Shown one piece after another: positions 1 through 64,000 of a stretch of DNA of 64,000 bases. Numbering within the stretch: position 1 is the stretch's first letter; each line of letters opens with the position of its first letter. The stretch is from Dillenia suffruticosa (Eukaryota; Streptophyta; Magnoliopsida; Dilleniales; Dilleniaceae). Location of the stretch: contig JAVTVX010000013.1 of the NCBI GenBank assembly GCA_033439265.1, forward strand, positions 6,164,501 through 6,228,500. Direction: 5' to 3'. Under the pieces are notes generated by a model, which was not told where the DNA came from, made no database searches, and worked only from the letters and a program-made list of their open reading frames with translations. A program made the translations under genes and the position numbers.

Positions 1-354
1 TGTTTCCAATTGTGATTCCACACCGATTTGGAGCACGTGATTCAATCCAAACTGTCCAAATTTATCAGGCCGAATACATCCCACAAAGGTAATAAGTGAT
101 TTTCGCGTTGGGAAGTTCTCTTCTAATTTTTTACTTTAATGTGGAATTCGGCTCAGATACGAAACTCTGACAACTCTTTCCCTCAAGCATGATCGTCAAG
201 TATTGGGTGTTGGGGCTGGACAATTTCAAACTTTGTGTTTACGTGATTTTACTCGGATCAACCAATTATTCTAATCTTATCAAAACTTTGCTTTAAAGTT
301 AATAGTTCTCTCCTGCTAAAAGATAGAGGGGGGAAAAAAGATCTCGAACAAAAC
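1..354. other. Upstream flank of the strictosidine synthase-like gene
   Basis: No coding signal is seen on either strand. The stretch directly precedes the first ATG of the next gene and presumably holds its promoter and 5' leader. I could not assign a TATA box with confidence. Confidence 0.4.
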
Positions 355-2365
355 ATGCCAATGTCCAAATTTTCTGCAATCTTGAGCTTCACTCTGGCGA
401 CTTTGCTTGCTTTTACTCTTCAAATCTTTATCTTCTCACCAATATCTCCAGTCCCGCTTCAAATTCCCGTTGCTGTCTTTCCCACTTTTCCTCCCACAAG
501 CTATGACTTACAGGTAAAGACTCCAAAGAGACTTCTCTATTATTTATGTGCTATTTAAAAATATTATTTGTTATGAAAATTTTCCTTGTGACATTTTTCA
601 TGAGTTTGAGCGTCAAAGTTTCTGCACTAATATTAATGATCGAATATGTCCACTACATAATTTCCCAAACATTTTAAAAAATAATAAAAAGAAAGAAACA
701 TTTTTTCTCTGCCTCTAATCTTGTTTCTTTTGTTCCCCCCCCCCCACTATAATTCCTTTAGAGGGTAGTAAAACTTGGAGAGGGACTTCTGGATAAACCA
801 GAAGATGTATGTTTTGATGAGGAAGGAATGCTATATACAGCAACAAGAGATGGCTGGATTAAGACAGAATGCATAAAAATGGAAGTTGGGAAGATCGGAA
901 GAGGATCGGAGGTGATGCTTTGCTTGGAATCACACCGACCATCGCTGGAGAAGTCCTAGTATGTGATGCTGAAAAGGTAGTACGTTTATATAGCTGCGAG
1001 CCAGAATTGATGACTTTGAGCATATTTCTTTTGTTGGGCTTACGTTGTTTAATCTTATTTTTCATTTTATATTTTGTATCACTGTCTTGAAGTTAGAAGG
1101 CAAATTGGTGTTAGACAGCTCCTTTTTTCTGGTAGATTGGTTGAAAATTTTATATCATCCCAAACTCGCGAAACATTTTTACGATCAACAAAAAGCACCT
1201 GGAAGGAGATGTTTGAAACATCGGACTAATTGGAAGGTTATTATTTTTGTGTTGCAGGGTTTGTTTAAGGTTAGTGATGATGGTATAACTCTTGTTGCGT
1301 CACATGTCATTGGTTCGAAGATACGGTAAAATGTTGTATCCTTTTTCTCTTTAGTGCTGAAAATATCCTGTATAATTAATTCTGGCCCGACTTTCGATTC
1401 ACCATCGGATTTTTTGGACATGTTTCCCCTTGTGCCTTTGTTTTCTTCGCCACTCCAAATACATCACTTCCACCCAGAGGTTCATATCAAGAGTGTCCTT
1501 GCCATCAAAAAAATAGAGTTTCTCTTTTTAAGGAAAAATAACTTTTTGACTGGTTGATAATTGAGGGATCAGGTTTGCAGATGATGTAATAGAAGCATCA
1601 GATGGCACAGTGTATTTTAGTGTAGCAAGCACCAAATATGGACTCCAAGATTCGTTTATCGACTTGCTTGAGGCCAGACCTCATGGTCAGCTTCTCAAAT
1701 ATGATCCAATCTCCCAAGAGACTTTAATCCTTATTGATGGTCTCTTGTTTGCAAATGGTGTTGCACTCTCCAAGGATGAGGATTTTTTGGTAGTCACATG
1801 GAGGTAAGCAACATTCCAACATAAATATTTGTGGAAGAACAATGTAACCTAAATATCTTGGTTGTGGTTGGTCAGGTGGAGGTGCCTAAAGCACTGGCTG
1901 AAGGGAAAAAACAAAGGAGAAACTGAAGTTTTCGTGGACAATCTTCCCGGTGGACCTGATAACATCAATCTTGCACCCGACGGCTCATTTTGGATTGCAT
2001 TTGTAAAGGTATTATTAATTCTAAGCTCAAACCGATTAAGACTGGTACCAAAATGACAGCCAAAACTTACTTGGAAGATGCATTTTTTGCCACAGTTGAC
2101 ATCTGATGGACTGGAGTTCATCCATACCTCAACAACTTTGAAACGTTTGTTTGCATCATATCCCAGCCTGTTTCCCCATTTCACAGGCATGAAGAAGAAA
2201 GCAACAGCAGTCAATGTGGCAGCTGATGGCAGCATAATCAGGAAATTGGATGATCCTGATGGAACCGTAATATCCTACGTGACATCTGCATTGGAATACG
2301 AGGACCATCTCTACCTGGGAAGCCTCAACACCAACTCTGTAGGGAAGTTGGCGTTGAAGAAGTAA
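355..2365 (+). CDS. Strictosidine synthase-like (APMAP-type) gene, six exons, with an apparent 2-nt frameshift in exon 2
   Basis: The product resembles plant strictosidine synthase-like / adipocyte plasma membrane-associated proteins: six-bladed beta-propellers, usually with an N-terminal signal anchor, entering the secretory pathway. Most members are not true strictosidine synthases. Read exons: 355-513, 762-976, 1258-1325, 1573-1803, 1876-2008 and 2096-2365, all with GT-AG borders and compatible phases. Residues 8-35 or so form a hydrophobic anchor. Recognisable family blocks are KPEDVCFDEEGMLYTATRDG, FADDVIEASDGTVYFSVAST, LLEARPHGQLLKYDP and YVTSALEYEDHLYLGSLN. In exon 2 the frame breaks: after the block ending GWIK (base 863) two extra bases (864-865) must be skipped to enter RMHKNGSWEDRKR; otherwise a stop follows near the end of the exon. 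A CE pair normally found before TW in exon 4 is also missing. It is either a young pseudogene or an assembly error; the rest of the frame is open. Confidence 0.8.
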
Positions 2366-2868
2366 TGATTTCAGAGTAATTCCCTGATTGAATTAAGGAT
2401 AAATGTAACTGCAGTGCCTGCCCTTGTTTATTGCTGGTTTTGACTGTAACTAAGTGCACTTACTGGACCGATCTTACATCACTGCAAACCCATGAAGTTT
2501 TTAACCAGCCCCAATTACATTAGGCCAGCAGCCTCGCACACAACAGTTCAATGGAAACGTCCAAAGACCTTTTGAGGGCAATTTGATGTGAATGAGTTTA
2601 CTGAGAACGACATAATTGTTCAGGCAGAGTAAGAGTAAATATGATTTTACAACAGTTTTCCAAAAGAAGCCATTAATTGGATAAATACTTAGAATCATAT
2701 CTTAGTACACATAACAATCTGCGAACAACCGGAGAACATGATCTGGCGCCTTTTTAATTTCAAACATGAGGTGGTCTCACAGTCTCTCTCCTCTCACTGT
2801 ATAAAACTGGTGTACAGAATTCAATGGCCCGCAAGAGCTTCCCAGGAAGTTTTGAGTAACAGTAGTCA
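2366..2868. other. Intergenic space between convergent gene ends
   Basis: About 500 bp separating the stop of the strictosidine synthase-like gene from the stop of the proteasome gene on the other strand. It must hold both 3' UTRs. I see no open frame that looks real and no repeat. Confidence 0.5.
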
Positions 2869-5800
2869 CTAATCACGCTCACTTATGGCTGTCAAGTGCT
2901 CATCAATCTCCTCCGTCGACAACACTCTGAAAACTGGATTTTCTTTCCGCACGACTCCAACCTTCAAGCATTAAACATGATCACTTTACTTGTTCCAAAA
3001 TTAAACAAAAGCAATCAATCCAACTCCACCATGACTTTCTGTGATGCTAAGAATTGAAAATCTCAAAAAACAAAGTAACATGTCCCTTGTGCCATGCACC
3101 AAAGATGAAGAAAAATCAAGATAACTCTTTATCATAGAAGCTCCTTTAACAATTGAAACCGTACTATTGTGGTAGAAGATGGACCCCAGAAAATAGTGTA
3201 AATTACAAGCAAAAGAGTTCTACTGGTAGATAAATACCTCAATCTCGGTGGCCTTGAAATCCTCTTGCAGGACAGATTGGAGAGCAGAAATTGCAGTCTA
3301 ACAGGTATCCATTGCATTAGAAGGGGGAAAAAGGAATTAATTGCCTTATAACATTCGCAGTAGTAACCACGACAGAAAGAAAACATGAGAAAGAAAAGAA
3401 AAACATTTGAATTGAAGGCTAAGAATTTCAAAATCTCACGAAACATTGCTATAAAGAGGCCGTGATCAATCAAACCATGCAAGAAATGGACTTAGCAAGG
3501 TAGTTTTACAGTTCCACCACCTCAAATTGAAGGAGATTTGGACGTGTGCAACTCTTAGGCCTCATGTTTCTAGAAAATGGTTTATAACAGGCCCAAAGGG
3601 CCTGGACAAAACAGGAAAAGCTGGAATTTGCGATTTAACCCCCCAAACCTCATAGTCCAAGGAGAAAACCTATTGCCACTCAGCCAAGAAGGCAGGTAAT
3701 GTCATAAATAATGCCTCTGGCGCTCAAAGCAGGTAATTTTGTATGCCACCGTAGTCTTTTTTATCTTAAATTGTCACTGTGCCATACAGGAGGGGAAGTT
3801 TGAAATATAAAAATAATTAAAACACCTCTCTCAAATGCTTGAGCTTTTGGAGTGGGTCTCACAAAATCTAAGATATTGGCATCAATGTTATGTTGTGAAA
3901 CTAATGTAAAGTCTGAACAGGGAGGTAGTGAAACTACAAGGTATACAAACAGGGAAGAATCAGAAAATACAGTATTTTTCAAAGTATTGACTGAAACGAA
4001 AGCCAGTTAATCAAATAAAGCAGGGGGACAAAATGGAGTAAAAAATTCACCAGTCAAGCTGACATTACTATCCAAGGGCAAAGACAGGATTAACCTACCT
4101 GCACTGTTTCCTCATAGGAGAAAGCAGGATCATTCTTCATTTTCTTCTCTAGAAAATTAATTGCCTCTTGCTCCTTTAAACCAGCACTTGTTGCCTATAA
4201 TAATGCAAGAAAATGATTTTTATATATATCAGAATATGAGACATAAAGATCTATTATCCTTCTGTAACACGGAATGGTTCAAAATCTCTCAAAAAAAGAG
4301 TATAAGCATTGAACATCTATAAAGCATACATAATTTTCAAAAAACTTATGTTGCTTGTCTAATCATAATTCATACAAAAATGTTGGCCAAGCAATTTTTA
4401 CAGGATAATAGTTAATGATGTACGAGACCCAAAAAATTTCAAGGAAAAAAATAGAACTGGAGTTACTACATTGAATTTTTTGTGTCAATTGGCCATGTTT
4501 CACTTCATCTCAATTTAAGGTCTTGAAAATGGTGTATTTAGCATTTTCACACCCAACGACAAATAAAGAAGTGACAAAAAAAACTCTCAGCAGATGCATA
4601 TTGAAGTCCCAAAGTGGGATTATAAATGTCAATATACCAGAACACTAAACACAGACAAAAATATAAAGATGCAGAAATTGGCTAACAAAATATATTACAA
4701 AGATATTTCAAATCATTTGTGGATTACCTTGTGACCATAGAAATGGCCAGCTGGATCACACTTGAAGAGTTGAGGCCCATACTCCTCATCAATACCCAAA
4801 ATCATGGCAACTGCAGTTGAAAATTTAAATGTTAGTGGGAGAAAAACAATCAAGATCTCAAAACTCCCACCTAAGTAAGCATTACTTTCAATTTTTAAAA
4901 AAGAATGCCAAAAATATTGAAGAGAGAAGATGCAGACCTACTCCAAGAGGCCTCATATAAGCATGCTGGGTATAAACCTGTGACTTGTCAGCTATCCTGG
5001 CATGATTAAAAAGTGTTATAATAAGTTGATAATGTCATCATAAAATAAATAAGAACACGTTCGCGAGAATCAAAGAGATGACAAAAGAAATAGCATATGG
5101 GATAAGATGCAAACACACTAAATTTCCTAGGAGAAACAAGCCAAAAAAAATGAGTTGATGAACTTGAAAGGGTATAAACAAATGTACCAACATTACCAGC
5201 CACAACCCTCTTACTTGAAACTTATGAAGCTTGGACATCGAAACCAGGACATTAGGTGGTGTTTAAGTTCCGTATCCTACACAGCCAATCATTTCTAAAA
5301 ATGTGACTATGATGTAGACTGAAACCATAGAACTAAAGCATTCTTCCATCGGTCCAGTTAAAAGTTAAAATAAGATCGAAAGCCGCCCACTAGTTCATGA
5401 CCTAGACATTCTTTTTCTTTCTTTTTCTTGTCCCCTGCAGGAAGGGGGGTGTACTGAACCCCAGAAAATTTTTGTATTTCTAGCTTAGGGGAACTCACCA
5501 TCACCAGAATCTCAAGTACTCTTCAACATCAATAATCATCATGTGTACCTTTATGCTTAATTTAGTTATTCATGGTTTCTCAAATGCAAAGGAATTTCTT
5601 AACAGGCCAGAAGGATGTCAGGGTAAAACAAAGATAGTGATATTCTGTTCAAAAAGAGGCAACTGGAGAATGCAAGAGCAACATTTCATCCAAAAGACTA
5701 CAGTTTTAGAAGATGGTCCATTACCTTAACAAGCCAACAAAAGGTGCTGGAAGAATTCCCAACCACTAAAACATTCATAAAAATGCATATAATTGAGGGA

Positions 5801-8800
5801 AGACCCTCAATACTTAATAAATGGATTAAATGAAAGACAGAGCTCAACAAAGATTTAACATAATCAAGTTTCAAACTTCTTTTCCTAAAGCCTTTGAGGA
5901 ATTAAACCTTGTCAGACAATATTAAGAGGCCAACTCAAAATGCTCCTTTCCTTGTAGGTTCAACATTTTTGTTTCAAAGGACAAAATTAACTAAAGAAAA
6001 ACTCTCCTTTCAATCAAGCGGATTGCATCCTCAGCTCATTCTCTCCTAACACTATCCTTCACAAGCCCATCTTATGTGTATGTAGTAGCATTACCTTTAT
6101 TAATTATGGTATTTAAAATCTACCAAGAGATCAGCACATAATAATTCATTCCATACAATTTAAGGACAAAATCACAGTACCATCTGGCCAGTACATCTAC
6201 AGGCATTTCATATCCATATTTGAAACGAAACTCGGCAGCCTCATTTCTTGCTTGTTGTACCAGCGTCCTAGCATCAGCTGTAATATGAGAAAGGGCTCAT
6301 AAGTATGACCACAGGACTCACTGGCAAATATGCAGTCAAGACCACAACAGGGGATGCATTAACAGAGACCATGTTAAAACATAAAACTGGAAATGCTGGA
6401 TAAGATGAAAAGTTATCTAAGTGTCAATTATAAAACAACCAGGTTTGGAGTAATATCACTGGATTTTTTTTGGGGGGGGGGGGGGGTTGGGAAGGGACCT
6501 GTGATAACAAAAGCCATGGAAAGAAAAAAAGGGTAAGAAAAAATTCTCAAGTGAAATTCTGGTATGGAAATATGAAGTTACAAAATCCACTATCAAAGCA
6601 TAAACATAAACATACAACACCCGTACAAATTAACACAAAGGCATTTTCAGGTAATACTTTCAAAAGTTTCTAGCTTTTATTTGTCACCAGTAGTAATGAT
6701 ATTTTCTTTTATTGCGACTTCTTTATAATGCGTATATGATCCAGATTACGTTGATTTGATTCTTTTTTTTTTTTCAATATTTTCATAAGCCATCACTATA
6801 ACCAATTACATCATCCTTGATTCTTCATATTTTATTGGGCAAAATATTATGCACATAAATACAATGTGTCGATCAACTTGATATATAAATGTCCTACGAC
6901 AATGAACCATAAATGCGTGTCAATCACCATAGATGAGGACTGAAGATTTAATCTTGTAACAATTAATTCAGGGACAATGGTTTGTTGCTTGGCTTTGGGA
7001 CAGGCCACTGAGTGGTTTTTACGTTAAGGTTTTCTTTCCCCTGAATTGAAGGAGACGGGTGAGATATACTTTACTTAGCAAGCTCTAAAGTTAGAACAAG
7101 GAGCTAAGTAAAATTTGCCTTATGTAACAAATGACAGCACCTTAGTACCCCAGTGATGCAGAAGCATTCAAGAAATTAGAAAGTTTCTAGTTTTTATTTT
7201 CTATTAGTTTAATTTCTTCATTTAGCTTTCTATTTAGAAAGTTTCTAATTTTGTGATTTTGTTTCCATTCTATTTGATTAATTATGAAGTTTTAATTAAT
7301 TAGAAAGTTTCATTCTAAAATTAAGATTTTTGGTAATTAGTATAAATAGAACAGTATTCACATTATAATGGTATAGTTTCTCTCTTAATTCAGAATTGAA
7401 TTGGTTCCTAAAATTTAATTACATTCTCTTGTTCCAATCACGATCACCTATTCTAGCCCCAATTGTTCAGATCTAATTTTGCTAAACTCTTCCACTGCTC
7501 ACCCAGCCACCAAACTCCAGAGGAAAGCAAGGAAGACCACCCTATCCCATAGAAATAATGCAAAAGAAAGTGATCATTAAAAATCTAAATACTCCACTTC
7601 CAACAAAACATGCCGCAAAACTGGCAATCTTGTGATAGAGATGCTAAAAAATATATTCCTAACGGTGCAAGAAAGAAGTGGCGAAGGAATAAACGATTGT
7701 GATAATCACTGCTGCTTTTGCAACTGCTTCAGCAAATACCACAAATATAAGGAATAAAGCTCTATTAAACTCCTTTCCTTACACTCAATCCCGATGCAAA
7801 CCTAAAAGAACCTTTGACTTGAAAAATTTTTTTTTCTTGCAAATAGGGCCACCTAAAAGGAGATAAAGAAAAGGTCACCTTAAATCATGAGGAGGAGATC
7901 GAAAAATGATTTTTGACAGGAGAATCCTTGTGTATGAGTGTCCAAAGCCTTCTATTGGATATAAGAAGAAAAAAGTGCAGACATGAGCTTTGACATCGTT
8001 ACCAGTCTTAAAATCCAAACCATTGGACAGTTTCTTATTCCAAATATCTCTACCACACAAACACTTAAACCCACAGAGATGTATTTAAAAGAGCTCACAT
8101 GAGTAACATCAGTACGCATCTTAATAAGCAGACCAGTTTCTGTACAGTTTACTTATTCCGAATATCTTTACCACGAGGAGTTTATTTCTTAGGGGGTTAC
8201 CAAAAGAAAATTGTTTTTAAACACTAAAACTGAGCCCCAACCTACCTTCATCTTTGCAAATACGTTACCCAATTAGGAAAATGATGTTTCCACTCACTAT
8301 ATGTTCTTAGGTAAAGAAAATCGCTAGTCGGTTTGTCCATCTACTCAACTTCTTTAATTTAGTTTGGCATAATAACACACTGCGGACTTATATTACGGAT
8401 TTCTCAATCAAGGATCTCTATTAATTTTAATGCCAATTGAGGACCTAAACTTTTAAATTTGTCCCATTGAGAAACTTCATCAAGGGAGCAAACAGCAAGG
8501 CCCACGGGATAAACAGTCAGATAGACAAATTGTCTCATTTTTATTTGCTCGATGGCTAAGCCAAAATTTAAATATAGGTCAATTAAAAAGAAAGAAAAAT
8601 CATGGCATATCTTAGCCTAATTTCTCATCAATGTTATTCAAAAGTACACAACCCTCCCTCCACCCCCTCCAAAAATGATGACTACGAATTCAAGCCACAG
8701 CCAATGGTTTTGCAAAACTGTACTATCATATCATTGCAGATTATTAATACATGCGTTCCGTTATTAAGGAAATATTCCCCCGTGGCAAAGCGAAAATGAG

Positions 8801-11800
8801 GCCAAAAATTGCAGAGTATCCAAAGCGATGGCTACCACAAGAATGGAGCCTCATCAGCTTCTAAGCAAGTTTAACCAATCCAACTACAGCCAGGACAAAG
8901 GATCAGTAATCACCTATGATAATATGAACTGATCTTACAGCAACTCTGATCCAGTATCCAAATGCCAAGTATGGTAAAGGTAGGAATGTCAATGTTTTAC
9001 AGAGAGGCGTCGGTCATGAAAGAGTCTCTGGTGTCAATTGATTTCTGGGAGAAGCCTAAGATTGGTTAATTGATTCTGGGAGAGAGAGGCCAAAGTTCTG
9101 TATACGAATTGGGATAGAGAGAGTGGGATTGGTGATGAGCAGTTGAATTGGCAAGGAGGGATATGCGAGTCAGCGCAGTATTCCAAATAGGTTGTGTTGT
9201 TTTCAGGTAATTATGAGTCACAACATTTGACAAATCATGTCATTAGAATTTTGTGTTATTTTAAACATATAATTTTAAATTTGAATTTAAATAATCTTTA
9301 AATAAAAAAGAATTGTACTATATGTAATAAAACATATACAGCAACTCCGACAATGAGAAACCAATAAAGAACCGCTCCCAAGCTAATAGAGGGGAATGTT
9401 ATATAGACAGGCAAGGATAATGCACACCAAGAAAGAAAAGCATACTTCCACCCATTAACCTCCAACTAATACTATCCATGACCAGATCCAAAAAAACCAA
9501 CACTTCTGGATTTCCTCCCAAAGGAATTCGTAAATAAGAAACAGGATAGTTCCTTTTCATACGATTGACAATAGCTACCAAATTGTCTACTGTCCTAGAA
9601 ATATTTATGCCAAGTAGCTTACTTTTAGTCATATCAATCTTATGCCTCAATACTTCCTCAAAGATGTTTAGAATGGTGATCATATTCCTCAAACCACCAC
9701 CATACAACAAATTAAGCCTTAATCCCAAATTTTGGGCATAGATTTTTTTTTTTTTTTTTGTACACAGGAGAGCCTCAAACTCGAGACCTTTAAGGGTAAG
9801 AGGATAGCACCAGTTGAGCTATAGCTCATTGGTACAAATTGAAAAAAAATGATAGAATCAACCACAAATTGAAGGGGAGAAACGTAAACTTCTTTAGCTC
9901 CCACCCTAAGATTAAAAAAACATTCGCCCAAGCACCTCTCCTAGCTCAGTGGGTCCATCACAAAAGTGAAGAAGAAAGGAGAAGCAGAGTATTTTCCCTA
10001 ACCCATGAGAAGCTGAAAAATCAACTTCTAGGCTCTCCATTAACGATGACAGAAAAAGAAGCTGCACATAGACAGCCTTTTATTAATCCGTGACCAAAAT
10101 CCTGCATTTTGCAACACCTTATCTAAGAAATTTCAACTAACCAATCATGAGTCTTTTTAAAATCCAACTTCAGAACTACACCCTTATCATGCTTCATAGC
10201 ATAGTCAAATATCTCATCAGCTTCCATGGCTATATCATGAATGAAAGGACTCTAACAAAAGAGATGGTATCATCAGGCAGCTCAAATAATCCATTATCTA
10301 AAACCAATTCGATCAAAACTAGCGGTAAGGGTAATAAGTCTAAAGCTTTTTACTTTCAAGAGGCAAGTTTTCTTAGGAGTAAGGTTTACAAAATCAAATT
10401 TCATACTCTTACCAAACACCTCATTGATATTTATATAAAAAAAATTTTAAAAAAAAAAACCTCGTTGATCTAAGCAAATCCTTACATATGACATCCAAAA
10501 AATTCTAAATGAAAGTCATGGTAAAACCATCACGACCCAAGGGCTTCATCCCTATCAGAATCAAAGACTGCTCCATGAATCTCATCCATCTCAAAGGGTC
10601 TCTCTAGCCAAGAGGCTTTAAAACTCCCTATTGGATGCCACTCAAGACCTTCAATCATAGAACATTCTCCCTCCTCCTGAATATACACTTCCTTATAGAA
10701 GCTGGAAATGGTATCTTCAATAGAGGCAGGATTCATACTAACATTTCCCATGTCATCCTAGCTCTCTATTGGATGACACTCAAGACCTTCAAACATAGAA
10801 CATTCTCCCTCTTTCTGGGTATCCACATCTTTATAGAAACTGGTAATGGTATCTTCAATAGAGGCAGGGTTCATAATATTTCCCACGTCATCCTAGCTCT
10901 CTAATAGAACCCCTTTGCCTCCTACCATTGGAAACTAGCTCTTATACTCTAGAAGAGTGCTCCTTGTACTTCGAGTTGGTTTCCACAATCAAAACAAATA
11001 TATCTAAGTGCAAATTGAAGCCAATGGGAGATAAGAGGGGATGATAATGAAGACACTTTAACGAGAAATTTTTGTCAAAAGCTTCACACCACCTATTTGG
11101 GAGTCTAGGAGGAAATCATGATAGTAAGACTATCTGGTATGTGACTTGTTTTTCTTTCTTTTTTCTTGGCAAAAACTGTGGGGAGAGCCAAGTAGGGCAA
11201 AGGAACCCCCGCTGAACATACCATATAAGTTCCCACACAGCTACAAGAATCTCCACTTGAACTATAGCTAATCGAGCAAGGCTGGGGGCTGTAGTCACAT
11301 CAAGATGCTAGAGGTCCATAACCAACACTGCCACTGACTTTTGACCTTGTAAAATATGCAGTACTATCCTTCAAAACACAAGGCTACCATGTGATTGATC
11401 TATCTAGACGTAGAGGTTAATTAGAAATTCCAATGTCAGTCTAAGAACACATTATCCTTTTCCCAAAAAAAAAAGTAATACATACACGAAGCAAAACACT
11501 CTGAAAAGATATTCTACATGTACATTTCTGTATGTAATTGCTCACGATTTTCAGTGTTTCTTAAGGTTGAATCCCCTAGACATAATAAATTCAAATTTCA
11601 ATACAGCTAAACAGCCAACAAAATGTACAAGCAAGTTAGTCAGTCTTCACATATCGGAAAAATTAAAAAGGAAAGTCCTAGAAAGCAAACCTGTCATGCC
11701 AGTAGCCAAAAGTCCAAGGTACTTGGTAATCGGAAAGAGATGAGAAACACTAGTCTGATCCAAAAGCTTGTCCTACAGAGCAAAAAACAAGACCATTACT

Positions 11801-12126
11801 CAGAATGAAAAATCACCACAATCAAACCCTATAGCAAGCAAAGACACTCACCGGAACCTTCTTCTGAGTGACGACACAGACGGACTCCTTTCCCCGAACG
11901 CCAATAGAGGTTATACCAGCAGCTTTAACAGCCTTGAAAGCATACTCTGATGAACAAATCGCAGAATTGGAGAGATTTGAAAATGTAGAAAACCTAATCG
12001 GAGAAAGAAGAAGAAGACGATTCAGATCCGACGGAAGAGAGAAATCTTACCGACTTGGAAAAGACGACCTTCGGGAGAAAAGATCGTGATGTGACGATCA
12101 TATCCAGCTCCACTTCCTCGACTCAT
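2869..12126 (-). CDS. PAA1: 20S proteasome subunit alpha type-6 (PAA), nine exons
   Basis: This is a structural alpha-ring subunit of the 20S core proteasome (ubiquitin-dependent protein breakdown, cytosol and nucleus). Alpha subunits lack the catalytic threonine. Exons read on the minus strand: 12126-12051, 11946-11852, 11772-11691, 6277-6181, 4996-4938, 4810-4728, 4194-4099, 3297-3238 and 2961-2869. They sum to 741 nt, giving 246 aa, which matches the usual length of the plant protein. The N-terminus [20 protein letters not shown] followed by RLFQVEYAFKAV is the alpha-type signature. Internal blocks include [40 protein letters not shown] and the C-terminal end [11 protein letters not shown]. 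All exon junctions keep phase and no lesion is seen. Intron 3 (6278-11690) is 5.4 kb and full of transposon debris; the others are ordinary in size. It converges with the gene on its left. Confidence 0.96.
6472..6486 (+). repeat. G homopolymer run in intron 3 of the proteasome gene
   Basis: A run of about 15 G follows a run of T. It lies in the large third intron, near its 3' end. Such runs are error-prone in sequencing and could form a G-rich structure in single-stranded DNA. No function is claimed. Confidence 0.7.
7126..7450 (+). mobile_element. LTR-like retrotransposon remnant in intron 3
   Basis: The stretch starts near TGTAACAAATGACAGC. It has repeated AGAAAGTTTCTA motifs, a TATAAATAG promoter-like box around 7340 and a leader-like tail ending in a CTATTCTAGCCCCAATTG segment. 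This layout is typical of a plant LTR. No coding part is attached, so it would be a solo or partial LTR fossil. I cannot define its exact ends or a target duplication. Confidence 0.35.
9741..9840 (-). mobile_element. tRNA-derived SINE inserted in the LINE
   Basis: Read on the minus strand it begins with a tRNA-like A box (GAGCTATAGCTCAACTGGTG), has a B-box-like segment (GGTCTCGAGTTTGAGG) about 30 nt further on and ends in an A tail (the T run at 9741-9757). A pol III promoter with an A tail is the hallmark of a SINE. It falls between two blocks of LINE reverse transcriptase, so it is younger than the LINE. Confidence 0.7.
10612..10897 (-). repeat. Tandem duplication (about 135-140 bp unit) within the LINE
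   Basis: The segment from about 10620 (CTCCCTATTGGATGCCACTC) recurs from about 10758 (CTCTCTATTGGATGACACTC). Both copies run through the [19 protein letters not shown] coding block and end near TCCCATGTCATCCTAG / TCCCACGTCATCCTAG. The copies differ at several bases, so the duplication is old. Confidence 0.8.
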
Positions 12127-13997
12127 GGTTTCGATTTCGAATTCTTCGTTCTCTTGTTAGGGTTTTGATTCTTGATTCGTGAAAAGTGGAAATGCAAAGC
12201 AAGGGGCCTTTCTTGAGAAGTAGCTTTAGCCGCAAGACAGGCGAGCATGGGCTGATGGGCTGGGATCAATAAGCCCGGTCCATTTTATTATTGCAAGCCT
12301 AACGAGCCTTCTTGGGATAGAACCGGTGGCCCAGCCAAGACCAGCCCTGAAGGGTACAATGACAATTGAATTTTTTTCCTTTTTTTTTTTTTGGGTAAGG
12401 TGACAATTGAAAATTTAATATTTGAGCTTTATCATATTTAAGTATCACGTATTTTTTGTTTGGGTCAAAGATGATATGGTCTAAAAATATTTTCGTCGAA
12501 GCTTGGAAATAAAATTTTAATGATTAAAACGCCCTCGCTTGTACTTTTGATGGGTTATTTTTTTTTTTTTTTTTTTGGTGAAATTGATGGGTTATCTATG
12601 TTGGATTGGTTAACAAAATTAATATTGGATTCAACTTGGTTCCGGCGCAAATAGGAAAAATTAGAGAAAAAAAAAAAGGCCAACAACAACTTCAATGTCA
12701 AACAACTATTGTTTACAAGAGTAAGAGAGAATCAACGCCTTATACCAACGGCCAATTAACTTAGTAGCATGTAGTATTAGATTCATTAATCAAAATTTTG
12801 AATTCGACTCGTTACTTAAACATAGAGCAAACTACGTTGAAAAAATAACCCTCTTGAATAGGTTACTGTAAATTCTAAACTGGATTAATTAGAGTATAGT
12901 TATGGATATTGGTTAGTATAGTATAAAAAAAATCAACGTCTTATTAATCCAATAACAAGTGTATTAAATTCTCTTAATCAAGTTTTTATATTTGAGTTTT
13001 AAAAATGAAAAAATAAATGTCAAGTGAGTTTGTCTCTTAATAAATCTAAAATTTAACTTAAATTAAATTAATTAAAATTAATTAATTAATAAATATTTAT
13101 CGATCAAATATAAAACACGAAAACAATCGCTAATATGAGTGGCCAAAAGCCCCAAGACCCAACCCCAAAAAGTTATTGGGTTCAGCACATATGATGATGT
13201 CTATGAATCAATTTTGGATAAAAATATAAAATCCGTTAAAATTTTTTACTGCAACCAAAATTAAAGATTATAGAACAGTTTAGACTCAACGTATAGACTC
13301 CAAAGGGAAGGGCACCAAAGCCTATGCTTCGTTGGGGCTCTTGTTACAGAACCTAAGCCTGGCTCGAGACCGGCCATCCGTACTTTTTTTCTAATATATA
13401 TATATTTTTTTGTGTTAGTTTACCGTTCGGTGTCTGAATTTTCATTTCAACCGATTCGAATCGATCCAACAAAGATCCTTCTTAGAGGGTAAAAATCTCT
13501 CAATGTAATCGACTCTATATCCAATTCACAAATCAAACTCGTGATCTTAATTAAAATATACAACGATCTATCCATTATATCAACTATCCGGTAATAATCG
13601 GCCATTCTTACCCCCTCAGTTATTTTTATATATACACCATCAATATTTATAATTATATTTTGATTAATTCAGTTCGTAACTTACAATGACTTATTCCATG
13701 AGCTATTTTCTTAATATAATTTTTTCCATTCTCAAAATTCAAATTCGAGATTTTGATTAAAAAATTATGTATCACATTTTAATAAACGGATTATCTATTG
13801 ATTATCCCCTCACTTGTGATAAAAGTGTGGAAATAGTTTTGCAGGGGATTTGGTGATACCCCAAACGATGTATTTTTAAGTCCTCTAAATGAGAGTTATC
13901 GCGCGTCCCCTCTGAGGGTCAACCTCTAAGGAAACTAGCCATGTTTTAGGATTCACTCATATTGTTTTTTCAAAAGGATTTTTCTTAGATGCAGGGT
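12127..13997. other. AT-rich intergenic region upstream of the proteasome gene
   Basis: It holds the PAA promoter and 5' leader, then AT-rich DNA with several poly-T runs. No convincing gene is present. A SINE-like segment lies at 13385-13605 (listed separately). A similar AAATTCGAGATTTTGATTAA motif near 13740 may be another decayed copy. Confidence 0.5.
13385..13605 (-). mobile_element. SINE-like repeat, family 2
   Basis: On the minus strand a tRNA-like head (GATAGATCGTTGTATATTTT, then CACGAGTTTGATTTGTGAAT) leads into a body and an A-rich 3' end (the T run at 13385). The head resembles the segments at 33437-33605 and, less clearly, 58497-58665. It is diverged and its ends are approximate. 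Confidence 0.4.
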
Positions 13998-14007
13998 TTA
14001 TATTTAG

Positions 14008-14769
14008 AGTATTGTACGGAAATAACTCAATAAAAGAAATTTTAAATGACCTTTGATATAAAAAAATTTCATATATAACTCTCATTTGTCGTAGGTTAAA
14101 TCCGTAACAGGCTATACCGCAAATTGAACCAGCAAAATAGCCACGTGGCAACATCACGTGTATCGCCTCTCCAAGATGCAACACGGCGACGCTCCTCCAC
14201 CCGCGACACTATGCTCCTCCACCCGTGGCGCTGCGCTCTCCCTCTCTCCCCCAGTGGCGCATCGCTCCTCTCTCCCTCCCCCCATGGCGCTACGCTCTCC
14301 TTCTCCCCTGCAGCACTGAGCTCCTCTCTCTCTCCCCCAGCGGCTCAACGGTCTCCCTCTCTCCCCTCCTACGGCGCTGCGCTCCTCTATCTTTCTCTCC
14401 AGCCGCGGCACTCCTCCTCCGTCGCGGCACTCCTCTTTCTCCCTCCCTCCCTCCCCCACGGCACTCTTCTCTCTCCCTCCCCCTCTCGCAACACTCATCC
14501 CTCTCCCATTGCCACGAGAGCCCTCTCCCTCCCTCTCCCACTGTTGCGAGAGCCTCACTCTCCCTCCCTCCCCCACTGCCGTCCATAGCCGCGGGAGCCC
14601 TCTCCCTCCCTCCCCACCACTACGGGAGTCGCGGGGGTACGTCGCGTCTTCAATTTGCGACATAGTCAGTCGTGTATTCAACACCCGATAAAATGGGGAT
14701 TATCTATGGAATTTTTTTGGATCGAAGGTCGTTTAAAAAAAATTATTAGATTAATTCCGTACAAAGCTC
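14008..14769. mobile_element. Non-autonomous Mutator-like element with a C-rich core (copy 1)
   Basis: Imperfect terminal inverted repeats of about 80 bp are visible. The left end is AGTATTGTACGGAAATAACT and the right end, reverse-complemented, reads AGCTTTGTACGGAATTAATC. Both continue through TTTTAAATGACCTTTGAT / TTTTAAACGACCTTCGAT. A 10-bp direct repeat TTATATTTAG flanks it (13998-14007 and 14770-14779), a length typical of Mutator-like elements. The interior (14160-14640) is almost pure C/T with CTCCCTCTCTCCC and GCGGCAC/GCGACA motifs, unlike the AT-rich neighbourhood. No transposase is present. It is related to the element at 21450-22301. Confidence 0.8.
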
Positions 14770-14779
14770 TTATATTTAG

Positions 14780-15866
14780 TCTGATTATGTGATAAAAAAA
14801 AATTAGGTCAATCATTTAGAATCTTGCTAGGTTTGTATGTTTACGTAGATTAGCGTTGCTTAGAAAACTTTGATACTTCATAATTTTTTTTTTTCATTTT
14901 AAAAGTTAAGAGAACTCTTTAAAATTAGTAAAATAACATATAAAAATATTAGAATTTGAACGAATTTTAAAACAATCGATTAATAATTCAGTTAGTCTTA
15001 TAATAAGAAACATAAGTTTCTTGTGTATATATATTGTGAATGTCGAATCACATAATATGATTCTCTTTCATTATTTATTTTAAATTTAGTAATGAATATT
15101 TTATTTATTAATTTTTTGGTATTATTTGAGTTTATTCTTTAAAAAAAAAATTCCCCAAAAGCTGACCTAATTGCTTCACTACCTCCATGAGCAAGTAATT
15201 GGGAGGAACAGATATTCTGATGTGAACTAAAACCCTGTGAGCATGTGCTGTTGGTTTGTTAGAACATAAAAATGGAAATAAAACCATAATTTACTAGGTC
15301 AGGTTGATATCTCCATCTTCTGAAGTTTCTCAGAGATGAAAGTTTGAAGATTGGTGTTATGCAGCTGCTCTCGGAGCTAAAGCAAGCTGTTTCCTGGGCA
15401 TAGCGATTCATAACGTAGAAACCCATCAAAAAGAATGAGATGATGACAGAAACCTTCTCCATTCAGAGCATGATCTCGATGCCTTATCTCCGGACAAATC
15501 TATGGAATCTCATGAAACTTGCACTTGTTCATCAACACCATTGTTTCCCCAGTGATAAGCAAAAGTTAATACTAGAATTTAGTAAGAAACAAATAGAAGA
15601 GCAATATAATCAACACATCAATATCAGCAAAGTAAAAAAGAGGAGTGCTTTGTGCTTTTAGATTTAGAATTTCAAGTATACATCTTAGTTTTAATGAATA
15701 TATAACACAAAAGGACAACAATTTAGTAGAATTGGACAGAGTCATTGTGATTTTCTGCATCTCTCCGACTAATATATATATACAAAATTTTGACAAATAT
15801 AAGGAAATCCCAAGTCTCCCTTTTGGGAAAGAATTTCCAAAAAAAAAAATGATTCGATAGAATGTG
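14780..15866. other. Intergenic region downstream of the chromomethylase paralog
   Basis: AT-rich DNA without a gene I recognise. The portion at 15180-15560 has more balanced composition and a 67-codon minus-strand open frame, but no similarity I can name. It could be a decayed 3' flank or an unrelated insertion. Confidence 0.4.
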
Positions 15867-16882
15867 AATGGATCAAGAATCAGTTTTGTAAGATTGGAGG
15901 AGAGGTTGTCCATGTTGGGGAACTTTGCAGGTAAAGTAAACACGGGTTCATCCGTGGTAGACCCTCGACAAGCCAAGCCTAGTGCATATCACGAAGCACA
16001 GTCCGCTGGGAGTGCAACGCATAGCCAATTCGTTTGTTCTTAATAAGAACAAAATGGAAGATATTTGCCCCATAGCATCACAAATAGACTAATTTCCACA
16101 CATGTCCAAAGCACCACAGGTAATGCACATTACATGTTAACTTGAAGCAACCAAGGTATAAGGCCCAAAAAGCACATCAGTTTTAGATAGAACGAAAATT
16201 CTTTTATTATGTGTCAGCAGAGTAGAAGCAACATGACACGGCTAATAGCTAAAGAAGAGATAGCTGATGTATTCAAGATAGACAAAGGTTGATGCCTTGA
16301 TGACTATTATTTCTTTACCTGTTCAAACTGTAAATGTATTTTTATCTTAAGCTCTTCATTTTACTAGAGTTAGTTGAAAATAACTATAACGAATCATCAT
16401 GTGGGAGCGTTATGCAGGGCGCATCACATTATTTATAGAAAAGACTTTTATTTACGAAAGGAAATTTTTATACAATGCCAACTAAACAAGCTATTACTCG
16501 AGAGTCACAAACCTACCTATTTACTGAGATAAGAATAGTTTGATGCTCATATTGTCCAACTATAGGGGAAATAATAGTATTATTCTATGCTACATAAACT
16601 GAACATCAAAAATTTTTCCCTATTGGAGAGAGCCACAGGTTTTATGGGGTTTAGATTATCACTTGTAATGGTGACTCTTCACTGTCGAACCCAATAAAGG
16701 AATGATAAAACTCATAATCGCCTAGAGAGGAGCAAATTCATGAGATTTAGTAAGAAGTAAGACAATACAACGAACATAATGTGCTTAAAATTTCATGCCC
16801 CACATAATGCAAAATGCAGTAAATCCACAACAGAAAACAAATATACATATATATTGAGAGGTAAGTTTATTCAATCTTAGTT

Positions 16883-17136
16883 AGTTGATAATATTATCTA
16901 TTTTTTTTTTGATACCATATCTTGGACACCGTCCGGTATCCGGGGATTCGCCCCGATTAATCCCGATCGACCGCTGCAGTGGCTCCTTTCAGAGGACGGG
17001 TCTCCCAACGGGGAACGCTCTATACACATGAGGGCCCGATACTCCTAGCGGGAGGTGAACCGCGATCATGTTTAAGGGTATTTAACCTCACATCCGGTTA
17101 AACAAACCCACATCGGTATAAGTTGATAATATTATC
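16883..17136 (-). mobile_element. tRNA-derived SINE, family 1, with a perfect 16-bp target duplication
   Basis: The body occupies 16899-17120. Read on the minus strand it starts ATACCGATGTGGGTTTGTTT, has tRNA-like promoter boxes (TTTAACCGGATG and CGCGGTTCACCTCCCGC) and ends in an A tail (T run at 16901-16910). The 16-bp direct repeat AGTTGATAATATTATC flanks it exactly at 16883-16898 and 17121-17136, which indicates a fairly recent insertion. The element at about 49674-49892 is a more diverged member of the same family. It lies in the part of the chromomethylase paralog from which exons 4-20 are missing. Confidence 0.88.
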
Positions 17137-17239
17137 ATGGCAAAGGATAACCTAAACTTTCACAACATGAATCTGACAATAACTATTTTTTGATAATGTT
17201 GAGAGTAAATTGCTCTTATGATTATCAATATGCTAAAGA

Positions 17240-18259
17240 GAACTAACCTTATTCCAATTCTATTATTAAGGTGAGCATATCATCTATCAAGGACATAGAC
17301 TCGAAAAAAACCAAAGGGACCATCTAAACCAAACAACTTCCTTTTGTAACATACTTTTCCTACATTCAGTATGTTTAGGTCCTGGATTGTTAAGATATAA
17401 ATTCTTTCTTTTACCCAAGCAATATGAACGCCAAAGTAAAAATAAGGAAAAAAGAAAAATAAAATAAGGCAAGAGCAGCAATAAAGAACTCACCTGAACA
17501 TGAGCATGGTCGTAGAGGTTAAACGCGGTGCACCCATCAATCTCTGCCTTGGCATAATGGCTCCTGCCTTGAATGGGTAATTCAACCATATTAGCAATAA
17601 AAGGTGAAGAGAAAAATCCAATATCATAAAAGATGAAGAGAAAAATCACTGACGAGGACAATGAGCAATAAACCCAGAAAGCAGGAAGAACATGCAGAAT
17701 TGTGTCTCATAATCTCATAACGGAAAACAGTAAACAACAACAACGTCCTGGTTAATAGGATTCCAAGGTACACAAACCTTTTATACAGTATGTTTATCAA
17801 AAATTAGGAGCATTTTCATCATTTGTTCGAGGTAAAGTGACTGACACTGTGTGCTTTTAGACTTGTATGCAAGCTTCGAACTCTACAGAAAGAATTCAAA
17901 CAAATTAGAAGAAAACATCAGAATTAAGTACCCCAAGAACTAACCACAGAGAGAGATTGAAACAGTAAATTGAAACCAAATTAACGGTAGGAAGCCAAAC
18001 CTTGCTCTGATATCTGTCAGGCCATCCCTGTCTAGCTCTTTGAGGTTCAATTTTATCATCATCCAAGTTTTTCGTTCGATCCTGTTGAGTCATGGGAGCC
18101 AATGTTTCTTCACTTCGTTTTGGGTTCTTCCAAGAAGCACAGAACTTTTCATCAGTTTGTTATGGCTTCTCATCATAAGCAGAAATCATCTCAACATCAA
18201 TGATGTCCTTCGAAGTTGTAGCTTCATTCACTGTGTTCTGAAGTTCTTCGATTTGCTTT
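17240..18259 (-). pseudogene. 5' part of the chromomethylase paralog retaining exons 1 (part), 2 and 3 with introns
   Basis: This block aligns base for base, with many changes, to about 27990-28780 of the intact gene. It includes the intron segment downstream of exon 3 (AAATTCTTTCTTTTACCCAA against AAGTTCTTTCTTTTGGCCAA). The exon 2 copy has lost the GTAAGT donor that is seen at 28463. The family N-terminal tail here is acidic but differs strongly from the intact copy, so the duplication is not recent. Confidence 0.85.
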
Positions 18260-18267
18260 GGCTTCTT

Positions 18268-21200
18268 TTTTTTTTTTTTCTTTTTCTCGGTGGAAAGAAG
18301 AAGGGACAACCCAACTAGCAAAGCCAACCCATCCCAGGGGGCAAACACAAGGAGAACTTTCCGTTCTGCCCCAAGACTTTGGCTCCCTCAGCATCTTCCT
18401 TCAGAAGGCTGTCAAGAGCCGGAGGATGATGATTGAGCTCTTTGAACCTTTGAGTTAGGGAGTGGCCTAAGGCGGCCATCTGATCCACACAACGATTTCC
18501 TTCTCTGAGAGGGTGGAGAACAGCAACCACATCCACATGATGCATGAGGATTCCGCATTCCGATCATCAGACTGAGAGCATAATCCTGGGCCACGCCCTT
18601 TCCAGCACTTCAGCTACAACCAAGGAATCCACCTCCTGCATTCCGATCATCAAGCTCCCACTCCTGGCCATCTCGAGGCCCTCTCTCACTCCCCACAACT
18701 CTGCCATGAACACGGATGAAGACAACTCTGCCATGAACACGGATGAACCTCTGATGTTAACCAAGAAGCCAGCCATCCATTCTCCTCTGCTGTTCCTCAT
18801 GACACGCCCCTGCAACCACCTGACCACTTAGTCTGTCCACTGAACTGTTTGTGTTTAGCTTGAAGATTTCTCACGGAGGCAACCAACCTAACCTTTGGTC
18901 ACACTTTTACTCTCCTCCCTCTTTCTGGCGAAAGAGAACTGCAAAGCAACATTAGGAGCCCATCTAGCAATCTGCAAGGGGGGAGAGATAACCTTTTGAT
19001 GAACAACCTTGCATCTACTCTTCCAGATGATCCATATGGTGGCCAGAAACTTGCTTTTATCCAAGCGGGGAAGACCAACTGCATGCCTCTTACTTCCTGC
19101 CTTGATCCAGTCGACTGCATCCCTTCTCCAGAACTCTGGACAGTTGTCCACCGCTGGGAAGACTAAACTCCACACTTCCCTGGCCACCTGGCAGTCTCTC
19201 AGGCAGTGGACGATGGATTCCTTGACTCCTCTGCAGTAAGGGCAATAAGCTTCAGGAGTAAAATTCCTCCTTCTCTCAGCATTGGTCATGATCTTATTAC
19301 AAGTCACCAACCAAAGAAAGACTAATTCTTTCGGGGTAGTCCACTCTCCAAATCCAACTTTAATCCAAGTCGTTGTTGGTGCCCCGTGGTTCATTTCCTG
19401 GATGTCACTATAAGCTGACGTAGCTGAAAAAGAACCATCCGCTTTACCTTTCCAGCAAAAGTCATCAGAACAGGCTTCTTCCTCTGGGATGAGAACACCC
19501 TCGATCTCAGCCACCTTGATACTGGGGAGAAAATTCTCTAATTCCTCAGACATCCAATGCCTGTTGGTATCAATGAAATGCTCCACCTTTCAGTCTAACT
19601 CCTCACCATTGACAGCTGACAAAGCATGATGGATTAGAGGATCTTTTCCCACCCAAGTATCAGTCCAAAAATTTACCTTTTTGCCATTATCTACCTTCCA
19701 TTTCATCCCTGTTTTAATGCAATCTCTGCACTTCATAATCCCTCTCCAAATATTAGATGAATTTGGCAATCTTGCAGCCCATAAGGTCCTGCCCCTTAGA
19801 TACTTGCACCTCAAAACTTCACACCACAAAGTCTTATCTCCTTTCATCAACTTCCAACCCAACTTGGTCATAAGCACCATATTGTTGTCTCTCATTCTTC
19901 TGAGACCTAAGCCTCCTTCCCTCTTGGGTCTGTAGACTTTCTCGCACCCCACAAGGTGAACATTCTTGTTCTCTCCAGACCAACCTCAGAGGAAATCCCT
20001 GTTGAGATCATCCAGCTCGCTGCAAATACTCTCTGGCAGCCAAGCAGCCTGTATCGTGCAGGTAGGGATGACAGCTGTGCCAGACTAGATGAGCACTATC
20101 CTTCCTGCAGTACTTAGGAGTTTGGCCTTCCAACCCTTCAGTCTATCTTGAACATTCTCCACAATCTGCATGTAAGTGTTCCTGTCCACCTTCTCGTGGA
20201 TAATGAGAATACTCAGGTACTCACCTAGATCATTAGAGTGGGAGAATTTGCTCGCTGCCGCTAGGGAAGACTTCAGAGACCACAGGCCACTGGGGGAAAT
20301 CCGGAGCTTGGATTTGAGGGGGTTAACGTTGAGGACAACCTCAGCAAAGGAAGCCCTTAACATTCCATAATGTGGCTCAGGATCAAGTGATTAGCTTATA
20401 TGAAGAGGAGGAGATCATCGGCAAAAAACAGGTGTGATATAGGAGGGGCTTTTCTGCACACTCTAACAGGAGACCAAGCCCCTTTCCTCACCCTATCTTG
20501 ATTCATATACGAGAACCTTTCCATGATGATGATGAACAAATAGGGGGAGAGAGGATCTCCCTGCCTAAGCCCCTTGCCAACTTTGAAGGAGGGAAGAACT
20601 TCTCCGCTCCAAATGAGGGAGATGCTGCCACAAGAGACTGCAACCACTATGAGCTTGACTAGGGATAAGGGCAGGTTGAAATCTAGAAGAACTTGACTCA
20701 GATAGCTCCAACTCACACTATCACAAGCCTTCCTTGAATCCACCTTCAGCACCACGTGATTTTTAATGCTCTTGGACCTCTTGATGGAGTGGATAACCTC
20801 CTGGGTAACGACAATATTATCTGAAGTTCCCCTCACAGGAAGAAAGCTACTTTCGTGATTGCCAACCAGCCGTTGAATAATGGGCCGGAGTCTTTGGACC
20901 AACACTTTTGAGAGGACTTTATAGGAGTTTAACAAACTGATTGGTTTGAAATCCACCATAGTTTCAAGGTTGTCTTGCTTTGGGATCAGAACCATGAAAG
21001 CATTGGCAAGATCTGGACAGAAAAAAGCCATCTCTAAGGGCTTCATTGACAAAAGAATATAGGGAATCCTTCACAGTCCCCCACAGCTTTTGCAGAAAAA
21101 AAGCTTGAAGGCCATGTGGATCGGGGGGGCTTTTAAGCCCTTCATAGAGAAGAGGGCAGACTTCACCTCCTCTTCACCGGCCGACTTAGTTAAATTCACC

Positions 21201-21280
21201 TGGTCTTCAGCCCCAATCCTCTTTTGCCATCTGACATTGGGAGGGGAAAACTCTGAGCTCTCAAACAGCTTGATGAAGTA
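18268..21280 (-). mobile_element. 5'-truncated LINE (L1-type) inserted in exon 1 of the chromomethylase paralog
   Basis: Minus-strand domains in order: reverse transcriptase palm (20396-21052: ANAFMVLIPKQDNLETMVDF, GLRQGDPLSPYLFI, HLFFADDLLLF), connection region (20085-20363, 19590-19952: RPKREGGLGLRRMRDNN, then WKVDNGKKVNFWTDTWVG), zinc-binding reverse-transcriptase-associated domain (18888-19586: CPYCRGVKESIVHCLRDC), RNase H-like domain (18315-18827) and a poly(A) tail (T run at 18268-18279). The endonuclease half is absent, giving about 3 kb. The frames are offset, so it is inactive. The direct repeat GGCTTCTT flanks it (18260-18267 and 21281-21288) and lies in exon 1 coding sequence of the paralog. 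Confidence 0.9.
18697..18747 (-). repeat. 27-nt in-frame tandem duplication in the LINE RNase H-like region
   Basis: AACTCTGCCATGAACACGGA plus GATGAAGAC-type continuation occurs twice back to back (18697-18723, 18724-18747). On the coding strand it repeats the SSVFMAEL peptide without breaking the frame. Confidence 0.85.
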
Positions 21281-21333
21281 GGCTTCTTATTTTGGGGATT
21301 AGACTTAGATGAAGTCTTTCTCTTGCCTGTCAT

Positions 21334-21449
21334 TTTTTGACTCTAGCGAAAGAGAGAGTGAGAAGATAACAAAACAGAAGCTGTTTTGAGATCAATCGGA
21401 GAAATGGAGGTTCAAGGGACAGACACAATGTTAGAGTTCTGGAAGAGAG
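21334..21449. other. Remnant 5' leader of the chromomethylase paralog
   Basis: The GAAAGAGAGAGTGAGAAG stretch just upstream of the paralog ATG resembles the GA-rich leader of the intact gene (29078-29220). It is cut by a Mutator-like element at 21450. Confidence 0.5.
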
Positions 21450-22301
21450 AGACATGTACGTATATATACCAAAAAAAAAAAATTAAAACAGTCTCCAATG
21501 GAAATTAATTCCGTTTCTAACCCATGTATGTCGCAGGTTTAACCTGTAACATTCTGTGTCACATTTTGAACCCACGACATGGGTTCCCCCCGCCTCCCGC
21601 AGCGCTCCTCCAACCGCGGCTTTTTCTCTTCTTCCCCCGCCTGCGACTCTCTCTCTCTATCTCCTCTGCCACCGCCCACAGCACTCCTCGCCCCCTCCCT
21701 CCCCCACCTGTGCCTCTCTCTCTCCCTCCCTCCCTCCCCTCTCCCTCCCCCGCCCGCGGCTCTCCTCTCTCCCTCCCTCCCCCGCCCGCGGAGCTCTCTC
21801 TCCCTCCCCCGCACACGGCTCTCTTTCTCTATCTCCCCTCCCTCCCTCCCCAAGCTCGTGGCGGTCCTCCCTCTCTCTCCCCCTCGACAATCCTCCCCCC
21901 TGCGCGACTCCCGCAGTAGTCCTCCCTCCCTCCCTCCCCCCGCGACAGTCCTCTTTCCCCCCGCAGCACTCATCTCTCTCTCTACCCCCACAGCACTCCT
22001 CCCCCTCCGCGACGGAGTGCCGCGGGAGCGAGAGGAGCGCCACGAGCGGGGAATGTCCGGTTTTGGAGACGTGAAACCCTATGTCGCGTCTTGCATCTTG
22101 AAGACATGACTCACTGTGCCCAATGCCATGGCGACACAACACTATGTCGCAGGTTCAACCTGCAACTCACTATGTCGCAGGTTCAACCCACGACATAGCT
22201 TGTCACAAATTCTACTCGCAACAAATGGAGGTCACTTTCGGAATTAGTTTCCCTCATAGGTCATTTAAAAAAAAATTTTTTGTTCAAATCTGTACATGTC
22301 T
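21450..22301. mobile_element. Non-autonomous Mutator-like element with a C-rich core (copy 2)
   Basis: The left end AGACATGTACGTATATATAC and the right end (reverse complement AGACATGTACAGATTTGAAC) form inverted repeats that extend through TTAAAACAGTCTCC / TTAAATGACCTATG and GAAATTAATTCCG / GAAACTAATTCCG. A near-perfect 9-bp direct repeat (GGAAGAGAG at 21441-21449, AGAAGAGAG at 22305-22313) flanks it. The core (21580-22010) is nearly pure C/T with CCCTCCCTCCC runs and GCGGCTCTC motifs. GTCGCAGGTTCAACCTG motifs repeat near both ends. It is related to the copy at 14008-14769 in ends, core style and internal motif order. It sits in the leader of the broken chromomethylase copy. Confidence 0.78.
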
Positions 22302-22798
22302 TCCAGAAGAGAGAGAAATGAGGAAAGCTGACAATTTTGGAAGGACCGCACAGGAAAGTTAATTTCACCCAACTTTAGTCCATATCATTTGAATTAGTCA
22401 GGACATCTTTCGTTTGGTTTAACATGTTACTCTCATTTAATACTAAAATCTTTCTGATTCTGGAAATCTATCAATGAAGGGACGTAATTTCTTATCCCTT
22501 AGTCCCTCATCTCAATCAACACTGGACTTCACTATCTTAGCAACATAGGGTGGAAATGAGTTGAACTTACTAAGATACAAATGCTCAGCTGGTTTAGTGA
22601 CATGAGCTTAAGACTGAGTTCAAATCCAACTCCTTAGCATTATAAGTTGAACCGGAAACTAGAATGAATCATGTAATTTCTAAATCCTCCATTCAACTTA
22701 CAATTACTAGATAAATTGACCAAATTAAATCAAATCGAAAATTCTCAATTGAAAAAATACAACACCCATTACAGGATGACTTAAAGATTACGAATAAA
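22302..22798. other. Space between the intact chromomethylase gene and its broken copy
   Basis: It holds the 3' UTR side of CMT3 and what was the promoter of the paralog. A tRNA-like relic is listed separately. No open frame looks real. Confidence 0.4.
22575..22660 (+). mobile_element. tRNA-like relic, probably a SINE head
   Basis: AATGCTCAGCTGGTTTAGTG has the pattern of a pol III A box, and GAGTTCAAATCC, about 20 nt downstream, that of a B box. The fold expected of a real tRNA is not complete (no acceptor pairing that I can see), so it is better read as a SINE remnant than a tRNA gene. Confidence 0.45.
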
Positions 22799-25700
22799 TC
22801 ATGAATCAAAGTCTTCTAATGTTGGAGAAGACACACTCTCAATGTTGGGGAACTTCGCAGGTAAAGTAAACACTGGTTTGTCATTTGTAGAACCTCGACA
22901 AGCTAAGGCTAATGCATATCCCAAGGCTCGGGCCACCGGAATTGCAACAGCATTCCCTACTTGTATGTACCTGTTAAAACACCCCAAAAGATTAGCTAAC
23001 TGAAGCTTGAGATATAGATTGGCCCCAGAAATGAGCATACGTGTTAAATGGTGCCAACATTTGGGACTGCTTAGGGATATTTTGACCATGAGAGCACATG
23101 AATCATCCAAAAGACAAATCAAACTGAGAATGTTATGCCTAAGACAATTTTACCTTTCCTTGATAGGCCCGCTAAGCCTATAATAGTCTGGAAATCCTTG
23201 TAGTCTAGCATTTTCACGAACTGTAAGAACTCTATCTTGTCGCGGATGTAGAATAACCTTTTAGAAAACAAAATTTGGGGTTATGAACTTTTAATACAGT
23301 GTTAATTCATAAAGCAGAGATCATGGTATAAACCTGGTTGTGGGGCTCTGCCCTTGTAACCACAGTTGGGACTGTCTCATCCCACCATAAGCGACCAAAT
23401 GGCCTGTGGGGCAAAAATTACAACTTGGCAAATAATTAAGTAGAAGGAAAATCTTTAAAAGAATTGCGATAAACACTCCTTACTTTGATGAAGACCCTCC
23501 AACAAAAGTCATCGCATAGTCAGGGACCTAAAATACAAGAAAAGTATAAGGCCCAAAAAAATACTAGTTCAAATAGGATATAAATTATCCTTAGTGTGAT
23601 CATTAAAAAGATTTACCAGAGGCTTTCCAGAAGGCAACATTTCCCTCTCCACGGTTGTATCCCACTCCACTTTGTTATCTGGGCGAACTTTCACCCCTGG
23701 CAAATCTCTGAAGTTTGCACCCTGTCATGTCAAAGGAAAGGAGACAGAAGATTTACAAGGTGCTGTCTTACGGCTGAGATTACATGTCATCATATTTTGA
23801 TGCAAGGTAAATAAAGGAACCTTGTTTTTAGGGATTCGGCAAACTCTTGCATAGTCATCATCGTTCAACCTCAGAGGGCGATGATCATAGATCATTCTTT
23901 TTGATGCTTCCATGTCTGAACATGAAAATAAAGTTTCTACAAAACTCAAGGAAATTATACTTGTAATTAATACATGACCAGCAAATTTTCCAGAAGCTAT
24001 TATCTCCTAACGTTATATGTTCAGCAGATCTCTTAGATGGTATATTGAGTTTATTATGCGTGAAAGAGTTGCAATTGATTGCATGCAAAGCTTACTTTCA
24101 TGATTTTAAGTGGGACAAGAAACAGCTTAAGTAAACTAAACCATATACGAAATGTATTAAACTAATTATCCAAAATACCAAAAATTTAATTTATTACATA
24201 GAAGTAGCATTTTCCAGAACCTGTTTTTCCTGACACCACATTCTGCAGGCATATTGTCAGCTTAGATTACATAAAAAGGCAGTGTCACGCAATGTTAGGT
24301 TCCACTATTTTGGATGACATTAAATGCCTAAGCAACTAGCCATATACAGAATAAACTGAACTTGTTATCCAAAATAAGAAAATTAAATTCGCTATACATG
24401 TATGCATGAAATCACTGTATGATCAAATATCAGGCTAGGGTACAAAAGAAGTATCAGATGCATGATATAAACACACATTACTAAGGTTAAAAGAGTATTA
24501 CCATTCCTTCCTAGTCTTATGAAACGTTGAAAGTCAGTCTTAGGAACACTCCCATATGGCATTTCATCTCTTTCTTCATCATTCTTAACCTACATGTGAC
24601 AATAAGCGAATGAGATGTCAAAGAAAACAATACTAGCAGCAACAGGAAACAACAAAGGATAAATAAATGTTGATTGCATACAGATGGCAGATCTGAGATA
24701 GCATCCTCAAGAAAAAGCTTCTTCTCCAATTGCACCTCATGGCCTTCATTATATGCCACAGTGTTTATCTACATTTAGGACATGCTTTTAATATCAAATT
24801 TACAAATTAAATATATACATTACTAATTACAATATGCATACCTCAAATTCTCGAGGAATTACTCCCCGATTGACAACATCATGCGTAGGCAACGGATATT
24901 GTGGCAAACTCTGAAAATTAGATCATATTAATTAACAAATTGCAAAATGTTATTGCCTCCTATTAAAGAAAAAGAAATGGAGGAAAATACCTCTGAAGGG
25001 CGGGCCCCCCAAACAAATACTCTCATGCGGAACTGAGGGAGCCCAAATGATCCAGCAGCCAACATACCCATCCTAACCTGATAGTTCATTTTCACAAGCC
25101 GTCCTAGAGCATATCTTCCAAGAAATCCATCTGAAAACTTAACCAAGTCTACCACATTTTCCATCAACACAAACCTTGGCTTCAAATACTCAACAACATC
25201 CATATAAACAAGTAGTTGTTTGTTCTTGGGATCACCAAGTGGGTTCTTTTTGTCTCTAAAACGATTGAACCCACTGATGCCTTGACAAGGAGGTCCCCCG
25301 CAAACAACATCAACATCACCCTGTGTGAGCAACAAACAATCATATTAGATTAGGTTGACCACTAATATAAACTAACTAGAAAAGAAAGAGATATAACTTA
25401 CTGGCAAGGGCAAAATCTTTTGTTTGAATCCATTCACAACAAATTCCTTAATACGCTTGGAACAATTGCTAATAAAATTTAAAGAGTACATGTCAGACTT
25501 GGCAAAATCTTAGCAAAATCTAAAAACAAGGACAATAACTGTGTACCTTAAACCAGAAATTGGCTCCCAAGTGTCCTCACTCTCTCCATAGCCCTTCCAA
25601 CGGATCTAATTTACAAGCAAAGCAAAGCATCTATAGTTAGACATAAGTGAATATTTCTATATATGACTTAGAACAAAAATCATAGAACTTGTAAAAACGC

Positions 25701-28700
25701 CAAACAAAAAAGAAAAAAAAATACAGTTGCAGCATTGTGAATTCAATCCTAATGTACTGTTTTATTTGTTTGCAACTAAGCAATAATCAAATTATTAGCA
25801 AACTCTTGAAAGATCACACATCCATGCCTTAACGAGGCCCAAAAAAGAGCAATAAAAGAAATGATACAAGGGTCTAGTTATTAACTTAGGAAGCCTAAAA
25901 TTTATGTCAATTAAAGAATCAAATGCATTTATGAATGCAATATGCATCAAAGAGATGGTGGACTAAAAAAATTCAATACAAGTTTATTTCCAAAAGCAAT
26001 TATAGAAAGTATATTTGGTTAGCAAAACCAAGGAGAAAAATTAAACTTATAATTACATTTTTGTGGTTACCTTAAAGTAGAGACCACGTTGTTGATTCTC
26101 ATTTGGGTCACCATAACAAATTCCAAGGATATGATCAACTTCAAACACCTCATCACTCTCTTCATCATCATCACTATCTCCTTCGTCAGCCTCATCGTCT
26201 CCATCATCTTCAGGGAACTCATAACATTGCTCATTTGTACTACAATTACTAATTAATGAAAATGAGGCACAAAGCTTTTCCCACTCCTTCAACAAGCACA
26301 AATAATCATCAACAGATTCATTCCGTACCTGAAAATTGATGGAAACTAAATTAACTAATGCCCTTTTATGATGGAAACTAAATTAACTAAAACAGATTAC
26401 CTTTGTCTCTGGATGATTTAACTCTAAGCAATCACAAGCATGCTTATTGATATCTACAGCCCATTTCTACATAAGTTAATAAAAGGTCATTCACATCATC
26501 CAAAAAATAGTATAAAAAAATACAAATTTAGACAAAAGAATTCATGTAATAGGAAATTACAAAATACTTACAGTAACCATATTCAAGCCGGCCATGTTAC
26601 CCCCGAGGCACAAGCCAGTTGACATTGCTCCACAACCAGCATATAAATCAAGTACAGCAACCTCTGTTTTAGGAGAATGCATTGTAGAGCTTTCACACTC
26701 ACTATTTGATTCATCAATTTGGCTTGATATGGTGGAGCATGACTCACTACCAGCCCGAGCATTCTCTAAAATTATTATTTAAATGGAAAAGGATAAAATT
26801 AGAGTGAAACTTGCTACTGCAAAATATGTAACATGCAAAAGTAAAATGAATCTAAAGTAGTGGTCAAAGCAATAAACCTGGAGCGACAATAAATGTAGAA
26901 TACGGCAACAAATACAACATATCACAGTAATAGTCACATTCAGGAATTAAAGCCATTTTTGCACTCACATCCACCTGTAGATTCAAAAAGTTAGAGAAAT
27001 GTGTATTAACCATCCATTGGGCACAATAAATGATAGAAATAAAAATTAAAACATACAATACAAGGAGCTTACATTTGGGGAAATTCTGACAATTTGTATC
27101 TTTTCAACTAAAGAATCCAATGGATTGTCATTCTTTATTTCTGAAAAGAAAACACGTCTATCTTCGATTGGAGTGACACTATCTTGTATGACCTATTACA
27201 GAAGCACAAGTACACAAAAATAATACCACAACAAATTAATGTCAAGAAAACAATAAATGAATGAAAGTATCAACTTTTGTTCTTATTACCGTATCCACGA
27301 GCCTGTAATACCATTGTGCAGTAAAGTATGTTTCTCCATCAATAGCCTCAAAGAATTCAACAATCTTACAAATATAATAAGGTTTGCCTTCTTCAGCCTA
27401 GACCACATATTTATAAACTCACATCAATCATCATATGCAATATACATGTTATATATACATAAATATATAAAATCTGCAATTCAATTTGACTAACACCTAC
27501 ATAAACAGCTAGAATTGACTTCATTAAGCCGCTTTTTGTATTTTCTCACACAGGTCGGTTAAGTCACACTAAATTAACAATAGTATGGGAAAAAGCCAAG
27601 AAGAAAATCACATATCATGTAACTAAATTAAGGTAGAGACTCAAACCACAAAACTTTACTTAAAGTCATATCAATGTTGAGCAACCAAAAAAGCAACTTC
27701 AAATTAAAATTACTGTCAAATGGGTACAATAATGAAACGTTAATAATATTTGCAAAAGAAAGTCTTCTTTAATAATATAAACTTGACAAAACCTATCTCT
27801 GATAATTTTGAAAGTAAATTACTTGTACAGATGTCAATACATCATAAATCAAAAATTATTAAGTTACATTTCAAGTTAAATTCACGCAGCAATGTGTGGG
27901 TACTCCCTTGATACAAACAATGTTAACAAGAAAATTCAACCAACATTACCAAGAATGTCAGAGCAGCTACAAGGTCAACAATACCTAACAGAAACAAAAG
28001 GTACCATCTAAATTGAAATACATTCTTCAACAACATTTTTTTCCTAGATTCTTGTAACTGTATGCCAAGGTTTTGAATTATTAAGAAATAAGTTCTTTCT
28101 TTTGGCCAAGCCATATTAACACCAACGGACTAACAGTAGCAAGAGCAGTAATAAACAACTCACCTGGACATGAGCATCATCCTCTAGGTTGAACACATTG
28201 CAGCCATCGATTTCTGCCCGAGTATAATGCCTCCTGGCTTGAATTACCCCATCATCTTCATCACTGAACCAAACCCACATCATCAGAAAAGATTTAGGAA
28301 AAAAGTCAACTCTGACAAGTATAATCAGCAATTAGTCCTATATAGGAAGAACGTACTGAATTGTGTATCTTAAACCAAAGTAATAAACAAAAACAATGAC
28401 CAGGGCATTAGTATTCCTAGGTACACAACCCCTTTATAGTGTGTAATAGGTCAGGTGACTTACGTGGTGGAGCTATTAGACTTGTATACTATCTTCGATT
28501 TCTGCAGAAAAAGTTCAAACCAATGAAATGGGGGCAGTAGAATAAGTACCCCCAAACTAACAAAGGATATAAATCGAATCGGTAGATCAAATCAAATCGA
28601 CTTTAGGAGCCCAAACCTTGCTCTGATATCTATCAGGCCACCTCTGTCTAGCTTCTGCCTCTGGAATTGGCTCTCCAAGAAACCGAGGTTCAATTCCATC

Positions 28701-29072
28701 ATCATCCAAGTTTTCCGCCCGCTTTTGTAGTATGTTCTTTAGCTTCTTTGAAGAAACAGAAACATTCTCATCAAAAGCTTTCTTCTTCCGTGTCCCTTGA
28801 GATGCCAAGTTCCTTGAAGCTGTCAAAGTCTTTTCTTCTGACTCGTTCTGTTCGTCTGCATCTTCAGGTGGCTCAAGCTCCTCAACAGAAGAATCACTAG
28901 CCGGGGGCTCATCTTGTACGACATTCTTTGTCCTCCGAGTTCTTTGGGTTCTTGGAGTCATCGACGGAGTCGCAGTTTCTTCGCTCAGTCCATTCTGCAA
29001 AGGTTCGTCTTCGCTTCGTTTAGGTTTTTTTGACGAAGATTTAGCAGCAGAAGCCTTTCGCTTGCTCGCCAT
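22799..29072 (-). CDS. CMT3: Chromomethylase 3-type DNA (cytosine-5) methyltransferase, 21 exons
   Basis: CMT3 methylates cytosine in CHG context at heterochromatin by binding H3K9me2 through BAH and chromo domains (nucleus). The hand-spliced CDS totals 2727 nt, 908 aa (Arabidopsis CMT3 is 839), with consistent phases. Exons: 29072-28617, 28501-28464, 28263-28164, 27397-27290, 27192-27073, 26974-26878, 26765-26572, 26466-26401, 26328-26071, 25605-25547, about 25468-25402, 25320-24991, 24910-24842, 24768-24682, 24589-24502, 23915-23821, 23721-23617, 23527-23484, 23403-23334, 23257-23154 and 22970-22799. Order: charged N-terminal tail, BAH domain (exons 3-6), motif [14 protein letters not shown] (exon 7), acidic stretch, chromodomain [20 protein letters not shown] (exons 9-11), catalytic [10 protein letters not shown] and ENVVD (exon 12), [10 protein letters not shown] and [15 protein letters not shown] at the end. 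I chose the ATG at 29072 because it gives the family start. No lesion is seen. Confidence 0.96.
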
Positions 29073-32000
29073 TTTCACGCGAGAGAGAGAAAGAGGGGTT
29101 TATCTCTCTAGAGGCGAGAGTATAGATCGTAAACTCGAAAAGTTCTTCAGATCGAAGGGAGAGAAACGGAGATTGAATACAGAGAGACAGACAGACTGAG
29201 AGAGTTAGAGAGAGCCGAGCGATGTCCCCAGCATCGAGAAAGACAGAGATCTCCGGGGAAGAGAGAGGGAGAGATGGGGCAGGACAGGAGAAATAGAAGA
29301 GGCAGAAAAGGAAAAGGACGAAGATGGAAAGGTAGAAAGAGGGAGTAGGGTTTAAGAGGTGAAAATTGAAAATTTTTGAAGAAAGGACGTGGGCGGGAAT
29401 GGAATCTTTACGTTTGGTACAGTGGAATTGATTCGCATTTGAAATCCGGAACCCTGGCCGGGAATCCTTTCGTGTCATCTTTGGGAATTTCATTACAAAA
29501 ATTAGGTTAATTATTCAAACATGTTTCCAAATTATAAGTCATCATTTCGTAAGTTTGGGGAAACGTTGTCATGATTGTTCCTTAATTGATCATGCACAAC
29601 GGGTTTTTCTTAACCCTAATTTTGGAATGTGCAGTATTAACCATGTGAATGCTTTCTAAAAATATCACGAAACAATTTATTATAATTTTATTTTCATAGG
29701 GTTTGGGAGAAGACTAGTTCATTCATTGAACTTATATTAATATCATGCTTTGACCCAAATAGAAAGAAAGTTAAGCTGATTTCAATTAAATTCTTTAATT
29801 CATTTTTTATTTTAAAAAAAAAAATTATTTGGAATTTGAAAGAAAAATATGAAATTTAATTAAATTTTATTTTAAAAAAATGAGTAAAATTCATTTTGAA
29901 ATTCTAGATTATTTTTAAAAACCGTGTATAACTTAATATATAAGTTTAAAAAGTTGATTTTTTTTATTTCACTCTTCTTAAGAATATTAACTCGCGCGAT
30001 GTTATTTTTTGGAAATTACTGAATTTTCTTTTTTTTTACCTTTTTCTCTCTCCCTTTTCTTGTTATACATTAAGAGTAAGGATTTTTGTAAATTTGACAT
30101 ACAGGGTAAAAGTAAAAATATTAAGGTAAGATATCGACATCCAGTTTGGTAGAACTTTTTTTTTTAACTTCTTTTCCCTTTATAAAGAGAAATTCTGTCA
30201 AATAAATTTTATTTTTTTTTTGAAAAATAATTTTTTTATGAAAAGAAATAGAAAAAATAATTTAAAAAAAGAAACTTTTGAGAGAAGTTTTTTCTTCTCC
30301 TTTTTGTTATACACCACTTTTTTTGGAATCATATTTTTTAATTCTATTTATATTCTCACTTGATTTATGTGAAATTTCAAATATGTTGATTCTATAAATA
30401 TCTCTCTGTCATCCCACACTTGCAAAAATGTGACATAATCTTGTATTTCTTAATTATTTATATTATATAAAAAGGATTTTATATTTATAAAAAGGATTTT
30501 ATATTTGTAAGATTGATTTTTGAATTTCTTAATTCTTTATGTAATATAAATGATTCTATATTTATAAATATTTGATTTTAATAGATTAAAAAATAATTAT
30601 TTTATTTTTATTTTTATTATTAGTATTTATACTTTTTATTTTTAATTAATCAATGGTGAGGTGAAAAAATTATACTTTATGCGTATATTCTTTATGATAA
30701 TTTTATTTAAAATAAAGTTTATAAAAAATGTTTTGTCAAATAATTTATTTATAAAGAGAAGTATAAAAATAATTTTTAAAAATAAAAATATCAAATAACT
30801 TAAATTTATTTTAAAAGAAATTAATTTTTATTTCTCTTTAAAAATAAAATGATAAAGAGAAACAAGAGTTTGCAAAATTTCTAAAAGGTCATCATAAGTT
30901 CATAGCATAATTAACATTGATTTGTAATACACAAATCTTACATTTGGTACATCATTTTGCAGCAATAAGACGGCAAAAATTTACCCTTTTTTTATTATTT
31001 TCAAGGAGTTTGGGGAATTAGTATGAGGTCTTCATTGGATGTAGATCATCTCTCTTTTGGAGAGGGATGTGGATCTTCTCCCTCTGGTGTTTCCTTTCAT
31101 CCGCCCTTTGTCATATATTTTTTAAAAAATGTTTTTTAAATATAATATTTTGACCTAAGCTGTGTCGCAATAAAGAGATACCATAAGATTATATGAAAAT
31201 AAATATTAATAGTTCTGCTATTATGGAATCTTAATATATTAGGAAAATAGTTTATTATTATTAAGAAAATTATTGTCTCCTTAGTTTTGATGATAACAAA
31301 ATCTCTTATATTATTTTAACCGATTTATTTAGTGTATACATTTTTAATTCAAAAGATAACTTTTGTTAAAAAAAAAGTCATAAAACCGGTTATAAAATCG
31401 GTCATAAAAGTAAAGTTTATTTAGTCATAGAAACAAGATTTTTTGATAATTCTTGAAAACCCAACCAGCAAGATAAGTATAGTTTGGATACTATACTTAG
31501 TCTATAATTGATCCTAGATATGCATAAAAAATCTCACAATATGAGGACAACTCGTATTCTACTATTGAGAAATTTTTTTAAATGTTAAAAAGTGATCATT
31601 TAAAAATATTTGGATAGTCATATTTTCTTATATATTGAAATATTTCAAAAATAGAAAATTATGTTTTAAAGAAAATATATGGAATTTCAATTTCAAACAT
31701 TTACAGTACAAATATCTAATGGATATGTTAGAAAAAAATCAACTTAAAATTGGATGGTTACTTATTTGTCATAGCAGAATCATTTATCAGAAAATGGTTC
31801 TCAAGGGATATTTGGCATTTGATATTTTCACCATTAGTTTTGGACTTGTGAATTTAATTATTCTATATTATGATATTATAGTTGAACAGCAAATATGATA
31901 ATTCATGATATAATTATTTCGAGATTTTAATGGAAAAGTAAATGGACGAAAGCTATTTGTTTTGAAAAAATTTAGAACTGGTACTGAATTTTTTGAGTGA

Positions 32001-33187
32001 ACTTCGAATTTTCTGAAAGAGCAATCATTTGAATATAATCAAAATAGTTTTTGAATATGACAGATGGAGGTTTAAATTTCAAAAGAAAATTATTTACCAT
32101 TAATAAATATCAAAATTTATGAAGATTTGAAATTTATTTTTCGGGATAATTGTTGAGACTGTTACAGTAATTTTGTGGGCTTTTTATTACAGTTTGTTGA
32201 GCTTCTCTGGAATAAAGCAATGCAATAATTCAGCAGGCCGATGAGTGAACAATTATGGCATAAATTCAATTAGATCTAAGTGGACAATTAGATCCGAGAT
32301 TGTTCTCATCAGAAAGGAGACAAATTTTGATATTTATAAAATATACATCATGAAGATTGTTGGACGAAACAAAGAGTTTGGTTTATAGTGGATGTAGGCA
32401 CAAAGTCAAACCACTATAAACCAAATTTGTCTCTTTATTTTTTTTAAAAAATTTTTGTTATATATTTTATAAATTAATCATAAATTCAATTAGATCTAAA
32501 TGGAGTTAGATAAAAATTTAAAAAGTCAAATTTTAGACAATCAATTCAACTTCCCCTTCTTGATTATCTTTGAAACCAATAATTATAGAAACAAAAAAGT
32601 GAGTACCGTCTAACGTATGACGAATTTTCCAAAAAAAAATCTAAAGTTTTTATTTTATTTATCCACGGTATTTTTTTAATAAATCATCGATATTCAAAAA
32701 ATATATTAAATTTAATTAAATTCATTTCGAGTATGAGTGAATTTAAATTTTTAAGGAATAAATCTCAAATTGTTTCATTCAATTATGAGTGGGAAAGGAA
32801 CATCTTAATAAACTTGACTAAAACAAAACAAATAAAAGAAAAAAAAAACAAGGAAAGTGACCTGAAGGGGCCTGGAAAACTAAAAAATCTTAAAGTCATG
32901 AGAATAAAGTTGACTGAGAAAATAAGTTGATTCAGGTCTTCGGGGTAATTTTCTCCGCAGGCGTTGGAAATTCAACCACGGCCTTTGCTGATATAACCTA
33001 GAGAATACGCATATAACACCCACAAACTGCATGCAATGAAAACTAAATAAACTCTCGGGAAAAACCTAATTTGTGTGTTTTAAAGAAAAAAAAATTGACT
33101 TTTGGGATTTTGGAATTACTTTTAATTTTGAGAGTTTAATCCGCTTTGTTAATTCCACCTAATTCTATTTAATTTTTTAAATATCAC
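29073..33187. other. AT-rich intergenic region upstream of CMT3
   Basis: 29073-29350 is GA-rich and presumably the CMT3 leader and promoter. Beyond 29500 the DNA is very AT-rich, with short direct repeats (for example AAAAGGATTTTATATTT twice at 30471-30504). No gene is supported. An 87-codon plus-strand frame at 31635-31898 has no similarity I know and lies inside a probable LTR remnant. Confidence 0.5.
31266..32470. mobile_element. Probable solo or partial LTR of a copia-like element
   Basis: The segment begins near TTGTCTCCTTAGTTTTGATG, and near its other end has TATAGTGGATGTAGGCACAA followed by AACCACTATAAACC. That motif recurs near the 3' end of many plant Ty1-copia LTRs. No pol coding is attached. 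Ends and target duplication are not clear, so the call is tentative. Confidence 0.35.
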
Positions 33188-33436
33188 TAAAAATTAAGAT
33201 TAATTATACTTTTGTCTATACTACCTTTATAGTTTAAAAATATAGATTTATCTCCTGTGACTTTTAAAAGTGTAACGAGTTGATATAATTATACAAAAGC
33301 AAAGAAAATATAATGGATGCACATAAAATATCTATTATCTCTCTCGTTAAAACTCACAAACTCTCTTCACTTTCCTTTCTCTCTCCTCCCCTCTCTTGGC
33401 ATCACCGGTCATGGCCTCCATGAAGAAGCTATGCAA

Positions 33437-33605
33437 GGTTTTTTTGATAATATACCGACCATTATTCGAATTTATATTTCGGAGGACTTGTAGTAGTCCA
33501 TTTAAGAGATTACTATTTCAACGTAATTTTTTTCATGTCCAACTCGCGAATCAAACTCGAAAACTTGATTAAGAAATCTAGTACCATATTCTACTAAACC
33601 AAAAG
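33437..33605 (-). mobile_element. SINE-like repeat, family 2, in the left arm of the foldback element
   Basis: Read on the minus strand: a tRNA-like head (TTTGGTTTAGTAGAATATGG, then TTCGAGTTTGATTCGCGAGT), a body and an A tail (T run at 33437-33444). The mirrored right arm of the foldback element lacks it, which fits a later insertion. Confidence 0.5.
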
Positions 33606-33680
33606 AGTTGTCTTCTCTCCTCTCTTCTCTCTCCCTCTTCCCCAATTCATCATCAACCTCCACCACAAAAAAAAAGCCTC

Positions 33681-33726
<46 letters not shown>

Positions 33727-34645
33727 CTCGTTCATCTTCAATCTCCAGCATATCCCAAAAAAGATAAAAAAAGAAAAGCTCTCTTTTTCTCTCTTTCTTC
33801 CCTTATTCATCTCACCCCAAAGAAAAAAAAAAACATACACACACTCTCTCTCTCCCTCTCTCTCTCTCTCTTACCCTTGGCAACCCAAAAAAAAAAAAAA
33901 AAATTCTCAATTTCTATACAAGTTCTACTTCTCTCCCCGTTCATCTTGCAATCGCCACTCATTCAATTAGATTAATTCATCTCCACCTTTGCCTTCATCA
34001 TCTTCAATTACCTTTGTTTAATTCATCTTCATGCTCCAAGAAACCAAAAAACCAAAACTCTCACTCTCTCTTTCCCCATTCACATTCATGTTTCAGCAAA
34101 CCCATAAAAATAAAAAATAAAAACACACACTCTCTCTTTTTCCCTCATTTTCAGCAAACCAAAAAAAAAAAAAAACTTAAATTAAATTTCAACGCATGCA
34201 AATTCTACATCTCTCTCCATTCATCTTACAATCACCACTTGTTCAAACGATTCATCTCCACCTTCTTCATCGTCTTTAATTGCCCATGTTCAATTCTTCT
34301 TTATGTTCCAAAAACCAGAAAAAAAAAAAAACTCACAATTTTTATTTTATGGTATGAAACTCTCGCAATTCATCTCCAACTTCTTCATCATCTTCAATTG
34401 CCTATATTCAATTCATCTTTACGTTCCAAAAACCAAAAAAAAAAAAAAACTCTCACTATCCCTCTTTCTCATTCATATTCATGTTCTGACAAATCGAGAA
34501 AAAGGAAAAACTCATTCGCTCTCTCACTTCTCCTCATGTTCCAATAAAACCAAAAAAAAATAAATAAAAACCTCTTCGTACCCAAGTTCAATATCTCTCT
34601 ATTCATCTTATTATCGCCACCATTAGACAATTCATCTCCACCTTT
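33600..34645 (+). repeat. Pyrimidine-rich imperfect repeat array
   Basis: Units containing TTCATCTCCACCTTCTTCAT, TCTTCAATTGCC, a FQKPKKK-like A tract and a CTCTCACTCTCTC block recur at about 33940, 34200, 34370 and 34600 with spacing of very roughly 120-270 bp. A pure CT microsatellite lies at 33684-33723. Long open frames across it are composition artefacts. Confidence 0.65.
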
Positions 34646-34654
34646 TACTATTAG

Positions 34655-35138
34655 TGTTGGATTTAATCACGCATGCGGAAGCGAGAATTAAATAGATCGG
34701 AATTTTTGGGATAAATACCTCGATAGGGCAGTCTCAAAAATCCACCGTGTGGCGATGTCCCTCGAACGGATCGCACGGTCGGATGGTGATCACGAGGTTA
34801 GTCGAATCACCACCACAGCATCACAACGCCGCAATCCTCATGTCCGGTGAATCGTCTGACGATGGGAGATTTTCCTACGCGAAAATCTCCATCCCTCTCT
34901 CTATTCTCTCTCTAGAGAATATGTGAAACCCTAGCCTCCATGGTTTCCTCCCATGGCTGCTCTCCACACACAAGGTAGGAATCACTTTCTCAAATTGAAT
35001 CAAGAGAATAAATTGTCATTAGGGTTAAGTTTTGGGAGTTACCCAAAACGCATGGTTAATGTTGGTAAGTAATAATGGGAGTTACCCCATTATCTCATTC
35101 TTACCAAAATGCCCCACAATGGGCATAAATAACCTACA
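34655..35138 (-). repeat. LTR (3' LTR in element orientation) of the copia element
   Basis: On the minus strand it starts TGTAGGTTATTTATGCCC and ends TTAAATCCAACA, so it has TG...CA ends. It is the left copy on the plus strand. Confidence 0.95.
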
Positions 35139-38100
35139 TCTCCCACTTGCACATTAGGGCATTTCACTTCCGTCAATCACAAGATCGCAACTCATGCGAT
35201 CTATCACATCACCCTACTGGACCTTCATACTGGATTGGGCGTCGTGCGACCGGCGAGTGCACCTGCAAGCAAAGACTTCTCGATATACCTGTTAGGATGA
35301 TCGAGTAGTCACTATTAGTATAAAAATAACTCGCTATACCCCAGACTCAATGTATTTACATCCATCGAGCCACTTTTCTCATCGAAAGTGATCCCCAATC
35401 AATTTACTCGACTATGTATTCATTATTATGTTTGAATCCCAACATGGATTAACACAATAGGTCGACCTATGAATACATGACAATGATGTAATGACTATTG
35501 GCCTTCCTTTTCCCAAACTCGAATCTATCGGTCTCAATTCAGCTGCTTTCCTAGACCTGCCCCTTAGACCTCAATTTATCTTCCGGGCCATAGGTAAACA
35601 GACTAAAGTAGCAACACTGAGCCAAAACTTTTAGAGACAGCCGAAAGTAATAAGGGCATAAGAGATCCCACCCAATGGATCTCAGGTCTCACACAGTGGG
35701 AACGGGGATCAAAATCAAACTATCGTCTCAAATAATAGCTCCCACTGTCCCATGGTCGTCTCATCACACGTGGTATGAAACACGTGCCACAGTGTTATTC
35801 CCCCATCTCTCAAAGGGCATATGTCAGATTTCTCTAACACTGTACAGGTACGGGACTCAGTCTACACATAAGACTTTACCCAGAGATCTCAGAGAGAGCA
35901 ACTCAGAGACAATATCACAAATCGCAGGTGATATCTGAGATCTCAAACTGGCTACTTACAGGCAACATGGATGTGGGTATTTCCATGTCGGTCATATCGC
36001 ATATGACCTCATCCTGAACACATATCAGGACGACTTATGTTCTAGTAGGGCTACTCTCAAAGCCTCTTACGACTAGAATCCGTCTCATCTCCGCTCACTC
36101 AGAGTCGGAGGTGGTCACTCGTGTGAGAGAGTCGACCACGCCTGCCTGACACATCTTTTAATCACAAGATCACAATATATGACAACAAATGATGCATGAA
36201 ATAAATATGTGACTCAATTCTGCATACATGTCATATATTAAAATAAGTATCTAAAATAGTATATAAGGAGAAATGTTAAAATACACTAAACCCAATGATT
36301 CCTTATCTCACAAAGGAATCTCTCACAACGGGTTTTCTGAAGAGACCAGCTCTCATGCTGAGGTGTACTTAGATTTCACAATACCCTTCTCGGTAATATC
36401 TCTCATAAAGGTCTTCGGTATTAATGTGTTTGGCTTTACTATTATACTTAGGGTCTCATTTGTTGACAGTGTCGGTCTGATTATAACAATAATCATCACT
36501 GACCTCCCACTATCTGTCACAACCTCTAAGTCTTCCAGAAAATTTCTGAAGCCAACCATTCTCATGAACTGCAATTCAGCATACTACTAGCTCAGTCTCT
36601 ATCGTAAATAGAGATATACAGATTTTCTTCTTACTGCTTTAAGAAGATAAAATCTTTTGCGTTTATTCAGATCACTACTCCCAGTCAGTATCTGAATTTT
36701 AATCACAAAACGCAAATCACCTCATCCGTAACACATGGAGAGCTCTGCAGTTCAAATGAGATATTTCGGAATCCTTTTTCACTGCTCTACAGTGATCCCT
36801 TCCAGGATTCCATTAATACCTACTCACCAGATCGACCATAAAATAAACATCTGGTCATGTATGCCTCATCGCATACATCAAATTGTATATCACACGTGTA
36901 TACCTCATCGCATACACTAGAAATGTATTTTGCACTGCAATAAGGGATTCTGCTCATCTCCCTTATTTCTTTATAAATTCTAGGGCATGTGTCAAGATTC
37001 AAGTCTTTTTATCTTTAGCGATTAGAGTATCTTTTAGGTTGTCACCGCTATTCTCGAAATGCTTAAGAATCTACCTGATGTAAAACTCTTGTTAAAGAGT
37101 CAACACCATTCTCAAGCGATCCCTATGGATCCAAAATCTAAGAATGAACTAAAACCTCATAACCATGTTACAATGGTCATTAGATACTCTCTGTTGTTCC
37201 CAGCCAACAGAATGTCATCTACATATGCGAACATGCTCATAAAGGAGTCATCGGGACGTATCAAATATATGCAATGATCCTACTCGATCATTACAAAACC
37301 ATAAGATATCACTTTCTCGTGAAATCTCAAGCGCCGCTGTCTAGATGATGGCTTAAGGTCATATGTTGATTTCGAAAATCAATAAACCTTATACACCCGA
37401 TCTACTAGAACGAACCCAAAGGGTTGCTCTATGTAGATCGCCTCATCTATACTTCCAATACAAAAGCGGTATTTACATCCTTATGATGTGACTCCTGATC
37501 CATGTTCGTGACAATCGCTGAAAGATAAACGGATCGAGATAAATTGGACTATGACTCCTCGATAGTCCACCCCTCAGTCTAAGTGTAACCCTTGGTTACT
37601 AGACGGATCCTTTACTTCTTCATCAATCCGTTAACCTTTATCTTGACTTTGAGAACCTACTTGTTCCCAATAGTTCTTCCGCCTTTAGGCAAATCAACTA
37701 GGTCCCAAACCCCGTTGATTCTCATCAACTCTTTCTTTTCATTTATGGCCTTCAATAAACGGTATTTTGCATCCTCTCGAGAGCCTCTCGGACCGTTTTA
37801 GATTTCTCATCATCCTCTAGAGTCGCAACGAGGGTCTCACCCTCAATCGAGAAAACAACGTTTAAATACGCATGCTCGATGCTCTTAGGAGGATAGAAAA
37901 ATCTTTACCTCTTGATGGATCGCTCCCACTGAGATCAAGATCCGTAGTGGATTCTTGTATCCCGCCGCTGGGCTCCCCGAGCCTCTAGGCTCATCCATCG
38001 CATAAAGGGTAGGGTCCACATTGAGGGAAATCTTTCTCAAGAAATATAGTATTACGAGACTCAATCTCGATTATAGTGCCGTTCGTATTCGCCTAGGAAC

Positions 38101-40119
38101 ACGTATTTTCTCGCGGGTCTAACTCACCGTGTGAATGCGAGAAATCGTGGCACAACCCCATAACATCAAGTGGCTAAGGTCAGGCTGCCTCCCTGTCCAA
38201 AGCTCAAATGGGGAACTGACTAATAATCAGTAGACTCGTAATACTCTTATCGAAACAGAGTCCCATGTGTAGTTTAGACGAATACTTGCGTCCTCGCTCG
38301 GTTCTTGAAAGTCTGTACTCTCAAATCTAACTGATTCTCAATCTTGCTTATAAACCTCCTCAAGCAGTCTAATGCCTCAGACTTGTGCGAGATCAGATAG
38401 ATGAACCGAAACGCACGTAAGCATCTATAATTATCTGCACAACTCCATTTCCGGCTCTCATGCTCATGAGACCATAATAAAAAGAAGGAAAACACAATAG
38501 TTAACTGCAATGGAGTCCCAGCTCTCATTGCATCGCCAAATGGTTTTCTCGTCATTTTGCCGACTAGGCAAAACTCACATACGGGTAACTCGAATTTGGT
38601 CAGCGGGTCCAATAAACCTCTCACTACTAACCGATTCATCATCTCTTACCCCATGTGTCTAAGTCTACTATGTCATTCATTTACATCATCATCTACGCAA
38701 TCAGATGTAAAGACAATAGTAGAACGAAAAGAAACCATTACAAGGAGTAGCACCCAGTGCATACATTCCATCATGGATTAAAACCAGAATTATTTAGAAA
38801 ATTATCGTATTAAAAACAAGGGAATGATTTCACGCATATCGTAGTCAATTTTAGATAAGGTACAAAATTGTAGATCCGTCGAATGCCTACAATATTGAGG
38901 ACGTCATAGCAAGTGTCGTTCCCTCAGACAACGACGAATGCTCTGTTCTTAACGTAAATCCTCCACGCTTAAGGATTCATTGGACGGATTACGCACTCCT
39001 ATCTCGAGTTACGTAAAGAAGAAGGATATTTATTTTTACTCGTCACACTCACGAGCGAAATGACCAAATTTACCTCAAACGTAACAATTTCTTTGGTCCA
39101 ATCAAATTTCTTCTTCTTGCGTTCTTGTACCTCGTTGTCGGTTTTCTCGGATGATTTTTATTACCTAGATCTCGAGTCTCGCTCGAATGCTTATGCTATT
39201 GGCTTAGCGCCGGGGAAGTCCTTACTCAACTCCTCTGAATAAGCATGACTCGAGTGTGGCCTACTCGCCTCTAGGTGCTCCTCATCGAGCTCTCAATATG
39301 TATTCACGTCAACGAAAGTACGAATACTTTCGTCAAATGTGAGATAGGATTTCACGGTTTCCCATGAATCAGGTAAAAACTGAATCACATCCAGTACCTA
39401 AATTTCATCCGAAATTTACTCGTCCGTATATATTAACTCGGTGATCATACTCGACATTTGCTTCATTGTATGATTAACCCTTTTCTTCTGCATCCTCACA
39501 TAGGAGCCGAAGAAAGCAACACTATGCTCTTATGGGACGGAGCCGTAGAGAGCAACACTATGCTCTTATGGGACGAGTCGAACTGACATGTCCATAGAAT
39601 ATGACTCGAAAAACGAGATTAAATCATTATGCATGCCACTGATAAGGATTGCCCTAACTTGACAATTCTTTTCTACCATGTACGATAGATCTCTTTATCT
39701 CGTATATCCTAAGGCGCGGTGCCCACCCTGGGACCCATCATCTCTTGCCTCAGATTCCCGTTAGATTTTGTTTTGCCTCTCGAGAATAAACTGAATCTAC
39801 TGATAAAATCACACAGATCATATCATTCAGTTTACTCTCCTTGCAAAAATTTAATACGACAGTTCTTAACGCATTAAGAAAGACATTTGTGACTTGGAGA
39901 TGCTTATTTTCACATTTTTGTACGCCCTACGAATCATCAAAACCAAAATGACTTGAGTACGACCCCAAAGCGAGCGTATGAGTCAACGGACACCATACAC
40001 CACAACTTGGAAACGCATCTTACCATTTGGATTGCGATTCGGCACACAAAAACCCACAAAAAGTTACATTTATGGATATAGGACCCCCAAAAAATTGAAA
40101 AAATTCAATTTTTAGCGAC

Positions 40120-40620
40120 TTCACGCGCCGCCCGGGGCCCACACACGCCGCCGCTCGCCGACGGTGCGATCCACGCGCCGCCACGCGCCGGCGGCGGCCT
40201 GCTGCACGCGCCAGACGCGCGGCGCACCTCACACGCGCGGCGCGCCTCACACGCGCTGCCACGCGCCTGGCGCGGCTCGGCTCACGCGCACCCAGTCGCG
40301 GCGCGCGGCGCGTGGCTCACGCGCCTTCACGCGTCGAGCCGTGTTGAGCCGCGTCTGACCGAGTCAGTCAACGGGTCAAGGTTGACCCGACTGACCCGGT
40401 CAACGGGTCAGGGTTGACCTGACTGACCGGTCAACGGGTTCTAGTTCGACCCGGTCGGGTCGGTTTGCGGGTCAGTCCGGGTCACGGTCCGACCCGATCC
40501 GCCGCCTCCCCGCTCCACGCGCCTGTGTGGCGCGTGAACTCCACGCGCCTGTGTGGCGCGTGAACTCCACGCGCCTAGCAGACGCTCCTCCTTGCGCGTG
40601 AGTGTCACGCTCCCGCGGGT
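40120..40620 (-). repeat. GC-rich, CpG-rich leader of the copia element with short repeats
   Basis: It is dense in CGCGCC motifs and contains a 26-bp tandem repeat (CTCCACGCGCCTGTGTGGCG, about 40513-40574) whose unit is partly self-complementary. GTCAACGGGTCAGGGTTGAC-type repeats lie at 40365-40440. It lies between the primer-binding site and gag, so it would be untranslated leader. Confidence 0.8.
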
Positions 40621-41179
40621 CTGGGCCGGGTCTTCTTCGCCCGACGGGTCCTGCAACGGGTTTTTCGACCCGTTTTCTGGAAAACTCGATTCCGGCTGTT
40701 CTTTCTTGCATTTTTCGACTGGAAAAAATTTGTGGGCATCCTCCAAACATTCTACACTCGATTTTTGGAGGATTCAAACCCAAAAAATGGTGGGATTCAA
40801 CCACCCCAGTCGCGGCCCTCCGCGGCCATTTGGAAATCCCAGTTTCCGGCACCCAAGTCACACAATAAAATATATAAAACCATAGATCTAGATGCAATGA
40901 ACTCATTTATATTATTTTCATGCATCGATCCGCCCTCTAAAGCCATAGATCTAGGTTTTTTATGTCCGTACGGTCGCAAACTTCGACCGGACATTTCATG
41001 GCCCAAACATGCTCGGAAAATTAAATAAAAAATATATTTGTAATCCCTGGGCCATGGGTATTCTTGCAGTGTTCTCGGATTCACGAAACTCATCCGTGAT
41101 CCGGACCCCAAAATTTTAAAAACCCCAAAAATAATTCCGAAAATTATTAAATTAAATCCAACCACTGCTCTGATACCAA

Positions 41180-41663
41180 TGTTGGATTTAATCACGCATG
41201 CGGAAGCGAGAATTAAATAGATCAGAATTTTTGGGATAAATACCTCGATAGGGCAGTCTCCAAAATCTACCGTGTCGCGATGTCCCTCGAACGGATCGCA
41301 CGGTCGGATGGTGATCACGAGATTAGTCGAATCACCACCACAGCATCACAACGCCGCAATCCTCATGTCCGGTGAATCGTCTGACGATGGGAGATTTTCC
41401 TACGCGAAAATCTCCATCCCTCTCTCTATTCTCTCTCTAGAGAATATGTGAAACCCTAGCCTCCATGGTTTCCTCCCATGGCTGCTCTCCACACACAAGG
41501 TAGGAATCACTTTCTCAAATTGAATCAAGAGAATAAATTGCCATTAGGGTTAAGTTTTGGGAGTTACCCAAAACGCATGGTTAATGTTGGTAAGTAATAA
41601 TGGGAGTTACCCCATTATCTCATTCTTACCAAAATGCCCCACAATGGGCATAAATAACCTATA
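41180..41663 (-). repeat. LTR (5' LTR in element orientation) of the copia element
   Basis: It matches 34655-35138 along its whole length with about seven substitutions and no gap that I can see. The initiator Met tRNA primer-binding site lies directly beside it at 41165-41179. Confidence 0.95.
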
Positions 41664-43230
41664 ATTAGAAAACACGGTTTCAGCGTCGGAAAAATATCCA
41701 TCAGTAATAGCGACGTATTTGTAACAGTTTAACGTCGGAATCAATACCGAGAGATTAGCAATGGAAATATTTTTGTCGCTAAACCCTTAAAAAATAAAAA
41801 AAAAATTTAAAATTATCAACTACGGATTGCCGACGGAATTTTTTATGATAGAAATATTCCGTCGCTAACTTTCATTGGTGAATTGGTGAAGGAAATATAT
41901 ATATATATATATATATGTACAGCCTTTAACAACGGATTAACGACGGAAAATTAGGAACGGATTACCGACGGAAAATTAACGACAGATTACTGACAGGTTA
42001 GCGTCGGATTTTTTTATTTTTTATTTTTGATTTTTGATTTTTGATTTTTTGATTTTCAATTTTTCAATTTTTAAATTTTATTTAATAATTCTTATTATTT
42101 TTATTTTATTTTGCAAAGAATAATATTATTTTATTTTTTCAAAATTTTTATTATTTTATTTTAAGTAATAATAAAATTATTTTTTTATTTTACAATTAAT
42201 TATAATTTTATATTATTTTAATATTATTAAGAAATAAGAAATAAAGATAATAAGTAAAAAATATATATATAATTAGATAACTTGTTGGTCTAGTGACTAA
42301 AGTGTTCTCATATCGTCCTTTGCGTGTGCTGTGCATTTTATTTTCTTTTTTCATAACTCAAATCAGCGACGGACTCTAGTCCGTTGCTGTTTTTTTTTTT
42401 CAGTTTTTTTTTTTTTGTTTTTTCTCTCAGTTTTTTGTTTTCGGTTTCAGCAATGTAGTTTTTTCCGTCACTAATCTGACACTGATATTTGCGATGGAAA
42501 AAAAATCTATCGCTGAATTTAGCGGGTTCACTTTTTACGACGGATTTAGTAACAGAAAAAATCCGTCACTGATACCTTTCAACAACGAAAAATGAACTTT
42601 TCAACGGATTTTTTCGTCGTTGAAAGTACGTTTTTAATAGTGTTTGTCTTCATCATCTTCAAATGCCTCTATTCATTAGATAGTTTTAGGATTAGGATCC
42701 ATTGTTGGAGAGAATGATGTTTAAGATAGTTTTAGGGTTTGGGTGAAGTATAATAGAGAGAGAGAGAGAGAGAGGAAATGTTGGGGAGAGAGAGTGAGAT
42801 TTTTTTTTTTTTTCCTTTTGGATATGTTAGAGGTTGAAAATAACAGGGAAGAAGGAGTGTAAGAGCTTTTTTTTTTTTTTTTAGTTTGCAGGAGGTTGAA
42901 GATGAATTGGGGAACAGGGAGAGAGAAGAAGAGAGAGTGAGAGAGAGAGAGAGAGTTTTTTTTTTGTGTATCCAAGGTTGAAGATGAACGGAAGAAGAGA
43001 GAAAGAGAGGTTGAAGATGAATGCGGATAATTTTGATAAAAAAAATTAATTTTAAACATAAACTCTTCATTTTTTGCACATCTCTCGATCTCCGTAAAAT
43101 CTGACCATTTACATTACTTTCCACTTTTTTGTATTACAGGGGATAAATAGATATTTTTGAATTATATGAGTAGTATAGGACTTTTAGTAAAATCACGGGG
43201 GAACAAAGTGTATTTAATCCCTAAAAATTA

Positions 43231-44583
43231 TTATTTAAAATGATAAATGATCATTTGAAACAACGATTTTTATTTTCTACTTCTCTTTTTTTTTTTAATT
43301 TATAAATATAATTTTCTCTGAAGTCTTTAGACAAAACTCATCAATGTAACACCTTTCAAATTGTCATCCACAACAATAGTTTCTGTGAATGACGAGCTTT
43401 AGTCGCATCTGACCCAAAAAAAAAAAAAAGAAAAGAAATAAAGACGTCTTACAAACATACATAACACTAACATGACCAATTAAGCATCCAAAACAAAACG
43501 TAATTTAAAAAACACCCTATGATTCAAATATTTTTCCTTTCTTCACACAACAATTCGGATTCTTCCTAAATTCTATTCATGAATTCAATTCGAACCTCTC
43601 TACATGTTTAGCACTCAAACTTTATCCAGAGAGAAATACCGTTGCTGCTATTAGCTAACCAGATAAAATTGCTTCTAAATGATTTTAGGTGCCAGTTAAT
43701 TGCTTTATTATAACCCTTAAGATTGCAATGCAAGAGAAATGCAACTTTTAAGTACAAAGATTTCATGTAGCAGCCATAATAATACATATGATCAAGATCA
43801 ACCAGAGTAGGGAGGATGCTCATTTCCGTGTGCTATTCCATTTAGCATTATTCATGGGGTGTTTTGTGGTGTAGATGATCAACTGTCTCCATGCAGCGCT
43901 CTTCAATCCAATAAACATAGCCATATTAATATTTGATGGATGAATATTTACTCCAATATCCATAAACAACACAACACCTGGGAATGACAAATGTAATTGA
44001 AAAAACAATGATATCAAATCTAGTATAAAAGATTTAATTACCCACCGAAAATTCATTATCAGTCTGAATTCTATGCTTCCTTCAGCAATACCTTTGAAAA
44101 CAACTTTTTTGGTCTAAACTGATATTGCCATCAAAGAAAGGGGGGGGGATACCAAGGTGCTCACAGAACTAAAGAATAGATCAATGAATGTATGCCTAAT
44201 TATTGATGTTCTTAGGGGTATTGCTTTATGGGAGCCCTCAAGACTGGTATAAAAATATTGCAAGAGAACAGGCAAATACAAAATATTAAGCAGCCCTTAA
44301 ATATAAAAATATCAAGGGAAAGAAATGCATTTTGCATTAACTAATTTTAATGATTTCAATAAAGAGACACATGGTCCATCATAATAACAATCTCATTACA
44401 TACTACGTTTATTCATCTTTCAGTAAGGCAAGGCTCACTCATGTGAATGCCAAAAGAGAAAAGCAGCCACGGACAGGATCATCACGCAGAAGTCTAAGGA
44501 CTCAAATGAAGGTAGTAATGCAATCACCTTATGTACCTGCTTCCGCAGAGAATCAAACTTCTTGAAACAATAAAGGGCCTGTC
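43231..44583. other. Intergenic region and 3' side of the MTR-1-P isomerase gene
   Basis: AT-rich with short poly-T, poly-A and a G8 run (about 44141). Two minus-strand open frames (43608-43823, 43820-44056) lack similarity that I recognise. Part of it is the 3' UTR of the next gene. Confidence 0.45.
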
Positions 44584-47221
44584 CTAGACAATCAAAGGAG
44601 CAGCTGCCTTTTGCACGAAGCTCCTTATGTCAAAAGCATCACCTGACTTCGTAATAACACCCTGAATAATTAGATCAAGCTGTCAGTCTAAAACTCAAGC
44701 AAAACATTATCAGAACTATGTGAGAGAGAGAGAGAGAGAGACCTCCTCTGTAATTATCCCAGCTATCAACTTGGCAGGGGTAACATCAAAAGCAGGGTTC
44801 CAAACTGGGATCCCTGAAGCAGCAACTTGCTCACCAAGTCCACCTCGGGTATTCAGTAATTCCTTTGGAGATCTTTCCTCAATGACAATTTCTTGTCCAG
44901 AAGAAAGTGACAAATCAATGGATGTTAAAGGAGCAGCTACATAAAAAGGAATACCATGATGACTTGCAGCCAAGGCAAGGCTATAAGTACCAATCTTGTT
45001 AGCAGTATCGCCTGCCACAACATCAAAATCAATATCTCAACCAAACATAAATTAGCACGATAAGGGCTACTATCTGCAGCAAAGTACCATTGGCAGCCAC
45101 ACGATCGGCCCCAACAATCACTGCATTAACACGTCCAGCATTCATCAGTGCAGCTGCAGCAGAATCTGCTATAAGAGTCGCAGGAATTTTATCATGCACC
45201 AACTCGAATGCTGTAAGTCGAGAACCCTGCAAAAGTAATACAAGTAAATCAAGAAGCTTGAGGAAGAATCAGTAAGTAATGGTAATGAGAAACAGAAACA
45301 AGTTGATGTTAGATATTCACTTGATTGAATGGACGTGTTTCCGTGCAATAGGCCTTTTCTAGGACTCCCTCAGCATAAAGTGAACGAATGACCCCTAGGG
45401 CAGTACCATATCCAGCCGTTGCAAGGCTACAAGAACAGCACACACAACATTTAGCATTATCAAGCAAAGTATACATCTAAGCATCCTAATCTCCCTAGTC
45501 CTAGCCACCTTCTGAGAAAGTTTCACCTGCCAGTGTTGCAATGGGTCAAGACAGACAGCTGAGGAGAAGCTTTAAGATGATCACGAAGAAAACTTGCTCC
45601 AAAAGATCCAATGGCTTTGTTTGAAGCAACATCATCTTGAAGCATAATTTCAGCAGCATCTATGTAAGCCTGGTAAAAACATTGCTTGACTTAGGAACGT
45701 GAAGGTAGTTTAAGAATAACCCCCCTAAAATCTCTGAGTTTTCTAGTGCAGGATATATATTTCTTTCAGTACTTGAAAGACAGTTTTGGCATCTGCTGCT
45801 GTAGCAACAACATTTGAAATGAGCTCCTTAAGTTTTACTGCAGCATCTGAAAGGTTCACAGCAGTTGGTCGACTGCAGATGAACAAAAAGAAAAAGTGTA
45901 AGACAATTGCTTTAACCTTTGTATTTGACATACACAAGAGCCTATTTTGGTTAATTTTGTTTCATGACAGGGAGGGGGTGTGTACCTGGAGACAAGATAA
46001 TCTAATTTATTGGCAAGGAGAGATGCTGCATCATTCGCTGTCCCACTAAACTGTTCCAAGTTATGCACTTCAACAGCCAATGAAAGCGCTGCTGCTATGG
46101 CAATAGCAGGAGCACCACGAACCACCATATCTCTTATCGCAGACCTGAGACAATAAGTTTAAAAATGACTCGAGCAACATGCAGTACACAATTTTAACAA
46201 AGCAAAAGAGAGACAAAAACGGTATTTGATGCAATGTGACCAACAGTAGCAAGTGCAGGAGCCGTTCAAATTATAAAGTATGCAAGTTATTGTTCCCAGA
46301 GGACTAATTTAGTTTATTGTATTTATTAAATTGAACTATCCCATGTTATTTAAGAAATCGAAATTTTTAAGTGAATTTGAATCTAAAACTCTACTACTAA
46401 AATCTATCAAAATCTAATTAGAAGCAAAGATTAAACTCCACAAGAAAATTTAAGAAACCTAAACTAACTAAAAACTACAAATATAATTATCTAAAAGTGT
46501 TTGTAAAACAAATTTAAAATTTAAAATAAAGAAAGTAAATAAAAATAAATAATTGGAATGAAAATATCAATATAAGTCTAAAACCTAATAGAATAACAAG
46601 TTTAAAAAAACAAACTACAATCAGCACAATTAAACCTAGAAGGTGAAATTAAATGACAATAAGTCCTAAAATCAAACCATAAGTAACCAACTAAATAAAA
46701 GAGAGAAAATTTAAAATATAAAATGAAGCAGGTGATGATGGCTGAAAACAATAGAAAATTGATTGCCGGATGGTGATGATGGAAGAGTACAAAATTGAAT
46801 CGATTGGAGTAATGGAGGTGGGTGAATTTGGTGGTCAAGTGGCAGCAATTGACGAATAAGCATGGCGATGAAATCAACGGTGGGATTGGCGGTGACTGAA
46901 GATAAGAGGTTGAATGAAAACAGAGGATCGGGAACACGACTGTGAAACTGCAGAGCAACAAAACGGTGATTGTGGGAAATTGAATGGCAACAGAAAACAA
47001 AAGAAATTAAAAAAAAAGGTTACCATCCATCAGCCGAATCTCGAATATCCAAGTAGGTAGTTTCCAGAGGAAGCTTTCTCTGTACAACCAATGAAATGAA
47101 ACTCAACATAAGAATTCTCCATCAATCAAATTCAGAGAGAGAGAGAGAGAGAGACCTGATCAAGAAGTTGGAGGGAACCACGTTTGTAGCGAATTGATTG
47201 AAGTGTGCCATCCTCTGCCAT
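44584..47221 (-). CDS. MTI1: Methylthioribose-1-phosphate isomerase, nine exons
   Basis: The enzyme converts 5-methylthioribose-1-phosphate to 5-methylthioribulose-1-phosphate in the methionine salvage (Yang) cycle, which recycles methylthio groups from ethylene, polyamine and nicotianamine synthesis. Exons: 47221-47156, 47079-47024, 46144-45986, 45872-45773, 45669-45527, 45426-45321, 45226-45088, 45011-44743 and 44661-44584, total 1116 nt, 371 aa, close to the Arabidopsis length. It starts [20 protein letters not shown]. Family blocks: [20 protein letters not shown], the catalytic-cysteine block [18 protein letters not shown], the catalytic-aspartate block [20 protein letters not shown] and [11 protein letters not shown]. 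It belongs to the eIF-2B alpha/MtnA fold. Introns 1 and 8 both begin with GT followed directly by a CT repeat. No lesion is seen. Confidence 0.96.
44722..44741 (-). repeat. GA/CT microsatellite at the intron 8 donor
   Basis: On the coding strand exon 8 ends GAG and the intron starts GTCTCTCTCT, so the microsatellite replaces the usual GTAAGT consensus. Confidence 0.85.
47134..47154 (-). repeat. GA/CT microsatellite at the intron 1 donor
   Basis: On the coding strand exon 1 ends CAG and the intron starts GTCTCTCTCT, the same arrangement as at intron 8 of this gene. Confidence 0.85.
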
Positions 47222-47915
47222 TGAAAACTACACTCAGAAATTGTTCACTTAAAAAAAATGCAAAACCCTAATTTCAGTTTTTATCCGCGGCAAGAATTCT
47301 CCATCAACCGAGGCATTCGAAGAAGGATTCCTCGCTATAATGGCCGACGCAATTTTTGTCCTATTCTCTCTTTGTCGGCTTAAACGTCACGTTTTCCGAA
47401 GGACGACATGGATACCCAACTTTAATTATATTTATATCGAAAAATATTCCTTATTCGTGACAAGGTCTTTTGCCCCGATGACTTTTGCGGTCCATGTTCT
47501 AAATTTGGCTTTGGGATACCGACCTTGTGGTTCCCTCCACCTATCACCTATCTCACTTTATTCTCTTTATTTATTTTATAATATTTTTAATAATAAAGTG
47601 TATAAAAATACAGTTCTTATTTTTTTCTTATTTTTTTCAATTTTGTATCAAAAAATTTATTATATGTAATTTTTTGATCATATTAAAATTTTTATCCATT
47701 CTTTTACTAGACGAAACAGAAATTATAATAAAAGAAAGTCATTAACACTTAATTTTAAAACATAAAAAATTTTAAATAAAAATAATTTTAGGCATTGTTT
47801 GATAAATGTGGGAATAATTTTTGCCACCATTGTACGATTTTGTTCAAATTATTATGTCCCTTGTGATTTCATGCAACGGATACCCTGTGGCACTCTTCAT
47901 GCTCATCCTTTAATA

Positions 47916-48060
47916 CTTTTTTTTTTTTTTGGCCTGACTTGGAGCCATCGCTGAATAGTCGGGGTTTTTCTTAATTAATCTGGGTCGATCTTTGGTCAAG
48001 TCCTAATCAAGAGAGGGATCTCCTATTATTGATTTTTTTTGTTCTCATATCAAATCAAAT
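47916..48060 (-). mobile_element. Diverged SINE tail, possibly family 1
   Basis: A T run (about 47920-47931) is followed by a segment whose minus strand reads CCCAGATTAATTAAGAAAAACCCC in part. It resembles the CAGATTAATCGAGGAGAAGG part of the SINE at 49674-49892. The similarity is weak and short. Confidence 0.3.
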
Positions 48061-49439
48061 CTGAATATAATTAAGAGATTTCAGCGTCATTTTCTATTAA
48101 ACTAATCGATGTTGGTGCTCTTCCTTTAATATTGGGGATCGAATATCCAGGGATTCCTTGTGTGATTAATTTAGTAAAGTTGATATTGATTTGGTCCTCT
48201 TCAATGCTTTTGCCGTATTGATTATTTAAATATTCCTTCACCCAACATTCAATTTGGGTGCCACTCACTCCCATGTGGAGTATAACTTGCGTTTGTACAC
48301 TTTTCTTACCCCAGAAGGGTGGTAAATAATTTTTTTTTTCAAAAGGATATTACTATTCGGCATGTCAAAGTGATTTTACAAGGTAAAAAAAATACCATAA
48401 GCTATTAATTAAGTTTTTTATCATTTTTGATTAAGTATTTTTTAATTATAAGAAAGTTCGTCGTAAGATTAAATTTTAAAAAATATTTCAGATTAAATAT
48501 TGTTTCATAAACTATTTCGGGATATGGTAAATTATATATATACACGTACACATACATATACATACATATCTTATATATACTCCTTAATCACTAGCTATTT
48601 AACACATAAAGATAGTAAAATTAGTACTTTTAAAATTGTATCTTGCCCAGTGGTTTAACCGGTTACATTAGAAATATCAAATTTGATAAATTACCAAAAA
48701 CTATCTTGTAAATCATTAAAAACTAAATATGATATTAAATATGAATTAAATCGAGTTTGATTATTTTTTCCTTTTAACTCAGTTCAAAAATTTCTATCTT
48801 TTCAAGTTTTAAAAATTTTAAAAATGATAATTTAAAAAATAACCCTTTCGTTGCATTTCTCTGAATTGATTAATTTTTATATGTTCGTCTTTTTCATTTT
48901 TCCTTTTACTTTCTAATATTCGATTATCTGTTTTGCTCTCTAGTCTTTTCATTTTTCCCTTTTCCCTTTTAATTTTAGTATCACAATTCTTTTTTTTTAT
49001 TTCAAATATTCTATTTTCGCTTTTACCATTTTCTATTGATTATGATAATTAAAGTAATAATAATATTAAAAAAATTGCTTTCGCTTGCCTCTAAACGATT
49101 TTGTTTTGAACATAAATGCACTTCGTAAATTCGCTACTTAAATACAAGTTATGGCATAACTCTCAATGTTAGCGAAGTTAATCTTTAGCCTCAAATCCAT
49201 AGAATTCTAATATAATATAAAAAAAATCTAAGTTAATTTTTTATATTATCAGGATAAATGAGTTCTTAAAACTAATACAAAGTGTTTATAGAATCTACAT
49301 CAATGCAGCTTTTATGTTAATTAAGTTATAGATACTTCGTCCATGCCCATATAATATAAGAATAGTCTTCTTTTTTAAATACTTTTTACGATAAATATTT
49401 TATGAAAATGTTAACTTCATATTTTTTATAAGCTTGAGA

Positions 49440-50331
49440 GTTGAATAATTCTATATATTAAAATTAAATTAATTATTGATTTGATTTTAATACATATTTG
49501 ATTTTCTTTAATTTTATATCTATTTATTTGTAATAATTATTTTTATATTTGTTATATTTGATTTTCCTTATTGATTTGAATAACAACCGAGTGTTGGGTT
49601 CCCATTACTTAATGGTCCTCATTGTTAGGAAGTATATTATATATTTATTGATTTGATTTTGATATATATTTAATTTTTTTTTTACTATGTTTTGGATACG
49701 GCTCGGTATCCGGGCCTTCTCCTCGATTAATCTGAATTGATCACTGCAGTGACTCCTTTCGGAGGGTGGGTTTCCTAACGGAAAACACTCCATACACATG
49801 AGAACCCGATATTCCAAGCAAAAGTTGAATCTCGATCATGTTTAAGAGTACTCAACCCCACATCCAATTGACCAAACCCACGTTAGTATATATATTTGAT
49901 TTTTCTTATTGATTTGAATAACTATTCGGTGTTTAGTTTCTAATACTCCGTGATCTTTATTATAAGGAAATATATTATATATGAAAATTAAATTAATTAT
50001 TGATTTGGTTTTCCTTAATTTTATATTTCTATATTTGTAAAAATGATTTTTATATTTGCCATATTTGATTTTCCTTACTGATTTGAATAACTATACAGTG
50101 TTTAGTTCCCATTACTCTATGATCTTGATTGTTAGAAAATATATTATATATGAAAATTAAATCAATTATTGATTTGATTTTCTTTAATTTTATATTTCTA
50201 TATTTATAATAATTATTTCTATATTTATGATAATTAATTTGATATATAAGTCCAACTTATTGTAATATTTCAATGAATCAATAGAGTCTTAGAGATTATT
50301 ATTATTTTCAAAGCTTCCTATATCTTTAACA
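49440..50331 (+). mobile_element. Copia-like LTR remnant with internal partial duplications
   Basis: A segment starting TGTTAGGAAGTATATTATAT or TGTTAGAAAATATATTATAT occurs at 49622 and 50130, with a partial middle copy near 49970. The last one runs to AACA at 50331 and is followed at once by TGATATCAAACCCATGC, a decayed form of the usual plant primer-binding site TGGTATCAGAGCC. A single LTR would be about 200 bp. No coding part follows. It is a fossil, with a SINE inserted at 49674-49892. Confidence 0.5.
49674..49892 (-). mobile_element. tRNA-derived SINE, family 1 (older copy)
   Basis: It corresponds along its length to 16899-17120 with many differences. The 5' head on the minus strand is ACTAACGTGGGTTTGGTCAA, shared motifs include CTCATGTGTATGGAGTG and GGAGTCACTGCAGTGATC, and the A tail is the T run at about 49674-49683. 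A short AT-rich direct repeat (TATATATTT) may be its target duplication. Confidence 0.75.
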
Positions 50332-51450
50332 TGATATCAAACCCATGCTCATATATATATATATATATATATTCTAATAAATGGGTACTCACTTATTTGA
50401 CCTCTAACAATTTTCAATAACCATCGAAATATTTGAAAGTAAATTTTTCATCCTTTAATATCGTAAATGTTTATAGAGTATTTTTGTAACCCACTAGTCT
50501 ATTGAAAGAGTTATATTTTTATTAATAAATTATAATTAAAATGATATAATTATTTCTATTTTTTATAAAAGTTTCGAATTCAAACCTTTATATATTAAAT
50601 AAAAAATAGAGTTATGTTCTTGACATGATACCATACGGGGCAACTTACACCACGCAAACCAAGCATTTAATAAAGGGTAAGGCACCTTTTTTTTTTTGGA
50701 TTCAAGAAAATGTAAACAAACAAAATCATATTGGGGAAGACAGGATAAAAATAGGGAGGATTTACTGTTTGAAAGGGATGGTAAGGTGCTTTTCTAATAA
50801 AGAGTAAATACCCTAAAAGTGCCATTACAATTATTGTTTCAATAACAAATGTTATTTTTATAATTATTAAGTAATTATTTTTTTATATCAAATAATTAAT
50901 ACCGATTAATTAAATCGATGAAACGTAAATACTCCTCACTTTACTATTTTAAGAATTTCAAACCCCACATAAAACACAAATAAATAACAAATATTTTTAT
51001 AGTTAAAAAGAACTATATATAGAATTTATCAACGAGAATCACATAATTCTTATTTTGTAATTATAAGTTAATTGATATTGTTTTTTCTTTTTTTATAAAA
51101 GTTTTGAGTTTGAGGGTTTTTTTTTTGGATAAAAATAAATAATTCTGATTTTGCATTATAACACGTGGCAGTTCCGAATCGGTAGATGCCTCAACAAGGG
51201 ATCACACCGTCTCGCCTTTGACCCCTCAATGCAAGGAAGGAAAAACGCAGCGTTTTGTGTAGAATTCACATTTGACCTGATTGAACCGAAGTTGTGCGGT
51301 CATTCATTAGACTCTGAATTGAGGGGTCAAAAAGTAATTCTACGGATTTTATTTAATTCTCTTGATCTCGAAGTTGTTAAACTAACCCAGATTAGATTAT
51401 GTCGATTAAATTTTAAGTGCGATATTATAATTAATAAAGATTTCTCCATT

Positions 51451-52914
51451 TTGTAAGCTCCTCTCTGTCCTCTCTCTTTCTCTCTCGCGTCCCACAATAT
51501 TCTACCCCGTACTCTTTCTCTCTCTACCTTCACCGTCATCGACGTGCGAGACAACTAAGATCATAATTCTTTGATTTCTTTATTACGCGGTATCGCTCTG
51601 GGTCTCTCGCCTTCTTACCTCATTCTTTCCTCTTCCTCCTTCTATGAGAATTAAACACTTTTTCGGTAACTGTACAGCAACACACGTTTGTTTTATATTT
51701 GATTAAAGATTCGAGTTTGTTGGGATTTTGATTTCTGGTAATTTTCTCTGACCCAGATACAATTTTGAAGCTGACTTTTTTATTTGCCCATTTATGTCAA
51801 AATTATCATTAATTGCATTTATTGGTATGGTCTATTCTACTCTTCTCTGCTCTGCTTTGATTGTGATTGTGAAAATGGCTGCTTTCTCTGCTGAATTTCA
51901 CTTGTTTGTGCACAACCAATTATTCCCAGTACTGTTTTTTTTATTACGTTTATGATCTACACAGTGACGGATCTGTGTCTATACATGAATAAGTGTCAGG
52001 ACATTAATGGGTGTGTTTGCGTGACTTGTTCCTAATTTAGATCAGGGGTCTCCATTTTTATCCATGTTGAATATGTTCGATTTGTAAAGGATGAGGTGGC
52101 ACTTGAATAAATCTGATCTGGCTAATTTGGTAATACAATTTCTAAAGGTTTTGATAAGTGTGAGATGGCGAAATTGAAGTTCATTAACAATATACTCGGC
52201 TTCACCTTACGCGGGAGGTGCTGGAGTAGTTGTGTTCTTTATAATTGGTCCGGTGAAGAGAAATGTGGTGGTGCTTCAATTTTAGTACAATTAAACTTTA
52301 ATAAGCAATATAAATTAGTCCATATTGAATAATTGTAGCATCCTATTCTCGGGGATGGTGGTGGAGTAGATTAGAGTTTGGATAATTGGCGTTATGTAGT
52401 GGAAGACAAGATCAGGTGGCTTTAACTTAGTCTGCAAGTTTGAGTAGTTCTGATTATTCTGGTTGAAATGTCTCTTGATTTCTACGTTTGATGTAATAAG
52501 AGGTGGTCCTGTCGTCTAGTTGTGCCCTCTTTGCAATTTCTGAGGCTAATTTGTTTCTTATTAGTACTAATGGTTCACCGGTTTTCTGCTTGGTGATGGT
52601 GATTTGGTGGACTATGCCCACCATTTTTCTGTTAAAAAATTATTTGCCAAGGATCCTAATCTTACGCATCTACATATCACATTTGAAAGCCAATCTTTTT
52701 TCTAAATTCCTTTTTATTTATTCTTAAGTTACTTTCACAAGTTATGTGATATTGTTAAGCATCTCTTTTGATAATGTATAAGGTGCTACTGAATTGAGAG
52801 TCCATTTTGGAGATAGAGAAACCTTATGCTCCCTACACTTTTGCAGGCTTGTTAACTGAAGCCTGATGTGTTTGATGACATTGAGACAACCATAAGTTTG
52901 AGCATTTTATGTGA
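51451..52914 (+). other. Promoter and 5' leader (probably with intron) of the TBL gene
   Basis: A pyrimidine-rich leader-like block (CTCCTCTCTGTCCTCTCTCT, 51459-51500; CCTCTTCCTCCTTCTATGAG near 51630) is followed by T-rich, intron-like DNA until the first coding ATG at 52915. Several GT and AG candidates exist, so I cannot place the leader intron exactly. Confidence 0.4.
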
Positions 52915-55900
52915 ATGAGGATGAAGGGAGGCTTTCATGGGTTGAGGGGCAAGCAATTCTCCATTATCTTCATAGCATTTGTATGCACAACAATCATTCT
53001 ATGGGCATGTGAGAAAACCCCATTTCTTGCCGTTAGGTTTCCACGTTCAAGTCAGTATTTGCAAGTTTCTCCAGGTTTGCCTCCATTTTCTCTTTTTCCT
53101 CATAAGTGTAAATGCTGTTTCTTGAAATGGTCGGCCTTTGTTTCAGGATGCATGAATTATACAAACCATCATGCAGTTGGCATTCCTTGTCTTCCTATGA
53201 AGAAAGCTGATAACGCCCTAACCCAATAGAATAGGGAAAGGCAGCTAATTCCTTCGGAGGATTGTGGCTTTCTGTTTGTAAGAAACAACATATTTCAAAA
53301 CCTTGCAGAAAAAACTCTCGGATCATCCCAAGAAGTCACGTGCGCTCTGATTTGTATATCATGTAAACTGGCACAGTTAATTAGATGTATAATATCCATT
53401 ATTATTAATGAGATAGGCAATAGCTTCAATCTTAACAAATGTTCTGTGGTGAAAGAATCAGCATTGCTTGAGTTTTGAGACATCCATACACTAAAAGGTT
53501 ACTTTGCATTTTTGGAACTTCTTGTTGAAATTCAATTGCTCCTAATCAAAGATATGTAATCAAAGTTTCATTCTGAGTGAGCAGATAGGTCTTAACTGCC
53601 TAATTGTTGGATTAATTGTAGTTAAAAATTATTGTTATATATGATTTGATGCCTTGTCTTTGCTTGAAATTTTACCCATTTTTGTTTGGTACTTATTGTG
53701 CAGAGGTTTCGGATGGGCCTTCTTTGGTGGGTGATATATCTTCAAACTCAGACGTATATGTCAATAAAAGTGGACCCAGTCCTCATCCTGCAACCAGCTC
53801 TTTTGAAATGATAACTGATACTAGTGAGTCAATGGTGACCTCATGCATTGTGGAAGGTAACAGCTTCTGAAAATTTTGACTAAGTATTTAGAGTATCCTA
53901 GCATTTTTCAATTTCTGTGTTGTGCTGAATGGGTGCTCTTTCGCACCCCACCTTTACAATGTAATTTAAAAAAAAAAATTATTTTTTACATCCATCATCT
54001 TGAATGTCTAAACACTTCTATGCTGAAGAATGTTGGGAAATTTAAAGTCAATAGTGTTAATATTCTTTTTTAAAGACATGTTTCTCCTGGCTCTCCTGGC
54101 TTATGGGTATTATATTTAATGGTGGTACAGAGAATCAGTGTAATGACTCCAAAGGAAAAGCAAAAGACAAATCCATCCGAGGAGAAGAAAAAAATTTGAA
54201 ACAGTCAGACCAAGCCACTGCAAATGCAAGTTCAAGTTCTTCATTGGGGAGAGAAAATGACAATCCAGTGACTCCTGCAGAGCAAGGTGACTGGGCAAAG
54301 GCTGGGCCAACTTATTGGCTGCATGTATCCTGTTATTTGCCTTTTGAAAGTCATGTTTCTGGCTCTTAACTTAGGTATTCTATTTAATGGTGGTACAGAG
54401 GATCAGCCAAATGACTCCAAAGAAAAAACAAAAGACAAACACATAGCTGGAGAAGAAAAAGATTCAAAACGCTCAAAGCAAGTGACAGAACTTGCGAAAT
54501 CAATTTCTTCAAGTGGGGAAGAAACAATGGCTCCTGCAGACCAAGGTAGAATAGCCTGTGTCTCTTTTCTTTACAGGTTTTCTCTATAGTCTGCCTTCTT
54601 TTGCATGCTTTTGTTCCTTTTCCCTTATTTCCTGGCTAAGTGAGTTCTTATGGGTGTTGCTGAGAATCTTAACACATACAGAATGTAACAATTTCCTGGG
54701 TCCGATCTGAGAAGAACAGTATACATGAGTATCAGTTTAGCAATTTTGTAGATGGGCATAAAAAAAAAGAACAGAATCACATTTTGTGAAGCACTTTGCT
54801 ATTAATTAGCTCATCAATCATTCCTGCTTGTATATTGACTGTCTTATGTTGTATCCCTTCCAGCGTGTAATTATGCCAAAGGTAAATGGGTCACAGACAA
54901 CCGGAGGCCTCTATATTCGGGGTCTCATTGCAAGCAATGGCTCTCACCTATGTGGGCTTGCCGGTTGACACAGCGGACAGATTTTTCCTATGAGAAATTT
55001 CGTTGGCAGCCAAAAAATTGCAAAATGGAAGAGTTCGAGGGCTCTAAGTTTTTGAGAAGGTATTATTGCATTTCTGGTCATACGTAGCTTCCTGTGTAAT
55101 AGGTTATGATCTTGATGGTAATCTATGAAACCTTAGTCTGATTACTGATATGATCAAATTTGGTCTTTATACTGAATTTCCTTATATTAGCAGACTGAGT
55201 TGGGTTTGATACTATTGACTAGCCAAAAGTTGTTTCAATTCTTTGTCAAATAGGGGTTTGTCCTCTATTTGTTTCTAGGCTGTGCTCTAAGGAACATATC
55301 GAGTCCATGAGTTTCCTTGACCTCTAATTTTGTGTTGCATTTTTCTTGCTTGTGAGGGCCTTTAAATTTTTGAAAAATTCGTAAGCATTTTTGTTCTGCC
55401 TGCTAATGCTTTCAGGTAATGTTTATGCTTCATAGATAAACCTTCACTAGCAATTGTTTATACTTGATGAGGAAACGATGAAATGACATCATTTTATCCT
55501 ATATTTGGTATTGTGTAGGTAATATTTTCTTCTTTCCTGCTTTTGGACTGTTTTTTTGTTTGTCCCCTGTAAACCACTGATACAGAGTGGTGGACACGAG
55601 GAAGTTGTATAATTTAGAAAGGCTTATATCTTGTTGTCTCTAAGAACTGTGTCCACAGACATGACAGACGCAATCATTTCTAAAAGTAGGTTGTTTCTAA
55701 GTTTGGCCTGCCAGATCTATTCTATAATTTTTTTATCCTACATTTGTCTATGCTGTTAGGGGTGAGTTACAATTAGTAAGTTCAAAGTACTTCCAAAGCC
55801 GGTTGGTGGCTTAAAAAGTATTTAGAATGCCATTGTTTTTGGGATTAGCTCACTAGATTATTATATGTAGTCTTATTGACGACTGTGGGTTGCATTTCTG

Positions 55901-57644
55901 TGATGTATTGTTTGAGAGTTTTTGAGGAGGGAAGGGGGATGTTCGCAGCGCAATCAAAGGGAAAGGAAGGGGAGTGGATGGGATGAATCATTCTTTTCTC
56001 TTGTTTGGATATTAAAAAATTAATGAATGTCTAGAGAAGCTAAATTCGGTATTTTTCAGTAAAATCTAAACGACCTCCCTTGGAAACCCCTCAAATCGGA
56101 GGGAATGATTTTTTGAAGAGTTGGAGGGGATTGGAGGTTATCAAAAACCCTCCTGTTCCAACCTCCTTATTAGAAAAAACTCCCAAACCGAAATAAAGAA
56201 TTATATTTCCTATCCTTTCCTCCCCTTTCTTCCAATCCCCTCCTTTAAACACTATATTTGATGTAGCAATTACAATTGAAATACTATACATATCTCTACT
56301 TTCATAAATGTGAATGAAAGGGTGATCTCATAGTTTTTGGTCTGTGAAGATGCGTTGTTAGGTGCTCAATTTTATTTTCCCATTGAGGCCGAACTTAAAC
56401 CTGTGCTACCAGCTGAGCTATCCCGACCGATTCCTGGCACGTTATCATCATTTTACTAGAGGACTTTGTTCTATGTCAATTAAAAGAACGAAAAAGTATT
56501 ACAAAGTCTACTTCCATAAATGTGTTCCTTGATTTACACTTGCAATGTGCCATGATATACTATTTAATGTTCTGCTGAAAAGGCCGAGGGAAGGGGGGCG
56601 GGAGAGAGAGGCTGTAGCTGTATTTTATAATCTGGTAGATCAGATGGTCACAAGGTTGCTGAAGGAAAACAAAATAATTGCTAACAGTGCATATTGATAA
56701 GGTCTTATCAAGTTTGTTGCTTTAGTAGGTTGTTGGATTCCTGCTGCTGCACCGCCCCAACTATTTATTTTATGTTTGCATTGTTATGATCTTCTATTAT
56801 ATTGGTGCTTTGTTCCAGGATGAAGGACAAGACTCTAGCCTTCATAGGTGATTCATTAGGTCGACAGCAATTCCAATCTCTGATGTGCATGGTCACAGGG
56901 GGCATAGAAAGGCCTGATGTCTTGGATGTGGGATGGGAGTATGGCCTTGTCAAAGCTCGTGGTGCTGTGCGCCCAGATGGGTGGGCTTATTGCTTCCCAG
57001 AGACCAATACCACCATTCTTTACTACTGGTCAGCAAGCCTCTGCAATATAGAGCCCCTGGATGCTACAAACCCAGCCACCGACTATGCCATGCACCTTGA
57101 TCAGCCGCCTGCATTCTTGAGTCGATACATTCACAGATTCAATGTCTTAGTTCTTAACACGGGACATCATTGGAATAGAGGGAAGCTAACACAAAACCGC
57201 TGGGTTATGCATGTTGGTGGTGTTCGAAACACCAACAGGAAGATTGCAGAAATTGGACGAGCCAAGAATTTAACGGTGTACAGCATTGTACGTTGGGTAG
57301 ACTCACAGCTCCCAAAATACCCTGGTTTGAAGGCATTCTTCAGGAGTCTCTCTCCGAGGCATTTTTTTCATGGGGATTGGAATACCGGAGGAACTTGTGA
57401 TAATACCACTCCGTCTGAAGGGAAAGAAGTTTTGCAAGAGGAGTCTAGTGATTCTGTAGCTGGGGGAGCGGTGAAGGGTACTAGAGTTAGTCTGTTGGAC
57501 ATAACGGCTCCATCAGAGCTGAGAGATGAAGGCCACATATCCCGGTACAGCATCAAAGCTACCCCAGGCGTGCAGGACTGCTTGCACTGGTGTCTACCCG
57601 GAGTTCCTGATATGTGGAATGAGATGCTTTTCGCACAAATCTGA
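52915..57644 (+). CDS. Trichome birefringence-like (TBL, DUF231/PC-esterase) Golgi O-acetyltransferase, six exons
   Basis: TBL proteins are Golgi type II membrane proteins that O-acetylate cell-wall polysaccharides. Exons: 52915-53074, 53704-53856, 54131-54286, 54399-54545, 54864-55059 and 56819-57644, total 1638 nt, 545 aa. A cytosolic tail and one membrane segment ([17 protein letters not shown], about residues 15-31) come first, then a low-complexity Ser/Lys/Glu stem (exons 2-4), then the TBL domain (exon 5: [19 protein letters not shown] with conserved cysteines) and the esterase domain (exon 6). The catalytic GDS motif is GDSLGRQQ and the C-terminal DxxH motif is [17 protein letters not shown]. 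Exons 3 and 4 are a tandem duplicate. The start could also be the ATG two codons later. I think it belongs to the TBL14/15/16 group, but that is not certain. Confidence 0.92.
54077..54545 (+). repeat. Tandem exon duplication in the TBL stem
   Basis: Unit 1 (about 54077-54286) and unit 2 (about 54352-54545) share intron sequence (CATGTTTCTCCTGGCTCTCC against CATGTTTCTGGCTCTTAACT, TTTAATGGTGGTACAGAG) and exon sequence (AATGACTCCAAAG, CCTGCAGA-CAAGG). Each unit encodes a version of [17 protein letters not shown]. Both exons start and end in phase 1, so the frame survives. Confidence 0.9.
55060..56818 (+). other. Large intron 5 of the TBL gene
   Basis: 1.76 kb with GT-AG ends. It contains a GA/GG-rich stretch (55920-56000), the mirror CCCTCC-rich stretch (56070-56250) and a tRNA-like SINE relic near 56380-56430. 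No coding exon is evident in it. Confidence 0.6.
56370..56450 (-). mobile_element. tRNA-like SINE relic in TBL intron 5
   Basis: On the minus strand GGTCGGGATAGCTCAGCTGG is a clear A box, and AGGTTTAAGTTCGGCC about 10 nt later a B box-like segment. The spacing is shorter than in a functional tRNA gene and no acceptor stem is evident, so it is a relic. Confidence 0.55.
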
Positions 57645-57856
57645 TTCGGTCATCTTCCACAAGAAAATCCTTGAAGAATGTTGCATACCCTGTTGTTTAT
57701 GTTGTAACACAAGGTAGGAGACGCCACGACACTTGGGTTTAGCTTTTGAAACGTAGAAAGGATAGAGAGAACTACTAAAACGAGTATTAGCTTAGGCAAT
57801 CACATTCTTTCTATCCTCGTTTCAGTTAAAACTTTTCACTGCCCAATTGAAGGGTA

Positions 57857-57953
57857 GTGGATCAAGACTTCTAAAATTAGCATGGAAACAATTTAGGAAG
57901 TGGATCAAGTCTTCTAAAATTAGCATGGGAACAATTTATGAAGTTCCCAACAG
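57857..57953 (+). repeat. Tandem duplication of about 45 bp downstream of TBL
   Basis: GTGGATCAAGACTTCTAAAA, then TTAGCATGGAAACAATTTA, is repeated at once as GTGGATCAAGTCTTCTAAAA, then TTAGCATGGGAACAATTTA. The two units differ by about three bases. Confidence 0.9.
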
Positions 57954-58496
57954 AAAACATACAGTCTATTGTCTGTATACTAATTTAATACAGAATCAAT
58001 GAATTTTTAGCATTGGATGACAAATTTTTTGTTTTACCTATTTCTACTGTTTTGTAGCTTTTCCCACTCATTTGATCTTCGCCGCTTGTATCGATCTGGA
58101 AACATCACCAGATTGGTGGGGTTGATCACGATCCGAAGTGCACTTGGGGCAAATGCTATTCCAACGAACCAAAAATTGTGGTAAATGTTGATCTTGATGG
58201 GTGCGAATTTCATTAGTCTTATCTAAAAAGGTACAATCTTCTATCTAAAGCCATATTCAAATCCAGCCAAATTTTGACACCTCGTACTTATATATTGTTT
58301 TTTTTATTATATCAAGATTTGAATATGAGTTTTCTAAGTTGGATGAGGAAATTATGATTATTAAACTGTTCTATTATGGACCTTGCTTATATATCATTGT
58401 GTTTGTTGTGGGTCTGCTTCGCAATAAACATATTTAAGAATTTTAGTACAGAACATATCCACCCACAAATATGTTATTACTGTTGGCTTATATATA

Positions 58497-58665
58497 TATA
58501 TTTTTTGTTTTTATATGGATTTTATCTGATTAATTTAGTTCGAGTATTATAGAGTCTAATTTAGAGATCGGTACTTTTAAATCTTTTTTTATTATTCCTA
58601 ATATTTAAAATCGAGATTTTTTATTAAAGGGATAGAGTGTTTTATAACCGTTCAATCCAAAAAAA
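58497..58665 (-). mobile_element. SINE-like repeat, family 2 (diverged)
   Basis: It begins at a TATATA/T-run end (58493-58507). Its minus strand has GGTTATAAAACACTCTATCC and a TCTCGATTTTAAATATTAGG segment in positions comparable to the tRNA-like head of the repeats at 13385 and 33437. The similarity is weak. Confidence 0.3.
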
Positions 58666-59289
58666 TTGGATACGGTTGGCTTATAATGCCATGAGCCCCG
58701 ACTTCCCTTTCTTTTATTTTTCTTACTTTCCCTCCAATATGAAGGGTAACCAAGTGTGATTGTCCCGGACACCACACCGCCGATGATAAAATTTTCTGTT
58801 TAAATCATATTTACCGCTTGCAGAGTTAATTTATGGTTACAATTTCTAGGTGGCTGAATATAACTCCCCCAAAATTAGATTTAAAATCTACTATTATTAA
58901 AAATAAATTTCCTTAACTACAATTTGAGATTTTTAATATAAAAAGAAAAGATTGTAATCTCTTATTTGCCTAAGAAATTAAATAACAAATATAATGATAA
59001 TAAAACATAACAAATATAGTAATAAAAAAATGGCAGAGGAAAACATTTGTACGTTGCTAGTAAAAGTTCTCTTTTTAGTATATAAGAGAAGTTTGAATTT
59101 GAGTCTTTTAAAAAAATAAAACGGTAATAATTAATTGAGCTATAACATATCGAGAGTAAATAACTTTCTCCTCTCTATTTCAATGAAGACATTATTAACA
59201 TATAAATAACACACAGGAAACTACACCCATGCAAAATAAAGATTATTTTCATTTATGGAGAGAATCATTTATGCAGAGAAAGACTTTTC

Positions 59290-59775
59290 TCTTTTAGGGT
59301 ATGTTACCCTTTGCATTTTAATTTTAAATTATAATTTTCTTTACCAATCATTGATGTCAAAAAGACCATTTTACCCTTGCATCTCTCTCTCTCTCTCATC
59401 CTTATTTATTGTTCTCTCTCTTTTTCAATCATGTTAATATTCATGTTCTTACTTTCTTTATGTCATTTTCTTTCTTAATCGATCTATATTTTTCTCTTAT
59501 CTCAATTGATTGAGAATATAATTGATTTAGAAAATGGGAAAAAGTTGTCAACCGGTGAACAGAGAGGGGAGATGAAGAAGGGGAGAGATAAAAGAGAGTG
59601 AAGAATCATCTTAGAGAGAGATGAGAGTGAAGGGAGTGATAGGGGGAGAAGGGGAAAAGAGAGAGAATATTGATGTATTTTTATTCAATTAAAAGACATA
59701 AAAAGATAAAATAGTTTTATTATATGTGAAAAACTTATAATTGAAAAGATAAATATTTAGAGTGCCTAAAAATGA
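59290..59775. mobile_element. Foldback (MITE-like) element with pyrimidine/purine arms
   Basis: The left part has TTTAGGGTATGTTACCCTTT and then CT repeats (59382-59420). The right part mirrors it with GA-rich DNA (59560-59670) and an end whose reverse complement is TTTAGGCACTCTAAATATTT. The inner arms TTTTCAATCATG / CATCTTAGAGAG and the AAATTATAATTTTCTTT / CTTTTCAATTATAAG blocks support an inverted repeat. I did not find a clear target duplication. Confidence 0.45.
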
Positions 59776-60550
59776 ATAGAAAAAAATTTTTCCGTCTGTG
59801 TTGGAAGATAAATTTCGTGAATATCCATTGTCAAAATTTCATCGTTAATCTGTATTATATAAAAAAAAAGGAAATCTATCGCCTCATAAAAATTAAATTT
59901 TCTTAAAAATTATTTTCTAAATGATCTAACTCTCTTGATATGATATATATTGATTCATTTACTTTAATAGGAAGTTTATAACTATATAATTATATAATAT
60001 AAAGAAAGAAATCTTTTTATATAATTATTAAATAAATAAAATTTATCATTAAAGATCGTTTAGATTATGTCCACTTGTGCTTCCAGTAAGGAAGTTATTG
60101 TTTAATAAATTCTCCATGTCACCAAAAATCAAAGGTAATGGGCCGAGCGAATAATATATTGACAACTCAAAGACCTGACAGCTAAATAATTTACTGGATG
60201 ATACAGAGAGTTAATAGCTGTGTCCGGCCCGTCGATTCTCTCAGAGACTGATGGTTATCTCCAACGCGTACATCATCACGTGGCACATTTAAAAAGAGCC
60301 GTTGGTGGACAAACTAAAACGGTAAAATGAACTTTGAATGATGACATGTCATTCACTCATTGGTTGCTTTGTTTTCACCCATAATGTCATAAAATTCCCG
60401 TCTCCGTCCCTTTCTCCCAACTTTTTTTTTTCCACTTTCTCTCGTAAACCAAACGCGTGCGTCGCACAAGTTTCGATCTTCCGTTGTTTTCGAGACCCTA
60501 ATTTCTAAAATCCTTTGGATCTTTCTCCGTTCTCCTAATCGGATTCAGCA

Positions 60551-63500
60551 ATGGCCGACGATTTCTCGAAGGCGGTCGACGACGGATTGAGGCTCTCGAA
60601 GAGAGTTTACTTCGGGAAGGACAGATCTGTAACTCCGCCGAAGCCGCCGACGATGGAGAAGTCGTCGTCGGCGTCTCTTCTTCCGGCGTCTCCTATGGTT
60701 TACGCGGTGATCTCCGATCCAGGAATTGTTGATAATCCGGATATGCCGAGCTACCAGCCTCACGTACACGGCAGGTGCGATCCTCCGGCATTGATCCCGC
60801 TTCAGATGAGCAGGATTAGTTTGGAGGTTCAGTGTTATTTGGATACGGCCTTTGTTACGATGAAAGGATCTTGGAGAGTACATTGTGTTATGGGAAGTCG
60901 GAGCTGCGATTGTCGCGTTGCTATTCCGATGGGAGAGCAGGTATTTGTTGAATTTCAGTTTTGGAATTTAGTGTGCTTGGTTTTAGGGTTTGTAAAAATT
61001 GATAGCATTAGAATTCGAGATTAAAATCAATATTGCTTCTGGGTCAAGATTTTAAGGGATAGGATTGTCTTTTGCTGTAATTTGTCTGGGAATCAACTGA
61101 TTTGACTTTTTTTTAAGAGAGAGAGTGATTATCATTCTGAAAATTCAAACACTTTATACAAATTTTAATCTTTATAAAGCTGCAAGTGCCTCGTATGCCG
61201 TCTGAAATCAGAGGAAATCTTGGGAGATACTTGTGTAACGTATCTTATTTGTTGAAGAAAGGTGTCAAAAATAGGAGTTATATTAAAGTAACTTTGAGAT
61301 AAAATGGAAGAATGAATCTAAAAGCCACACAAGCTTCTAGCCACTACAGCTTGAAAGACGGGTTAGGTGAAGGTATGTCACCAAATAGTACCATGTATGA
61401 AGTTTGGCAACCATTTATTTAATTAAATCTGTGGAATAGGAATAGCAAGGCATTTTTCACTTTCATTGGATGTGACATCATTTTAGACAAGGATCATTTC
61501 TTGCCTCTTCCTTGCTGGGACTTTAGGATGTGGATATTTATAATAACTCTCCAGGTTTAGAGCCCAAATAGCTTTTATCTAATTTTTAGATTAGGTATTA
61601 CATAAAGTACATAAATAGTGAAGTGAGTCTTCCAGTACTTGGAATTAGAGCAAGAGGATGGCAAGACGCCCCTGGCTAAAAAAGGAATACTTTGACACCG
61701 TGAAATAAAAGATTGAGTAATAGAATTTGTAGAAGTTATATATTACAGATGATAGTTACATGGATCACGCTTTATGCAGTACGGGACTAGAGGGAGTATG
61801 CTTGGTTGTTTATATTTGGCGAAATTCATTTATCTGGAATGCTATGCATAAAAGTTTAAATTGCAGTATTAAGTAGTAAAAACAGTTATGAAGCTTAAGT
61901 GCAACAGCAGAACAAACAATTTATGGCAGCATGACTATCACTATTTTCTAGGCTCTCATTTGTTATTTTTGAAAAACTTTTTATTTTTCAATATAAGAAT
62001 TCTAATCCTATTATGAATTTGAAACGTCCATATGCCTAATTATTATGGGAAAATTTTTTAAAAAGAAATAATCTGCAACTTGGATCTCACAAAACTAATG
62101 AAGAATTTTTTAAAAAAAATAATTTTTTAAAGGTAGTTGATGAGTAATCCGTTTATGTTTGAATTCCTAAACTTATCAGCAACTCTAATGTCCAAGTCCT
62201 CGTGCGTTTTCTTCTTCCTTCCTCTTCCCACTTCTCTACTCTTGCCTTCTCTTCTTCTTTTCTCTTTCGGCTTCTCTCTATCTATACACTCCTAGACACA
62301 AGAGTTTTAGAGACACCATGAAGTTAAGTCTACACTGTACACTGTGAATAGCATGCAGCAAGAGAAGTCTTTGTAGGGTATGGGAAAAGTATATCTCTTA
62401 TGTCTCATCTTTCTCACCCTCTATTAAACTCACAAAATTCAATACTTGAAGTCTATTATTTAAACCATGAATTGAATCACTATTGAGCGTTTGGGGTTGC
62501 AAACAGTCCTCCTTTGGGAACATTTAACCATAACAACAAGAAAAGCATGCATCCTTAATTTAGCAGTGCGTAACAGAAAATGTTTTGGATAATCTGGTCA
62601 ATTCCAAAGCCAAAATGGCAAGTGCACATTAATTTGTGCTTTTTGTACGCTTTTGCATGTTTTTAACGGTTCTACAAGCACTTTGCTTTGAAATTACATG
62701 GCTTGGCTTCTTCTACGCTCTCAATTGTAATATTTTTTTGGCCAACACCTAACAGGGTTCCGTTCTAGGTGTTGAGGTTGATATTTCAAGAAAATCTTAT
62801 TGTACTCAACTAGCCACAGCAGAAGACAAAAAGGATGGTGACAGAGGGGCTCGGGTGCAGGATCTGGGTTTTCTGAAACCCCACATATTCACCTTAATAA
62901 TTCCCCAGGTGAGAGCCATTGCACCACAGGTTTTGAATTGTTTGATTCAGAAGCTTATGCAGTTTGTTAAGATTTTCTCTTATTCACTTTGACTTCTCTT
63001 TGAAGGTTGATGGTGGTACCAATCTTTCAGTAAAAGTAAGCTGGTCTCAAAAATTGTTATATGATGAGGGTCAATTCTCCTTGATTGTTCCATTTAGCTT
63101 CCTCGAATATGTAACTCCTGCTGGAAAGAAAATTTCCAAGAAGGAGAAGATTCTGCTAAACGTGAATCCTGGAATTGGTACTGAAGTTCTATGCAAGACC
63201 AGCAGTCATCCTCTGAAGGTGTGCCATTAAAATTAAAGTTTTTGACTGGAACACTCTGTACATAATAAATGGTTCCGTTAACACATCCTTTTTACCACCA
63301 GGAACTTGAGCGCCGGGTGGGTCAATTGGCATATTCATATGAACAAGAAGTTTTCAAATGGTCAACAACTGACTTTACCTTTTCATACAGTGTGAGTTTT
63401 GAATTTTGCTCCATCTGTGCAGTTTTTGAATTTCCCTATGGATATTGCTGCTGGTGTAGAGGTTTCTTTGTTGAGGATTTGGACCCTTTTCCTTTTGACT

Positions 63501-64000
63501 TTTGTCAAAGTAGATGCAGTTGAAACCATACAGTATGTACTATCAAAGTCTAAAAGACCTAATCTATGAACACAAGTTTTTCGCAGGTCCCTTCAGATAG
63601 TTTATTTGGTGGTTTCTTGTTACAATCTCCATCCGCTCATGACGCTGACCAAAGGGAGATGTTCTGCATCTATCTTTTTCCAGGAAATCCACAGAAACGA
63701 AAGGTCTGTCTTATATGCTTATCTGTGGGCCTTCTCTTTCTTCTCTTGTTCATCTATTGGCTTGTGCTGTTATTTCTCTGAATTATGATGCTCCATGCAA
63801 AGCAAAGTGGAAGGACGAAATTTCATGCAACCCAAACCAGTCTGCGATTTGAATTTTGTCGTGGTTAATTAGCAACAACATAGCAAATGCTTGTAGGATT
63901 TCTGGGCTTGATAAACTATAAACCTTTTACTTGAACATGGGCCACTGTACATTTTACTCTTAAAATATGATTTTGTGCTTACAGGTAATTTATTGGATCA
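60551..64000 (+). CDS. VIT / von Willebrand factor A domain protein (inter-alpha-trypsin inhibitor heavy chain-like), 5' part only
   Basis: It resembles the plant inter-alpha-trypsin inhibitor heavy chain-related protein typified by Arabidopsis At1g19110; the cellular role is not well defined. Read exons: 60551-60940, 62756-62908, 63006-63218, 63302-63391, 63587-63703 and possibly from 63985 to the window edge. All complete exons are multiples of three (phase 0). The start MADDFSKAVDDGLRLSKRVY is the family start. Further blocks are MVYAVISDPGIVDNPDMPSY, HGRCDPPALIPLQM, GSWRVHCVMGSRSCDCRVAI, VDGGTNLSVKVSWSQKLL and REMFCIYLFPGNPQKRK. These cover the N-terminal VIT region. The von Willebrand A domain with its metal-binding DxSxS site would lie beyond the right edge. 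The last exon start at 63985 is tentative because its few codons do not match the family well. Confidence 0.9.

Follow-up and report, generated by a model that had tools for sequence, protein, structure and literature searches.

Three nested transposons, very probably inserted one after another, in Dillenia suffruticosa

Between positions 33187 and 43230 of the window, the 64,000-nucleotide stretch of Dillenia suffruticosa DNA analysed here, three pairs of short direct repeats lie one inside the other, which raises the question of what elements they bracket and in what order these arrived. The window is part of contig C13 of a 596-Mb genome in 37 contigs. We regard the cluster, with high confidence, as three nested transposons that inserted successively: first a non-autonomous Mutator-like element (MULE), next a CACTA element and last an LTR element, probably of copia type. 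In the proposed history, the non-autonomous MULE (about 2 kb without its inserts) would have entered low-copy DNA and duplicated 9 (or 10) bp there; a non-autonomous CACTA element of 983 bp would have entered the MULE, duplicating TTT; and an LTR retroelement of about 7 kb, probably carrying decayed copia-type genes, would have entered the CACTA element on the minus strand, nine bases inside its end, duplicating ATTAG. The three target repeats had been described in the sequence-only reading and all are present where it placed them, with small corrections to coordinates and lengths. The order it proposed is supported as well: every inner element, flanked by a duplication of its own, sits within the next one out, and copies related to the two outer layers occur without the inner ones. 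Other genome copies sharing the proposed ends were looked for; relatives exist, and the claim was not refuted.

The MULE layer spans about 33197–43220, inserts included. Its left arm occupies 33197–34645 (plus strand), the last three bases being the TTT target of the CACTA element, and its right arm 42646–43220 (plus strand), whose end has relatives elsewhere in the genome. The arms are bracketed by an identical stretch, CTAAAAATTA, at 33187–33196 and 43221–43230. The earlier reading gave this repeat as 9 bp; it is present and identity extends over 10 bp, which leaves room for a one-base shift in the position of a 9-bp duplication. The 10-mer is found on the plus strand of the window at these two places only, and a 9/9 flank match was reached by a fraction of 0.0008 of 5000 random right ends (end offsets of up to 2 allowed). 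The two ends form inverted repeats with 89 of 123 aligned positions identical (local score 46; the best of 300 shuffles scored 30), and similar ends are seen in the relatives. The left end lacks about 23 bases that are present in the right end and in relatives. The long inverted repeat proposed earlier is modest, and much of the remaining inverted similarity is CT/GA-rich and A/T-run sequence. Mutator-like elements have terminal inverted repeats, a 9-bp target duplication and diverged copies. The outer layer resembles non-autonomous MULEs in all three; it differs from them in its left terminal repeat, shorter by the 23 or so bases, and in an interior of CT-rich repeats. None of seven open frames from the arms gave a Pfam match above the cut-off; the best of the sub-threshold ones had E 0.0023, against a family whose function is not known. 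Elsewhere in the genome, among 150 matches scored out of 737 candidates, PF10551 matches lie in open frames of up to 870 aa. Such matches may include host genes derived from Mutator-like elements.

Genome searches, window included, gave 37 matches for the right MULE end and 14 for the left. In 15 of 16 MULE regions (L073 is the exception), the left-end probe sets the end 20–24 bases inside the place set by the right-end probe. Among 14 further loci, three of which are the same places again, the offset is seen for at least one end in six, is absent or nearly so in five, and three are uninformative. The offset would fit a deletion in the left MULE end of the window. Target duplications were compared in six relatives with both ends. 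Four show flanking 9-bp matches of at least 7/9, namely 9/9 (with one end placed by hand), 8/9, 7/9 and 7/9, values that random right ends reach in 0.3%, 2.7%, 8.4% and 6.5% of trials, respectively. L043 and L074 showed no convincing duplication, with 2/9 and 5/9 at the predicted ends; their best offsets give 4/9 and 6/9, reached by 95% and 23% of random trials.

Host DNA at the outer site is single copy or nearly so. A genome search with the DNA left of the MULE gave no other match, and the DNA on the right has one further match (77%, contig 35). Across the joined flanks, the contig 35 segment aligns over 168 columns (67% identity, E 7.6e-7; weak near the junction), with the left flank ending at position 1327 of that segment and the right flank starting at 1333. 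Each flank alone scores close to the shuffle level (51 against 51 and 52 against 51, about the 99% level of 1000 shuffles), and the weight of the comparison therefore lies in the flanks being adjacent and colinear; joined, they score 107, where the highest of 500 joins made with a shuffled left flank was 104. The contig 35 segment seems, weakly, to run through the outer site without the MULE insertion. A cytosine methylase match lies at a distance of about 20 kb on contig 35 and of about 18 kb in the window. The flank match and a second methylase exon at a similar distance suggest that G000:C35:19779091-19799624 may be a duplicated segment.

Two other explanations of the outer layer have to be set against these data. 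The sequence-only reading called it a foldback element, that is, a separate kind of element whose inverted arms are long and rich in repeats. The label came from the CT-rich repeats on the left and the GA-rich repeats on the right, which do yield many inverted matches; most of those listed are of low complexity, however, and the arms are unequal (1449 against 575 bases). We rejected the foldback kind on both grounds and consider it very unlikely, as the ends, the duplication length and the relatives agree with Mutator-like elements. It might also be argued that there is no outer transposon at all and that the 9–10-bp bracket and the weak terminal similarity arose by chance in AT-rich DNA near low-complexity repeats. 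The 9-mer TAAAAATTA does occur six times on the plus strand of the window, and the MULE ends are only 72% alike. Yet both ends have genome relatives, some of them opposed and flanked by a 9-bp duplication, the host DNA outside is low copy and the contig 35 segment seems to lack the layer, so that chance is scarcely credible as an explanation. The outer layer is better read as a putative non-autonomous MULE.

The middle layer, a CACTA element bracketed by TTT according to the earlier reading, was confirmed. It has an outer span of 34646–42642 and consists of two parts (34646–34654 and 41669–42642, both plus strand), together 983 bp. TTT is found at 34643–34645 and again at 42643–42645, and the length of the left copy agrees with seven of seven aligned MULE relatives. 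The nine bases of the left end are TACTATTAG, and the closing ATTAG doubles as the left duplication of the LTR element; the right end, inverted, is CACTATTAA. The inverted CACTA ends are present, as CACTATTA on the right and as TACTATTA with one base changed on the left. The changed base is the first (34646), which is T here and C in most relatives found; changed end bases also occur in the relatives L019, L021, L022 and L025. The larger part contains subterminal CGACGGA-type repeats and has genome relatives with paired ends. CACTA (En/Spm-type) elements have CACTA ends, a 3-bp duplication and subterminal repeats. The element is like non-autonomous members of this type in all of these features, and differs in its changed first base and in having one end split by the LTR element.

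Among the 19 other family loci, 11 combine paired ends with 3-bp duplications that are the same on both sides, at lengths of 888–1044 bp (the shorter pair being taken where two end pairs fit). L019, L021 and L022 have a common duplication and common flanks and look like one copied insertion, which leaves nine independent cases. In the remaining eight loci no end pair with a matching duplication was found. Two further places were noted, L081 with a duplication (CTC) and L082 without one. The CACTA site itself is seen uninterrupted in relatives of the MULE: of the 16 regions seven were aligned there, and all seven continue through it without a CACTA element, and the MULE family therefore exists without this insertion. 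All seven are one base shorter than the joined arms at this point, as expected from a join that retained the CACTA element's mutated first base. L066, L067, L075 and L078 have at least 88 bases aligned on both sides of the site. L063 and L072 end 22–30 bases past it and L077 begins 18 bases before it. Repeated units occur inside the MULE, so these three alignments may be to a different unit. The CACTA element contains no open frame longer than 75 aa lying wholly inside it (frames of at least 50 aa were considered). Matches to PF02992 (Transposase_21) elsewhere in the genome, among 150 matches scored out of 2257 candidates, lie in open frames of up to 863 aa. It is plausible that the third insertion ended the mobility of the CACTA element, as the earlier reading had supposed, because the LTR element parts the nine end bases from the subterminal repeats. 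The T at its first position might be disabling as well.

The LTR element is located at 34655–41663 on the minus strand. The previously described ATTAG repeat and 484-bp LTRs, nine bases inside the CACTA end, were all found, with the second copy of ATTAG at 41664–41668. The 3′ LTR (34655–35138) and the 5′ LTR (41180–41663) are each 484 bp and enclose a decayed interior (35139–41179); all three are on the minus strand. The second LTR (41180–41663) ends in TA rather than CA. Read on the minus strand, the primer-binding-like site TGGTATCAGAGC, which we take to match initiator tRNA-Met, directly adjoins the 5′ LTR on its inner side, and the purine tract AAGTGGGAGA lies just before the 3′ LTR. The LTRs, the 5-bp duplication, the primer-binding site and the purine tract agree with copia membership. 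The two LTRs align without gaps and are 98.6% identical, with seven differences (five transitions and two transversions; K2P 0.0146). Substitution rates of 1.3e-8 or 7e-9 per site per year give an age of about 0.56 or 1.04 million years, respectively. A second copy on contig 29 (the L003/L007 pair) has CTTAT on both sides, as judged by eye; its LTRs match those of the window over the first 322 bases only. A GC-rich stretch at about 40120–40600, with repeated CACGCGCC-like units, lies between the 5′ LTR and the decayed gene pieces.

The interior of the LTR element has ceased to be a gene set. Between 35139 and 39950 the longest open frame on the minus strand is 123 aa, within the range of 200 shuffles (mean 91, maximum 155). 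Twelve pieces of LTR-element frames, ten from the window (nine plus one) and two from L087, were searched against Pfam and none matched above the cut-off. One piece gave two sub-threshold matches and the other eleven gave nothing. The gag_pre-integrs match (E 0.019) reached 15.2 bits, below the cut-off of 28.4, and RVT_2 was not detected by Pfam in the interior pieces searched. The copia label of the sequence-only reading is likely, given the sub-threshold gag-pre-integrase match and the usual anatomy of such elements, and the family is probably non-autonomous and copia-derived. Two other copies align with the interior over 2873 and 2954 bases (95.1% and 95.9% identity). In these 3-kb stretches their longest minus-strand frames are 76 and 79 aa, and that of the corresponding stretch here is 76 aa.

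Could an ordinary autonomous copia element have landed here and its genes decayed afterwards? The many stops in every frame would agree with this. The LTRs, however, at 98.6% identity, are too young for such decay, and the two copies at 95–96% have no longer frames in 3 kb. In these copies, 187 of 202 and 196 of 208 stop triplets, counted over all three minus-strand frames, are conserved as stops, about as identity predicts; they therefore show common descent of the broken sequence, no more. The 123-aa piece was compared with the genome as well, and all of the 150 matches scored out of 5472 candidates, window included, lie in frames of at most 174 aa. Decay after landing was rejected on the youth of the LTRs and the equally decayed other copies, and we regard it as highly improbable. 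Among the same 150 matches there was no close copy that shares the LTRs and has a long open pol frame, whereas RVT_2 (PF07727) matches, 150 of them scored out of 15561 candidates, lie in open frames of up to 1395 aa elsewhere in the genome. The simplest reading would be that the genes were lost first and that the LTR family then spread with the enzymes of other elements. In a more specific version, which we hold to be doubtful, the copia-derived family would be large, its genes would already have been uniformly decayed when it spread recently, and it would have no surviving coding partner close in sequence, being a parasite of another copia lineage. If true, this would make a useful example of helpers shared between retroelement lineages. 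All three layers were most likely moved by proteins of other copies, since no transposase or polymerase domain rose above the cut-off in the frames searched from the outer and inner layers and the frames of the middle layer do not exceed 75 aa. The genome matches to PF10551, PF02992 and PF07727 are candidate helpers.

For Dasheng of rice and SNRE of soybean, non-autonomous LTR retroelements, spread with the enzymes of other elements has been suggested (PMC3701649). As far as that account goes, the likeness lies in the LTRs and in young copies that carry no working genes, and the difference in the interior, which here looks like a decayed, in part inferred, copia-type gene set. Chromosome 3B of wheat holds 30,199 nested insertions in up to 8 layers (PMC4290129). 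The insertions within insertions of grass genomes, to the extent described there, are of the same nature; here there are three layers only, in a smaller genome (596 Mb). Such nesting is routine in plants and this cluster is ordinary. What it offers is a clear three-step insertion history near a DNA methyltransferase gene, with a datable marker in the LTR divergence of about 1.5%.

The cytosine-5 DNA methylase exon (PF00145, E 4.6e-19; PDB 4fsx, E 5.6e-52) is found at 24931–25344 and 28587–29099 on the minus strand. The gene is presumably a chromomethylase, whose N-terminal exon would be near 29.07 kb; a Pfam search gave no support for this putative exon. If the chromomethylase assignment holds, the gene would belong to the silencing machinery, with the nested cluster about 4.1 kb upstream of its start. 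LINE-type reverse transcriptase pieces (RVT_1 E 4.4e-22, zf-RVT E 1.1e-11) are located at 18888–21070, also on the minus strand, the same as the methylase gene. The stretches 14100–14699 and 21521–22154 have long open frames on both strands, with Ser/Pro/Leu- or Arg/Gly/Glu-rich repeats, and are probably low-complexity DNA. A PC-esterase (Pmr5/Cas1p) exon is found at 56790–57644 on the plus strand (E 4.6e-69).
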